Shown one piece after another: positions 1 through 64,000 of a stretch of DNA of 64,000 bases. The notes under the pieces are model-generated. The model was given only the letters and a program-made list of their open reading frames with translations, was not told where the DNA came from and made no database searches. The translations under genes and the position numbers were made by a program. Source of the DNA: Diplonema papillatum (lineage: Eukaryota > Euglenozoa > Diplonemea > Diplonemida > Diplonemidae); the NCBI GenBank assembly GCA_030068145.1, contig JAPJBO010000109.1, positions 310,001-374,000 of the forward strand. The letters run 5' to 3'. The stretch's first letter is position 1; each line of letters opens with the position of its first letter.

Positions 1-444
1 TAGCCACAAAGTACGTACAAAGTGTGGATGCAATCCGAGCTTCTGCCGCCCCTGCCTTTTGTTGGTGGTGTTGCCCCCGACGATCAACTGAAGAATATCT
101 TGATTTTGTATCTTCCACTGCCTGTACTAATTAAAGCACGGACGCTTGCCCCTGGGGGGTGTTTTTTTTCTTTTGCCCACCCGCAGCGACAGCAAGTGTC
201 AACCACCTCTTGAGGCGGTTGATTACCAGGTATCAAAGTAACCTTGTTGGAGGGAGAAGGGAGTCAGAAGAAACAGTGAAAGAAAAAGGAGAGAGGGTGT
301 TTGGGTGCGGGCGCGTATGCGGGGTGTGTGAGGTGAGAGGCCCAGGACCTGGGTTGACGTCGCAGTTACCCACTCCTGCTGGCCCCATGACGGTTCAACC
401 CGGCAGCGTACTGTTTGCCGACAAGGTGCTACCGGCCCCTCAGT
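1..444. other. Intergenic, unassigned
   Basis: No gene is recognised. Short open frames lack any family motif. The piece around 195-235 resembles the dispersed repeat with the core GAAGGCGGTTGATT that also lies at 6330-6400, 30868-30945 and 54757-54832. Confidence 0.4.
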
Positions 445-585
445 AGTAGTAGTAGTAGTAGTAGTTTGAACTTTTTATGCAGCAACTATCTGTGACGATA
501 GACGGGTAGTATGTGTCATCCTAATCCGGGAACAAGTCAGGGAGAAGAACTGGAGCAATCTTTACAAACAAACGAGTGACATAAA
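445..585 (+). repeat. TAG-microsatellite-headed dispersed repeat, copy 1
   Basis: A run of about eight TAG triplets is followed by a block containing GTGACGATAGACGG and GTGTCATCCTAATC and ending in ACAAACGAGTGACATAA. The same TAG head and tail recur at 55913-56015. Parts recur at 4886-4960 and 32647-32735. It has no coding capacity. The microsatellite at one end suggests a retroposed element tail or a favoured insertion site. Confidence 0.65.
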
Positions 586-1415
586 AGGTGGCCGCTTGAG
601 CGGCACCAATCCGAGCGCACACAGCAGCAGTGACGCGTCGGCAGCATTTGCTCTTCAGGATGGGGCTGCCGTCATGAGCGTCGACGGCTTGCGAGTGTCG
701 GCAGAGTTACTTGGGATCCCTTGCGGTTCTTTGTCTGGCAATGCTGGCGCATATGTAAAAAACTTCGAGTACAGCCCAATGTATCCTCTCTGGAGAAGCA
801 CGAAGTGAGGTGGGGGTGCTTGAAATGGTATGTGCTCAGCACACCGCACCTTGTCCTATCTGCACCGTGTGTTTCGGCCTTAGGGGGAAACCTTAGGGTG
901 CAAAACTTTCGCACCGAAGGTGATTATAAACCTTAGGGTGCAAAACTTTCGAAGGAGGGGTTTTCCCTGCGGCAGCACTGGTTCGCCTGTCCTTCGTTCT
1001 CAGTACTCATGCGCAGACGTGTTCCGGAAGGGTTTCCTTCAGTGCAACAGTACACCACTGTAACCGCTGAAAATAACCAGCTCGCCCGGGGTTCTTGGAC
1101 TGTTTATTTTCGGTAGTAGAAATGCGGCCTACAGGACCTTCGTGCCATCTTTTTTCCTTCGTGTGCTCCTGCTTTTTGCCTGTGTCTGCGTGTTCGTGCC
1201 CCCACAGGGTGTCAACAGAGTCTCCCCAACGCTTTTGACGGTCTTTTCGACCTCGACAACAAAAAGTTGCTAGGGAGGAAGAAGAACAAAAATAAACCTA
1301 GCTGGACCTCCAAGCTTCGCTCACAGTTCCCCCTTCTTGTTTGCTTGGAAAGGAAAACCTTTGGTGACGTCGCGCTTTTTTTCGGTTGAATCAGTTCTCA
1401 GGGGGAAAAAAAAGA
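586..1415. repeat. Mosaic of repeat fragments
   Basis: There is no gene. A fragment at about 709-767 (core TTGGGATCCCTTGCGG) matches the family seen intact at 22379-22678. A fragment at about 808-870 matches the family seen at 33226-33533. At 888-950 the block CCTTAGGGTGCAAAACTTTC occurs twice in tandem. The remainder to 1415 is unassigned. Confidence 0.5.
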
Positions 1416-2480
1416 AGAGAGAGAGAGAGAGAGACGAGTTAGAGTGCAGGGACCATCTCTCCGAGGAGTATCCGGTCGCCCCACTACTATCCCGTACTAC
1501 TACGGCGGGCGCAAGTCGTTGCGCCGTGGGCGCGGAGCGAGCCGTGGCCCTGTCAAAGATGATTGTTGCACCGATGGTGGCGCAGCCGGGGGCGTTCTGA
1601 CTGGCGGACGAGACCGCCTGGCAGGCGTGTGTTGGCACGTTGTTTCGCGGGCTCTCCTCCTTTTGGCAATAGCCCGCCCTATGGCGGCGGCTAGCATCTT
1701 GACAGAGAATCTCAACTCCCACTGAACATAGGGTACGTCGTGCGGATATTCAGGCACGGCATCGTTCCAGCTGTTACGGGCGCAAATTGTTTCCAGCTTG
1801 CCCAACATCCACTCGGTCTTCCGTCCAGCCGCAAAGCGTGGGCGGTGGGTACAACCCGGCATAGCCGGCGCACCAAAACAGCGGAGGGAACAGACCCCCT
1901 GCCGCCACTTCCCAGGGAAGGAGGCGACTCCTGAGTCGGCGCAGCACAGGTCGTTGATAGCTCGCATAAGGTACCCAATTTGCAGCCCCTTCTCGGCGAA
2001 GGTTCTCCCTGGGAAGAAGATGTTTTGTTGTGTTTGTGTTCTTGGGGAAGTAAAATGCCTGCCTGTGTGGGGCACCGGTGCTCGCGTGTTGCGAGGCTTC
2101 GTGCGGGTCTAATGATCTCGCGCTCATATGTATCCGTTTGTATTCTTCTACGAGCAGCGAGCAGGGGCGAGGGGGTGCGGGGTTCGCACGGCGGGCCGGT
2201 GAAGGGTGCTGGGGACGGTGCAGCACCACGCACCGCACCGGGGACGGGATCGTTGGTGCCGTCCTCCAGCACGTTCGACAGCACCCACGGGAACAGAGCA
2301 GCGGGCAGAAGCCTCGGCGAAGCGGTCGAGCCTGAACAGGACGTCCTGGTGCCCCGCCAGAGCCGCGTCGATGCCCAGCGGGTTCAGCAGCTCGACCACC
2401 GACTGCGCTCGAGTCCTGGCAATGACGAGTACATGTTTTGGCGCAAGAAATGCGTTGCAAAAACGTAACGGTCATGTGCT
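1416..2480 (-). mobile_element. Degenerate CT-tailed element with remnant ORF
   Basis: In minus orientation a broken coding region ends shortly before the block whose plus-strand form is CGAGTTAGAGTGCAGGGACC, which abuts a GA run (CT on the element strand). The same block beside GA runs occurs at 25453-25515, 38937-39235 and 58611-58680. The protein remnant near 1640-1735 (core VKMLAAAIGRAIAKRRRARE) matches the one at 39120-39230 (core IKVLAAAVGRAVVRKKRARS), so the element once encoded a protein. The reading frame shifts several times between 1640 and 2400, so this copy is dead. No known transposase or reverse transcriptase motif is recognised, and the family is unidentified. Confidence 0.5.
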
Positions 2481-2680
2481 GGGGCGGCGGGGGGGGGGGG
2501 GGGGGGGGCGGTCAAAAGTGCAGTCGTGACCAGAACAACTTTGCGTGAAAAATGCGCTGAAAAGTTTCTTCTGCTGGGCATGTGCTTGGCGCGCGGTCGA
2601 AAGGTGCCGTCATGACCATGACCAGGAAACATGCGTTGCAAACACGCACCGGTCATGTGCTGGGGGGTGCAGTCACTGAC
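2430..2680 (+). repeat. Diverged tandem duplication with poly-G tract
   Basis: Two related segments, about 2445-2490 and 2625-2670, share ATGCGTTGCAAA and CGGTCATGTGCTGGGG. A run of about 20 G lies near 2488-2510. No coding function is seen. Similar wording (CATGACTGG and related) is seen at 30178-30300. Confidence 0.45.
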
Positions 2681-2700
2681 GGCGCCTCTTCGACACGCAG

Positions 2701-2925
2701 AAATACTCGAGGGGCTGCCTTGTGCTTACTTCGAAGGAGGCTAGAGGGGGAAAACAATACAACTACAAAGTGGGTCTTTTTTGTTGAACGCTTACGCCCG
2801 CCACTGAAACCAGAATCACCTGTGTTTCATGTGGGCTACGGCACGTTTACCTTCCTTGATCTTTTGCAGCTGGCAGCCTCCTCAAGTATTTCCCACAAAG
2901 CAGGTGCTTGTACAAAAGAAAAAAC
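2701..2925 (+). repeat. 220 bp dispersed repeat (family R1), copy 1
   Basis: The repeat begins AAATACTCGAGG, contains ACTACAAAGTGGGTC and AACGCTTACGCCCGCCACT, and ends ACAAAGCAGGTGCTTGTAC followed by an A-rich stretch. Other near-full copies are at 13711-13930, 19506-19727 and 56570-56769. A partial copy is at 4994-5142, and pieces lie at 7027-7070 and 30425-30790. Length and A-rich 3' end suggest a SINE-like non-autonomous retroposon. No A or B box was convincingly identified. Confidence 0.75.
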
Positions 2926-4885
2926 TGCCCGCAAGGCTGCAAGGTCAAAGGCCCGGGGTCACTCTCCCTATACCTGAATGACCTGCCAGAAACTGGCCGA
3001 CGTACCGTGCGGGGGGAAGAAGTGTGAAAACGGGGGCTGGCATTCCATGTTGTTCTGCATGTGCGTGTGTGTTCCTTTTTAAGATGGATTGTGTCTGGCG
3101 CTCTCTCTCCCTTAGGGTTGCCGCCCGAGGGAACCAGTTGTGAGCCGAAACTCGACGCCGGTCTCTCCGGATTGCACCAGGAGAGAACTTCGCGGCGGAT
3201 CACAAAGCACCCCCGCCCTGCACGAGGCACGCGCCCAAGCCCCGTGCACGGCTACCGTAGTACCCTCCATGTTTGCACCTTCCTCGGATGCTATGGTCGG
3301 GGCTCAATGTAGTTGGGAAAACACGTTCCCCTTCCCCGCGTTCTGCGTGTGGGGTTGCCACCGGGCAACTGCCGCAGCAGCCGCAGATACGTCTTCCGCC
3401 CTAGGCTCACTATATGTTGTTCTGCATGTGCACACGAGCGATATTCGTTTTGCCTAGAGGCTTTTCAGGCTATTCTGCATGTGCTGCTAGCGATATTCGG
3501 GAGTCATCGTTTTCGTACGCCTTAACCATGGTCGGTGCGCAATTGGGAAGGGTTGGGTGGTGTCTTGCATTTCTATAGTCCCACAAGCAAGAACCCCGTC
3601 TATGTGGGGACGCCTGGGGCGATCATCGCTCAGTCGGCTCGCTCCGTGATGGCTGCACCCCTATCCTCTGACCTGACGTGGCTACACGCACGCAGGCATT
3701 TGTCAGACACACAGCTCTCTTCACCTACCCGGCTTGAAACACGAACCAAGGAACCGAACCCGTGCGAGCGGCAAACACACCTGCCGCACTGAACCGGAGA
3801 CGTGCCAATCCTTGAGGACGCAGCACAGCCCGATCCTGCTTTACTGGCAAGGTCAAGTACACTTGCTGGGCCCGAAAGATGGTGGACTAAGCCTGGATGA
3901 AGTCCTGGTGGATCGACGATCCGTGACTCGCAATCCGTGAAAATTCAGTTGTGGCGACAATTTCAGGAAAGTGCCGTGCATGCGTCCCGACCGAAGGATA
4001 GTTGCTGGCAAACCATTCGTGGCCGTGGAAGGGGATCGCTCAGTCGCGTATCTTGCGGCCTCGTCTTCTTGGGCTTTTGCAACATTTCGACCACCCCAAG
4101 ATCGGCCCGAAAACATGGTTTCTGGGGGGTATGGGTCCTATACCCCACATGCCCAGTATCTGACTATACCAGAAAACATCTGCCCAAACCCCCCCCCCCC
4201 CTTTTGGCATCGTACCATATATATTTATACCCGCCGCACAGCCATTCCACCTGTCCTCGTTCGGGGAGCATACATTCTGCTGTCGTCCTCGGGATGGGTA
4301 GAGTGGTGTTCTCAATGACGCTGCACGCGCGTCGGCTTCGTGCGCAAGCTCCAGCAGCTAAACCCGTACCCTTGAGCCTAGGATGTTGCAAGACGGTGCG
4401 GAGTGGCGGCATGCGCATCGATCGACGAAGAACGAACCACCAGAGAGATCAGCCCCCCCCCCCCCCCTCTGGACCCGAAAACGCAGCGGGAGGAAGGCGA
4501 AGGCCACAAGAGGAGACGCCAGCGGTGGGGGGCGAATGCGCTGTCTCCGAACCTGGCGGCGGCAAAAGCGGCGAGATCCGAAGGACGGAAAACAGGCGCG
4601 AACAGACAAAGAAACATAAAAGTTGGGGAGGGGGGGGGGCAGCTGTCGGTACGACCATGTGCCATGCATTTCGGAGGTGGGCGCTCGCACGAGAGAAGGG
4701 GGGGCGGGTGAAAACGAATACACGGTGAGATCCAGCCTCAGAAGCTGGAGGTAAAGAGGGTGTGCCCGAGTCACACCCGAAAAGCGGGTGACGCGAGAAA
4801 ATTCACACGTTGTGACCTGTTGTTCATAACTCTTCTGCTTTAACTCCAGCTGCTGAGGCTGAACTCCACCATTTAGTAGATGGCT
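2926..4885. other. Intergenic, unassigned
   Basis: This is about 2 kb with no recognisable gene on either strand. The open frames are short, rich in Arg/Pro, unlike known domains and interrupted in all frames. Poly-C runs occur at about 4190-4200 and 4449-4466 and a poly-G run near 4630-4638. The phrase TGTTCTGCATGTGC recurs near 3050, 3419 and 3474. Confidence 0.5.
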
Positions 4886-4960
4886 TGGTAGTAGTAATAG
4901 TCCGAGCTTTGAAAAGTTACATTAATGCGTGACGATAGACGGCACGGCAGGAGTATGCCG
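4886..4960 (+). repeat. Partial copy of TAG-headed repeat
   Basis: GTAGTAGTAATAG followed by CGTGACGATAGACGGCACGG matches the repeat at 445-585 in diverged form. Confidence 0.45.
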
Positions 4961-4993
4961 TTGCAAGTCTGGAAGAACGGAGCTTTTTGCTCC

Positions 4994-5142
4994 AGTGGGT
5001 CTTTTATTCGTTGAACGCTGACGCCCGCCACTGAACCCAGATTTACCAGTGTTTCGTGTGGGCTACAGTATTTACCTCCTTTGAGATTTCGCAACTGGCA
5101 GCACGCCATTCAAGTATTCCCTACGAAGCAGGTGCTTATACA
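4994..5142 (+). repeat. Family R1, 5'-truncated copy
   Basis: This copy starts inside the family at AGTGGGTCTTTT and runs to AAGCAGGTGCTTATAC. The first 60-70 bp of the family are missing, as expected for 5' truncation during retroposition. Confidence 0.7.
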
Positions 5143-5760
5143 CGTAAGCGAAGACAACACATCGAAAACCAGGTGTGCACTGTAGCCGTCGATAATATTC
5201 TCCTCCTTGGTGTGCGTCTCGTGCTGCAACTAGCTCCAGTCTCAGTGCCGCTGCGTAAAAGGGTAAGTAGAAAACGAACCAACTGTTAATCTTCGTGTGT
5301 TTGCCACATTTCCATGCAAGAGCGTGAGCGGTTGTGTGATGGAGCGAGAGGCCCTGTTTCACAGTATATCATTATCCGGTTAATATTAATCTTCTAAGAC
5401 TAGCGTCTTATACGACAAAAAAAAAGGTACAACAATTCGCTTCCCCGCCCTCTGGGTTTGTCTTGTTCTTTTGCTGTTCGTTGTCGACAACCTTTTCATG
5501 GTTTGATAATAAAAAAAAAAGGGAGAAAAAGCAGGCGGCGGAGGAGAAGGGTCAGGCATCGAAACAAAGAGGCGAGCGGAAGTGGTCCTGATTTGCGTTC
5601 GCTGAGAAGTGATGCTCAGAAAATGCGAGGGAGTGGGGAAGGGGTGATTCCCCAAACACCGGCACAGGGCAGCGAGAACAACGTCGAAGCAACACTAACG
5701 CACGGAAACAGCCTCCTTCCCTTCGATTCCTTGCGAGTTTCAGGCTGTTTTGGTGATGTT
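5143..5760. other. Intergenic, unassigned
   Basis: No gene or well-supported repeat was recognised. Poly-A runs occur at about 5416-5424 and 5510-5520. Confidence 0.4.
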
Positions 5761-5761
5761 T

Positions 5762-5875
5762 TTTTGTGTTTCCGACGATCCCGTGGGACGTACAGATTGG
5801 TGTCTTTCGACCTTTTCTTTAGAGTGAAAGTTCGCTTGAAACTCCGGGGTTTTAAAGTCTCCGGGTGACCGGGTC
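5762..5875 (+). repeat. Stem-loop repeat followed by tRNA-like repeat block
   Basis: The first part, TTTCCGACGATCCCGTGGGA then CGTACAGATTGG, can fold with TCCC pairing GGGA. Versions of this block occur near 18852-18885, 37995-38015, 41852-41890, 43020-43060, 54328-54360 and 59418-59455. The second part runs from TTTAGAGTGAAAGTTCGC to CTCCGGGTGACC and recurs nearly identically at 36262-36314 and 51311-51361. In it CTCCGGGG and GTCTCCGG can form a hairpin like a T-arm. This could be a SINE head or an ncRNA-derived repeat. Confidence 0.5.
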
Positions 5876-6660
5876 TTGGTTTTGTGAGGTTCAGCTACAT
5901 GGCAGCCGGTGGGCGGGGGGGCTGGGATAAGAAGCTTTACTGTGTGCAACTCCCCTCCCGAAAAACTGTACTGTTCGGGCGGTCTTATTTCGCAGACTCA
6001 TGCTCTTTATGCGGCATGATATCGGGACTTGTATCTTTCGTGGCACAAGTAGTGCAGTTTAGTGGTCTAGCTTGGTTTGCCGTTTATCTTTCTTGCTAGC
6101 AAGCACACGGGTGCGAGGTTTGAGGGCAGCAACGCGGCCGGTCCGAAATAAGCCCGAGGTAAGAAGTTTCTACTGTATCAGGCTAGACTTTAACTCATGC
6201 TTGAGCCGGGATGCCCAGCCTTTCCGCTGGGCTCTTGGTAGCAGACCCGCTCACATACACTTCTCCTAACGGTGGCGTTGCGCGCTGCGAAGTCATCCAT
6301 TTTTTTTTTTTTTTTCCCGACGACAACTCGTGTCAGACTAGCCTACCCGAAGGCAGTTGATTTCTTTAGGCAAGGTTTCTCTGCCGGCGGAAGTTGCTTG
6401 GGTTAGCGTTATCTTTTTTTTTTTTTTAGTCACATGCGTGAGGAAACTGAACCGCCCAAGTAGGACCTTCTGATCACGATCATTTGCCAAATTTGCCACC
6501 TGAAACCACGTCCAGGATTTGGGCTGGCTTAGGGTAGTGCGGTCAACGAAAAACTCTAGTTTCCCTTTTCTACTTTCTCCTACTCTCGCGGTGTACTGGT
6601 TTTTCTTCGTAAGTGTGGGCCTCTGTCTTCTTGTTGTGTGATAACCAATCGCGAATCTAA
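5876..6660. repeat. Intergenic with two diverged repeats
   Basis: 6330-6400 (core CTACCCGAAGGCAGTTGATT) matches 30868-30945 and 54757-54832. 6478-6600 is an inverted copy of 33545-33680, sharing CCAGGATTTGGGCT and AACTCTAGTTTCCC. Poly-T runs lie at 6299-6315 and 6413-6427. There is no gene. Confidence 0.5.
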
Positions 6661-6970
6661 AAGAAAGTTGAAGTATTGCCGGCCATTTTGATGCAAAGCA
6701 AACCTCCTGGTTCTTGCGGGAACACACATGTGTGTGTGTGTCAAATTGACCGTGTGAGGCACACACCTGCGGTCATCACGGGCTGAACACCTTGCAGCTC
6801 CCCCCGTTCAGGTTGCACGTCTGCCGGCACTGCGCGTAGTAGATGGTCTGCTCGAAGCACGTGAACCCCCCCCCTCGCAGCAGTGGTTGGTCAGGCAGTT
6901 GCCCAACTGCGGGACCACGTCGGCACCGCAGCTCGACGGCAGCGGCGGCGGCGGCGCGGTCGCCGTTGGA
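6661..6970 (-). pseudogene. Decayed duplicate of the cellulase 3' end
   Basis: This segment is a near copy of 7077-7378, which carries the 3' flank, the stop and the last Cys module of the adjacent GH5 gene. The copies are offset by about 416 bp in the same orientation. It contains the reverse complement of the terminal CBM1-like module (Gln-Trp-Gly-Asn-Cys to Tyr-Ala-Gln-Cys region). The C-run near 6867-6876 has extra bases relative to the gene, and other substitutions change the Asn-Cys and Val-Pro region, so the frame is broken. It is a tandem partial duplication with no start codon and is probably not translated. A 3' tail of the duplicated unit could instead have been a read-through module before frameshift. 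Confidence 0.85.
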
Positions 6971-7188
6971 GTAAACGCGTTCAGTAAACGCGTTTACTAA
7001 GCGTTTACTGCAGTCACTGGGCTAGAGGGGAATAATCAGTACAACTGCAAAGTGGCTTACGCCGGTGCTTAGACTAAGAAAGTTGAAGTGTTGCCGGCCA
7101 TTTTGATGCAAAGCAAACCTCCTGGTTCTTGCGGGAACACACATGTGTGTGTGTCAAATTGACCGTGTGAGGCACACACCTGCGGTCA
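6971..7188. other. 3' flank of the GH5 gene
   Basis: GTAAACGCG and CGCGTTTAC form a short inverted repeat at about 6971-7005. A fragment of family R1 (CAAAGTGGCTTACGCC) lies at about 7027-7070. From 7077 the sequence is the parent of the duplicate at 6661. Confidence 0.5.
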
Positions 7189-9912
7189 TCACGGGCTGAA
7201 CACCTTGCAGCTCCACCCGTTCAGGCTGCACGTCTGCCGGCACTGCGCGTAGTAGATGGTCTGCTCGAAGCACGTGAACCCCCCCTCGCAGCAGTGGTTG
7301 GTCAGGCAGTTGCCCCACTGCGGGACCGCATTTGCGCCGCAGCTCGACGGCAGCGGCGGCGGCGGCGCGGTCGCCGGCGCGCCGCAGGCCCAGCCTACCG
7401 GGCAATCGCGGCGGCACTGCGAGTAGTGGACGGACTGGTGCCGGCAAGACGTGCCGGAGACGCAGCAGTTTTCGTCGTGCATGCACGAAGCCCACTCCGA
7501 GCACGACCCTGACGGCGTGTTGGCCGGCCGCGGCGTGTACACCTGCGGCGGCCTTGGCGTGGGCGGGGGCCACGTGCGAGGGCTGGGCGTCACCGGGGGT
7601 GGCAGGATCACCGGCGGAGCCAGCGTCGTCGTCCCGTCCAGCTCCCTGCAGTTGAACGGCGGCAAGCACGACGTCATGCACATGCCCCGGTTGTTCATGA
7701 AGATGTCGAAGCACGCCAACCCGCCGCAGCAGTCGGCCGTCCGCGAGCACTCCTCCTGCCCGGCCGCGCAATTCGCCGGCGGCGGCGACTCCCCGATGAC
7801 GTCGCAAGACCAAGGCGCCCCGCACGTCGTCATGCACATGCCCTTCCCGTTGGCCATGATGTCGTAACACTCGCCCGCGCAGCACTCCCCCTTCGCTGTG
7901 CACGGGTGTTGGTCCGCCGTGCAGGTCGGCGCCGCCCCGAGCACGTTGCAAGACCACGGCGCGGCGCACGAGTCCATGCACATGCCCTGCCCATTGGCCA
8001 TGATGTCGTAGCACTTCCCCGTGCAGCATCCCCCGGCCGCTGTGCACGGCTGCTGGTCCGCGATGCAGCTCGACGGTGGAGGCAGCGGCGCCGGCGGCGG
8101 AGAAGCTGGCATCGGCACTCCGATGAGCGTGCAGTCCCACGGCGCCGCGCACGAGCTCATGCACATGCCGACGGTAGGCTGCCCGGCGCTGAGGCGGCGG
8201 CACAGGAACCCTGAGCAGCACTCTCCGGGGCCAGCGCACTGCTCCATGTCCTTCGTGCACGTCGGGGCAGGCGGCGGCGACGCCGGCGGCCCGCTGCCGA
8301 GGATAGTGCAGTCCCACGGCGCCGCGCAAGACGTCATGCACATGTGGTCGGGCGCCGCAGCGAACAGCCGGCGGCACTGCCCGGCGCAGCAGGGCTTGCT
8401 CCCGTCGCACTTTTCGGTCTCCGCCACGCACTGGTTCGTTGGCGGCGGCGTCGCCGGCGCACCGCCGAACAGCGTGCAGTCCCACGGCGCAGAGCACGAC
8501 GTCATGCACATGTGGTCCGCCGCCCCGGCAAACAGCCGGCGGCACTGCCCGGCGCAGCAGGGCTTGCTCCCGTCGCACTTATCGGTGTCTGTCACGCACT
8601 GGTTCGTCGGCGGAGGCACCGGCGCCCCGCCGCCGAGCACCGTGCAGTCCCACATCGACGGCACGCAGGCCTCCATGCACATGTGGTCTCCGAGGTTCGG
8701 GTACAGCTTGCGGCACTCCCCGCTGCAGCACGGCACCGACCCGTCGCACCGCAGCGTGTCCGCTACACACGCCGCCGGCGGCGGCGTGGCGGGAACGGGC
8801 CCTGGCCCTGGCGGGGGAGTCTGCTGCGGGGGGGGCGTCGGAGCCGGGATGACAGGCGTCGGCGGCGGCACGGGCGGCGAGCCGGTGCAGACCTTCGCCT
8901 TCGACTTGATGTAGCTCTTCAGGAAGAGCCCCGCGCAGCTGACGGAGTCCCAGCTCGAGGTCCCGCACGAGTCCTCGGTGAGGGCGGCGGAGATCTCGTT
9001 CTTGTCCGCGTAGCTCCACATGCTGAACGCAATGTTCCGGTCGATGAACAGGTCGAGGAACTTCTTCGCGTTGTCCAAAAACGGACCGCCGTCGCCAGAC
9101 GACTCCGAAACTCCCCACTCGGTCGCGAAGATGGGCACCCGCTTCGACTCGGTGTCGATTCTGTCGTACAAAAACATATGCGTGCCGGCGTAAAAGTGGA
9201 ACGTGTACATAACGTTGTCCGGCTTCGCCACCGGGTTGGCCCTGACCTGATCGACGCCTTGGCTCCAGTCGGTGGTGCCGACGATAATCAGCGCGTTGTC
9301 GTCGTGGTTCCGAATGATCGGGATGATCTTGTCCGCGTACTGCTTGATGGTCGACCACTGCACGCCGTTGGGCTCGTTGCAGATCTCGTAGATCACGTGC
9401 TTCTCGTCCTTGTACTCCTTCGCGATCTCCTCCCAGAAGGCGGGGGCTTCGCTGTACTCCGTCGCGCTCGGGTTCCCGGGGGAGAGCATGTGCCAGTCGA
9501 TGATGACGTAGATTCCGAGCTCTTTCGTCCACTGAACGATGTCCTTCAAAAGGTCCTTCACTTCGGGCGATCCGTCAGAGTACCCGTCCTCCGTGACGTA
9601 CATCGCGGCCCGGAAGAGGTTGATCCCCCAGTTCTCGACGAGGAACTGGATGGAGTCCTTCGTGTAGCACTGCGGAAACCACTGCAGGCCGTGCGAGCTG
9701 ATGCCCATGAGCTGGACAAGCTCCCCATTCTCGCCGACGATCTGCACGTCGTTCGCCCCGCCGAGGCTCAGCTGCCCGTGGCACGAGGAAAAGCCGGTGT
9801 TGTCGACGGCGGCGATGTTCTTGTCCATCCCGCTGGGGAACGACGCGCACTGCTGCCCTGCGGCCAGGGTCGCCGCCGCGCTCAGCGCGAGGCAATGCAT
9901 AAAGCTGTTCAT
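7189..9912 (-). CDS. Secreted GH5 endoglucanase with nine Cys-rich modules
   Basis: The 907-residue protein is predicted to hydrolyse beta-1,4-glucan outside the cell. Residues 1-19 are a signal peptide. Residues about 40-345 are a glycoside hydrolase family 5 barrel of the bacterial endoglucanase type. It has Arg101, IIDWH at 137-141, YEICNEPNG with acid/base Glu180, FHFYAGTH with His239/Tyr241, FATEWG with nucleophile Glu265, and MWSYAD with Trp299, so the invariant set looks complete. A Pro-rich linker (about 346-380) leads to nine Cys modules. The first seven share a pattern of paired Cys with ending motifs like MCMxSCAAPWDC. The last two resemble fungal CBM1 (QWGNC, YYAQCR). An ATG seven codons upstream (9933) is in frame, but the start at 9912 puts the hydrophobic signal at the N-terminus. 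The gene is uninterrupted by introns. A decayed copy of its 3' end follows at 6661-6970. Confidence 0.92.
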   Translation of the reverse strand: MNSFMHCLALSAAATLAAGQQCASFPSGMDKNIAAVDNTGFSSCHGQLSLGGANDVQIVGENGELVQLMGISSHGLQWFPQCYTKDSIQFLVENWGINLFRAAMYVTEDGYSDGSPEVKDLLKDIVQWTKELGIYVIIDWHMLSPGNPSATEYSEAPAFWEEIAKEYKDEKHVIYEICNEPNGVQWSTIKQYADKIIPIIRNHDDNALIIVGTTDWSQGVDQVRANPVAKPDNVMYTFHFYAGTHMFLYDRIDTESKRVPIFATEWGVSESSGDGGPFLDNAKKFLDLFIDRNIAFSMWSYADKNEISAALTEDSCGTSSWDSVSCAGLFLKSYIKSKAKVCTGSPPVPPPTPVIPAPTPPPQQTPPPGPGPVPATPPPAACVADTLRCDGSVPCCSGECRKLYPNLGDHMCMEACVPSMWDCTVLGGGAPVPPPTNQCVTDTDKCDGSKPCCAGQCRRLFAGAADHMCMTSCSAPWDCTLFGGAPATPPPTNQCVAETEKCDGSKPCCAGQCRRLFAAAPDHMCMTSCAAPWDCTILGSGPPASPPPAPTCTKDMEQCAGPGECCSGFLCRRLSAGQPTVGMCMSSCAAPWDCTLIGVPMPASPPPAPLPPPSSCIADQQPCTAAGGCCTGKCYDIMANGQGMCMDSCAAPWSCNVLGAAPTCTADQHPCTAKGECCAGECYDIMANGKGMCMTTCGAPWSCDVIGESPPPANCAAGQEECSRTADCCGGLACFDIFMNNRGMCMTSCLPPFNCRELDGTTTLAPPVILPPPVTPSPRTWPPPTPRPPQVYTPRPANTPSGSCSEWASCMHDENCCVSGTSCRHQSVHYSQCRRDCPVGWACGAPATAPPPPLPSSCGANAVPQWGNCLTNHCCEGGFTCFEQTIYYAQCRQTCSLNGWSCKVFSP

Positions 9913-10199
9913 CTTTGAACCCCTTTTCCACACTTTTCTTTCTTCTTTCTTCTCAAGGTCCCCACGGGGCTGGTTTTGCGGCTACCTGCTGAGTGAAACC
10001 GATGTTCAGCTTGAGATCCAGATGGTGCAAGCAATAAAGGCGCACTGTTCAAAGGGCTCCTGTTACTGTTACTTGTCCGTTGGCGAACAACACTCTGGAT
10101 CCTGGGTGACTCCTCTCCGAAGGGTGGGGCGGAATCATTCGGGAGACGGTAGAGCGTGGGAGGCTATCACGTCCGGCGCTCGGCGACTACGTCTTTCCA
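9913..10199. other. 5' flank of the GH5 gene
   Basis: On the gene strand the 40 bases before the start are purine-rich (AGAAAGAAGAAAGAAAAG), which may be a leader. No promoter element is recognised. Confidence 0.35.
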
Positions 10200-10490
10200 A
10201 CGCTGGCAGAGCACATATTTTTCCGTGCGACTGCGGCCACTTGTCGTGTTGTCCACCCGGGCTTCGACGCTTTCTGCAATGGCTCGTTGTTATGCCAATT
10301 GGCATTTCAACGAGCCATTGCAGAAAGCGTCGAAGTCCGAGTGGACGAAGCTTCGAGCTCGCTATTATATGCAGGGCACCTTGTGCGGGTGACGCCGCCG
10401 GGGCCGTTCTCGCTGAAGAGCACCATATTGACACGTCACGGGCTCTGCGGCGCTAGCGTCTTGATGGGAAACTTCAGCTTCCATTGAAAT
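10200..10490 (+). repeat. Duplicated segment, copy 1 (contains palindrome)
   Basis: The segment matches 11208-11420, sharing GCCACTTGTCGTGTTGTCCAC, TTCGAGCTCGCT and TTGACACGTCA. It ends with CTTGATGGGAAACTTCAGC, which also occurs at 39180-39205 in the CT-tailed element family, so this segment probably belongs to that family or shares its 5' part. Confidence 0.6.
10251..10346. repeat. 96 bp near-perfect palindrome
   Basis: Arms of about 48 bp run outward from a centre at 10298/10299 (ATGCCAATTGGCAT). The arms read CTTCGACGCTTTCTGCAATG and its complement. Only a few positions mismatch (TT/TT near the centre, three near the outer end). It could extrude a cruciform or fold as a long RNA hairpin. 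The related segment at 11250-11310 has one arm only, so the palindrome arose by inverted duplication. Confidence 0.9.
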
Positions 10491-10734
10491 TTGTATGCCA
10501 GCAGGGTGCGAACTGCGGATAAAAAAGAGCAGGCTCTGCATTTATTTCTTTACGAGAGGAAGCGGGGAAGAGAGGGGCAATATATATGTATCACTCATTC
10601 CGCGAAAAAGTGTCAAGACACCCGGCGCGCTGTGGTCTCTGTGCTGGGGGCTGTGGCACCGCTGGTTACTTCATTGAACCCTGACGTAGAATCCTGGTTC
10701 TAAGTGGGCCACTTCTGGTAAGCAGGACTGGCGA

Positions 10735-10985
10735 CGCGGGATGAACCGAGAGCTGACTTAAGGTGTCCGAGTGATCGCTCATCAGATCCCACAAAGGGTG
10801 TCGGTTCATCTTGACAGCAGGACGGTGGCCATGGAAGTCGGCATCCGATAAGGAGTGTGTAAGCCGAATGCACCGGTCCCGAAAATGGATGATGCTCAAG
10901 CGATCAACCCATAGTTGGCGGGATGAACCGAGAGCTGACTTAAGGTGTCCGAGTGATCGCTCATCAGACACACAACTCGAAATCC
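10735..10985 (+). repeat. Short direct duplication around repeat fragment
   Basis: The block GATGAACCGAGAGCTGACTT continuing to GATCGCTCATCAGA occurs at 10739-10792 and again at 10921-10970. Between them, 10865-10915 (AATGCACCGGTCCCGA) matches the sequence just upstream of the reverse transcriptase fragment at 19978-20030. Confidence 0.65.
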
Positions 10986-11207
10986 ACCGCTAACTCCACA
11001 CACAAAACTCACTCCCAGTACATGCCCTGGGGGTGCATAGATAGGCAGAAATAAGAATCTGGGCCGGCGTTCGGCGTTGGCTTATTTTTGTGGGGGGTGA
11101 CCACGTACTGGGCATATTTGCGTCCGGCGGCATATTTGGCGTCCGCTTCTTTCGACCCATGTGGGGGTGTGTGCGTGAGCGACTGCGTCGTTCAAACGCG
11201 TTGATGG

Positions 11208-11420
11208 AGCACATCTTCTTCCGTGTGACTGCAGCCACTTGTCGTGTTGTCCACTCGGACATCGACGCTTCCTGCAATGGCTCGTTCAAAGGCCAATGCT
11301 TCGAGCTCGCTGATATGCAGAGCACCTTTTTGTGGGTGACGGCGGCGACGTCGACACAGCCGGGGCCGGTCTGACTGGAGGTCTCGCGGGAGAGCACCGT
11401 CTTGACACGTCAGCGTCTTG
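11208..11420 (+). repeat. Duplicated segment, copy 2 (no palindrome)
   Basis: This is a diverged copy of 10200-10440 lacking the inverted arm. Continuing to 11420 it shares GAGAGCACC and TTGACACGTCA with copy 1. Confidence 0.6.
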
Positions 11421-13710
11421 ATATTGATGATGACTTGTAGCCAGCAGGGAGAGAACGGCGGAAACAAATGCGCAGGTTCTGCATTTTTTCTTCACGAGAC
11501 GAGAGAGGAAGCGGGAGGAAGAGAGAGAGGGAGAACACACACACAGTATGTGTGGTACCCCCCGAAATCCCGTATTGCGCACTTCCTACGTTCATACGCA
11601 GTTCGTGCGTATAAGTCGATCTTTGAGTGCGTGAGCCCCTCCGAAGAAAGGTCCATCACACTACTTTCTACGTTCTTGCGTACTTCGTTACTTCGGTTTT
11701 CGGGGGTACCATCTGTGTGTGTGTGTACTACAGACGAGACGGGCTCGCGTGGATTTCTGACCAATGCCGGAGCAGGGAGCGCCGGCCCTCGGGGCGTTCA
11801 CATCTTTGCAGGGGCAAAGCGACGGCGTCCTTCAACACGCCGGTCTGAAGCGGAGAGAAGCGAAACCAGCGGTTTCTGGGCGCGGTTGCCTGCGTTTTTT
11901 TTTTTTCTGCAAACGATGCGTGAGCAGTCAACCCGAGAGGCTGCACTCCCCGCTCGGAGCAGGAAAGCTTGCGACATGTGGTGAGAGAATTCGAGGGAGG
12001 CGCGCAAAACGACAACAAACAGTCGGGAAAAGGGAGGCGCGCATGCGTTGATCAACAGAGAGGTAAATACTCCCGGACGCGGACAGCAAATTGTAAATTT
12101 GTTGCATTAGTGTGATTGTCAGGCCTCCGACTACCCTGAGCAACGCACTACGGACAGCAGAAAGTCATCCTCCTGATGGATTGTGCTGCGATGCCTTCTT
12201 TCTTTCCGTGCGTACCTTGGGCTGACTTTCGCTGAACACGAGCCCATAGAAACGGTAAACCAGAGGGCGGACGGGCATCGGACTGTAAGGTACTGTGATA
12301 ACGCTAATTCGGCGCAGTACCTGGCAGATAGTAGTGGGCCAGCCACAACGTGTGCACATTAGAATTGCAGTCCGCAATAAGTTCCGGTCACCCCCGTCCA
12401 GGAGAAGGCGCGACGGCACACGCAGCAGCGGGGGGGGGGGGGGGGTGTCGCGGGGGGCGCACTAAGGATTGGGGGGTGCAACGGGCAATGTCAACGTCTG
12501 CTAAATTTGGAAGGGGGGGGGGGGTCCTGTTTGGTGCACCTGGTGGCCGGGGACCCCCCCACCCTTTTTTCCGGCGACCCCCTTAAACGCGCTCTTTCGC
12601 GATGGATCTTTCCACTCCGTCCTCAGTTGGTCTGTGAAGCCTGAAATTTGACGTGCAAAACACAGGCTGAAACCGGGAAAATCTGCCCTTTCGTGGTTTT
12701 CTTGGTGCCGATTTTTCGGAATTCTTTAAGTACGTTTTCCAGCGGATTTGCCTGAAAACAGCTTTTGGGGGGTATTGGCATTTTGGGAAAAGCACATGGT
12801 AAATCGGCCCGAATTTTCACTTTTTGGGCCAATTTTCCAGATTTTGGCCGATTTTTGAGTGCACTGCAGGAATCTTGGTTTTCGGGGAAACTGACTTTGC
12901 TCAAAAGTTGCCAAGTACATTTCCCTGCCAAAAAAGTGCAGGAAAACATTTTGGTGAGGATTGACCTTTTTTTCCGCAAAAGTGGGTTTCGATTTCGAAA
13001 ACGAGGAGAACGGATTCATCTGGAGGAAACGGAGTACCCACTCGGCACCGGGGGGTCTGGCAAACACCCCAAAAACAGCCCCCAAAACGACCCCCCCCCC
13101 CCCCCCCCAAAAAAAAAGGGGGGGGTGCAACGTGCAACGGGGGCAACGTCCCTTAGTGCGCACCCTGGGGTGTCGGGGAAGGAGGGAGTAAAAATGGGTA
13201 GGGAAGGGCGGGCAGCGCGACTGTTCCGAGCGGAAAATGCTGCTGGAAAAACAAAGCATTCCCGTTCGGAAGTCTGCTGAAGGGTTCTGAGAGGAACTTT
13301 TCGAGTGGGCCGGGCACTTCGGGTTGCAACGCCCTAACTGTGGACCCCGGCACTCGTGTGTTGGGGAAGGGAGGAAGATTGAACTGGAACCATAAAAAAT
13401 GTGTCGAAATACGTGGAGGTGCCACCGGTGCCTGTTTACGACGAAGGAGAGGGTAGCAACAGTCCGCCTCAGAAGCTGGACACCCAAAACGCGTCAGTGT
13501 AACCTCCAGGTTACGCTTCGGTGCAACTATAAAAATGGGCATTTTTCTGTGTTTTCGGCGATAACTCTTCTTTTATTGACTGCCCACAACCGGGCACGAA
13601 ACCCAAAATTTTCCTGCGTTCTAAGGTCAGGTCACCACAGCATCTCCTTTTGGCATTCGCAACCTGGCGGCCTCCTCCGGGTATTTCTTACCACAGCACT
13701 TTCTTTCGGA
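11421..13710. other. Intergenic, mostly unassigned
   Basis: No gene was recognised. The block GTTGCATTAGTGTGATTGTC at about 12099-12150 recurs at 23325-23392 and 24507-24580. Poly-G runs lie at 12430-12446 and 12512-12524, and a poly-C run at 13090-13107. GCGCACTAAGG near 12458 and its complement near 13153 mark a weak inverted repeat around the G/C-tract region. The minus-strand frames here lack protein motifs. Confidence 0.5.
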
Positions 13711-13930
13711 AAATACTCGAGGGGCTGCCTTGTGCTTACTTCGAAGGAGGCTAGAGGGAGAGAAAACAATACAACTACAAAGTGGGTCTTTTTTTTGTTG
13801 AACGCTTACGCCCGCCACTAAACCCAGATTCACCTGTGTTTCGTGGGGGCTACAGCACATTTACCTCCTTTGATCTTTTGCAGCTGGCAGCCTCCTCAAG
13901 GATTTCCTACAAAGCAGGTGCTTATACAAG
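13711..13930 (+). repeat. Family R1, near-full copy
   Basis: It begins AAATACTCGAGG and ends CAGGTGCTTATACAAG. It agrees with the copy at 2701-2925 along its whole length with small indels in the T run. Confidence 0.8.
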
Positions 13931-14668
13931 AAGCCTCTGCATGCTTCTACTTTGCTTTGTTTCGAGTTTTGAGATTCGCTTGACACTCGCTCTGTGCAAG
14001 GCAAATGAAGGCACCATCCGGAAAAAAAGCGGACAATTTCCGACCTTCTTCCGATGCTTGCTTTGCACGCGGCCCGAATGCCTTGAGTTTGGCCCGAGGT
14101 TTTCTCGAAAGGTTAAAACCTTTCAAGACGGGCTCTTGAGACATTTTGCCTCTCGAGTCGTTTCGAGCATTGCTTTTTCGGCTGCGCTCCCGAACAAAAT
14201 TCTTTTCGAAATGTTGCAGGAAATGAGAAGCTCGTACACCGCAAACTGCGGCGTTTCGCTTGCGTCCTGAATCCCCCGCTCAACGTAAGAAAAACGACCA
14301 GGCGATAATCGTTCAACGAAAACAACTCTCTCTCTTCCCATCCTTATCGTTGCTTTCGTACCAACGGTTGCGCAAGTGACGAGCCCTCTTTTTTGCGTTG
14401 AACGCCAGAGGAACCAGCTTCTCTTCTCGCGGGAATTGTGGGACTTTGTTTTGTGTTTCCGGCGTTACTAGCGCAGCAGATTGCCTGTGCTGTGGCGTTT
14501 CTTTTTGATCGTTGTGCAGAGCAGCAGGTTGCTTGGATTCGCTGCTGATCTGCTGCTTTGCTCTATGCATAGTGCAGTGCAGTGATGGCGGAGCTTGTTG
14601 TTTTTTTTTTTTTTTTCGGTTCAGGAAAGTTGGCGTCGGGGGATTTGGCTCCTCACCGCGTTTGTTGC
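13931..14668. other. Intergenic, unassigned (3' flank of transporter gene)
   Basis: No gene or confident repeat was seen. A 15-base poly-T run lies near 14602-14616, just downstream of the transporter gene on its own strand, where it reads as poly-A. Confidence 0.45.
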
Positions 14669-17600
14669 CTAAGCGATGGGCTCGTTGATGACCTTCGAGG
14701 GAAGGGTGTCGAGGACATCTTCGTCGGGATCTACGGCGAACCTCGACGAGTACGGCAGGCAGGTGACACGGACGACACGGTGGATGACGCAGGCGAGAGG
14801 GATGGTGATCATGCCCCAGGCGTAGATCATGAACCCCCACGAGTACGAATCGCGGGTCAGCCACTGCAGCTTGCCGCGTTGCACGATGAGACCGCCCCGG
14901 ATGCTCTCGTCCACGAAGATGCAGCCGTACTCGTTCTGCGTCAGCGAGCTCATGTGCGCCCACGACGCGAGGGAGAAGATCCACGACAGCGCCAGCGCCG
15001 CGGCGGCGGCGAAGATGAAGAACTTCACGACACCGTGGTACGGCAGGAAGCAGTACACGATGATCAGCGGCAGACTCAGACCCATGAACAGCGTGGCGCA
15101 GATGGCGAGGCCGCGGACGGCCTTCATATCACCACCCAGGTCACCTTCGATGCAGATGTCGTTGATGTCGTGGCACTTGGTCTCGTGCAACACGCCGACC
15201 ATCGGCGGTCTGACGGCCTTGGCCGCACCGCTGCTGCACGTGCTCTGCGCGAAGGGCAACGCGGTCTTCAAGTGCACCGCCGAAATGTTGGACCCGCCGC
15301 CCCACGGCGCTTCCTCCACCATCACCACCGTCGCCGCGGCGCTCACGTAGATGTCGACCACGGAGGAGAGCACAGCTTCGGCCAAGTCGTCCGACGTCGC
15401 CCTCAGCGTCATCGTCGCCGGCGCAACAGACCTCGCAGCCAGTGCCTGGAGCGACAGCGCCAAGTACGGAACGTTCTCGTTCAGCGCACTCTCCAGTGCA
15501 GCCACGGTGAGGTTCGCCACCTCGGAACCCGTGGCGAAGTCGACTTCGTACAGCGACGAGCCCTTGAAGCTGTCCGTCCTGCCGCTGTCGCGCTCCAGCA
15601 GCAGCACCTTGTCTCCCGACAGCCAAGAGGCGGCGGCGATCTCCAACTGGCCCTGCAGGTCGTTGTGCATGCCGTCCGCTCCGTCGTTCAGCTTCACGTC
15701 CGAAAGCACCACCAGCTTCACGCCCGCCAGCGTCGCCGTTGTCGTCGTCGAGTCGTAGTTCACGATCGCGCAGCGCACCAGACGCGTCCCCGCCAGCGGC
15801 TTCCTCATGCACGCCACCACCTTCGTCCCGTCGTGCTTCACCGCCATCGCCCCGATGCCGTTGTCAGTTCCCTCCTCGTAGAAGTACTCCGGCAGCACCT
15901 CATCCACCGGCGCTCCGGTGTTGGCCGCCGTGTAACCCGAGTTGCTCGGAACCAGCGACTTCAGCACCGTCCCGTCCGCCTGGAACAGCACCAACCGGGA
16001 CCCGTACTTGTCGGCCGTCACGAACACGCCAGCGCCCATCTTCCGGATCCCGCCCGGCGCGATTCCGTTCCTCGCCGCCGGCTGCACCGTGCTCGTTGCG
16101 CAGTCGTCGCCGGTTGTCGTGTTGTGCTCCACGTTCGGCAGCCCGGTCGTTCCGCTCAGAGGCGTCCACTTTTCGGCAGCTCCGTCCTCCAGCGCGAACA
16201 CCACCGAGTACGCAGACTCCGACCGCTTCACGTTGCGCACCAAGTGCGCGCCCGAGTACGAAATCGCGTAGCCCGCGTCCGTGAACACCGCTCCGCCGCC
16301 GGCGCACGCCGCCGTCGGTCCGCGCGTCGTGATCACGAACGCGTCTCCCGTGCAAGCGTCGAACCCGATGCCGCCCAGCGAAGGCTTCGCTCCTTTCACC
16401 TCCGGCATGCTCGGCGTCGTATACACGTCCGCCCTCACGGCGCTGCCGCCGCTGCTCGAAAAGTGGTTGTCGTGCGGCAGCGTCAGGTTCTCCCGCGTCG
16501 TCACGCCCGAGTAGTCGTACGTCACCGTCACGCCGTGCGCCTCCGAGTTCCTCAGGTAGAACCAGTCCACCCCGCTCATCGTGTTCCAGCAGTTCGCTTC
16601 GTGGTTCGACCGGCCCTTGCAGTCAGGCAGCTCCGTGCACATCCTCGTCCAGTCGTATCCGCGGCAGCCAACGTGCTTCGAGCAGTGCGCCCACGCCGAA
16701 GCGTACTGCTCCTCCTCGTTGCTCGTTGCCGCACCGGTCGCCCAAGTGCTGTCTTCCGCGCAGCTTCGCGACAGCTCCCGTGCGCAGAGCTTCACGGCGG
16801 CCAGGTCGCACTCCGGCGGCGGCGTCGCCCACTCCCTCGTCGACTCGTACTGCGGAGAGCACATCTCCGTGAGCCCGAGGCCGATCTCCTTTCGCTGCAG
16901 CGCTGCCGGCTCGATCCCGTACCGCACCCTCCTCCACTGCGCCGTGTTCACCGCGAGCAGCACTCCGAAGAACGCCAGGAACGTCGGACCCCACGCCACC
17001 GGCGAGTAGTGCCACTCCGACACCGAGTTCGCTTTTTTGGCGTGCTCAACTTCCCGCCGCCGCATGTCTTCGATGTCGACACGGTCAGCGTCGGCGTCCC
17101 CTCCCCACAGCTGCATGAAGTTCGGCAGTCGGCACCCGCAGCACGGCACGTGTTCCGCCCGCAGCACGCTCAGCGCGCCCCGGCGCGGCAGCAGGTCCGC
17201 ACGGCTTCTCCGCACCCACACGAGGGCGACGAACGCCAGCGACACCAGCAGCAGCGGCACGCCGACCGCCACCAGCACCTCCCAACCGGCCACCGACAGT
17301 CCCAGCACCAGGGCGGGGAGAGCGACGAACCCCGTGATGATGTAGGCGAGGGGGAACCATCTCAAGTTCGCTGCGGTCTCCCCCATGAACTTCGCGAGTT
17401 CTAGAGGTGCTGGCCGGAGAGGCCAGACCACGAACCACACCACCGTGCCCAGGCAGTTGAAGAACACGTGTTCCAGGGCCACCCGCATGCCTATGTCGAC
17501 GTTGCTTCCCGACAGCGCCGACAGCACCCCCGTCACCGTCGTTCCGATGTTCGCTCCGTGCGTCAGCGGAACCATCTTCTCGACGTGGATCAGGCCGATC

Positions 17601-18844
17601 CCCACCAACGGAGTCAGCGTCGACGTGAAAACCGAGCTCGACTGCACCAAGATCGTCATTCCAGTTCCGAACAGCAGCAGGATGTAGTTGTCCCAACCAC
17701 CGCACGATCGCAGCACGGGGTGCTTGAAGTCGATGTTCAGCAGGTACCTCGTCCACACAGCAACGCGACCCTTCAGCACAGATCCCAGCAGCTTCACCAG
17801 CATCAGCAAGCACGTCGTCAACATCGCGAGCGAGATGAACAGCAGCAGGGCTCCCGCCGCTTCGTCGCTGATCGGCGACTCGCGGAAAACGTGCCCGGAC
17901 GACATCTTGATGATCGTCTTCTTCTCCAACTCCTTCACCTTCGCCGAAGTCGTGGCTGCTGCGATCTGCTCAATCAACTTCGAATCGACAGACACCACGC
18001 GCCCTTCCGCCGGCTCCGTGATCTTCTTGATGAACTCCGTCTTCTCACGCTTGTCGTCGTTCAAGTTCAGCGAGTCAACTGCAGCTCCCGCCAGCTCCTT
18101 CAGGAAGCCGGACGCCACTTCCAGCGGCAGGAAGATCCCCACCGTCAGCCAGTTGAACATGTCGTGGAACACAGATCCCGTGAACGCCCTCCGGTACTCC
18201 GCGGGGCTGTTTAAGTGCGCGATAGACACTATGGTGTTCGTAACGGACGTGCCGATGTTCGCTCCCATCACCAGGTACGACGCGTTCTCCACCGTCACCA
18301 GGTCCGACGCCGCCATCGAGATCACAATCGACGTCGTCGTCGACGATGACTGCATCAGCACCGTCGCAAGGATCCCGATTGCCAGCCCGGCCACCGGGTT
18401 GGCTATCAGGTCGCTGTCGCGGAACGTTCTGCCCGACGAACGCCCTCCGAGAATCTTGAACGCGCTGCCCATCAGCCCCAGGGCGATGATGAACAGGTAC
18501 AGCACCCCGAACACCGCGCCCACCTTCACGAACGTGTGCACTACCCACTCGATCTTCTCCAACGCGCTCAGCAGGCTGAACGGGATCTCGTCGTTCGCCA
18601 TCTCCTGCAGCGCCCAGTGGTCCCCAGCCAGCCTGTGCTCTTCCTCCGTCTGAAACTCGGACCACTTCTTCTCGAAGTCCCGTTCACACGTGGCGCTGTC
18701 GCCGTTGAGGATGTCCCGCCCCATCGGCGACACTCTGAACTCCTCGTACGTGACGTAGCGACCGCCTATCTGATACCATTTTCTGCCTTCCACAGGCTTC
18801 TGCACCTCTACATTCTCGACGTGAGTCGGAACTACCTCGCCCAT
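14669..18844 (-). CDS. Na+/phosphate cotransporter fused to phytase-like ectodomain
   Basis: The 1391-residue membrane protein combines phosphate uptake with a putative esterase. Residues about 105-545 are an SLC34-type Na/Pi cotransporter with both inverted repeats: MQSSSTTTS (165-) with GANIGTSVTN, then VQSSSVFTS (401-) with GANIGTTVTG. A helix near 618-636 (PTFLAFFGVLLAVNTAQW) leads to a Cys-rich segment (660-760). About 800-1180 resembles the esterase-like phytase domain: GGIGFDACTGDAFVITTRG, NGIGAMAVKHDG and VLLLERDSG. Three or four helices follow (1242-1355), so the phytase-like part is a loop or ectodomain between membrane blocks. The ATG at 18844 is chosen over one 37 codons upstream because the duplicated 5' end at 19140-19403 conserves sequence from this ATG. 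Ordinary SLC34 proteins are about 600-700 residues. Catalytic activity of the esterase part is not proven. Confidence 0.88.
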   Translation of the reverse strand: MGEVVPTHVENVEVQKPVEGRKWYQIGGRYVTYEEFRVSPMGRDILNGDSATCERDFEKKWSEFQTEEEHRLAGDHWALQEMANDEIPFSLLSALEKIEWVVHTFVKVGAVFGVLYLFIIALGLMGSAFKILGGRSSGRTFRDSDLIANPVAGLAIGILATVLMQSSSTTTSIVISMAASDLVTVENASYLVMGANIGTSVTNTIVSIAHLNSPAEYRRAFTGSVFHDMFNWLTVGIFLPLEVASGFLKELAGAAVDSLNLNDDKREKTEFIKKITEPAEGRVVSVDSKLIEQIAAATTSAKVKELEKKTIIKMSSGHVFRESPISDEAAGALLLFISLAMLTTCLLMLVKLLGSVLKGRVAVWTRYLLNIDFKHPVLRSCGGWDNYILLLFGTGMTILVQSSSVFTSTLTPLVGIGLIHVEKMVPLTHGANIGTTVTGVLSALSGSNVDIGMRVALEHVFFNCLGTVVWFVVWPLRPAPLELAKFMGETAANLRWFPLAYIITGFVALPALVLGLSVAGWEVLVAVGVPLLLVSLAFVALVWVRRSRADLLPRRGALSVLRAEHVPCCGCRLPNFMQLWGGDADADRVDIEDMRRREVEHAKKANSVSEWHYSPVAWGPTFLAFFGVLLAVNTAQWRRVRYGIEPAALQRKEIGLGLTEMCSPQYESTREWATPPPECDLAAVKLCARELSRSCAEDSTWATGAATSNEEEQYASAWAHCSKHVGCRGYDWTRMCTELPDCKGRSNHEANCWNTMSGVDWFYLRNSEAHGVTVTYDYSGVTTRENLTLPHDNHFSSSGGSAVRADVYTTPSMPEVKGAKPSLGGIGFDACTGDAFVITTRGPTAACAGGGAVFTDAGYAISYSGAHLVRNVKRSESAYSVVFALEDGAAEKWTPLSGTTGLPNVEHNTTTGDDCATSTVQPAARNGIAPGGIRKMGAGVFVTADKYGSRLVLFQADGTVLKSLVPSNSGYTAANTGAPVDEVLPEYFYEEGTDNGIGAMAVKHDGTKVVACMRKPLAGTRLVRCAIVNYDSTTTTATLAGVKLVVLSDVKLNDGADGMHNDLQGQLEIAAASWLSGDKVLLLERDSGRTDSFKGSSLYEVDFATGSEVANLTVAALESALNENVPYLALSLQALAARSVAPATMTLRATSDDLAEAVLSSVVDIYVSAAATVVMVEEAPWGGGSNISAVHLKTALPFAQSTCSSGAAKAVRPPMVGVLHETKCHDINDICIEGDLGGDMKAVRGLAICATLFMGLSLPLIIVYCFLPYHGVVKFFIFAAAAALALSWIFSLASWAHMSSLTQNEYGCIFVDESIRGGLIVQRGKLQWLTRDSYSWGFMIYAWGMITIPLACVIHRVVRVTCLPYSSRFAVDPDEDVLDTLPSKVINEPIA

Positions 18845-18849
18845 TTTTC

Positions 18850-18890
18850 TTTTGTGTTTGCGACAATCCCGCGAGGGCGTGCAGATTTTA
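18850..18890. repeat. Stem-loop repeat in the 5' flank of the transporter gene
   Basis: GTTTGCGACAATCCCGCGAG then GGCGTGCAGATT is a version of the stem-loop at 5767. CCC and GGG still pair although the loop differs. It lies antisense to the transporter, 6-46 bases upstream of its start. Confidence 0.45.
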
Positions 18891-19139
18891 TTCGGACCTT
18901 TTGACAAGTTTTGTTGACAAGTTTTTCGGAGGAAACCCCTTGCTCGATCTGTCAATCCTTGATATTAGTACAATTCCCCCGTGTTGAGTCTATTTAAACC
19001 GCCTACTCCGCGCCTGGTGGTGTCATTCCGGCAATTCCTTTCAGTTTCAGCCTTGCGAATGTACTCTCCCCTGAACCGATAATCTATGATTTCTCGTTCG
19101 GGAAGTGCCGCGGGAGCCAAAATGACTTTTCTAGATCGA

Positions 19140-19403
19140 TCCAGACGGCATCGTGCCAATCGTTCGCCATCTCCTGCAGCGCCCAGTTGTCCCGTCACTC
19201 CTCCATCTGAAACTCGGACCTTCACACGTGGCGCTGTCGCCGTTGAGGATGTCCCGCCCCATCGACGACCCTCTGAACTGCTCGTACGTGATGTAGCGAC
19301 CGCCTATCTGATACCATTTTCTGCCTTCCGCAGGCTTCTGCACCTCTATATTCTCGACATGAGTCGGAACTGCCTCGCCCATTCTTCTTTCGTGTTTGCG
19401 ACA
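19140..19403 (-). pseudogene. Broken duplicate of the transporter gene's 5' end
   Basis: In the same orientation and just upstream of the intact gene, this copy encodes MGEAVPTHVENIEVQKPAEG and continues to a segment matching residues 1-54 of the transporter. Two deletions then remove about 20 and 16 bases, shifting the frame. The next stretch still matches residues about 70-84 (Leu-Ala-Gly to Met-Ala-Asn-Asp) before homology ends. The short leader before the ATG is also conserved. The reading frame from this start cannot make a transporter. It could compete as a decoy leader only if transcribed, which is speculative. Confidence 0.9.
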
Positions 19404-19505
19404 CGCAGTGGTGGCGTTCATTCTATTGATTTATCAGGGGAATTCTACTAATAGGTAAAACAAACGACCCTTAGGACACCTCGGTAGCGCACTTGGATCG
19501 CGGGG

Positions 19506-19727
19506 AAATACTCGAGGGACTGCCTTGTGCTCATTTCGAAGGAGGCTAGAGGGGGAGAAAACAATACAACTACAAAGTGGGTCTTTTTTGTTGAACGCTT
19601 ACGCCCGCCACTAAACCCAGGGTTACCTGTGTTTCGTGTGGGCTACAGCACATTTACCTCCTTCGATCTATCGCAACTGGCAGTCTCCTCAAGCATTTCC
19701 TACAAAGCAGGTGCTTATACAAAAAAA
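19506..19727 (+). repeat. Family R1, near-full copy
   Basis: AAATACTCGAGGGACTGCC to CAGGTGCTTATACAAAAAAA. This is the copy with the clearest A-rich 3' end. Confidence 0.8.
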
Positions 19728-19751
19728 TTTCACTCATTTCCTTACAATATG

Positions 19752-19850
19752 GCCGGTTTGGTGGCGTGACCTCCGGGGCTAGCCCGTTCGCTCACCTTCT
19801 GCGGCTAGCTCGGGGGGGTAACCCCATCGTATGTGACCTCTCGTGTTTTC
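19752..19850 (+). repeat. Dispersed repeat shared with 28980-29060
   Basis: GGTTTGGTGGCGTGACCTCC opens both copies. They stay similar through GCGGCTA and the CCC-ATCGTA segment. Function is unknown. Confidence 0.55.
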
Positions 19851-20021
19851 TCCGTTCATTGCTTGCGTCTCAGGAGTGCGTGAACGACGGAGAATTCCCG
19901 ATGCGTCCGATCAGTGCCGGAAACGCCGGAAAACCTGGTGGCATCTTCTAATTGAGTGCGCAACAACTCGCCTGCTGAATGCACCGGTCCCGAGAATGGA
20001 CGAAGCGCAACCAATCCACCC

Positions 20022-20228
20022 ATAGTTGTATACGGCGTGGCCTTAGACTTTGCCAAGTGTTTTGACAAGGTGCCGCGAGACATCGTGTTGAAGCTGGTGG
20101 GGGAGCTGGGCCTCCATGAGAGAATCCTCGGGCCGCTGCGCGACATCTACGCGCGATTACGGAGGCGGTACAAGCTTCACATGGGAGTGGGAGGTGTCTT
20201 GTTCACCACCAATGGGATACTGCAGGGG
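20022..20228 (+). pseudogene. LINE-type reverse transcriptase fragment
   Basis: About 69 codons encode the core of a non-LTR reverse transcriptase. ALDFAKCFDKVP is motif A with its catalytic Asp, and after about 45 residues TTNGILQG is motif B. Homology begins abruptly at 20022 and stops after the motif B glycine, so motif C (the second catalytic Asp pair) is absent and the fragment is inactive. The upstream 45 bases match 10865-10915. The intact LINE 3' part at 48040-50433 lacks its reverse transcriptase, so both could come from one family, but no overlap exists here to prove it. Confidence 0.85.
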
Positions 20229-20904
20229 CTACGGGTAACAAAAGCCGACGTGCGTAGGTACGCACCTTGAAGGCAGTAATACCGCCTGGTCCCTCCCAGA
20301 GGCGGGTGCGCCCCGCTGCAAGGTTGGCGATGCGTTTGCAAGTCGTCGATATCAGCTCTGTGTCCGGGAGCAGCAAAGGGAAAAGGTAGATGCAAGCGAC
20401 CGCCTGCTTTCTCGAACTCACGCTAGCTGCGGGTTTTGCCACAACCTTCTTGAAGACATTTAAGCGATGGGTTGTAGCATTTCGAGTTAGGTAGTGCTGC
20501 CGTGGGCGCGCTTTAAAAGAGGAAGATCTGCTTCATGCGAAATCAACCTGATATGCTGCTCAGAGTGGGAGGAATGAACGTTAAGAGAGAGAGAGAGGAA
20601 GAACAGAGGATCTATTTTGGTTTCGGAAAGTAGGCGAGCCCATAAAAAACCCTGTGTGCTAGCTTCGTCTAACCGTAAAAAGAGTGAGCAGTTTTCTGCG
20701 ACCTTTTCCGAGCGACAGGGGGAGGGGAACGGTTGCGTTCGGACTTTTACTCTTTGGTACGACAGGGCGAATAACGGAAGCGAGGACGTCGGGAGCACGA
20801 AGAGGGGAGGGATTGCCTGTGGTACTTACCAATTCCGAAACCTCAAGTTTCCGAATCGTCCCCCATACTACTCTTGCCTCTCTCTAGTCCTCACTCGGGG
20901 TCCG
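20229..20904. other. Intergenic, unassigned
   Basis: On the minus strand 20203-20442 has an open frame containing CKRIANLAAGRTRLWEGPGG. It looks protein-like but matches no family I recognise and may be another retroelement remnant. The rest is unassigned. Confidence 0.35.
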
Positions 20905-21144
20905 CCCCTAGAAGCACCGAAGGTGCTCAAGAGGGAGAGAGAGAGATGGAGTTGACACCCAATCGATATACCTGTTGTCTCTCTTTAGGTCCTCACTCGA
21001 GGTCCGCCCTAGAAGCACCGAAGGTGCTCAAGAGGGGGGGAGAGAGAGAGAGACAAGTTGGACTTGACGCCCAATCGATATACCTGTTGTCTCTCTTCAG
21101 GTCCTCACTCGAGGTTCGCCTCTAGAAGCACCGAAGGTGCTCAA

Positions 21145-21185
<41 letters not shown>

Positions 21186-21478
21186 TTGACGCCCAATCGA
21201 TATACCTGTTGTCTCTCTTCAGGTCCTCACTCGAGGTCCGCCCCTAGAAGCACCGAAGGTGCTCAAGAGGGAGAGAGAGAGATGGAGTTGACACCCAATC
21301 GATATACCTGTTGTCTCTCTTTAGGTCCTCACTCGAGGTCCGCCCTAGAAGCACCGAAGGTGCTCAAGAGGGGGGGAGAGAGAGAGACAAGTTGGACTTG
21401 ACGCCCAATCGATATACCTGTTGTCTCTCTTCAGGTCCTCACTCGAGGTTCGCCTCTAGAAGCACCGAAGGTGCTCAA

Positions 21479-21521
<43 letters not shown>

Positions 21522-21818
21522 TTGACGCCCAATCGATATACCTGTTGTCTCTCTTCAGGTCCTCACTCGAGGTCCGCCCCTAGAAGCACCGAAGGTGCTC
21601 AAGAGGGAGAGAGAGAGATGGAGTTGACACCCAATCGATATACCTGTTGTCTCTCTTTAGGTCCTCACTCGAGGTCCGCCCTAGAAGCACCGAAGGTGCT
21701 CAAGAGGGGGGGAGAGAGAGAGACAAGTTGGACTTGACGCCCAATCGATATACCTGTTGTCTCTCTTCAGGTCCTCACTCGAGGTTCGCCTCTAGAAGCA
21801 CCGAAGGTGCTCAAGAGG

Positions 21819-21849
<31 letters not shown>

Positions 21850-21945
21850 TTGACGCCCAATCGATATACCTGTTGTCTCTCTTCAGGTCCTCACTCGAGG
21901 TCCGCCCCTAGAAGCACCGAAGGTGCTCAAGAGGGGGAGAGAGAG
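20905..21945 (+). repeat. Higher-order minisatellite, about ten units
   Basis: Each unit has AGAAGCACCGAAGGTGCTCA (hairpin GCACC-GAA-GGTGC), a GA tract, a TTGAC-CCCAATCGATATACC core, TGTTGTCTCTCTT and AGGTCCTCACTCGAGGT. Hairpin positions at about 20911, 21012, 21126, 21248, 21350, 21468, 21588, 21692, 21797 and 21914 show unit lengths of 100-122 bp. Three unit types differ in the GA tract and in ATGGAGTTGACACC, ACAAGTTGGACTTGACGCC or ATGGAGTTGACGCC, and they recur in fixed order, giving a trimeric period of about 340 bp. Confidence 0.93.
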
Positions 21946-22378
21946 AGAGAACACATAAAACACGTCAAAGGGTGCGGTGAATGCCTCAAGGGGCGCAGCG
22001 AGAACACATATAGGTGGGTGGGGAGAGACCCTGGGACTGCTAAGGCGTGACTGACCCCGTCCCTGTCCCTCCCAGGGAGCCACCCCGAATCTAGCCTGGC
22101 CCACCTGACGGTGGAGGCCCACACCCCTTTGACTTCTGTTATGTGTTCTTCCCACGAAGTGGGGGGGGAAATAAATCAAAATCCACACGTGGGGGAATAG
22201 TTGAGTTGCAGCTCTGACAAAGATACATGGAAAAAAGAAGGTGCTTTTATTCTTCGCTTTTTCCCACGAACGGGGGGGTCGGTCCTGCTTTTGGCTTTGT
22301 AGGTTCTCCCGACTCCCCAATTCGTGGTTAGCACAAACTCAAGAGGTCTAGTCAACTATTCCCTGCAGTAATAGCAAT
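21946..22378. other. Intergenic, unassigned
   Basis: No gene seen. A short GA-rich stretch continues from the array. The minus-strand frame here is mainly low-complexity. Confidence 0.4.
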
Positions 22379-23187
22379 AAATACTCGACGTAGCTGCTTC
22401 GACTCCGAATGGAAGGGGGGAATTATAGAGGTAAGGGGCAAATACAATACAAACGCAATCTGATTTGTTCTTCTCTTACACCACCGTGTGTTGTTTTCTC
22501 ACTCAGGACTTTTGACCTGTTGTGTTTGTGTGATTTGTCGTGTAGGGGTAGACCCGCATGACCTCACGTCCGTTCAACACGTGGTTCGGTAGTTACAGCA
22601 CTTGGGATCCCTTCTGTTCTTTGTCGGGCAGCATCGTCGAGCATTTCCTTTCAAGCTGGCGCTTATGTAAAAAAAAAATCCAAAAAAAACATACCGTGTG
22701 GAAAACCACACGTTCCACACGTGGAGCGTAAGCCCTGCTCGCTAGAGTGCTTAACTTTTGAATTTCAAACTTACCTAACACCTCTGAAGATTCGGAAAAC
22801 TAAAAGGTCTGTTTAGTTCTTTTGGAATTCGCCTTCCGTACGCAAATTTGAAGTCTTTTTCTTTATCCTTGCTTTGCACTGTGCGGTCGTTGTGTTTACA
22901 TAAGCGCCAGCTTGAAAGGAAATGCGCGACGATGCTGCCCGACAAAGAACAGAAGGGATCCCAAGTGCTGTAACTACCGAACCACGTGTTGAACGGACGT
23001 GAGGTCATGCGGGTCTACCCCTACACGACAAATCACACAAACACAACAGGTCAAAAGTCCTGAGTGAGAAAATAACACACGGTTGTGTAAGCGAAGAACA
23101 AATCAGATTGCGTTTGTATTGTATTTGCCCCTTACCTCTATATTTCCCCCCTTCCATTCGGAGTCGAAGCAGCTACGTCGAGTATTT
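22379..23187. mobile_element. Large inverted repeat (two head-to-head family R2 units)
   Basis: Arm 22379-22678 and the reverse-complement arm 22891-23187 are about 300 bp each and nearly identical. They begin AAATACTCGACGTAGCTGC and run to GGCGCTTATGTAAAAAAA next to a 212 bp centre. A single unit occurs at 43951-44220 (minus), a shorter one at 51461-51594 and a fragment at 709-767, so the inverted pair is two insertions or a foldback form of a mobile unit. It contains no protein. Confidence 0.85.
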
Positions 23188-23406
23188 TTCGCTGTCAATC
23201 GCCGAGGGGCCCTACTGACTTTCACGGGTGGAAGTCCTCATGCTTTCTCGAGGAGACAGTGTAACCATTCGATACGAATCAAGTAGCACACTCGTCCTGA
23301 CACTTGCTGAGCGCAGTCTGTAAATTTGTTGCATTAGTGTGATTGTCAGGCCTTCGACTACCCTGAGCAACGCACTATGCACACTCCGTGTCTACGGGGG
23401 GGGATT
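23188..23406. repeat. Intergenic with GTTGCATTAGTGTG block
   Basis: 23318-23395 repeats TTTGTTGCATTAGTGTGATT and CTACCCTGAGCAACGCACTA, found also at 12096-12150 and 24507-24580. It is flanked by different sequence each time. Confidence 0.65.
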
Positions 23407-23662
23407 GCGAGCGTGCTTGGAATGGATGCCCAACACCGCACTGGTCCTGTCTGCGGGTTTCGGTCCTTTAAGCCATGAACACATGAGGCGGACCATCATC
23501 AGCGCGGAACCTGAGTGTCTGCAGACAGGGCAGCGGTGTGAGTATGTTTTGTCAGGCGGCTGTTTGTAGATCGTCCCAGCCAGGACCACCCGTGCTACCA
23601 GAGCACAGGCAAATCCGTCACGGGGAGAAGGCCCCCGTGTCTGAGCTATCAGTTAAAAAACC
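23407..23662 (+). repeat. Family R3 copy (about 300 bp dispersed repeat)
   Basis: The core runs from GCGTGCTTGGAATGG through GGCGGACCATCATCAGCGCG and GAGTGTCTGCAGACAGG to GGGGAGAAGGCCCC. Better copies are at 33226-33533 and 57238-57535, an inverted one at 36730-36943 and a partial one at 56405-56565. The minus strand of each copy has a short open frame with CPVCRHSGSALMMVRLM. Its conservation is explained by recent copying of the DNA. Confidence 0.75.
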
Positions 23663-23847
23663 GTTAGTGAGGACACTGCCTCTCATGCATGGTTGATGCT
23701 AGCATCAAGTCTTCTTCGAAGAAACTGTAAAAATAGAAAAGGGAAAAATTGGGAGTGGCGTACACGGCCCCCACCGCCCTCATTTGCCAGTCTTTGGTTT
23801 CACGGTTGACGAGGTGGTGATCCTTCTGTCCTCCTGGAGCCTACAAA
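23663..23847. other. Intergenic, unassigned
   Basis: Nothing recognised. Confidence 0.4.
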
Positions 23848-24993
23848 TCTGGAGGCGGCCTACGAGTGGATGTCATTGTGGCCTCCCGGCCGGAGCCATC
23901 GTTGGATGACCCTTCGCTCGTTTCCTCGCGTTTGCGTCGGTTCGCATTGGGCGGCGTTCGTCGGGCGGGGGGTTCGTCGGGCGGGGGTGTTGGCCCGGAG
24001 TTGCGGCGTTGGCAGTTGAGTGCAGTCGTACATTTGTTGCATTAGTGTGTGGGCCTTTGAAGCGTGGATGATGCCTCTCGCGCTGCTCCCCTTGAGGTTC
24101 CTGGCTCATGCCTAAGCGCCGCCGCCCGGGTTAAGGGGTTGCGGCATCAGGCGTGGGCCAGGGCCAGGGAGGCTGTTCGGAGGGGTCACCACCCACCGTT
24201 CGCGGGCTTCGTTACTTCACTGCCCCCGGCTCTCCCCGGCCTTCGTCATCCCGGGGGAGGGTTCCACGGCCATCTCCCCCCGCGTGGGGAATGGACTGGT
24301 GCTGTGCCGCGGGTCCTTCCGTGCGTCCTCGCGACGTCGCCGCTGTCGATGTCACTGCCGCTGTTGCTGCCGCTGCAGCCGCTGTCGGGCGGTTGGTTGA
24401 CGATCCCGGTCTGCACCCCTCCCGTTGCGCGTCGGCTTTCTTCTTCTCGGCGTTCGCTAGGACGTCCCAAAGGTGGCGGCTGCCGCCGCCGCGTGCGCGA
24501 CGGTGAATTTGTTGCATTAGTGTGATTGTCAGGCCTTCGACTACCCTGAGCAACGCACTATGCACACTCCGTGTCTACGTCACAGCAGATGGAACGCGTC
24601 TGTTACGTCGCCGCGGAGGCGGCCTACGAGTGGATGTCATTGTGGCCTCCCGGCCGGAGCCATCGTTGGATGACCCTTCGCTCGTTTCCTCGCGTTTGCG
24701 TCGGTTCGCGCGTCGGATGGACGCAGCCGGGGGCTGCGCATTGGGCGGCGTTCGTCGGGCGGGGGTGTTGGCCCGGAGTTGCGGCGTTGGCAGTTGAGTG
24801 CAGTCGTACATTTGTTGCATTAGTGTGTGGGCCTTTGAAGCGTGGATGATGCCTCTCGCGCTGCTCCCCTTGAGGTTCCTGGCTCATGCCTAAGCGTCGC
24901 CGCCCGGGTTAAGGGGTTGCGGCATCAGGCGTGGGCCAGGGCCAGGGAGGCTGTTCGGAGGGGTCACCACCCACCGTTCGCGGGCTTCGTTAC
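23848..24993 (+). repeat. Tandem segmental duplication, 770 bp apart
   Basis: 23850-24212 and 24617-24993 are nearly identical over about 360 bp, from GGCGGCCTACGAGTGGATGT to CACCGTTCGCGGGCTTCGTT. They differ by small indels (for example CGTCGGATGGACGCAGCC is present only in the second). The piece between, 24213-24616, holds GC-rich unique sequence and the GTTGCATTAGTGTG block at 24507-24580. Frames are open on both strands because of GC content. No protein family is recognised. Confidence 0.85.
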
Positions 24994-25065
24994 GGAGAAA
25001 GAATTGCGCATGGTACCCCCGAAACCCGAAGTAACCCCCACGTAAGTAAACCCCGAACTCCGCAC

Positions 25066-25170
25066 AAACTACGCGTGTTTTGGGAGAAGATTAGCCAAAC
25101 GAGCATATTCACTCTATCATCCATAGCAGCCTAATCCTCCCCCGGCACGTACAAACAAAAATGGCACTTA
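25066..25170 (-). repeat. Dispersed repeat, inverted copy of 33800-33905
   Basis: CTAATCCTCCCCCGGCACGT with ATATTCACTCTATCA and GAGAAGATTAGCC match the complement of the segment at 33800-33905. Confidence 0.65.
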
Positions 25171-25592
25171 CTCGGAACTGATAACCTTGCGACTTTGCGT
25201 ACTTGGCAGAATTGTGCACCCCCAAGGCGCGGGCAAGCACCAGGTTCGCGATATACTCAGCTCGACCCCTGGATGTCGCTGTCATAGAAGGCTGCAGGAC
25301 CGCCACTGGTGCAGTCACGCCGGTGACTACCTGAGACGCCCTCCCCGGTGCCCCAGGTTTTAGGGTGCAAATTCGCTTCGGGATCCGTCTGTCATTTACC
25401 CGTTCCAGCTTTAGTCCAGTTCAACAATATTTCCAATTTTACGGTAAGAATAAGTAAGGGAGAGAGAGAGAGACGAGTTAGAGTGCAGGGACCATCTCTC
25501 GTAGTACGGTACAGTGTTGGCACCCGGCGCTTATTACTGATACTTGATGGCGACTGTCTTGTTTTCTCGCGATGGCTGGCCCTCCGGCACTT
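25171..25592. other. 3' flank of PLAT gene with GA-linked repeat block
   Basis: At 25453-25515 a GA run is followed by CGAGTTAGAGTGCAGGGACC, the terminal block of the CT-tailed element. Only about 60 bp of the element is present. The rest is unassigned. Confidence 0.55.
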
Positions 25593-27116
25593 CTACTGCA
25601 CGGTCTGCGTGTAGGGGCCCTCCTCGATCCACCTGTTGAAGGTGGCGCGCTCGCCGTTGACTTCGATGTAGTCCAGGTCCCAATCGGACCCGTGATACTT
25701 CCCGTCGCTCTCGACTGTCAGGCTGAAGATGGATCCGACGTCGCGGCCGTAAAAAGCGAGACTGTCCGTGTCACCGTTCTCGAAGGCGTCTCCCGACAGC
25801 CGCGGGTTCAGCAAAACAGCGCGGGTGGCCACGCCCAGCGAGCCGACGACGGTCAGTCGGATGTTCGAGTCGGTGCCGGCGCCGCTCCGCGTGCCGGTCT
25901 TCACCGTGACGGAGTACGTCTTACCCTGGGTGAAGCCGGCGTTGAATGACGAGCCAGATTCCAACCAGCGGTCGAACACCGCAATCTGACTCCCTACCTT
26001 GACATGCTCCGCGTACCAGTCGTTCCCGTTCAGCAGGCTGACGCTCGCGCTTTGGACGGTTTGAAGCGCCGCCGTCGACACGACGACCACGGTGTCGACG
26101 CCGTCTTTGTCGGGCGACTCCAAAAGCGCATCACCTGCGGCGTAGCCGCCGGTCCCTGAGCCGTACAGGACGATGGCGATATCGCCGTTGGTCCCCGCGC
26201 TGTCCACGTGCCCAGTCTTCACATCGACGGTGCGGCTCCTGCTGAGCACGGGCGGCGGGGTCCAGATTGAGTCGCTGTGCACTTTGCTGCGCACTGCGAG
26301 GCGCTGGGTGCCGACCGCCAGGACGGCGTCGTGGAAGATCTCGACGAAGCTGCTGTCGCTGGCGACCCACCCCCTCACGAACTCGCCGACGATTTGCCCG
26401 TTCGTGTGGTGCGGCTGCGCGGGGTGCACGTAGTCGGCGATCGTGCTCTCCAGCTTGTTCGTCCACGTGAACACCTGCTTGAACCCGTACTCGCTGTGCG
26501 GGTTGTTCCCCGCGTTTATGCCCGCCAGCGTGTTCTTGTAGTTCAAGATCGAGTTTCCGCACGTCGCCACCGACCGCTTCACGCCGTCGTCCTTCAGCTT
26601 CTGCAGCACCGCCGGCACCTGATCTTCCTCGCCGTTAACGAACGCAACTCCGACGCCCAGGTTCGCAGTGTTGGCCAGCGCCGTCTTGATCGCCTCGTAG
26701 CCCTTCGCATCGTCAAGGACGTCGTCCAGCGGGCACTCAAAGAACACGCCGATGTCCGTCGGCATCGCTTCCACGACTGCGTCGACCACTTTGCTCAGGT
26801 TCCCCTCGTTCGGCGTCTTCACGTCCAGCCACAGCACCGTGAAAGACTCGGCACTCCCCGCCTTGGCTGCGAGCTCAGCGAGCCAGTCCTCCACGTCGGG
26901 TCCGTTTTCCGCGGAATCGTGCTGCACGGCCCAGAAGCCCCTGTCGGCGTCCCACATCAGGTCGCACTCGACGTTCGCCCCGGCGGCCACTGCGGTCGCG
27001 ACCCCTGCGACGGTGTTGACCCTGTGGGCAAACACGTACTGCGGCTGCCGCCCATCGGCTGCGCACACGGCGGCCACAAGCACCGCCGCCACCGCTGCAT
27101 ATTGAAGGTGTTTCAT
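25593..27116 (-). CDS. Secreted GDPD/SMaseD-like phosphodiesterase with two PLAT domains
   Basis: The 507-residue protein starts with a signal peptide (1-20). Residues about 26-245 resemble the barrel shared by glycerophosphodiester phosphodiesterases and sphingomyelinase D. His31 (FAHRVN), Glu51 and Asp53 (VECDLMW), His66 (VQHD), and Asp98 and Lys100 (WLDVKTP) correspond to the catalytic and metal set of that superfamily, so it looks active. Two PLAT/LH2 beta-sandwich domains follow at about 295-385 and 399-498 (each has a TVxVKTG strand and ends FxRWxExG). They normally direct enzymes to membranes or lipids. It likely cleaves phospholipid head groups outside the cell. Whether it prefers sphingomyelin, lysolipids or glycerophosphodiesters cannot be read from sequence. 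The start at 27116 is chosen over 27179 because it begins the signal peptide. There are no introns. Confidence 0.85.
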   Translation of the reverse strand: MKHLQYAAVAAVLVAAVCAADGRQPQYVFAHRVNTVAGVATAVAAGANVECDLMWDADRGFWAVQHDSAENGPDVEDWLAELAAKAGSAESFTVLWLDVKTPNEGNLSKVVDAVVEAMPTDIGVFFECPLDDVLDDAKGYEAIKTALANTANLGVGVAFVNGEEDQVPAVLQKLKDDGVKRSVATCGNSILNYKNTLAGINAGNNPHSEYGFKQVFTWTNKLESTIADYVHPAQPHHTNGQIVGEFVRGWVASDSSFVEIFHDAVLAVGTQRLAVRSKVHSDSIWTPPPVLSRSRTVDVKTGHVDSAGTNGDIAIVLYGSGTGGYAAGDALLESPDKDGVDTVVVVSTAALQTVQSASVSLLNGNDWYAEHVKVGSQIAVFDRWLESGSSFNAGFTQGKTYSVTVKTGTRSGAGTDSNIRLTVVGSLGVATRAVLLNPRLSGDAFENGDTDSLAFYGRDVGSIFSLTVESDGKYHGSDWDLDYIEVNGERATFNRWIEEGPYTQTVQ

Positions 27117-27284
27117 ATTTTTTTGGATGGTGGAGAATACCTGGAAAACGGAGTTCCTTGACGAATGGCACCGGACCAAATCCGGATTGCCGGCTGATTA
27201 AATTTCGAGCCTTTTTTTAACTGGACAGGATCAGCCGATTTTCAACCGTACAAACTTTGACTGTGCAAGCCTACCCTGCATTTC
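27117..27284. other. 5' flank of the PLAT gene
   Basis: On the gene strand an A-run (CCAAAAAAATATG) directly precedes the start. There is an A-rich leader here and before the transporter start. No promoter is recognised. Confidence 0.35.
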
Positions 27285-28980
27285 AAGTTCACACTGCTAA
27301 CTACTACCCAACTACTTATGAAACGGTCCACGGAATAAGCCGGCAGCTGTTCAACGGCTTGGCGGGCCGTGAGAGTACTCCCCCTCATGGCAGGTGAAAC
27401 TGGGTATGTTACAATTTCGGGTTCGTGTTCAGGGCCATCGACAATCTTCACAGCTGCATGCCACCACGTAACCCAGTCTCCTTGCCACGATAGGGCCGCT
27501 TGACAACAACGCCACCAGAGGCGGATGCTCTTCATCAACGGCGCTACGACTACTTTATACGCAATTCCTCCAACTACTTATGAAACGGTGCCAGCTGCCG
27601 GAAAGCCGGCAGCTGGCGGCCCAAGAGACTATATCAAGCGAAACTGGGTATGTGTAAATTCCGGGTTCGTGTTTAGGGCCATCGGCAATCTTCACAGCTG
27701 CATGCCTCCACGTAACCCAGCCTGCTTGCCAGGGTAGGGCCGCTCGACAACAACGCCACCAGAGGCGGATGCTCTTCATCAACGGCGCTACAACTACTTT
27801 ATACGCAATTCCTCCAACTACTTATGAAACGGTGCCAGCTGCCGGAAAGCCGGCAGCTGCTCAACGGCTTGGCGGCCCAAGAGACTATATCAAGCGAAAC
27901 TGGGTATGTGACAATTCCGGGTTCGTGTTTAGGGCCATCGGCAATCTTCACAGCTGCATGCCTCCACGTAACCCAGTCTCCTTGCCACGATAGGGCCGCT
28001 CGACAACAACGCCACCAGAGGCGGATGCTCTTCATCAACGGTGCTACAACTACTTTATACGCAATTCCTCCAACTACTTATGAAACGGTGCCAGCTGCCG
28101 GAAAGCCGGCAGCTGCTCAACGGCTTGGCGGCCCAAGAGACTATATCAAGCGAAACTGGGTATGTGTCAATTCCGGGTTCGTGTTTAGGGCCATCGGCAA
28201 TCTTCACAGCTGCATGCCTCCACGTAACCCAGTCTCCTTGCCACTATAGGGCCGCTCGACAACAACGCCACCAGAGGAGGATGCTCTTCATCAACGGCGC
28301 TACGACTACTTTATACGCAATTCCTCCAACTACTTATGAAACGGTGCCAGCTGCCCGAAAGCCGGCAGCTGCTCAACGGCTTGGCGGCCCAAGAGACTAT
28401 ATCAAGCGAAACTGGGTATGTGTCAATTCCGGGTTCGTGTTTAGGGCCATCGGCAATCTTCACAGCTGCATGCCTCCACGTAACCCAGCCTGCTTGCCAG
28501 GGTAGGGCCGCTCGACAACAACGCCACCAGAGGCGGATGCTCTTCATCAACGGTGCTACAACTACTTTATACGCAATTCCTCCAACTACTTATGAAACGG
28601 TGCCAGCTGCCGGAAAGCCGGCAGCTGCTCAACGGCTTGGCGGCCCAAGAGACTATCAAGTGAAACTGGGTATGTGACAATTCCGGGTTCGTGTTTAGGG
28701 CCATCGGCAATCTTCACAGCTGCATGCCTCCACGTAACCCAGCCTGCTTGCAAGGGTAGGGCCACTCGACACCAACCCCACCAGAGGCGGATGCTCTTCA
28801 TCAACGGCGCTACAACTACTCTGAACGCAACTCCTCTAACTTCCGGTGCCACGGAATCAGTGGCGGCCCTGGGATTACTCCTATCATGCGGCGCGTTATG
28901 TATCAAGTGAAACTGGGTATGTTACAATTCCGGGTTCGTGTTTAGGGCCATCGACAATCTTGCAGCATGCCTCGACTGGG
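27285..28980 (+). repeat. 256 bp satellite, about six and a half units
   Basis: Unit starts marked by CTTATGAAACGGT lie at about 27316, 27579, 27823, 28079, 28335 and 28591. Spacing is 256 bp except where 12 bp (GCTCAACGGCTT) is missing. A diverged unit follows to about 28980. Each unit holds the hairpin CAGCTGCCGG-AAAG-CCGGCAGCTG. Frames are open on both strands (GLAAQETI on plus, WAAKPLSSCRLSGSW on minus) but are interrupted at unit junctions, so coding is unlikely. Confidence 0.95.
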
Positions 28981-29388
28981 TTTGGTGGCGTGACCTCCTA
29001 GCCTGTTTCTCTCACCATTCAGCGGCTATCCAGGGGGGCCACCCTATCGTAAGTGCAACTCGTTTAGGTTTCTTCCTTTCGTGTTCAATTCGTTCTTAGT
29101 TAAGATCGTCAACGAGCGAAGCGCACAAAGCATTCCTCCACGTAACCCAGCCTGCCTACATGGTGCTGCTGCCTCCGGACCTCTCGGCAGAGACCCTGGT
29201 ACGCGTGTATGTAAACAGCGCGAGAGAAAAAGCGAAAAATCCCTCAGAATTGTGAGCTCGAGAAGGGCCTCCGCGCTTGCAGCGAGCGAAGAGGAACGAA
29301 AAACAAGGCGAAGAAAAGAAGGATGGGGGGGAGAGATGGGGAATACCTGGCTGGGGGGGCGGGGGGGATCCTTTCCACAACATTTATG
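28981..29388. repeat. Intergenic with repeat shared with 19752-19850
   Basis: 28980-29060 opens GGTTTGGTGGCGTGACCTCC. From 29061 to 29388 no gene is seen. The region is purine-rich near 29280-29370. Confidence 0.5.
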
Positions 29389-30138
29389 TACACGGTGAAC
29401 TCCAGCAACTTTCTCGAGCTAAAGTCCGGCCTCAAATGCGGGTGGTGTGTACACCTGGAAATAGGGTGTGCACACCTGGAAATAGGGTGTGCACACCAGG
29501 AAATATGGGTGTGCACACCTGGAAACAGGGTGTGCACACCTGGAAATAGGGTGTGCACACCTGGAAATAGGGTGTGCACACCAGGAAATATGGGTGTGCA
29601 AACCTGGAAATAGGGTGTGCACACCTGGAAATAGGGTGTGCACACCAGGAAATATGGGTGTGCAAACCTGGAAATAGGGTGTGCACACCTGGAGATAGGG
29701 TGTGCACACCCGGAAATAGGGTGTGCACACCTGGAAATATGGGTGTGCACACTAGGAAATATGGGTGTGCACACCTGGAAATATGGGTGTGCACACCTGG
29801 AAACAGGGTGTGCACACCTGGAAATAGGGTGTGCACACCAGGAAATATGGGTGTGCACACCTGGGAATAGGGTGTGCACACCTGGAAATAGGGTGTGCAC
29901 ACCCGGAAATAGGGTGTGCACACCTGGAAATAGGGTGTGCACACTAGGAAATATGGGTGTGCACACCTGGAAATATGGGTGTGCACACCTGGAAATATGG
30001 GTGTGCACACCTGGAAACAGGGTGTGCACACCTGGAAATAGGGTGTGCACACCAGGAAATATGGGTGTGCACACCTGGGAATAGGGTGTGCACACCCGCA
30101 TTTGGACTCGAGCAAAAGTTGCTGGAGCTCGCCGTGTA
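29389..30138. mobile_element. 21-22 bp palindromic minisatellite inside inverted repeats
   Basis: About 30 units of CTGGAAATAGGGTGTGCACA-C (21 bp) or its 22 bp variant with ATATGGG span about 29452-30095. Each carries the dyad GTGTGCACAC. The array is bounded by inverted repeats: 29389-29455 (TACACGGTGAACTCCAGCAA to CAAATGCGGGTG) and 30085-30138 in complement (CACCCGCATTTGGACTCGAG to GCCGTGTA). The long open frames across it on both strands are products of the repeat. This arrangement looks like a foldback-type element or an array captured by one. Confidence 0.88.
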
Positions 30139-30169
30139 GAACACTGCCTCTCTGAAGCTAACATAAGTT

Positions 30170-30424
30170 AAACCTGCAGTCCATGACTGGTAAAACGCGA
30201 GGCCATCATCCCATGACTGGACAAACGACTTGTTAAACGCAAGTCACACAGCCACGGCGGGTTAAACGAGAAACGACTGGTTGAAAGCGCAGTCATCAGC
30301 ACATGGCCGGCCCACCGTGAGAGGGGTTTGGGGTGGGGGAAGAATACAGACAGCAGAAAAAGAAAAGCGGGCGAGCTAAAAAGAAATAATAATAATAATA
30401 AAAAAGCGAAACCGGCTCTCTCTC
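30170..30424. other. Intergenic with short degenerate repeats
   Basis: Phrases like CATGACTGG, GTTAAACG and AACGACTGGTT recur at 20-30 bp intervals to about 30310. Then comes A-rich sequence with an AAT run at 30388-30402. There is no gene. Confidence 0.4.
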
Positions 30425-30790
30425 TTGAACGCTTACGCCCGTCTCCAACGAAACCCAGATTCACCTGTGTTTCGTGGGGCTCCGGCACATCCACCTCCTT
30501 GCAATTTCGCACCTGGCAGTCTGCCCCGGTTGAAAGCGAGGAATAATATGAGCAGGAAGCAGCTGTTGGCAGCCTTGTTTGCTGTCCGGAGCCGAAACCC
30601 GGTGTATCTTGAACGCTCACGCCCGAACCCAGATTCACCTGTGTTTTGTGGGGGGGCTCCGGCATCCACCTCCTTTGCAATTTCAGTCTGCCCCGGTTGA
30701 AAGCGAGGAACAACATGAGGCAGCAGCTGTTGGCAGGGCCTTGTCGCTGTCCGGAGCCGAAACCCAGCGACAACGCTGCACAGGTGGCAA
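30425..30790 (+). repeat. Tandem duplication containing R1 fragments
   Basis: Two units, about 30425-30608 and 30609-30785, each hold part of family R1 (ACCCAGATTCACCTGTGTTT) followed by CTGCCCCGGTTGAAAGCGAG and GCTGTCCGGAGCCGAAACCC. The R1 part was therefore present before duplication. Confidence 0.7.
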
Positions 30791-30867
30791 CATCCGCCGC
30801 GCGAGCGGCGTAACTCGTCTCCGCGGACTTTGGATCGATCGACTACGTTTCTACCACTACCGAGCAG

Positions 30868-30945
30868 GGAGTGTCAGACTAGACTAGCCCACCCGAAGGC
30901 GGTTGATTTCGTTCGGCAGACGACTGCCGGAGGAAGTTGCTTGGT
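30868..30945 (+). repeat. Dispersed repeat, CCCGAAGGCGGTTGATT family
   Basis: Shares TGTCAGACTA, CCCGAAGGCGGTTGATT and GGAAGTTGCTTGG with 6330-6400 and 54757-54832. Confidence 0.65.
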
Positions 30946-30975
30946 TCCCTTTTTTTTCATTTTTGCGACAGAGAG

Positions 30976-31278
30976 CGAGGTACCAGGGAAAGCCTGCTAC
31001 ACGGGAGCCACAGCTTCACGTGTTCGGCGGTACTGCAGAGACACGGGCCTACGGGTCAAGTGGCTACCGATTTCCCAAACTAAAGCATCAGGGCTTGGCG
31101 CACCTTGGGGCTTGGCGCTCGCGCTGAACACAAGCTCGTCGAGACGGTCAACCGCAGGGCAGAGTGGACAGGATGGTGGCACTGTGCTGCCCTCCGACTC
31201 AAGCTTTGCAAGCTGTGGTTGACCGTCACGTTCCTGGACCAGGAGCGGCCTTTTTCTTTTTCTTCTTCTTCTTTTCAT
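30976..31278 (+). repeat. 300 bp dispersed repeat (family R4), copy 1
   Basis: It starts GAGGTACCAGGGAAAGCCTG, includes TTCACGTGTTCGGCGGTACT and GAACACAAGCTCGTCGAGAC, and ends GAGCGGCCTTTTTC with a TTC-rich tail. Copies are at 42225-42530 and 52527-52820. More diverged relatives lie at 34225-34800 and, inverted, 41085-41290. It is probably a non-autonomous retroposon. Confidence 0.8.
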
Positions 31279-31854
31279 TTTTGCGAACAACGGTGCAGCA
31301 GGATGTAGCCGTTTAGCTGGTAAAAGGGGGCGTGGAGAGGTGAACGGGTGGTAGAGTAGCGTGCCCAAGTCAGGAACCCGCTCGGGACCAAAGAAAGTTG
31401 GGGGGGGATCGTCATCAGAAACCCCAGACTGGAGACCAGCCCCACCTTATGGTGGCCAAAACGCTCGAGAATCCCAGGAAAAGTGGTCGGACGCTCGTGT
31501 AGGCTCGAAAAAAATGGCCGCAAAATGCGAAAACAAGAAATCACCCTCTCCACAGTGCAATTCCCTGTGGAAATCCCACACACTATACTCGAAAGACACT
31601 ATTACTCGAAAGTCTGGTTTGTTGTAATATTCAAAACGCGTGTAAAAAACAAAAAAAAAAAAAAAAAAAAATGTACACCCGCTTTTAAACTCCAGCCATT
31701 TATCGTCGCTACTTCGTGGTATGTCGCAGTATGTGTCGTCTACCTTCCCATCCCCTTTTTAGCGTTTATTGTGGTTTAGAGGTTCGGTGTTTTAGGGTCT
31801 CCGGTTGACCATTGAGATTTTTAGTACTAAGAATCTTGCGGGTTGCCCTTCAAT
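31279..31854. other. Intergenic, unassigned
   Basis: No gene is seen. There is a 20-base poly-A run at about 31651-31670. The block GTTTATTGTGGTTTAGAGGTT at 31766-31815 with GGGTCTCCGGTTGACCATTG recurs at 43228-43282. Confidence 0.5.
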
Positions 31855-32000
31855 GTATTGTGCAGGCTGAAAAAACGTAGGCAGCGTGTTTTGGTGGTTG
31901 ATCAGAACTCCTTACCTCAATATACACAGGGTAAATATAAGTGGGAAAACGATCAACCGGCACGCACAAACAAAACGAAGCGCCTGTCTTTTTCTTAACA
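31855..32000 (+). repeat. Dispersed repeat, inverted copy at 47605-47735
   Basis: ACGTAGGCAGCGTGTTTTGG, GTTGATCAGAA and GAAGCGCCTGTCTTTTTC are present in complement at 47605-47735. Confidence 0.7.
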
Positions 32001-33225
32001 GCAGGACACCTCGTCCAGGTGGGTAGCGTCACCTCCCCGATGCGAGCTGATTGCCGGATGGATGCGGGCAACTGCCCCTTTGAACCACCGGCACCCTCTG
32101 GGTGCTTCCAGGTTACGCGCAATCGGGGGTTTTAAACATGATGAATCATATCAAAAGCCTGCACCCACGCGGCGTTGACTGTGGCTGGTCTTTGTAAGGG
32201 CTGCCTTGATGTTACTTTGATCAAAGCTGAAACTTCGTGGTATATCGCAGGATGTGTCGTCTACCTCCCCCCCCCCCCCCTTCCCCTTTTTTTAACAGCT
32301 TGGCGGCTTCATACTTCGCTCATTCGGTTGCACATCGGGCAGCTGTTCTCGCTGGTTTCTTTTCGTTTGCTCTGCCTTTGCCGGATGTTGCTTCCATTTT
32401 TTTTTTTGTTGCTCTGGACGCAAAATTCCACGGCAGGAAACGAAAAGGGAGATGGAAAGAACAGAACGGGGCGATTGATTATATTCGAACGGTTTTGTGG
32501 TAGCAGACAAAAAAAAAAAAAGGAGGAAAAGATTTATAAAAAATAAATAAACACACAGTTTTTAGAAGGCCCGAATTCTCTGTGTGTAGGCGCGGTGGCT
32601 GCGCGCTCATCCTGCCATGCGCATTTTGCTCCAAGTCCTACTGTGTAGCAGCAGTTTGAACTTGATAGGCAGCAGCAAATCTGCGACGATAGACTGCACA
32701 GTAGTATTAGGAGTTGTGATGAGTCGGGACTGGCAGCGTTGGGAGTGCTGTGAGGAGGCCGGCCAGGTCCCCGAGCCTTTCTGCGCAACACGGCTACAAC
32801 AAGGGAGGGAATGCAGCCCTGCTTGTGGAGCCCAGATCTTGTCGCTTCTGCCGTGGGCTGCCGTGGGATGTTTGCTGGACGGGGGAGCGTTTGGCTGGTC
32901 CGAACCTCAGTTTTTGGTGGTGAAAAAGCGTTTTCGCCAGAAAACTGGTTGACCCGGGTAGGCGGTGTCGTCGTAAGCAAGGGCGGTGTAGTCGAGTCGC
33001 ACCTGTTGACAAAACAGATAGAAAAAGAGGTGCTGTAGGGGGAGTCGGCCCTGCTTTTTGGGTATACCAACAGTAGGGTTATTCGACTCCCGCAATCGTG
33101 AGCAGCAAAGGATGTGCACACTTTCGCAAAGACTTCTGCTGAAGACTGGTCCGATCCCGGAAGCACCGTCTCCGTAGACAACAGGTAGTCACACAGTAGA
33201 AGTACGGCAGTGTTGCGGGGGATTG
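32001..33225. other. Intergenic, mostly unassigned
   Basis: No gene is recognised. A partial TAG-headed repeat (GTTTGAACTTGATAGGCAGC, GCGACGATAGACTG) lies at 32647-32735. There is a poly-C run at 32266-32280 and poly-A at 32508-32521. The minus-strand frame 32534-33181 shows no conserved motif. Confidence 0.45.
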
Positions 33226-33533
33226 TAAGAACGTGCTTGGAATGGGTATGTGCTCAACACCGCACTGGTCCCGTCTGCGCCGTGTTTCGGTCCTTTAAGC
33301 CACGGACACATAAGGCGGACCATCATCAGCGCGGAACCTGAGTGTCTGCAGACAGGACAGCGGTGTGAGTCTGGTTTGTCAGGCGGCTGTTCGTAGCTCG
33401 TCACAGCCAGGAACACCCGTGCTACTAGAGCACAGGCGAATCCGTCACGGGGAGAAGGCCCCTACAACCGTGTCTGAGCAATCAGTTAAAAAACTCAGGG
33501 CACTCACCCTGATTGTGACTGCGACTCGCTAGG
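33226..33533 (+). repeat. Family R3, near-full copy
   Basis: It runs from AAGAACGTGCTTGGAATGGG to GACTGCGACTCGCTAGG and nearly matches 57238-57535 along its whole length. Confidence 0.8.
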
Positions 33534-33544
33534 GGGTTGCTGTG

Positions 33545-33905
33545 TGCAGCACCAACGGTTGAAGTACCAAAAGGAAGCCGTACACTGCGAGAGTAGGAGA
33601 AAGTAGGAAGGGAAACTAGAGTTTTCTTTGACCGCACTACCCTGAGCCCAAATCCTGGACGTAGTTTCTGGTGGAAAATAAGCAGCACGTCGCGAATATG
33701 CATTCGCTCTCCGCTTCATCGTAATCCTCCCCGCGGGGGAGTTTCACGACGGGGATAGCACCCCATTCGACTTCTCCCTCGAGGATGTCAGTCCGAGTTA
33801 GTGCCATTTTTTGTTTGTACGTGCCGGGGGAGGATTAGCCTGTTAGTGAGTGATAGTGAGTGAATATGATCGGTAGGCTAATCTTCTCCCAAACACGCTG
33901 CCAGC
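33545..33905 (+). repeat. Two dispersed repeats side by side
   Basis: 33545-33680 is the complement of 6478-6600 (GGGAAACTAGAGTTTTC, CCCAAATCCTGGACG). 33800-33905 is the complement of 25066-25170 (GTACGTGCCGGGGGAGGATT). Confidence 0.65.
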
Positions 33906-34869
33906 GTTCTCTTTCGTGTTTACAATTAATTGTTATTACGAAAAAAGATCATGACCACAAGGTCCTACTTGCGGTTCAGTTTCTTCACACATTGGTGCGC
34001 ACTAGGTGGCACTTTGTTTGTGCGCACTAGCGGCTTTTCACCTGATTTGGTGAGTTGCTTTTAGTACGCTGCCAACTACTAATTTTTAGTACCAACAATG
34101 CATTGTTAACACAAAAAAAAGTTGCGAGGAAGTAATCCTGCGTGCTGAGGGCAGCAAGTCGCGTTACGCGCTGTGTGGCGAGGGTGCAACTGCGGGACGT
34201 ATCTGGCAGGTGATCCTGCCCTTTGTTGCGAGAAAAAGTGCACCGGGGAAAGCCTGCCGCACAGGAGGGGGCCAAGCTTCACGTGTTCGGCAGGGTACTG
34301 CTAAGCCACGGGTCACGGGTCCAAGTAGCCACCGATTTCCCGAACCAAAGCCGGGAGATATTTAGTCTTGGCGCAGAGGGGGATGAACGAGCTACAACTA
34401 AGATTTGAACGCGTCTCCAACTCTCACCGCTCATCGGTTGCAGGGACTTTTAACCCCTCTTTTCAAAGTTCTTTGCATCTTTCCATCACTGTACTTGTTC
34501 GCTATCGGCCTCCGGGAGATACCCAGCCTTGGCAGAGGGACACCCGCCGATTAGCTCAGCATTCCCAAACTGAGCGACGCTCGTGCTAGCAATAAGTTAA
34601 CCAACATGGCTCGTCGAGGGGACTCTTGCCCGACGCCAGTTGTGTCCTCAAGCAGCTTGCGCCGCATTATATATATATCCGTAGAACACCGGTGCGCCAA
34701 GCCCGTAAAAAACACGATCAGCCACAGGGCAGAGCGGACGGGGTTGTGGTGCAGTGCTAACTTGGACTCAAGCTCGGCACGCTGCGACCAGACCGTCACG
34801 CACTTGCTCCACAGACTACAAGAGGCAAGCTCAACAGTGTACCAGACTACTACAGACTAAGAAGCAGTC
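33906..34869. repeat. Intergenic with diverged family R4 relatives
   Basis: 34225-34360 (GGGAAAGCCTGCC, CTTCACGTGTTCGGC, CCGATTTCCCGAACC) and 34540-34800 (GCCGATTAGCTCAGCATTCC, GCTAGCAATAAGTTAACCAA) resemble family R4 and the inverted segment at 41085-41290. There is no gene. Confidence 0.5.
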
Positions 34870-35390
34870 GAGCTTATTGGCATTTCTTTTTATTTTTTTG
34901 CGAGAAGTTGTCTGAAAATCTCGGACGGGCCTCCACCTGTGAGTCCGAAATGTGGCGGCGCACTGTGCATTGTGTGATCATGCTGCCTGTCAAGTCTCGT
35001 TGGAGCCACCTGTAGCGATAGCCGAGCGTATTGGCAATTGCGAGAAGTTGTCTGAAATTATATCTCGGACGGGACATTTGCACCCAGCCGAGATCCTGAC
35101 CCAGAGACCCATCTGAGAACACCTTTCGTTGAGCGAGCAAACAAGGTCAGATTGTGTGCGCAAAGACGGGGGCTCGCTGTGCATTGTGTCGTCATGCTGC
35201 GGCAAAGTCTCGTTGGAGCCACCTGTAGCGATAGTCGAGCTCATCGGCAATGCGAGAAGCCGTCCCAGCCGAGCTCCTGGCCCAGAGACCCATCTGAGAA
35301 CACCTTTCGTTGAGCGAGCAAACAAGACCAGATGATTGTGTGTGCGCAAAGACGGGGGCTCGTGGCTTCGTGTTCACCAGGCTTCTGTGG
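34870..35390 (+). repeat. Tandem repeat, about two and a half units
   Basis: GAGCTTATTGGCAT, GAGCGTATTGGCAA and GAGCTCATCGGCAA begin successive units at about 34869, 35028 and 35238. GAGACCCATCTGAGAACACC occurs at about 35105 and 35286, and TCTCGTTGGAGCCACCTGTA at about 34996 and 35208. Confidence 0.85.
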
Positions 35391-35559
35391 TTCGGGGAGA
35401 GAAAGAAATACGTCGTTTTTCCGGGCTTTTGACACTTGTCAAAGTCCTGTTCGTTTCGCGTGTGTCGGCCGAGCTTTCCCAGCTACGCACGCATCCTGCA
35501 CCTCCTGAAGTACCTGGTGGCGCAGGGATCTGGCTCCTCTCCATGTGGGCGACATGCTG

Positions 35560-35840
35560 TGCGAGTGTGGTGCACCGCGGACTCCCACTCCGGATTGCGG
35601 GAGTGCTTTTTGCGGTTGTTTGTGCGGTCGGCCTCACTCCCTCCCTCACTGCGGGAGTGGGACCCCCTCAATGAGGGAGTGCCACTCCCTCACTGCGGGA
35701 GCGGGACCCCTCAATGAGGGAGTGCCACTCCCTCACTGCAGGAGTGGGACTCCCTCAATGCGGGAGTGGCCAACTCCCGCACTTTTTCACTTCCGTTTTG
35801 ACTTAGTATATGGCTGCTGAAGTCCGGGGTGTGGTTAAAC
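35560..35840. mobile_element. Short CTCCCTCA array with inverted-repeat-like ends
   Basis: About seven units of GGGAGTG-(C/G)AC-CCCTCA type span 35625-35775. The left flank (GGTGCACCGCGGACTCC and GCGGTTGTTTGTGCGGTCGG) and right end (GCTGAAGTCCGGGGTGTGGT) correspond to the ends of the larger element at 52935-53785. Confidence 0.65.
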
Positions 35841-35911
35841 TCCGTGGCCGCTACACCATCCAACATGCATATGTGGGAGGCCCTCCCTGATACCACCTGC
35901 TACTGGTTTAA

Positions 35912-36117
35912 CATGCAGGGTCAAAACCTTGTGTCTTTTTGCCACCCATTTTTTTTTCTGGAAAAAATTGGGTTTTTTTAAATTTTATAATTTTGGTACA
36001 AACGCTGCAGTAATTTTTTGAGAAGTTGGAACAAAAAAAAAATTCCAATTTTTTTTTGGGGGGACCATCGGCCCCGCGGCAGCGTTTAAAAAAGACACAA
36101 GGTTTTGACCCTGCATG
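35912..36117. mobile_element. 206 bp MITE-like element with 29 bp perfect inverted ends
   Basis: 35912-35940 (CATGCAGGGTCAAAACCTTG, then TGTCTTTTT) is the exact complement of 36089-36117. The interior is A/T-rich (long T and A runs) and has no coding capacity. No target duplication is obvious. The sharp perfect ends indicate a recent non-autonomous DNA transposon or foldback element. Confidence 0.85.
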
Positions 36118-36729
36118 CCCGTGGAGGACGCACGGCTGCTCGCTGCCAGGTGGCTGTTGATGGGAGAGGATTGAAACCCGAAGCTTCAAACGTTCATCGC
36201 ACGAGGGGAGGGGGTGCTGTTTTGTGCTTTTTTCTTCTTCTTCAGTTCTGGGAAAGCTTTGTTTAGAGTGAAAGTTCGCTTGAAACTCCGGGGTTTTAAA
36301 GTCTCCGGGTGACCTTCGTCGTTATGGGGAGATATCCTTTGTGCTCTGAGTGTGGTAAGAGTGGTGGTTACACGAGGTAAGAGGATCGGTGGGTACCTTG
36401 GTTGTTGGTCATTGGTGGTTTCGGCCATTGTCCAGATACCTTACTTACGGTAGGCCCTCCTCAGTACGGTGCCGCAGTAGGTGACGGTCTGTCTTCTTGG
36501 TACCGTCTGACCGTCTCTCTTTTCGTGTATTTGTGGTGCAGCTTGTGGTTTGCGCAGGTTGAATATAACCGTAACTATATCGTATTGCAATACGGGTGGG
36601 GTGTTACATTTTCTCCCAATTTCTATGTACCTACCACCCCCCGTGTTTAAGATCGCGCCCTCCCCAGGCATCTTGTTAAGAACCATCCATCCATCCATCA
36701 GCCGGCTGACCCCCCCCCCCCTCCCCGGC
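36118..36729. repeat. Intergenic with tRNA-like repeat block
   Basis: 36262-36314 (TTTAGAGTGAAAGTTCGC to CTCCGGGTGACC) matches 5820-5872 and 51311-51361. Its continuation TTCGTCGTTATGGGGAGATA matches the 51311 copy. No gene is seen in the rest. Confidence 0.55.
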
Positions 36730-36943
36730 CTGTGCTCTAGTAGCACGGGTGGTCCTGGCTGTGACGAGCTACGATCAGCCGCCTGACAAACCAGACTCAC
36801 ACCGCAGTCCTGTCTGCAGACACTCAGGTTCCACGCTGATGATGGTCCGCCTTATGTGTCCGTGGCTTAAAGGACCGAAACACGGCGCAGACGGGACCAG
36901 TGCGGTGTTGAGCACATACCCATTCCAAGCACGTTCTTGCAAT
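36730..36943 (-). repeat. Family R3, inverted copy
   Basis: Complement of 33240-33450: GACTCACACCGCAG, GCTGATGATGGTCCGCC and CATTCCAAGCACGTTCTTGC. Confidence 0.8.
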
Positions 36944-36960
36944 CCCCCCCCCTCCCCCCT

Positions 36961-37160
36961 CTACAGTGCAGTTGCCTTGGAGGCTGGGTGGTCAAATTCT
37001 CTAAGGTGAAATGGTCAAAATTCCCTGCCAAAAGTGGGCCCACAAAAATTTTCCAAAGTGTGGTATTTGGGGTATTTGGGGCAAAACGATGCGCTACGAA
37101 GCGTAGCTGGTTTATCCGGCCATCCGGCCAAAGTGGCTGATCCTTAACAAGAGCGCTGGC
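36961..37160 (+). repeat. Family R5 copy 1 plus linked block
   Basis: The 125 bp unit CTACAGTGCAGTTGCCTTGG to GTATTTGGGGCAAAA recurs at 55790-55912 and 57690-57812. The neighbouring block 37108-37158 (TTTATCCGGCCATCCGGCCA) occurs inverted at 57622-57675 on the other side of the third copy. The two blocks therefore travel together but have been rearranged. Confidence 0.75.
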
Positions 37161-37439
37161 CCTCCCCCCCCGTGTATAAGATCGGTTTTTTTGGGGGGCG
37201 ATCATAAACACGGAAAAACGCGATCTTAAACACGGGGGGGGTAGGTACGCAGGGTAATGGGAACACACTTGACACGATTTTCCGGCAAACCAAAAAAGCT
37301 GCCTTACAGCCCTGGTGGCTTCACTGGGTGTTACCTTCTTTCCTGGCGACAGCGATATGTCCGACTATGCCTTGAGTGCTTGACTCCTTTTGGCAGGTTG
37401 GCCATCGGCAGAAAGTTGCTTGCTCTTTCTATTTCGTTT
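37161..37439. other. Intergenic, unassigned
   Basis: A short inverted repeat (GTGTATAAGATCGGTTTTTT near 37163 and GATCTTAAACACGGGGGGGG near 37222) surrounds a loop. Nothing else was seen. Confidence 0.4.
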
Positions 37440-37621
37440 TGTGCGGTCGACGATATACGTCGTTCTGATGTCTGACGACTTTGTTTCCTTGCTTGCTTTG
37501 TTTTCCTTGTATTTTCAAACAAAAACTTCTTCCTCTGGGACAATCCCCACTCACCAGTCAGGTTACTCCCTTTTGCAAATAGAAATTCAGCCAGGTGGTC
37601 CATTCTGACGCTTTGTCTCCG
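37440..37621 (+). repeat. Repeat with conserved CGACG/CGTCG stem, copy 1
   Basis: GTGCGGTCGACGATATACGT then CGTTCTGATGTCTGACGACT opens this copy and the one at 54361-54560. Both continue to TTTTGCAAATAGAAATTCAG and CATTCTGACGCTTTGTCTCC. CGACG-ATATA-CGTCG forms a hairpin. A partial version (CGACG-ATCAA-CGTCG) lies at 37797-37812. Confidence 0.75.
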
Positions 37622-38641
37622 CTTTTTTTTTTTCTTTTGCGTTCACCGACGATTCCCGAAGACGTTCGGCAGGGTGTCGTGCGACCTAGGGTTCGTGTTT
37701 GTGTTTGCTTGCGATTTCCTTGGGTGGAATTTTCTAGCGTTTTTTTTTTCCCTCTGCGTTCGGAGTATTTTCAACTTCTATTTATTTTTTGCGCAGTCGA
37801 CGATCAACGTCGTTCTGAGGTGCTCTTTTTATTTTCTCTTTTTGGTCCCCGGGGGGGGGGGGGGGGTTATTTACGTTCCCCCAAATATTTTGCGGTGGGT
37901 ATTTCTTGTGTTTCCGGCGTTTTTTTCTTTTTTTTGGGCGATTCGTGGTGTTTTTTTTTTTTTTGTGCTTGCTTGCGGTGTGGTGTGTCTTTTTCCGACG
38001 ATCCCGTAAGGGCCATGCGGATGTTTTGTTGCGTTGCGTTCTTCTTTTTTTTTTTTTTTTAGCTGAGCTGTGCTTCCCTTTTCATGTTCGCCGACGATCG
38101 CCGGACAGGAAGGGAGAGGTGGTTGTTTGCTAGACCCCGCCAAATAATTAGACCAACTCATGTAGCAAGCAAGAACCAGGTACTTTATTCGGGGGGGGGC
38201 GCGGATTGGGCGGGAGGGTCGGTCCGTCTCTATCTCTTGAAACTGCATCGAAGTGCCTGCCGCTGTTTCTCACAGTGAATCACGGTCCACCACGGTCCAT
38301 CAGGTCCATCCTTAGTCCCTAGAGCTGCATCGAATTGCCCGGTGCTGCATTCTTCGGTCTATATCACGGTCTATCAAGAGGGATGGACCGGCTCAATCTC
38401 TCTCTGATACTGCGGGCCAGTCTGTCACTCTCCATCGGCTGGGGTTGGGAGGCAATCTTAGTTAGTTCAATACTTAACCACCTACGGACGGAGGGTGTTA
38501 ATTTTGGGAAAATGGACTTTTCAAGGCAAACCTTGGGTCATACTCAAAAGGGCGGGTTTCGTAGGTCAAAAATGGGAACCGAGGGGCCCATTAGAAAGAT
38601 TTCGTGGCAAATCTTTCAAATGCGCACCCCGACGCTGCATG

Positions 38642-38644
<3 letters not shown>
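37622..38644. other. Intergenic, T-rich, with stem-loop block
   Basis: T-runs abound. 37995-38015 (TTTTCCGACGATCCCGTAAG-GG) is a version of the stem-loop repeat at 5767. A poly-G run lies at 37850-37866. Nothing coding was recognised up to 38644. Confidence 0.45.
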
Positions 38645-38936
<292 letters not shown>

Positions 38937-39235
38937 ACGAGTTAGAGTGCAGGGACCATCTCTCCGGGGAGTTTCCGGTCTCCTCACTTCTCTTCGCACT
39001 GCTACGGCGGGCGTAAGTCGCTCCGGAGGCGCGCTGCAGGTTGCGGCTCTGCTACAGTGGGTGGCGGCACCGGAGTTGGTGCTGCAGCGGGCGCTCTGGC
39101 CGGCGGGTGATCGCCGCCTTGTAACGCTGCGGGCCCTCTTCTTCCTCACGACTGCGCGGCCTACGGCGGCGGCTAGCACCTTGATGGGAAACTTCAGCTT
39201 CCATTGAGCGAAGGCTACGTCCTCATACACATGGA
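38937..39235 (-). mobile_element. CT-tailed element, 5'-truncated copy
   Basis: In minus orientation it encodes an open segment containing FPIKVLAAAVGRAVVRKKRA and ends in the block CGAGTTAGAGTGCAGGGACC (plus-strand form), next to the 170 bp GA run. It matches 1437-1730. The reading frame remains partly open. The family is unidentified. Confidence 0.6.
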
Positions 39236-40345
<1,110 letters not shown>

Positions 40346-40636
40346 ATGTGTGTGTGTGTTTTCGGCGGTTTGCGAGCCCTTGCTTTGCCCACCTGCTACT
40401 CCTAGAGCTGGACTGTTTGGCCAGGTGGGGGTTAACTCTCCAGGTGACCATCGTCGAAAGAGTTCCTCCGTATCGTATACTGGCACGCACACTTCGTATC
40501 TGTGGTAGTGCCAGTAGTGCGTGTACGGGTACGCGTGTGTTTTTGTTGCCTATTCCAGACTATTCGACTTATTTAGCGCGCGCAGATCCCGCGAAATGAA
40601 TTGTATGAGCCACTCCACTCCTATTTCCTGGAAGCG
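40346..40636. other. Intergenic, unassigned
   Basis: 40490-40570 (TCTGTGGTAGTGCCAGTA, GTTGCCTATTCCAGACTATT) resembles 54140-54205 and 55420-55470 loosely. There is no gene. Confidence 0.4.
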
Positions 40637-40762
40637 CATGGAGCTGCCTGCTGCTGTCTGTCACAGCCTCACACTAACCTGAAAGTATCATAGGCTAGCC
40701 ATGGAGCTGCCTGCTGCTGTCTGTCACAGCCTCACACTAACCTGAAAGTATCATAGGCTAGC
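40637..40762 (+). repeat. Tandem duplication, 60 bp unit
   Basis: CATGGAGCTGCCTGCTGCTG to ATCATAGGCTAGC occurs twice in succession. The two units are almost identical. Confidence 0.9.
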
Positions 40763-42224
40763 ACAGGCTATCGTCTGCGAAGGCCGCAGAAGCATGCAAA
40801 CCGGCAAGGAACAGTCGGGGGTGGACCGGCTCATTTTGACTCTTTTCGAAGTGGGAAATACGTTGGTTGTTCACCGGCTGCAGCAGGGTTTTGTCCTGCA
40901 TAACGCCTGCCTCGGTGGAACATTGTGAACAGAATGAGCAAATAATGCGATAGCCCCATTACGGAAAAGATACTCAGTCAAAATACCTGCGCCGGCAGGC
41001 GCGGAAACTTTTTGGCGCATTTTTGGCCAGCCAGCTTAGTACCGCTTTGCATCCTTCCATCTCTGAGGCAGAGAAATACCCGCCGATTCGCTCGGCATTC
41101 CCAAACAGGAGCGACTCGTGCTAGCAGGGAGTTAACCAACGTGGCTCGTCGAGGGAAAACACGAGACTCTCGCCCTGAATAGGACACCCCATCCCAATAA
41201 GGCTTCCCGCTACGCCAGTTGTGACCCCAAGCAGCTTGTCGCATTTCTTCCTCCTGCGACGCCCTTATATATGCGGGCTCGTTCCAGATCCGTAGCATAC
41301 TCGTATGTTCTCGATCAAAAGATTAAAGGTAATCGGGACTTTTCTACATACTGTATTGACAAGCCAATTCACCCCCCTGCCTGATCGAACGTTGTCGAAC
41401 GTCATCGTTTGGATTCGTTTGGGTTCGAACGCGCAATGAGTCGGTGGCGAAAAGCTCGATCGAGTGTATCGCCGCATCATCGTTTGGGTTCGAATGCAAA
41501 GAATCTGTGGCGATGATCCGCGTCATCGAGCTCAGGTCGTTTCCAGTAGGGACAGGTGAATTGACTCAATTGAGCAAAGTTGGCAAAAATTTTGATATCC
41601 TCCATTTTTTTTTTTTTTGAAATGATGACGGTTTCATTTTGTTTATTTTGGAGGCGGGATTCTTTGTGTGGCCCACATTCAGCCGAAATTGATGTACACT
41701 AGTGTTTGTTCGATTTTTCAGAGTGAATATGATCGCTTGAAAACTTTTTGCAGCCTTTTCTTAGGCTGTTATTACCTTTTTGGTGCCAGAACAAAATGCT
41801 TCGCTGTCTTCTGTTTTATCTTTAATTCCGTTTTTTTTTTTTTTTTTTTGTGTTTCCGACGATCCCGTGTGGGCGTACAGACTGGTGTTCAACTTTTTGT
41901 TTGTTTGTGAAGTTACGCTCTAGCGCCAGAGCAAACTTTTTCTGCTTCTTGACGAACAAGACAGAGACTACCGATTCCCCAAACCAATGGCGCGGCGTAT
42001 CTTGTACAAACCTTAGCTGAAGCTTTTTTGCGCGTTGCGGTGTCGACTAATGCCGGAGTGAACTTCTTCTCGTCATCTTGACGAGCTTCTTCTTCTTAAC
42101 GAACCCGACAGAGGTTGCATTCCCAAACCAAATGGCGCGGCTGCCTTTGCTCAGGCGGTGACTTCGGCTCTTTGTATGCTGCGGTTGGTCTGGTACACTC
42201 ATTTCTTCTTCTTCTTGCCGAACA
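40763..42224. other. Intergenic, mostly unassigned
   Basis: 41085-41290 is an inverted relative of 34540-34800 (GTTAACCAACGTGGCTCGTC). 41400-41530 carries two copies of CATCGTTTGGGTTCGAA-type sequence. 41852-41890 is a stem-loop repeat (TTTCCGACGATCCCGTGTGG). 42015-42130 has two similar TTCTTCTT segments. There is no gene. Confidence 0.45.
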
Positions 42225-42530
42225 GAGGTACCAGGGAAAGCCTGCTACACGGGAGCCAAGCTTCACGTGTTCGGCGGTACTGCAGAGCCACGGGCCTACA
42301 GGTCAAGTGGCTACCGATTTCCCAAACTAAAGCATCAAGGCGTGGCGCACCTTGTGGGCTTGGCGCTTGCGCTGAACACAAGCTCGTCGAGACGGTCAGC
42401 CGCAGGGTAGAGCGGACGGGGTTGTGGCACTGTGCTGCCTCCGACTCAAGCTTTGCAAGCTGTGGTTGACCGTCACGTTCCTGGACCCGGAGCGGCCTTT
42501 TTCTTTTTTTTTCTTTTCTTCTCTTCTTCT
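42225..42530 (+). repeat. Family R4, copy 2
   Basis: GAGGTACCAGGGAAAGCCTG to GAGCGGCCTTTTTC and a TTCTTC-rich tail. Nearly identical to 30976-31278. Confidence 0.85.
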
Positions 42531-43950
42531 TGCCGAACAAGACATGTGTAAACCACTGAAGAACCATGTATTTGACCCGTATTCGAGGCACCGACAGGAA
42601 TACCAAGTGAAGATAGCAAAAGAACGAAATGAGGCTAACGCCAACTGCAACTTTGCAGCTGGCATTTGTGCCTTGCTTTCAGGACACGATACGCCGCCGA
42701 CAACAACTCTGGTTGCTCCATGGTATTGCTTTCAATGCTTGAATAGGTCGAAAACAAATGCAAATGCGATTCCCTGATGGGAAGCATCATCTGAATGGGG
42801 GGACCAGGGACCCCGGGATGGTACAAAAATGTTAACGTTTTTTTATTATTGCGGGGTTTAAAAGGTTCGGTGTTTTCCGCTTGACATTTTCAGAGTGTGC
42901 TGCCGCAAAACACTAGAGAACCCAGCAACCCCATGTTGAAAAAATCAGCGCAAAAATGAGTGCTGTCGTGATGGCTCGTGGTGCCTCGGGGGATGGCGGG
43001 GTTTCAAGTTATTATTGTGTGTCGCCGACGATCCCGTTGTGTGGACGTGCAGATCGATGTCCTTCAAGCTTTTTGTTTTCTTTGCGGTGCTCAGCTAAGC
43101 TCGGTTGTGCGTGTCCGCATCCTCTCCTTACGAAGAACGAGGACCGCCCCTCTGGCTAGCAAAAGCGGAGGAACCTTTTGCTGCTGCTGCTGCTGCTGCT
43201 AGTTTAGCGCTTATTATTGTGTATTTTAGCGTTTATTGTGGTTTAGAGGTTGGTGTTTTAGGGTCTCCGGTTGACCATTGAGGCTGTGAGGCGGGTAGTA
43301 TGAGGGAAGTAGGTATGATTTTCCACTTTAACTACGGCTAGCCAATATTAGTTTTAGGCCTTGGCGGAACAGGGAGAAGAGGAGGGCGACTGCATCGGAA
43401 ATGCGCTTGCAACTTTTTCAGCAACATCGGGAAGCTTTTCAAGTTTTTTTGGGGGTCCTCATTTTTTTGAGGTCCAAATTTTTGGGATCGGCGAAACCTT
43501 GGCCACTTTCAAACCTGACTACTGCCGCGCAGGCAGTTGCTTCGAACTTTTCGGCATGCATGCCCGTGGTCCGTAAAGGATTAAGTACAGTTGTACTGGA
43601 GGTAACAAGGTTGCACATAAAACTAAACGAAGACAACGACAGTGCAAGACCAGAAACGATGCGGTTTAATAAATTATACTCGTTTTCACCGTCAAAGGCC
43701 GTGTGTTGATGCTGATAGCCCGTTGCTTTGCTTTTGTTTCCCCCCCCTGCGCAAGACCCCTTGCTCCGGGAAGAGACTTGTTTGTTTCAATTTCGTTCAT
43801 CCATTTATTTGCTGCTAGGCATACGGCATTTTTTTTTTTTTTTGCGTTTCCTTTTTTCCCGGCCCGGCAGGGGTTTTTCCAAACGCCAGTTGACGGGTCA
43901 AACCCGTGGTGAAAAAGAGAAGACACTCTCTGGTGTATGGTTAAGACTGA
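42531..43950. other. Intergenic, mostly unassigned
   Basis: 43018-43060 is a stem-loop repeat variant (GCCGACGATCCCGTTGTGTG). 43185-43201 is a CTG run. 43228-43282 matches 31766-31815. No reading frame shows a known domain. Confidence 0.45.
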
Positions 43951-44220
43951 TTTTTACATGAGCGCCGCTTGAAGGAAATGCTCGGACAAAGCTGCCAGAC
44001 CCGAACCGAAGGGATCCCAAAATATACTGTAACCACCGAACCACGTGTTGAACGGACGTGAGGTCATGCGGGTCTACCCCTACACGACAAGACAGTCAAA
44101 GTCCTGGATGGTGGAAGCGAAGAACCAATCAGATGGTGATTGTACTATATTTGCCCCTCCCACCTCTATATTTCCTCCCCTCCCATTTTCGGAGTCAAAA
44201 GCAGCGACGTAGAGTATTTT
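43951..44220 (-). repeat. Family R2, single full unit
   Basis: It begins TTTTTACATGAGCGCCGCTT and ends GACGTAGAGTATTTT. It corresponds to one arm of the inverted pair at 22379-23187, which shows that the unit is mobile on its own. Confidence 0.8.
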
Positions 44221-44725
44221 ATTTTCGCCAAAGCCTCTGGTTTTAGAGTGCAAGTTTTGGCAAAAGTTGTGGTGATGGTCCGCGTAGCAGATCTTTTTCA
44301 ACGACGTTTTGCTCGCCCCTCAGCTCCGATGAAGAGAACGGTTCAAAATAGGCTCGGGGACCCATGTGTGTGGTTCGTGACTCCTCATAAGATGCAGAGC
44401 AAGGTTTACCATGGGAAGGACAGGAATCGTCCCGCTGGTCCGTAGTCTGCTCCGCCCGTTTTGCGTGAGAAATAGACGCCATCGGGCGCGTATCGCCGCC
44501 CTTTCGTTCGTAGCCCTTTCTTGCTCTAAGAGAACCCATTTATCAAAGGCCGCCCGGAGACCCCCCAACAATCCCGGAATCTCAAGCGAACTACTTTAAC
44601 TCTAAAAATGAGGATTAGACAGCGTACCAGGTACCTGGTTTAGTCAGTGTCCGGGCTCACGACTGCGTACCTGGCTGGGAGGTCTCTTGATGAAATGAGC
44701 ACCACACTATGCTTATGCACTACCT
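44221..44725. other. Intergenic, unassigned
   Basis: No gene or clear repeat was seen. Confidence 0.4.
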
Positions 44726-44850
44726 ACGAATTCCGGTACAGACACCCCAAAACCCTGTCCAAACCTAATCCTACGAATTCCGGTGCAGACACCCCAAAAC
44801 CCTGTCCAAACCTATACAGACACCCCAAAACCCTGTTTAAACCTAATCTG
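44726..44850 (+). repeat. Tandem repeat, CAGACACCCCAAAACCCTGT units
   Basis: CTACGAATTCCGGT precedes two of three units of CAGACACCCCAAAACCCTGT followed by CCAAACCTA. Unit lengths are about 51 and 35 bp. Confidence 0.85.
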
Positions 44851-46347
<1,497 letters not shown>

Positions 46348-46500
46348 AAAAGCTGGGCCTGCTGGAGTAATAGGCGGGGGATGAGTGCGGGTAACGCCGC
46401 TTGTGTTGTGCTGGGCCTCCGTTTCGATGGGGCCCACCACTTCAACCGGCGGCAGATACTCGGGAGCAAACCGCTGGGACGAGTTGGAGGGGGTCAACTC
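46348..46500 (-). other. Protein-like remnant running into a CA tract
   Basis: On the minus strand 46497 leftward reads as an open frame containing PEYLPPVEVVGPIETEAQHN and then Pro-rich sequence before entering (CA)n. It looks coding but matches no family I know. Its position at the start of a CA tract is like the LINE 3' ends, so it may be another CA-tailed element. Confidence 0.3.
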
Positions 46501-47105
46501 GCTGCCTTAGCCACGTTTTCAGACCGTTTCTTTGTGCGAAGCCGGCCAAATTTTTTGTAGTGTTTATAACCCCCCTCATCATATGGCCCCTGTGGGACGA
46601 GTTTGATGAATTACGGGGGTCAGCTATCCACCAGTCACGTTTACAACCCCGAAGAGTCCAGAACTACTGAAGGGTCAGATGTCCACTTAGCCCCTTTTGC
46701 AACCGCGAAGGGCTAGAACCTCGATGAAAGAATACCGAAGGGTACTACGGTTTCTTTTTTTACGATTTACGCTGACGAAAGACAAACGGCCAGGGGGGTC
46801 ACTACTCTACTTACTTCTTCGTGGTCAGCACGAACTTAGGAAGTCCGGTCAACTATTCCCCTGCAGGCTAGCACGGTTTCAAAAAAAGAGGAAGCGGCAA
46901 AAAATAAGCACAGTGGGGGCCCTACCTCAGGAGCCAGAGATAAAACGGGTGCTACAAACGCGCTCCAGCTTCAGCTCCAGGCTAGACTCCCACCGCGAGG
47001 AAGGAGGAAAGAGGCGGGGAAACATTGAAAGCCAGAGCATTAATTAAGTACAGCCCTGCGAGAGTTCATTTCGTTGCGACCAGAACGAGTACCTTCCCCC
47101 TTCTC
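46501..47105. other. Intergenic, unassigned
   Basis: No gene was seen. Two similar phrases (CACTTAGCCCCTTTTGCAAC, CACCAGTCACGTTTACAACC) occur about 50 bp apart near 46630-46700. Confidence 0.4.
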
Positions 47106-47481
47106 GCCACCAAAACACGGCGCACTAGTCATGCCATTTACTTGTCATTTGCTGAACCGGGGCCTGAAAAGGCGGCGTTCACGGTGCGCTAGTCATTTGA
47201 AAAACAGCCTAATGACGAGTCATATTACTACTGAAAAGTGCTTACGGATTTGACGTGACTAGTCAGAAGAGTCATACTCACTAGTGATTTTTACCGTTTC
47301 TTACTCGTGGCTACTGCATTTTGTGAAGGAATCCCGTTACAAGGCGTACTTTTTCTTCCCACAAAAGCGGGCTCATTCACTTGTAAGAATGACTGCTGCA
47401 GCAGTCATTCTTACTATGACTAGTAAGATCAGTAGCAAATGACTAGAAAATGGCATGACTAGTGCGCCGTGTTTTGGTGGC
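47106..47481. mobile_element. 376 bp MITE with 34 bp perfect inverted ends
   Basis: 47106-47139 (GCCACCAAAACACGGCGCAC, then TAGTCATGCCATTT) is the exact complement of 47448-47481. Inside, ACTAGT or GACTAGT-like motifs recur at least six times as subterminal repeats. 47384-47413 is a 30 bp perfect palindrome (centre CTGCTGCAGCAG). There is no coding capacity. The ends are flanked by TC on both sides, a possible 2 bp target duplication. It is a non-autonomous DNA transposon of unassigned superfamily. Confidence 0.9.
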
Positions 47482-47512
47482 TCAAATTGACCGCCTGCAT
47501 CGGGGGTCGTCC

Positions 47513-47545
47513 AGCCTTGACACGTACATAGTACGTGTCAAGGCT
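47513..47545. repeat. 33 bp perfect hairpin
   Basis: AGCCTTGACACGTAC and GTACGTGTCAAGGCT flank a 3-base loop (ATA). It lies 31 bp outside the MITE. It lacks a T-run, and its function is unknown. Confidence 0.85.
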
Positions 47546-47604
47546 ATGTGAAACGCAGACGTAAACCGAACCGGTAAAATGCAAAAACAGGGCACTCTGC
47601 GAGC

Positions 47605-47735
47605 AATGACGGCAAAAAAGACAGGCGCTTCGTTTTGTTCGTGTGTGCCGGTTGATCGTTTTGTAAGGAATTGTGATCAACCATCAAAACACGCTGCCTA
47701 CGTCTTTTTGAGCCTGCGCAATACAACCCACAAGA
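47605..47735 (-). repeat. Dispersed repeat, inverted copy of 31855-32000
   Basis: Shares, in complement, GACAGGCGCTTC, GGTTGATCGTTTT and AAACACGCTGCCTACGT. Confidence 0.7.
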
Positions 47736-47957
47736 GTGTTAACTAAAAACCCTACGCGGGCGGGGCGAGAGGAAAGGAGTCTTTATTTTGCAACGAGGTA
47801 GCTTCTCTGGCTGATAAATATATTTACCTTTTTTTTTTTCTCCGGCGAAAGTCGCTCAGTCCCATTTTTTGCGTGTTTTCGGCATATTTTTTTCCCCCCT
47901 TCTTCTTTTTCCACCGGCTTATTTTCCCCCTTTGAATTTTCCGTGTACGTGTGTGCG
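47736..47957. other. Flank downstream of LINE, T-rich
   Basis: Unassigned. Poly-T runs at 47830-47840 and 47887-47893. Confidence 0.4.
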
Positions 47958-48039
47958 GTGTGTGTGTGTGTGTGTCTGTTGCGGACCCGTTTTAACGTGG
48001 TGCCTCCCTTTACGAAAGTACGACCACGCTCATTTATGG

Positions 48040-50433
48040 CTAGGTAACGGCCGATGCACCCTCGGGCTGGGAGTGGGGGTCTCTGTTCGCTCTTCTGTTT
48101 GCATGGTGCTTCGGGCAGCAGCTGGCTAATGCTTCGTTTGCTACTACGCAGTCGCCGCAGCGTCCTAGTCTGTGTGCTGTGCAAAAGTGCATCCGCGGCC
48201 TTAGACCATCCGATCCGTGATGATGCTGCTTGAGGCGACAGCAGGTCTCCGCCGGTAGGCGCTTTTTGACGCACTCCCTGCATCGCGGCTTCCTGTGATG
48301 CGAGCAAACCACTCCGGGGCGGGAGGTATTCACCGCGCCTTCTGGGGCCTCGAACGGGGGGGCTCCTTCGCACGGTTCCGTGCTTGAGCTTCTTCCTGCC
48401 GCTTCAGCCTTCGTCTTCCAATCCGGCTTTCCCTGCGTCCACCCTGCCGGATAGGCCTCCTCTGGCAAAAAAGTTGCGGCCCATCCCAGGTGCGGAGGGA
48501 ACGGGCTGTTTTCTTGTTGGTCTGGCCGATTTTCTCGTGTGTGTTCGCGTATCTTCATGATCACATCCTCGGTCGCGGTCAATAACTGTGCACGCCTCGA
48601 AACACCCCGCACAACCGTTCCTCCCACAGATGTCAAAACGGTGGTGGAGTATTCATGGCCGCAGAACCACGGCTGTGCAACCACCTTCCCATACGCCTTC
48701 CCCATTTCGATGAGGCTGAGCGCTTTTCCTAGACCGGACCGACGGAAGTTTGCCAGCATGGTCTCTTGTTGCTGCCGGGTGGGCCTTTGGCGTTGCACCA
48801 GGTCCATGGCGGCGTTGCTGAGCGCGTCCGCGTCTGTGTTCAGCTCCCGCGCAACGTGCTCAATGTGCAGTGTCAGCCGTCTCTGCAGGGACGACACCTT
48901 CAAGGCCGCGCGCGTCAGATACGGCTTCAGTTCCTCTGAACATGCCATGCGTCGTGCGAGGTGCCCGACAACCAGCGCCGAGTCGCCTCGCACCGTGCAT
49001 TCCTCTCCTTCCGCTTCGCCTGCATCCCCCAGCAGGTGCAGTCCTTCGTACTCTGCTACGTTGTTGCTGCGCACGGTCGGCAGTGGCAGGACCACTTCTG
49101 CCACTTTCACTCCATCGCGGTACACGACTGCCCCCGCCCCGGCAACGGCGAAGGCGGTCCCATTCGCTCTCGCCCCGCCATCGAAATAAACCAGGAGCCT
49201 GCTGTCTCCCATTTCCCGGGCCGGTAACGTAGCGCGGGCTGCCGTTGCCTTGCCTGTTGGTGCTTGTGGAGGAGCTGAGTAGAACCTACTCTTCAGGTCA
49301 GGGAGTCGCCGTCCTGTGTACAGCTCGAAATCCACTGCCAGTTCGATGAAACTGGTTCCCAGCTCATCGTGCCCTGGGGGGGCCCACTTCGTCTGCTGCA
49401 GCCAGTCGGTAAATGCCATCCACATCTCTTGGCCATATTTCCACTTCGTTCCGACGGCGGAAGGTGCAATGGCAGGGACCGTGAGTCTGTGTGGTTCTGA
49501 TGGCTTCCACCCACGCGGGTAGTCCACGGTCCTGTGATGCCTGGCGGACCTGTCAAGCAGGCCGTCTGCTTCCTGACGTCGAGTTAGGACCTCGACGAAG
49601 AAAAGGTGTAGCCGCTTTAGTACACGCAACCTTTCTTCCCTAGCTGCCGGCAGCCCGGGGATCGCTTCGTCTCCTCGTACAGCTGGGGCCACCCCGCACA
49701 AGCGTAGGCACGGGGGCCAATTCCTTTGCACGTTTACCAAGTCTCCGTGCTTCGATCGACTTCGTTCCCAGGCTGGGCACATCCAGAACAAGTGCTCTAC
49801 CGTCTCCCGGTCCTGTGTGTCGCAGTACGGGCAGTTTCGTTCACCCAACCCCGTTCGCCCGGTTGCCGGTGTGGCCCCCGCAAGTACCGACTTCAGCATG
49901 CCGGCTTCGTACGCGGTGAGGGGGGAGTCCCGCATTTCTAGTAGGTGCCGGGTTGCCTGGTGGTCTACCCCGTTCTGCACACCCCCGAAGTCCGCTGCTC
50001 GCGGCGCTGCGAGCTGAGCCATCTCACGCAGCCTCAGCGCGTGCCGCAAGTCGTGTTGAAAGATTCGGGTGCAGCCTTGCGCCGCTGCATCGTGCACTAC
50101 CTCGTCTCCGGCTTCGTTCGTGTAGGCAATGCTGGTCGGTGCCACCCAGCGCCACTGGAGCCCATCCAGAGCTCTCTTGAAAAGGGTTAGGGGCCCTCTC
50201 AGCATTAGTAGCGTGTCGCTGTGCTCCCATGCCGTCCGGGACAGAGTCCGCGCGGACTCCCACTTCTCGACTTGAACAGCCCAGGTGGTTATTCTCCGGT
50301 AAACGGGCACTACTACCGGGTCGAGTCTGTGCCCGTGGTGCAGTATGTGCAGCACGGCCTCCTGGGCAGGAGTGTACAGTAAGCTCTCATGCAACAGCCG
50401 CATCAGAAGCAGGAGTGTACAGTAAGCTCTCAT
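48040..50433 (-). CDS. LINE ORF2 C-terminal part: zinc knuckle, RNase H, duplicated Cys/His tail
   Basis: 797 codons remain open. Residues 201-219 hold the CPYC-x9-H-x4-C knuckle typical of non-LTR reverse transcriptases downstream of the polymerase. Residues about 413-547 are an RNase H domain with the full acidic set: Asp418 (VYFDGG), Glu461 (AEYEGL), Asp484 (RGDSALVV) and Asp536 (NTDADALSN). The C-terminus after about 715 contains two similar Cys/His clusters: CSHHRKPRCRECV with CCRLKQHH, and CTAHRLGRCGDCV with CCPKHH. No polymerase motif is present, so the copy cannot move alone. The displayed start is simply the first ATG after truncation and lies in the 43 bp triplication. The frame is intact for 2.4 kb, so insertion was recent or the fragment is under constraint. 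Confidence 0.9.
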   Translation of the reverse strand: MRAYCTLLLLMRLLHESLLYTPAQEAVLHILHHGHRLDPVVVPVYRRITTWAVQVEKWESARTLSRTAWEHSDTLLMLRGPLTLFKRALDGLQWRWVAPTSIAYTNEAGDEVVHDAAAQGCTRIFQHDLRHALRLREMAQLAAPRAADFGGVQNGVDHQATRHLLEMRDSPLTAYEAGMLKSVLAGATPATGRTGLGERNCPYCDTQDRETVEHLFWMCPAWERSRSKHGDLVNVQRNWPPCLRLCGVAPAVRGDEAIPGLPAAREERLRVLKRLHLFFVEVLTRRQEADGLLDRSARHHRTVDYPRGWKPSEPHRLTVPAIAPSAVGTKWKYGQEMWMAFTDWLQQTKWAPPGHDELGTSFIELAVDFELYTGRRLPDLKSRFYSAPPQAPTGKATAARATLPAREMGDSRLLVYFDGGARANGTAFAVAGAGAVVYRDGVKVAEVVLPLPTVRSNNVAEYEGLHLLGDAGEAEGEECTVRGDSALVVGHLARRMACSEELKPYLTRAALKVSSLQRRLTLHIEHVARELNTDADALSNAAMDLVQRQRPTRQQQETMLANFRRSGLGKALSLIEMGKAYGKVVAQPWFCGHEYSTTVLTSVGGTVVRGVSRRAQLLTATEDVIMKIREHTRENRPDQQENSPFPPHLGWAATFLPEEAYPAGWTQGKPDWKTKAEAAGRSSSTEPCEGAPPFEAPEGAVNTSRPGVVCSHHRKPRCRECVKKRLPAETCCRLKQHHHGSDGLRPRMHFCTAHRLGRCGDCVVANEALASCCPKHHANRRANRDPHSQPEGASAVT

Positions 50434-50494
50434 GCAACAACCGCATCAGAAGCAGGTGTGTACAGTAAGCTCTCATGCAACAGCCGCATCAGAA
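50366..50494. repeat. 43 bp tandem triplication at LINE truncation point
   Basis: GCAGGAGTGTACAGTAAGCT to CCGCATCAGAA occurs three times (50366-50408, 50409-50451, 50452-50494) with one or two changes. Only the first unit and part of the second lie in the open frame. Confidence 0.95.
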
Positions 50495-50500
50495 GCAGGT

Positions 50501-51310
50501 TGATCCGAGAGCTCGCTAGGGGGAAGGAACACTTCAGCCTCGTCATCAGCCCACCAGTACTACTGTAAAAAAAAAGAGATCGAAACCAAACGAGCACGGC
50601 CGCATGATGGCACACGTTGGGTATGCCCATGCAGCTTTTTGGACTGTTTTGTTTTCGAGAGAAAATGAAGAAGGAAATATGCGCTCCGCTGCATGGCGTA
50701 GTGAAGGTGTCAGCTTAGTAGTGTTTGGGCCTGGGGGTGGGAAAAGCAGATCGTGGGTGCGAATCTTGGGGGGTTGGCCGCTTTGCGCGGAGGAGAGGCG
50801 TTGTCAATTCGTTTTTTTTTTTTGTGACACTTTGCTTGTAAGTCCGGGAGGTTCACAGTCCCTGATTCGGCGAGCGGACTATTCTTATTCACGTCGTGGG
50901 GCATCGGGAGTTGGGAAGGAAACAAGCAGAGACCGTCATCGACACTTTTGTTGTCCCTCGTTTTTGTGGTTCCAGCCATTTCCCCGCATGCCCACACGGG
51001 CATGAACCCTGGTCTAGCATGTTAGCAGGCAACGGCCTGACTTCTTACTTCTTAGTGTCGGCTGTTACCCACACGTGTTGATTACCCGCGGGTTCTTTGT
51101 AGTTTGCGCAGGAAAGGTTCTTTCTGCAGAGTAATCTGTAGATGGTAGTATACTTTTTTTTTCTTTTTTTAACATGATTTCGAAACTGCATCTGTACATT
51201 GGCAGGGTCCGACGCTACCTTCTTTTTTGTACTGACTTGTCCAGGCGTGGTGTGGTTCCGAAAAACAAAAGTTGTCCGGAAAACGACCTGGGATGGGAGG
51301 GGGTTTTTTT
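50501..51310. other. Intergenic, unassigned
   Basis: No gene or repeat was recognised. Confidence 0.4.
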
Positions 51311-51594
51311 AGAGTGAAAGTTCGCTTGAAACTCCGGGGTTTCAAAGTCTCCGGGTGACCTTCGTCGTTGTGGGAAGATATCCTTTGTGTTCTGAGTCAC
51401 GAGGTAAGGGGCGCGCCTATTAAAAAAAACTACATAAATTAGGAGCCAGACGGTATCCCTAGGGGTAGACCCGCATGACCTCACGTCCGTTCAACACGTG
51501 CTTCGGTAGTTACAGCGCTTGGGATCCCTTCGGTTCTTTGTCTGGCAGCTATTGTCGAGCATTTCCTTCCAAGCTTGCGCGTATGTTAAAAAAA
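51311..51594 (+). repeat. tRNA-like block and family R2 partial copy
   Basis: 51311-51361 (TTTAGAGTGAAAGTTCGC to CTCCGGGTGACC) matches 36262-36314, including the downstream TTCGTCGTT and GAAGATATCCTTTGTG. 51461-51594 (AGGGGTAGACCCGCATGACC to TGCGCGTATGTTAAAAAAA) is half a family R2 unit. Confidence 0.7.
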
Positions 51595-52526
51595 CGCCCG
51601 GGAAACGTGTCGCCAAACCGGCAGTGACCGATAAGGTTCCATAAAGGACCCACAAAGGGCCAGCGTCCGAGCGCCGAGAAGAAGTGTGAAAACGGGTTTT
51701 TACCAAGCAGATATCGACGCGATCAACCTGGGCGAGCAGTCGAAGGAGAAGCGAAGCACCAAGCGCGCGCCTGAGCGCGACGATCAAGACGAGCTGAAGA
51801 GGCGAAAGCATGACACATCGCATGCGGAGAGAAGCTCGGCAACGTTCGATCGGATAGGGGGTGAATTGGCTCATCTACGTGTACTTACCGCAAAGCAGGT
51901 GCTTATTCAAAAAAAGAACTGTCCTGCTAAGCAGGTAGAGGCAAAGGGGGAAGACACTTCTTTCAAGGTTTTGTTCGTTTTTTTTTTTTTTTTTTTTGGG
52001 AGGGGGGGGTGGGCCGGTTGATTTGTGTTTGGGCAGGAGACAGTATTTGCAGGTCTCTGGTTGCTTTTTCCCCTTGGTTTTTAATTTTTTTAAATTTCAT
52101 TCGTCCGGCCAGTGTTTGATTTTGATCCTGTGTTTTCAGACTGGTGTTGTATGTTGTGTGGTACGGAGGGTCCTTCGATTGACATTTGGGGATGGATGTA
52201 TGCGCGTGCGCCATAGGAAGCCAAGATCACCGGATTTACATGCGCGCTGATTGACCGGTCGTGCTCACACACCCCATCTGTGCGTCCACAGGTCCACAGT
52301 CCACACGGTGGGTCGGGTGCATGTTCTCGGCCGCGATAAAATTTATCAAAAGCCCCTACCCCTCCTTAACTCTCTCAGGAAAAGAAATGCGTAGTTTTGT
52401 TGAAACAAGTGTAGCTTTGGTTTATTCTTTTGCGAACGCGTCGTGTTGTCATTTTGTTGAAAACGCCGAAGAAGAGGCCAAAAAAAAAAAGCCGAAGTTT
52501 CGAATTTTTTTCCGGCTCCTGCACTA
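51595..52526. repeat. Intergenic with repeat remnant shared with 58145-58500
   Basis: On the plus strand 51686-51900 reads APERDDQDELKRRKHDTSHA, and the minus strand near 58210-58290 encodes a similar Arg/Asp-rich run. The family was therefore once coding or transcribed. 51888-51912 ends with GCAAAGCAGGTGCTTATTC as in R1. Poly-T lies at 51978-51996. Nothing was found from 52000 to 52526. Confidence 0.5.
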
Positions 52527-52820
52527 GGTACCAGGGAAAGCCTGCTACACGGGAGCCAAGCTTCACGTTCGGCGGTACTGCAGAGCCACGGGCCTACGGG
52601 TCAAGTGGCTACCGATTTCCCAAACTAAAGCATCAATTCGTGGCGCACCTTGGGGCTTGGCGCTCGCACTGAACACAAGCTCGTCGAGACGGTCAGCCGC
52701 AGGGCAGAGCGGACGGGGTTGTGGCGCTGTGCTGTCTCCGACTCAAGCTTTGCAAGCTGTGGTTGACGTTCCTGAACCAGGAGCGGCCTTTTTCTTTTTT
52801 CTCTTCTTCTTCTTCTTTCC
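52527..52820 (+). repeat. Family R4, copy 3
   Basis: GGTACCAGGGAAAGCCTGCT to GAGCGGCCTTTTTC and a TTCTTC tail. It is near-identical to the other two full copies with one 4-base deletion (CACGTTCGGC). Confidence 0.85.
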
Positions 52821-52934
52821 GGCCCCTGCACGGGAAGACCGCCGCCCACCTACGGCGACCATCCTGGAATCTCCGGCGCGCTGCTGGGCGTAAGTGGGCG
52901 GTGTTAGGCCGGTTAGATTCACCACCTTTCCTCA

Positions 52935-53785
52935 GTAGTACACCCCGAACTCCACTCGGATTGCGGGAGTGGTTTTGCGGTCGTTTTCGTGCGGTCGGCC
53001 TCACCCCCTCAATGCGGGAGTGGGGCCCCCCTCAAGCGGGAGTGGCACTCTCTCAATGCGGGAGTGGCACTCTCTCAATGCAGGAGTGGCACTCTCTCAA
53101 TGCGGGAGTGGCACTCTCTCAATGCGGGAGTGGCACTCCCTCAATGCGGGAGTGGGACCCCCTCAAGCGGGAGTGGCACTCTCTCAATGCGGGAGTGGCA
53201 CTCGCTCAATGTGGGAGTGGCACTCCCTCAATGCGGGAGTGGGACCCCCTCAAGCGGGAGTGGCACTCTCTCAATGCGGGAGTGGCACTCTCTCAATGCG
53301 GGAGTGGCACTCCCTCAATGCGGGAGTGGGACCCCCTCAAGCGGGAGTGGCACTCTCTCAATGCGGGAGTGGCACTCTCTCAATGCGGGAGTGGCACTCC
53401 CTCAATGCGGGAGTGGGACCCCCTCAATGCGGGAGTGGCACTCTCTCAATGCGGGAGTTCAATGCGGGAGTGGCACTCTCTCAATGCGGGAGTGGGACCC
53501 CTCAATGAGGGAGTGGGACCCCCGCAATGCGGGAGTGGCACTCTCTCAATGCGGGAGTGGGACCCCTCAATGAGGGAGTGGCACTCTCAATGCGGGAGTG
53601 GGACCCCCTCAATGCGGGAGGGGCATTCCCTCAATGAGGCAGTGGCACTCTCTCAATGCGGGAGTTCAATGCGGGAGTGGCGCTCTCTCAATGCGGGAGT
53701 GGGACCCCCTCAATGCGGGAGGGGCCACTCCCGCACTTTGATACTCCCGTATTGACTTGCTGAAGTCCGGGGTGTAGTATTGTCC
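52935..53785. mobile_element. CTCAATGCGGGAGTGG array inside inverted ends
   Basis: About 32 units near 21 bp (CTCAATGCGGGAGTGGCACT and variants with GGGACCCC) span 52990-53735. The flanks are GTAGTACACCCCGAACTCC on the left and GAAGTCCGGGGTGTAGTA on the right, which are complementary. The same ends and the phrase TGCGGTCGGCCTCAC occur at 35560-35840. Each unit pairs with its neighbours because CCCTCAATG is partly complementary to GGGAG. The long plus-strand open frames here only reflect the repeat. Confidence 0.88.
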
Positions 53786-54360
53786 TTTGACACAGTGAGC
53801 CAATGCCTCTCATCTCACCTTTAAGGCACGGCTGTGCCACGTATACTCTTGACAGACGCTAGCGTCCGGCATTCTGCATGCGTGTTACAGTCGTTGGGTG
53901 GTGTTGACAAGGGGCTTCATCGGTCACTCGAGGGAGCTTCGTTACTCCACCGCCGTAGGTTCCCCCCTGCTCTGGGAGGCCTCTTCGGTCGATGCTGCTG
54001 CTTCGTTTTTGGACTTCATCTCTCTCACCTTTCCTCAGTGGTAGAGTGTCAGTTCACGTACATCCGGGGTTTTGAAAGTCTCCGGTGAAAGCCTTTGGTG
54101 CTAAAGGGGTAATTGGGGTATCGTATACTAGTGTGTGTATCGTATCTGCGGTAGCGGCAGTACGTCGGGGTGTCGTTGTTCGACGATTCGACTTGTTTTA
54201 GGGCGCGCTCTCATTTCCCAGGACCGGTATTCCAGTCTCCTTTTGTGCTACCGCCGATCCCGAAGATCGATCTGTTCGGTGTCTTGCGATCGTGTGTTGT
54301 TTGCTTGGTTCGAGTTTTTTGTGTTTCCGACGATCCCGTGGGACGTACAGATTGGGGTTT
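53786..54360. repeat. Intergenic with tRNA-like and stem-loop blocks
   Basis: 54030-54096 reads TCACCTTTCCTCAGTGGTAG then AGTGTCAGTTCAC and CCGGGGTTTTGAAAGTCTCC, ending GGTGA. CTC-GAG flanks a D-loop-like AGTGGTA, TCACC pairs GGTGA at the ends, and CCGGGG pairs TCTCCGG. It is therefore tRNA-like, but the anticodon arm does not fold, so I do not call a tRNA. 54328-54360 is a stem-loop repeat (TTTCCGACGATCCCGTGGGA). Confidence 0.5.
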
Positions 54361-54560
54361 TTGTGCGGTCGACGATATACGTCGTTCTGATGTCTGACGA
54401 CTTTGTTTATTAGCTTGCTTTGTTTTCCTTGTGGACCTTTTATTTCCTCCTTTCAAACTAAAAATTTCTTCCTCTAGGACAATCCCTTCTCACCAATCAG
54501 TTTACTCCCTTTTGCAAATAGAAATTCAGCCATGTGGCCCATTCTGACGCTTTGTCTCCA
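54361..54560 (+). repeat. Repeat with conserved CGACG/CGTCG stem, copy 2
   Basis: Matches 37440-37621 along its length. It follows directly after the stem-loop block here, suggesting the two belong to one longer unit. Confidence 0.75.
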
Positions 54561-54851
54561 GGCTCTTGCTTAACTATCCGTAGACATACACTTCTCATGA
54601 CAACTCGTTCACATTTGGCAAAGTCGGATAATTTTTTTTTTTTTTTTTTGACGGCGTGCCTCAGCTAACGTAAGAGGGGGAGAAAGATGTATTGCCCCCC
54701 ACCCCCAGTCAGCTCGCTCTCTTCTCGCCGGGTGTAAAAGTCTACCCCCTCAACGTCAGCAAGTGTCAGACTAAGCCCGCCCGAAGGCGGTTGATTCCTT
54801 TAGGCCGCGGTTTTCTTTACCAGCGGAAGTTGTTTGGAGATGGCTGTTTGT

Positions 54852-54885
<34 letters not shown>

Positions 54886-55789
54886 GTGCCGCGGAGGAAA
54901 AGAAATAAAAGAACGCAACATGTTTTCCGGAGCAGGAGCGCTTGCACCTCAGAGAAGCCTTGTTGTTCCGAAGGGTACGAGCCTTACGGCCTGGGTTCGG
55001 TTCTCTCCCGATTCGTTTCTTTCGGAGTGAAAAACGTTCGCTTGAAATTTGGGGTCTTTGGGCGGCGGCCCATCATCGAAAGGGTTCTTTTAAGGTACGA
55101 CCTGTTTTTCCAAAAAATCCATCCATGCCTTTGAAGTGTTAACCTCACGCGACTAGACGATTTTTTGGAAATCGTCAGTCGCTCTCATTGAAGATCCATT
55201 CACCGAACACCATCCAATTTCATCAAACCTTGCGGTTCAACTCCAGAAGATATGCGATCGTTCTCGGACCCTGAATTTCAAACAGAGCATCGATCGGGTT
55301 AAAAGATCTTTGCACCGCCACATTCTTGATTCAACCCGATTCAACCCGATCAACGATAATCGCAAGCCAATCATCATCGAATTTGGAATTGATTATCTTG
55401 CGTACGATAGTTGCAATGCATGCGCGCGTTGTGTATTTGTTGCCTGTGGCCGACTACTCGACGTTTCGGCCACCATCCCGTCCTGATAAATTCGTGAATG
55501 AAATCACGACGCAAAGGCGATGTCTGCATGAGCAGATGGACGTGGTAGACCGTGGTGCAGGTGCACCCGTCATAGACGCGGCAGGCGGTGCGACGAATCA
55601 GGAGAAAACCCTTCGGAAGGGGAGAGGCTTTTTGAAAAGCGAAAACGACGCCATCCTGGTGCGATCCACAGATGAAAACTTAAGTTCCCATGAACTCTTG
55701 CCAAGAACTTCTCAAGTACACCCCAAAACAGGGCAAAACAGCGATTTCTGGCGAATTTTTTGCATTTGAGACGATGCCAAAAACCCCCG
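54561..55789. other. Intergenic, mostly unassigned
   Basis: 54757-54832 matches the CCCGAAGGCGGTTGATT family. A 37-base poly-T run lies at about 54849-54885. 55020-55060 is a diverged AACGTTCGCTTGAAATTTGG block related to the tRNA-like repeat. The plus-strand frame 55326-55769 (147 codons) has no recognisable domain. Confidence 0.45.
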
Positions 55790-56015
55790 TACAGTGCAGT
55801 TGCCTTGGAGGCTGGGTGGTCAAATTATCGAAGGTGAAATGGTCAAAATTCCCTGCCAAAAGTGGGCCCACAAAATTTTTCCGAAGTGTGGTATTTGGGG
55901 TATTTGGGCCCAGTAGTAGTAGTAGTAGTAGTAGTATGTGTCATCCTAATCTGGGAACAAGTCCGGGAGAAGAGCGGAGCAATCTTTACAAACAAACGAG
56001 TGACATAACTAGCTA
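55790..56015 (+). repeat. Family R5 copy and TAG-headed repeat, abutting
   Basis: 55790-55912 is R5 (CAGTGCAGTTGCCTTGGAGG to TGTGGTATTTGGGGTATTTG). At 55913 a TAG run starts the second copy of the 445-585 repeat (GTGTCATCCTAATC to GTGACATAAC). One element has inserted next to or in the other. Confidence 0.75.
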
Positions 56016-56404
56016 CTACCGACCGCCCACCGTGGTGACCACCTTAGAGTGTGACAGGTAGCGTCTCCCCTTCCAGTAAAAATAGCCTATGGGGGGGGTC
56101 AGCCGGCTGATGGATGGATGGAATGGTAATTAACAAGATGCCTGGGTGGTTTGAACCTCGTTGTAGAGTGCAAGTTTTAGTCGGGTTCGTTTAACTTCTC
56201 ATGTGCAACCGATGCTCCGAAAAATGTTGGTTCAGCACAGCGGTACTTTTTTCAAAAGAAAAACAAAAGGAGTGGGTGAAGAAAAATGGGGGGTTGTTTG
56301 ATTGGTTTGGGGTGAGGATTGTCGGTCGGTGTTGGTGTTGATGGTGAAAGGGTGCTGTGCCGCTTGCACTGGGCTGGGGGGGGAGGAACAGGTGGGTGGG
56401 GAGG
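56016..56404. other. Intergenic, unassigned
   Basis: 56090-56140 (GGTCAGCCGGCTGATGGATG) is the complement of 36690-36715. There is no gene. Confidence 0.4.
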
Positions 56405-56565
56405 TGCAAGAACGTGCTTGGAATGGTTTATGCCCAACACTTGTGTCCTATATGGACCGTGTTTCGGTCCTTTAAGCCACAGACACGATATGAGGAACCA
56501 TCATCAGCGCGGAAGCCCCGTGTCTGTAGACAGGACAACGATGTGAGCCTGGTATGTCAGGAGGG
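56405..56565 (+). repeat. Family R3, partial copy
   Basis: CAAGAACGTGCTTGGAATGG to CTGTAGACAGGACAACG. More diverged than the other copies. Confidence 0.7.
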
Positions 56566-56569
56566 GGCA

Positions 56570-56769
56570 AAATACTCGAGGGACTGCCTTGTGCTCATTT
56601 CGAAGGAGGCTAAAGGGGGAGAAAACTACAAAGTGGGTCTTTTTTGTTGAACGTTTCACCCGCCACTGAACCCAGATTTACCTGTGTTTCGTGTGGGCTA
56701 CTGCACATTTACCTCCTTTGATCTATTCTCCTCAAGCATTTCCTACAAAGCAGATGCTTGTATAAAAAA
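56570..56769 (+). repeat. Family R1, copy with deletions
   Basis: AATACTCGAGGGACTGCC to CAGATGCTTGTATAAAAAAA. It lacks AATACAACTA before CAAAGTGGGTC and about 20 bp near the GCAACTGGCAG position. Confidence 0.8.
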
Positions 56770-57237
56770 AAAATCGTCAAAGGGAGAACATGTCCGGAGT
56801 TGGGGGCTGCACTGATATACGAAGTCTGCATCAACTGACCGAAGGTGACGAAAATTTTAACGGCGATTTTTTTCTTGTTCTTCGCGTGTACAGGGTATAA
56901 ACCTCTCTGGCGGGGAAAATCTTAGTGTCGTGTTAGTAGGCGCTACTTGCCTCTCATGTATGTTTGATGCTACGCGGGGGAGGTATTAGCATTTTATTCG
57001 TTGCCCTCATTTCTCTTTCAGGTGCAACCGTTGTTCCAGAAATGTTCCCGTCAGTACCAATGTACCAATAAGAAAAGAAAAAGGGGGGTGGAGGGGAATG
57101 AGACTTGTTTGTTCCTGTTTTTTCTCAATTTTTTTTTCAATGTGCGAGACGAAAGGACGCTAAGCCCCGTTTCCTACCGCACCTGAGAAAGGATTAAAAA
57201 CAAGCAGCAAATAGAAAAAGTGTTTTGAGGGGGTTTG
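56770..57237. other. Intergenic, unassigned
   Basis: No gene was seen. Near 57020-57050 GTGCAACCGTTGTTCCAGAA resembles 58745-58790 (GTGCAACCGTTGGTCCGGAA) and 56205. Confidence 0.4.
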
Positions 57238-57535
57238 CAAGAACGTGCTTGGACTGGGTATGTGCTCAACACCGCCCTGGTCCCGTCTGCGCCGTGTTTC
57301 GGTCCTTTAAGCCACGGACACATAAGGCGGACCATCATCAGCGCGGAACCTGAGTGTCTGCAGACAGGACAACGGTGTGAGTCTGGTTTGTCAGGCGGCT
57401 GTTCGTAGCTCGTCACAGCCAGTGCTACTAGAGCACAGGCGAATCCGTCACGGGGAGAAGGCCCCTACAACCGTGTCTGAGCAATCAGTTAAAAAACTCA
57501 GGGCACTCGCCCTGATTGTGACTGCGACTCGCTAG
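57238..57535 (+). repeat. Family R3, near-full copy
   Basis: CAAGAACGTGCTTGGACTGG to GACTGCGACTCGCTAGG. It has a short deletion (GGAACACCC) relative to 33226-33533. Confidence 0.8.
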
Positions 57536-57619
57536 GCAGCACTGACTTGTCTTCTTTTTACGGTGGCAATCTGCCCGCAGAGCGTGGACATGTAATAGAA
57601 AAAGTGTTTTGAGGGGGGG

Positions 57620-57812
57620 GGGCAGCGCTCTTGTTAAGGATCAGCCACTTTGGCCGGATGGCCGGATAAACCAGACCCCCCCCCCTCTACAGTGCAGTTG
57701 CCTTGGAGGCTGGGTGGTCAAATTCTCTAAGGTGAAATGGTCAAAATTCCCTGCCAAAAGTGGGCCCACAAAAATTTTCCAAAGTGTGGTATTTGGGGTA
57801 TTTGGGGCAAAA
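57620..57812 (+). repeat. Inverted linked block and family R5 copy 3
   Basis: 57622-57675 (GGATCAGCCACTTTGGCCGG) is the complement of 37108-37158, and 57690-57812 is family R5. Confidence 0.75.
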
Positions 57813-58144
57813 AAAAAATTTTTTTTTTCTGACCGCCCACCGTGGTGACCACCTTCTCCCCCCTCCACAGGTAGCGTCTGATGGATCCACAGTGAAAATA
57901 GCAAGATGGGGGGGGGGGGGGGGGGGGGAATCCCGGGGGATGGATGGGGAGCGAGAGACAGAGAACACATCAAACCAAGCCGAGGAGGGGTCGTGGCCGG
58001 ACACCCTTCTTCACGAAGGAGCTTATGTGCTTTTTCTCCCCCTGCAGATAGGCTGTGATAGCCTGCTGACATTTGAGGACATCAGAAAGCAGAATACCTG
58101 TAGCAATGGCCTGCATTAGCCGCTGCTGACAGACTGTGATCATT
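57813..58144. other. Intergenic, unassigned
   Basis: A poly-G run lies at 57907-57928. Nothing coding was recognised. Confidence 0.4.
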
Positions 58145-58500
58145 TGGATTAGTTCTTTGGATTAGATTGCAAAGAATCTGTGGCGATGATCTGCATCGCC
58201 GGCGTCGCGGTTATCTCTTCGCACGTGATGTCTCATGTTTTCGCCCTTCCAGCTTGTCTTGATCGTCGCGCTCAGGCGCGCGTTTGGTGTTTCATCGGTT
58301 GCGCGTCGATGGTTACTTCTTTCCGGCGCTTGGGCGATGGCTGTGCTGTCTTCTGTGGAGCCTCCGACGTTAGAATGCAGAACATCTGTAGCGATAGCCT
58401 GCGTTCGATCAAAGAGGTAGCTCTTCGATCGTACTTTTCTTCCTCGCCGGGTGTGCATGCTTCTACGATCCCTGCCTTTGCTTTCACGCTGGAATAGGCA
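58145..58500 (-). repeat. Dispersed repeat, relative of 51686-51860 and 41400-41530
   Basis: GAATCTGTGGCGATGATC matches 41500. CTTGTCTTGATCGTCGCGCT with CAGGCGCGCG matches the complement of 51760-51800. A minus frame is open over 58162-58542 but lacks a known domain. Confidence 0.55.
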
Positions 58501-59547
58501 GCAGCAGGCAATTCGATGCAGTTCCAGAACCGGCGCAGTCACGCCTTAGAAACCCCAGGGTCTGTCCCCGCTCGCCGACTTGTGTTCTCGTCTCCGCTGA
58601 CCTTCCCCAGAGAGAGAGAGAGAGAGAGAGAGACGAGCTAGAGCGCAGGGACCATCCGACTCGCCACTGTCTTCTCCGGTATTTCCTGCAAAACAGGGGC
58701 TTATACAAAGAACATTTCCGGAGTTGGTATTGGACTTATGGTTTCTGATGTGCAACCGTTGGTCCGGAAATGTTCCCGTCAGTACAAACATGTACTATTA
58801 AAACGAGAAAAAAAACATAGTGTTGCGCGGCGCAGTCTTGACCAGTAAAGGTATCGCACTTGTTTTCAATTTTGTTGGTTGGTGTTGTCAAATAGTTGTA
58901 GTAGTAGTTGACGAGGAGCTGCCGAAGGCCGGCAGAAGGTAGGGGAGGGGGCAGGCTCTTTCATTCGCTCATTCTCCAGCGTCATCATTTTTTTTAGAGC
59001 GAAGGGTTTTCTTCGTTCTCTCATGGAAACCCACGCCCCTGCACGGGATGGTCAAAATTGTTAAATCCCACCCCTCCCCGGAACCATTTAGCCGTTTTTT
59101 GTGTTTTTTTTTTTTCCCTCTCTTTTTTCCTGTTTCAGTTGGTTCTTTCAAAAAGGCTGGCTGCATTGCAGGGTACTTGATTGCTTCCCTGTATTGTACG
59201 GTCGGTCGTTGATGATGCCTGGCGGTAGAGGAGGGTGGGGGGGCGTGTGTCTTTTTGCAGAGCACCTTTTTTTTGTTTTCTCAATTTTCCTACGAATTCT
59301 TCGGGGAACGGTGACTGGAAAGAAGGGGTGTTGCTCGTCTTCGGGTGATGGCCCCTCCGACCAGAGTGTTTTTTAAAGGTCTGTTTTTCGGACCTTCGGG
59401 AGGCCCTCTCGCGTGTTGCCGACAATCAACCCCGGGGTTGATGTGCAGTCCGGTGTCTTTCGACGTTTCTTGTTGTCCTTTCCTTTGGCTGAGGTGGCCG
59501 AGATGACGGCTCCTGCCCTCGTTGCTTGTCCAGCGATGTCAGGATGT
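58501..59547. other. Intergenic, mostly unassigned
   Basis: 58611-58680 is a GA run followed by CGAGCTAGAGCGCAGGGACC, the terminal block of the CT-tailed element. 59418-59455 (GTTGCCGACAATCAACCCCG then GGGTTGATGTGCAG) is the stem-loop repeat with a longer stem. No gene was seen. Confidence 0.5.
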
Positions 59548-60110
59548 TTGAACAAGACAAGCTCAAACCCCATTCGGCGCCAATTCTGACTCGCTCAGAT
59601 GAAAGCCCATGAAGGCCCATGTCGGTACCGAGGATGTGTGAAGACAGGTACCACGGGTTCACCTCGTAGCAGCTCCAGCCGGTGGTGCAGCAGTTGCGCG
59701 CCCACTGGCAGTTGCCCCACGGCTGGATGACCCAGCGCGCACACCGGCGGCTGCGGCACCGTCCTCGGTCCTTCTTGCAGCACCAGCCGTACGGACACTC
59801 GCGGAGACACTGCGAGTACCACCGGCTCTGCCGGTAGCACTCGGTCCCGAAGACGCTCTCGTCGACAGCTGGCACTTCTTGGCAGGCGGCAGAGGAACAG
59901 CTTGCACGTCCTGTGACGGCTGGATGACCCAGCGGCACGCCGGCGGCTGCGAAGACTTGCCCGGTCGTCCAGCGATACCTTGCCACTGGCGTGCTCGAGG
60001 TCCTTTTGATCCAGCCAAGCCCGGTGGTTAAGATAAGAGAAATTTCGACGTCTTGACACTGCCCGCTCACAGATGAAATTCGGAAGATTTGCGGCTCTTT
60101 GAACGAGACA
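59548..60110 (-). pseudogene. Decayed duplicate of the GH5-GH6 gene's 3' end
   Basis: 59648-59915 is a near copy of 60262-60560, which encodes the last two Cys modules (TECYRQSRWYSQCLRECPYG and WVIQPWGNCQWARNCC are recognisable). Deletions remove parts of both modules and shift the frame, and the terminal codons differ (ending WYLSSHI instead of WYAQCRREC). A second fragment of the WVIQP region lies at about 59915-59960. The 3' flank is duplicated as well: TTTGAACAAGACAAGCTCAA at 59548 corresponds to 60098. This is a same-strand tandem partial duplication, like the one beside the first cellulase gene. Confidence 0.85.
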
Positions 60111-60204
60111 AGCTCAAATCCAATTTCCGACGCTGACTGCTGGTCGGTGGCGTCTCACCGTGTGAGGTGTGTGCTGTAGACTAAGGCTCGCCCACGCGCC
60201 CGTC

Positions 60205-63200
60205 CTAGCACAGCTTTCTGCACGACCAAGAGCGCGAGGTGCACTCCCTGCGGCACTGGGCGTACCACGGGTTCACCTCGTAGCAGCTCCAGCCTGTGGC
60301 GCAGCAGTTGCGCGCCCACTGGCAGTTGCCCCACGGCTGGATGACCCAGCGACACGCCGGCGGCTGCGGCTGCGGCACCGGCGTGCGCGTGTCCTCGTCC
60401 TTCTTGCAGTCCCAGCCGTACGGGCACTCGCGCAGACACTGCGAGTACCACCGGCTCTGCCGGTAGCACTCGGTCCCGAAGACGCAGCAGTTCTCGTCGG
60501 TCGTGCACGGGTGGTACAGCTTGCACTTCTTGGCAGACGGCGGAGTCGGCGGCGCCCGGGTGGGGACAGGGGTGGGGGCCGGCGGCGGCGGCTGGTTGTC
60601 GTTGCAGTCCCACCCGCGCGGGCACTGCCGCAAGCACTGCGAGTACCAGTGGTTCTGCTTGTAGCACCGCGTCCCGTCCACGCAGCACTCCTTGTCGAAC
60701 GTGCACGAGTAGAACAGCTTGCACGTCCTCGGCTTCGTCGGACTCGGCGTCGGCGCCGCTGTTGCCGGCACCGGCGTCGGATACGAACAGTCCCAGTACC
60801 TCCTATCGCACGTCCCCTTCTCGAGACACAGCGTGAGCTCGTCGGTCAGCACGTAGCACTTGTACCCGTCCTTGCAGCACTTCTCCGCCGTGCACTTTTC
60901 GTAACCCCCCAGCGTGCATTTGCCCCCGGGTGCCTCCGTTGCCGGCGCCGGGGTGGCCGGAGCATGCGTGGGAGGAGCAGGCGTATGCGGGGCTGAAGTA
61001 GGCGGGGCGGACGTGGGTGGAGATGATGTAGGGGGGGCTGACGTGGGTGGAGATGATGTAGGGGGGGCTGACGTGGGTGGAGATGATGTAGGGGGGGCTG
61101 ACGTGGGTGGAGATGATGTAGGGGGGGCAGTCGTGGGCGGGGCTGCCGTAGGCGCGTTGGTCGGCGGGGCCTGCGATGGGACGTCGGTCGGCTGCGTCAG
61201 GCGGCACGCGAAGCCGGCTTCGTCGCACACGGTGAGGCACTGGCTGTACCCGGGCAACAGGTTGTAGCACTGTGCGTCACCCACACAGCAGTCCGTCGGC
61301 ATGCAAGGGTCCCCCTCCGGCACGCACACTTTCGACCCCGGTGCAAACGTAGTCGACACCCGCACCGTGCACTCCAACGCACCGCCCGCGTCGCACTCTT
61401 CCAAACAGTACGAAAACCCGTCTCCCAGGAAGTAGCACTGAGCGCCTTCCTCGCAGCAGGGCAGCGAAGTGTCGCATAACCCCCTGTTACCGACGCAGAC
61501 GTTCGGAGAGCCGGTGTGCGGGGCGCCGGTTTCGGCCGTCGGCGCGCGGGAGAGCGGCGGCGCCTCGCACGTGCTGAACGGCGGGCACTCGTCGATGCAG
61601 GTGAAATCCGGCGCGGCGTTGACCCGAAGGCACTCTTTTCCCGGGCAGCAGTCAACCGTGTACGAACACTCTCCGACGGTCAGGCAGCCGGGGACGTAAG
61701 GGATCTCGACGCAGTCGAACGGCGCGGCGCACGTCTGCAGGCACGCGCTGACCCCCAGCCCGAGGGTGAAGCACCGCAGCCCGGCGTTGCAGCACTGTGT
61801 GGAAGAGCACGCCGCGCCTTCCGACACACAGTCCACCGCGGTCACGTCCGGCGCCGGTGCCGGCACCCACGTCGCCTCGGTTTTGACCGAACACTCGTTG
61901 GGCCCCAGAGGATCACACACTGGGCGGCATTGACCAATCCCGAGGACTATGGCGTAACACTGGGACGCGCCGCAGCACGTGGCCCCCGCGCACGACAGGA
62001 AGTCCGGGGTGCAGGCGAGGAGGGACACCGCATTGGCCGCGAGCGTCTGCGCTTGGAGGTCGAACCATTCGCCGGCCATCGGCGCGCTCACCTCGTCGGC
62101 GCTCGCGCCGATGCACTCCGGCATGCCGCATTGCGCGTCGTACCACGAGCACGCCGACGCGTCCGGCAGCGTCGACGTGCATCCATCAGACACCCCTGGG
62201 GTCTTGACCCACAGCAACGCATCGACGTTGGTCAGATTCGCGTCGGCGGTGGGAGCCGCGCCGAACGCAGCGTCCCGCACGTTGCACCAGTGCGCGCACG
62301 TCGCCTCGTCGGTCGCCCCGCCGTTGCGTCCGGTGTCGACGACGAAACGCTTCCCCGGGAACAGCGACGAAAGCACGGCAACATGATTCGCCTCATTGTT
62401 CGCTCCCCCCGCCGGCAACCGTCCGCACGGGTCCGCGCAGCAGCCCGCGGGCTCGTTGCCCGCGCAGAAGCCGAGGGCAGGGCACATAGTCCCCGTCGGC
62501 TGGTAGCTCCCGACGTTCGTGGAGAACCCCCGCACCTTGTCCACGATGCCGAGGCTCTGCACCACGTACGCGTACCGCTGCGCCGCCTCGGGTGCCCCGA
62601 GCAGGCCGCTGTGGCCGGCGTCGAGATACACTGCCACTTCGGGCAAAATCTTGTGGAACTGAGCAACGGCGTACGCGATGCCTTCCGCGTACGCGGACGC
62701 CGTCGCAAGGTTCCCGCACTGCGGGTCGTCTCGCTTTGCTGCGAGGTTGGCTATGGCCCCGGGCTCCACGATGAGGACAATCGGCACGACGCCTTGGTAT
62801 CCCGCGAGCAGGAAGATAAGCTCGTCGATGAAGTCCTTCTTGTACGCCGAGATGCCCGTCGGACACGTCCCCGCCTTCTTCAGGTCGCAGCCCCCCGCCG
62901 CCGCCGCGTAGCAGCAGATCTCCCCGGCTGTTACGGTGCGGTCGCAGTCGCGGTTCGGCAGGTTGTGCACGACGAAGGTGACCACTGGAGCCGGCGTCTG
63001 CAGCGCGGCATCCGCGAGGATGCCTTCCGCCGTGTCCAGGCCCTGCCCGTGGATGCGGGCGGACGAGTCGATCCAGAACGACGTCGGCGCGTCCTTCGCG
63101 GCTTCGAGGCGCTCGGCCACCGACGCATCGGCGGCCGCCGCCGCCGCCGCCCCGACGCGTTGCGCGAAAAGCGCGTTTTTGTACATCCGGCGCGGCGGTG

Positions 63201-64000
63201 CGAACGGATTCCCCGCAGCCGTGGCCACCGGGATGGAGTTGGACACCGGGGATGACGTTGTGAGGGGGGGGGTAGACCCCACGGGGGGATACCCGACGCA
63301 GGTGGAACCGTGGGCGGCGATGTAGTTCCGGAGGAACGCGCCCGTGCACGAAGCAGCCGTCCACTGCTTCGCGAAGCAAGCATCGTACGTCAACGCCGAC
63401 GACGCGTCAACGCCGTCGGCGTACTGCCACTGCACCCAGCTCACGCCGAGCTCCCGCGCCACCTCGAGGAACGTGTACGCGTCCTCCAAATACGGAACGC
63501 CGCCGCCGGTGGCGTCCGTCGGCGCGAAAGCGGTGACAAACAGCGGCATTTTCGCGGCGTGCGCCGCGAACTTGTCCAGCAGCGACGTGTGCGTGCCGGC
63601 GAAGAAGTGGAACGCGTACATGACGTTCGCAGGGCGGGCTACCGGGGCTGCAAAGGCGATCTCCACGTCTTGGGACCAGTTGGTGGTCCCGACGATGACG
63701 ATCGCTTTCGGGTCGTTTGCCCGGATCGCAGCGATGATGCTGTCTGCGTACGTCTTCACGGCACTCCATTCGACCATGTTCGGCTCGCTCACGATTTCGT
63801 ACAGAACGTGCCGCTCCGCTGCGTAAAGCGCGGACATTTCTTCGAAGAAACCCTGCGCGCCTTGATAGACCGCGGCGTTCGGGTCCCCCGGGGTGTGGAC
63901 GTGCCAGTCTATGATGACGTAGATTCCGAGCTCCTTCGCCCACTGCACGATGTCCTTCACTTTTTCCTTTACGAACGCGCTTCCGTCGGCGAATCCACCC
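60205..64000 (-). CDS. GH5-GH6 fusion with nine Cys modules; both hydrolase sites altered (5' end off window)
   Basis: The frame stays open to the right edge, so the N-terminus is missing. Seen parts, in order: (1) a GH5 barrel very like that of 7189-9912, but YEIVSEP replaces YEICNEP, FHFFAGTH replaces FHFYAGTH and FVTAFAP replaces FATEWG. The nucleophile Glu is therefore Ala (codon at 63529-63531). (2) A GH6 cellobiohydrolase-like domain from about 63180 to 62040. LPNRDC keeps the Arg-Asp pair and TPGVSDG keeps the third Asp. In VEPGAIANL the usual catalytic Asp of VEPDSLANL is Gly (codon at 62758-62760), and the usual Tyr before LPxRDC is His. (3) Five Cys modules, a TSAPPTSSPP linker, then four more modules, the last CBM1-like (QPWGNC, WYAQCR). 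It probably binds cellulose and is secreted. Catalysis is doubtful. Confidence 0.9.
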   Translation of the reverse strand, partial: GGFADGSAFVKEKVKDIVQWAKELGIYVIIDWHVHTPGDPNAAVYQGAQGFFEEMSALYAAERHVLYEIVSEPNMVEWSAVKTYADSIIAAIRANDPKAIVIVGTTNWSQDVEIAFAAPVARPANVMYAFHFFAGTHTSLLDKFAAHAAKMPLFVTAFAPTDATGGGVPYLEDAYTFLEVARELGVSWVQWQYADGVDASSALTYDACFAKQWTAASCTGAFLRNYIAAHGSTCVGYPPVGSTPPLTTSSPVSNSIPVATAAGNPFAPPRRMYKNALFAQRVGAAAAAAADASVAERLEAAKDAPTSFWIDSSARIHGQGLDTAEGILADAALQTPAPVVTFVVHNLPNRDCDRTVTAGEICCYAAAAGGCDLKKAGTCPTGISAYKKDFIDELIFLLAGYQGVVPIVLIVEPGAIANLAAKRDDPQCGNLATASAYAEGIAYAVAQFHKILPEVAVYLDAGHSGLLGAPEAAQRYAYVVQSLGIVDKVRGFSTNVGSYQPTGTMCPALGFCAGNEPAGCCADPCGRLPAGGANNEANHVAVLSSLFPGKRFVVDTGRNGGATDEATCAHWCNVRDAAFGAAPTADANLTNVDALLWVKTPGVSDGCTSTLPDASACSWYDAQCGMPECIGASADEVSAPMAGEWFDLQAQTLAANAVSLLACTPDFLSCAGATCCGASQCYAIVLGIGQCRPVCDPLGPNECSVKTEATWVPAPAPDVTAVDCVSEGAACSSTQCCNAGLRCFTLGLGVSACLQTCAAPFDCVEIPYVPGCLTVGECSYTVDCCPGKECLRVNAAPDFTCIDECPPFSTCEAPPLSRAPTAETGAPHTGSPNVCVGNRGLCDTSLPCCEEGAQCYFLGDGFSYCLEECDAGGALECTVRVSTTFAPGSKVCVPEGDPCMPTDCCVGDAQCYNLLPGYSQCLTVCDEAGFACRLTQPTDVPSQAPPTNAPTAAPPTTAPPTSSPPTSAPPTSSPPTSAPPTSSPPTSAPPTSSPPTSAPPTSAPHTPAPPTHAPATPAPATEAPGGKCTLGGYEKCTAEKCCKDGYKCYVLTDELTLCLEKGTCDRRYWDCSYPTPVPATAAPTPSPTKPRTCKLFYSCTFDKECCVDGTRCYKQNHWYSQCLRQCPRGWDCNDNQPPPPAPTPVPTRAPPTPPSAKKCKLYHPCTTDENCCVFGTECYRQSRWYSQCLRECPYGWDCKKDEDTRTPVPQPQPPACRWVIQPWGNCQWARNCCATGWSCYEVNPWYAQCRRECTSRSWSCRKLC
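60990..61140. repeat. 30 bp coding minisatellite (Thr-Ser-Pro linker)
   Basis: GGGGCTGACGTGGGTGGAGA-TGATGTAGGG repeats about four and a half times and encodes TSAPPTSSPP on the minus strand. It is the flexible, probably O-glycosylated linker between module groups and is likely to vary in length between alleles. Confidence 0.93.

Follow-up and report, generated by a model that had tools for sequence, protein, structure and literature searches.

The window (the whole 64-kb stretch of Diplonema papillatum DNA analysed here) carries at its end, on the minus strand, most of the gene for a protein of 1378 residues, P0001, which combines a GH5 domain, a GH6 domain and at least eight Cys-rich modules. 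A paralogue lies about 50 kb away and a degenerate partial copy of the end of the P0001 gene lies directly downstream of it, at 59648-59951. Searches by tblastn with 59 retrieved proteins (E 1e-4) detected no cellulase-like stretches in the window beyond 7.2-9.9 kb and 59.6-64 kb, and no tRNAs were found in it. Active-site residues of GH5 are numbered as in Bacillus agaradhaerens Cel5A and those of GH6 as in Trichoderma Cel6A, and we take the residue roles from the same two enzymes. The features, with the evidence for each, are the following.

7189..9933 (-): ORF of the paralogue (914 aa), its GH5 site intact and its Cys modules patterned as in P0001 (ORF, alignment, pattern search)
60205..63999 (-): coding sequence of P0001 residues 115-1378 plus stop (ORF translation, protein record, reading-frame analysis)
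60220..60723 (-): three Cys modules resembling CBM1, spanning residues 1207-1374 and bearing YSQC/YAQC (pattern and profile searches)
60787..60918 (-): one more Cys module (residues 1142-1185), outside the module pattern (by eye in P0001)
60934..61197 (-): Pro/Thr/Ser-rich linker, with an Extensin_1 match under the Pfam cut-off (Pfam)
61204..62013 (-): five Cys-rich modules (residues 777-1046), the YSQC end absent in four of the five (pattern search)
62023..63231 (-): GH6 domain (residues 371-773) (Pfam, alignment, structure model)
62185..62193 (-): Val717 in place of a conserved Glu (E399), followed by the kept Asp719 (D401) (alignment)
62593..62604 (-): stretch with Leu580 and Ala583 replacing the plus-subsite Trp pair (W269, W272) (alignment)
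62758..62760 (-): Gly528 replacing the GH6 catalytic acid Asp (D221) (alignment)
62947..62949 (-): Asp465, the kept Asp of RDC (D175) (alignment)
62965..62967 (-): His459 replacing the GH6 active-site Tyr (Y169) (alignment)
63292..63999 (-): GH5 domain, the part within the window (residues 115-350) (Pfam, alignment, structure model)
63529..63531 (-): Ala271 replacing the GH5 nucleophile Glu (alignment)
63601..63603 (-): Phe247 replacing the conserved Tyr of HFYAGTH (alignment)
63784..63789 (-): Ser185-Glu186 against the Asn-Glu of GH5 enzymes, the acid/base Glu retained and the Asn gone (alignment)

The frame remains open for 1264 consecutive codons within the window (probability by base composition about 3e-13), and each of the other five frames over 60205-63999 holds 8 to 30 stops. 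A frame shift or internal stop in the gene was rejected, since frame analysis revealed none. The GC3 of the ORF (0.83-0.86, against a GC of 0.51-0.55 in stretches taken as noncoding) is close to that of the neighbouring genes, and both frame and codon bias look maintained. An earlier sequence-only reading had described an intact frame over 3.8 kb; the open codons and the complete Cys modules (pattern search) agree with it, except that the protein is incomplete in the window, whose end cuts the ORF and leaves 114 N-terminal residues, read from P0001, beyond position 64000. The N-terminus resembles a signal peptide by eye, with a hydropathy below the 1.6 threshold of the segment scan.

Pfam matches of P0001 to GH5 and GH6 were far over the cut-off and the predicted structures of the two domains, both confident models, superposed on Cel5A and Cel6A, respectively, so that sequence profile and barrel fold together place the domains in these families by fold and descent. 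Among the chains listed by Foldseek, the superposition of the GH6 model on fungal Cel6A was looser (rmsd 3.0-4.7, TMq 0.72-0.77). In the GH5 alignment the nucleophile Glu is replaced by Ala and seven more of the 15 active-site positions are changed, including, besides the two substitutions at Ser185 and Phe247, H35A, W39L, Y66F, W229F and K267G, the first three of which are encoded past the window end; these five go beyond the losses given in the sequence-only reading. The missing nucleophile (FVTAFAP against FVTEWG) and the Phe for Tyr (FHFFAGTH against FHFYAGTH) are as the sequence-only reading had claimed; its SEP for NEP is also there, with the Asn alone lost and the acid/base Glu186 retained within the motif. 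The nucleophile Glu is needed for the two-step retaining mechanism, which should therefore be unable to run in P0001, and by alignment the domain lacks what active GH5 enzymes require at this position.

In the GH6 domain, six of 17 active-site positions are changed, namely D221 to Gly, Y169 to His and, in addition to the sequence-only reading, S181T, W269L, W272A and E399V, while W135, R174, D175, D263, H266, N305, R353, W367, K395 and D401 are kept, the list including three further Asp of the catalytic centre (175, 263 and 401). Taken for GH6 alone, the changes are not significantly concentrated in the active site (6/17 against 9/50 other invariant positions; p 0.13). The replacements of the acid (VEPGAIANL against VEPDSLANL) and of the Tyr before LPxRDC (VHNLPNRDC against VYDLPDRDC) that the sequence-only reading had described were both found, and judged by the alignment the domain is without the D221 and Tyr169 required in active GH6 enzymes. 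The alignments are free of gaps around FVTAFAP and VEPGAIANL and the models superpose closely, for which reasons a misalignment hiding another acidic residue at the GH5 nucleophile or the GH6 acid is rejected. The claim that both active sites are lost thus holds for key residues at both, and the losses stood in the alignments, with structure models that fit the two folds; it goes too far for D175, D263 and D401. With a dead GH5, a GH6 acting slowly through these three Asp, or on another substrate, would be compatible with the ten retained site residues, and solved structures exist for the Trichoderma D221A and Y169F mutants (structure titles). Mutants of this type keep some activity. We nevertheless regard such residual or altered catalysis as unlikely, given that the acid Asp, the Tyr, two plus-subsite Trp and one Glu are all missing, a joint loss from which both chemistry and chain acquisition should suffer. 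Loss of catalysis in P0001 is well supported by sequence.

The profile of the Cys modules matched solved fungal CBM1 with an E of 3.9e-5 (5.3e-4 for the best stretch alone), in both cases over the C-terminal half of CBM1 only, and hhalign gave the modules 96% over 21 columns when they were compared with CBM1-like segments from four of the retrieved proteins; Pfam CBM_1 had no match in P0001 up to E 1. Modules with YSQC/YAQC are also terminal in the paralogue and in P0038. Judged from these sequence likenesses, cellulose binding is suggested for the C-terminal CBM1-like modules only. Binding of cellulose by the dead GH5 and GH6 clefts appears doubtful, because stacking aromatics are lost from both (W39 and Y66 in GH5, W269 and W272 in GH6).

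The GH5 domains of P0001 and the paralogue share 47% identity over 235 codons, and their pN/pS comparison has a high pS and mixes times before and after the catalytic loss. We know of no inhibitor for which P0001 would serve as a decoy. Dead domains that soak up algal or plant cellulase inhibitors, shielding active relatives, would nonetheless explain a retained fold without its chemistry, with an intact GH5 site in the same window, and there is a precedent in the Phytophthora effector PsXEG1, which has a paralogous decoy (Ma et al. 2017, as cited in an excerpt of PMC6549527). The modest identity of the two GH5 domains and the absence of a further GH6 from the 64-kb window (same tblastn search) argue against this role, which we consider quite unlikely.

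A second dead GH5 was found at residues 1094-1402 of P0040, annotated 'Endoglucanase [Diplonema papillatum]', in the same 11-row GH5 clade as P0001 (tree of 35 rows less eight near-duplicates). Both have W39L, N138S, changes at Y66, Y202 and K267, and no nucleophile; in P0040, unlike in P0001, both catalytic Glu are Gln, so that the acid/base is also lost, whereas H35 and W229 are kept. The partner domain of P0040 is a GH5 with both Glu instead of a GH6, and the protein has a C-terminal hydrophobic segment and no Cys modules of the P0001 pattern. The two dead domains grouped with 89/93 support over all columns and, once the active-site columns were removed, in 13% of bootstraps (AU p 0.40), by which a single shared origin of the two is neither shown nor rejected.

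The GH6 of P0001 resembles that of a degenerate clade of 13 proteins (P0004, P0008-P0019), in which Y169H occurs in 12 members and D221G in nine, and W269 and E399 are changed in all, as in P0001; H266, W367 and K395, kept in P0001, are changed in all 13. In contrast to P0001, the Pfam domains listed for the clade include no GH5, and 12 members bear a hydrophobic segment after GH6. Its sister relationship with P0001 (87/84; 63/68 without active-site columns) appears weak. The GH6 alignment left out P0003, P0005 and P0007 (without GH6), the first tree P0020 (a fragment) and the second P0020, P0006 and P0037. A viral origin of the clade, still conceivable, gained no backing from an alignment-based scan of viral_contigs, which gave 40 pattern matches and, by tblastn, no relative. 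GH5 and GH6 were paired, among the matches listed (Pfam domains), only in P0001 and in CTAYLR_010496 of Chrysophaeum taylorii (P0030), in which the order is reversed, with GH6 first, both catalytic sites are intact, an N-terminal hydrophobic segment is present and the GH5 comes from another branch than that of P0001.

A redundant cellulase decaying under relaxed selection, its stop still to come, would fit the long GH6 end branch of P0001 (1.24 and 1.29 changes per column in the two trees), the degenerate copy just downstream and the changes at other invariant positions (14/67 in GH5 and the 9/50 in GH6). It is an unlikely explanation in view of the open in-window frame, the GC3 and the complete Cys modules, of the 53/67 and 41/50 invariants kept, and of a GH5 end branch of 0.68, against 0.57 in the paralogue. 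P0001 is a single member sequence on a single contig in the searched protein set, as an assembly or annotation artefact might be; with substitutions that are many, in frame and like those of the separate P0040 and P0004, P0008-P0019, this is extremely improbable.

We favour, with moderate confidence, the view that both domains of the GH5-GH6 fusion P0001 are catalytically dead and that the protein is probably secreted and kept as a non-hydrolytic cell-wall binder; its function and the selection on its gene we infer, and most likely it grips algal or plant cell walls and does not cut them. The suggestion of a non-hydrolytic cellulose-binding protein is thereby upheld as to catalytic loss in a maintained-looking frame (alignment, models, codon bias, losses in relatives) and narrowed, as to binding, to the CBM1-like modules. 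These C-terminal modules would dock onto the cellulose of algal or plant walls, the two dead barrels may offer extra weak contact surfaces for glycan or protein, and P0001 might work alongside enzymes, the paralogue at 7189-9933 among them. It could, for example, loosen or mark the surface of the wall, or keep enzymes or debris of prey close to the cell. Whether diplonemids and other protists repeatedly turned secreted or membrane-anchored GH5 and GH6 cellulases into dead wall-recognising adhesins or sensors, with P0001, the GH5-GH5 protein P0040 of D. papillatum and the degenerate GH6 clade of 13 as members, is a tentative idea to which we give less than even credence.

Dead glycosidases are already known in single families, judging from excerpts of the reports. 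The GH6 domain of tunicate cellulose synthase kept its fold in a fusion after losing the D221 equivalent (PMC7464555, PMC10334666), in this case joined to a glycosyltransferase and in a cellulose-making animal, and beetle GH28 pseudoenzymes, of another family and with another substrate, are maintained alongside active relatives (PMC6549527). A dead GH5-GH6 fusion was named in none of the titles and abstract openings searched, although such proteins may appear in the supplementary CAZyme tables for D. papillatum, and the search for GH6 in diplonemids returned one unrelated rust paper only. In P0001, key catalytic residues are gone from two unrelated cellulase folds while the frame and binding-like modules remain; together with the separate losses in the D. 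papillatum GH5 and the GH6 clade, this points to recurrent use of dead cellulases. Counts of cellulases by domain matches can thus overstate degrading capacity. P. papillatum is genetically tractable, according to an excerpt of PMC12697944, and a wall-recognition role is therefore testable there.

A single open frame of 1264 codons occupies positions 60205-63999 (minus strand) and runs off the window end; judged by base composition, the chance of finding it free of stops is about 3e-13. Each of the five alternative frames across the interval is broken by 8-30 stops. The complete product, recovered by the protein search (P0001, 1378 aa, from a 381-kb contig), is organized as follows.

Residues 39-350: GH5 domain
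Residues 371-773: GH6 domain
C-terminal to GH6: Cys modules, then a Pro/Thr/Ser linker, then further Cys modules

The N-terminus resembles a signal peptide by eye and scores under the hydropathy-scan threshold. The scan detected no hydrophobic segment near the C-terminus of P0001; P0038, a relative with similar terminal modules, and P0040, an endoglucanase of D. papillatum, each have one. Lacking this segment, P0001 is therefore probably soluble and secreted.

The alignment of P0001 to Cel5A-type enzymes is gap-free around both GH5 catalytic sites and places Ala at the nucleophile Glu and Phe at its neighbouring Trp. The Asn preceding the acid/base is replaced by Ser and the Tyr of HFYAGTH by Phe, and H35, W39, Y66 and K267 are likewise substituted, with R62, H101, the acid/base Glu, W178, H200, H206 and W262 retained. 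The sequence-only reading, which had described a GH5 without nucleophile, with SEP and with Phe for Tyr, was right and understated the loss, having left out the Trp neighbour and the last four replacements. In GH5 chemistry the covalent intermediate needs the nucleophile, and therefore cannot form in P0001. The nucleophile was absent from two of the 34 GH5 domains examined (from 28 proteins, the paralogue in the same window plus 27 retrieved, some being isoforms of one transcript), namely that of P0001 and the second GH5 of P0040, in which Gln occupies both catalytic Glu positions. With invariants defined from nine intact rows, and active-site positions in both families being those we take to be such, P0001 GH5 has lost 8/15 invariant active-site versus 14/67 other invariant positions (one-sided p 0.015, uncorrected per-row) and the second GH5 of P0040 8/15 versus 17/67 (p 0.038, uncorrected per-row); three relatives with both catalytic Glu have lost 1 or 2 of the 15.

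In GH6, Y169 is changed to His, D221 to Gly, S181 to Thr, W269 to Leu, W272 to Ala and E399 to Val; W269 and W272 are the Trp that grip the chain at the plus subsites. W135, D137, R174, D175, D263, H266, N305, R353, W367, K395 and D401 are kept. The earlier claim that this active site was lost holds for key residues and not for the wider site, better kept than in GH5 (11/17), and the excess of losses (6/17 active-site versus 9/50 elsewhere) is not significant (p 0.13, uncorrected per-row). Across 36 aligned GH6 rows, the D221 column contains 21 Asp, 10 Gly, one Asn and one Ala, with three absent (two gaps, one fragment), and the Y169 column 19 Tyr, 15 His and one Ala, with one absent. In a tunicate study, Asp was present in 56 of 58 non-tunicate GH6 (PMC7464555). 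Judged from its residues, a GH6 without D221 and Y169 should be severely impaired. One main rival explanation is that P0001 keeps residual activity. In P0006, a 1328-aa protein encoded outside the window in which repeats rich in Cys can be seen by eye, the GH6 retains 17/17 checked active-site positions.

With P0004 as query (scored against the 7997 candidates sharing most words), 31 proteins were among the matches listed. Among the retrieved GH6 proteins, P0004 and P0008-P0019 (13 in all) form a single clade, supported at 100/100 with and without active-site columns, in which Y169 is His in 12/13, D221 is Gly in 9/13 (retained in P0016), H266 is Asp in 12/13, and W269, W367, K395 and E399 are altered in all 13. 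Active-site loss reached p < 0.05 (uncorrected per-row) in 10/13, the exceptions being P0012, P0015 and P0017; P0010/P0013 and P0004/P0008 are near copies, and 12 members have a hydrophobic segment C-terminal to GH6. P0024 and P0034, also with His at the Tyr position, group with this clade (97/98; 78/94 without active-site columns), and P0001 is the next branch in both GH6 trees (87/84; 63/68 without those columns), a place made insecure by its long end branch, third longest in the first tree (after P0037 and P0006) and longest in the second. If the placement is right, Tyr to His would be the earliest change and Asp would have been lost repeatedly, or regained. Dead glycosidases are already known, and a GH5-GH6 fusion that has probably lost catalysis would be a new form of them; repeated loss of catalysis among protist cellulases, supported by few sequences so far, would be the more interesting point.

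Among the matches listed, the closest GH5 relatives are P0038, P0039, P0042 and P0043 (53%, one transcriptome), followed by D. papillatum P0040 and by P0044 (both 52%). Immediately downstream of the gene, at 59648-59951 (minus strand), lies a partial degraded copy of its C-terminal modules (82% over 286 columns), which also includes a 36-base piece at 97%; the D. papillatum genome paper describes parts of genes repeated adjacent to genes (PMC10161547). These relatives and the repeated gene part point tentatively to a diplonemid host.

Composition and divergence bear on a second main rival, that the P0001 gene is decaying. Its GC3 (GH5 0.835, GH6 0.864, C-terminal part 0.833) is similar to that of a Na/Pi transporter gene (0.861) and lower than that of the paralogue (0.905); four stretches taken as noncoding have a GC of 50.6-54.9%. 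Between P0001 and paralogue GH5 (47% identity, 235 codons), pN is 0.36 and pS 0.57, with end branches of 0.68 and 0.57, respectively. GC3, pN/pS and branch lengths are compatible with constraint on P0001 and do not date it.

One Cys-module pattern had 8 matches in P0001, 8 in the paralogue, 3 in P0038, whose terminal modules are of the same kind, and none in P0040; a ninth module of P0001 (1142-1185) was seen by eye. The last modules terminate in YSQC or YAQC. A profile built on eight modules of this type, taken from three proteins, matched fungal Cel7A CBM1 (E 3.9e-5 and 9.7e-5) over the C-terminal half; it also aligned with CBM1-like stretches in four retrieved proteins (hhalign 96%, 21 columns). 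There was no Pfam CBM_1 match. The terminal modules appear CBM1-like and suggest cellulose docking. Most likely P0001 would bind algal or plant walls alongside active enzymes; a decoy role is the third main rival. According to the genome paper, D. papillatum has nearly 500 CAZymes, with 82 proteins assigned to families for cellulose and hemicellulose, a set that should permit feeding on many algae and plants (PMC10161547). Such feeding would give P0001 a setting if its host is related to D. papillatum.

Elsewhere in the window, Rfam gave two partial eukaryotic LSU rRNA matches, at 10608-10955 (plus strand) and 34221-34781 (minus strand), in opposite orientations and to different model parts; they mark the window as eukaryotic. 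In the 1428-aa frame at 14669-18955 (minus strand), a phytase/esterase-like domain comes after Na/Pi cotransporter stretches, so that it may encode a transporter-phosphatase fusion. The frame at 25593-27179 (minus strand, 528 aa) has a Pfam PLAT domain and an N-terminal part that is phosphodiesterase-like by eye. A 797-aa frame at 48040-50433 (minus strand), with an RNase H-like (RVT_3) match and a GC3 of 0.665, below the other genes measured, is perhaps part of a retrotransposon. Repeats at 52721-53755 (plus strand), with units like SMREWHSLNAGVALSQCGSGTL, are open in three forward frames.
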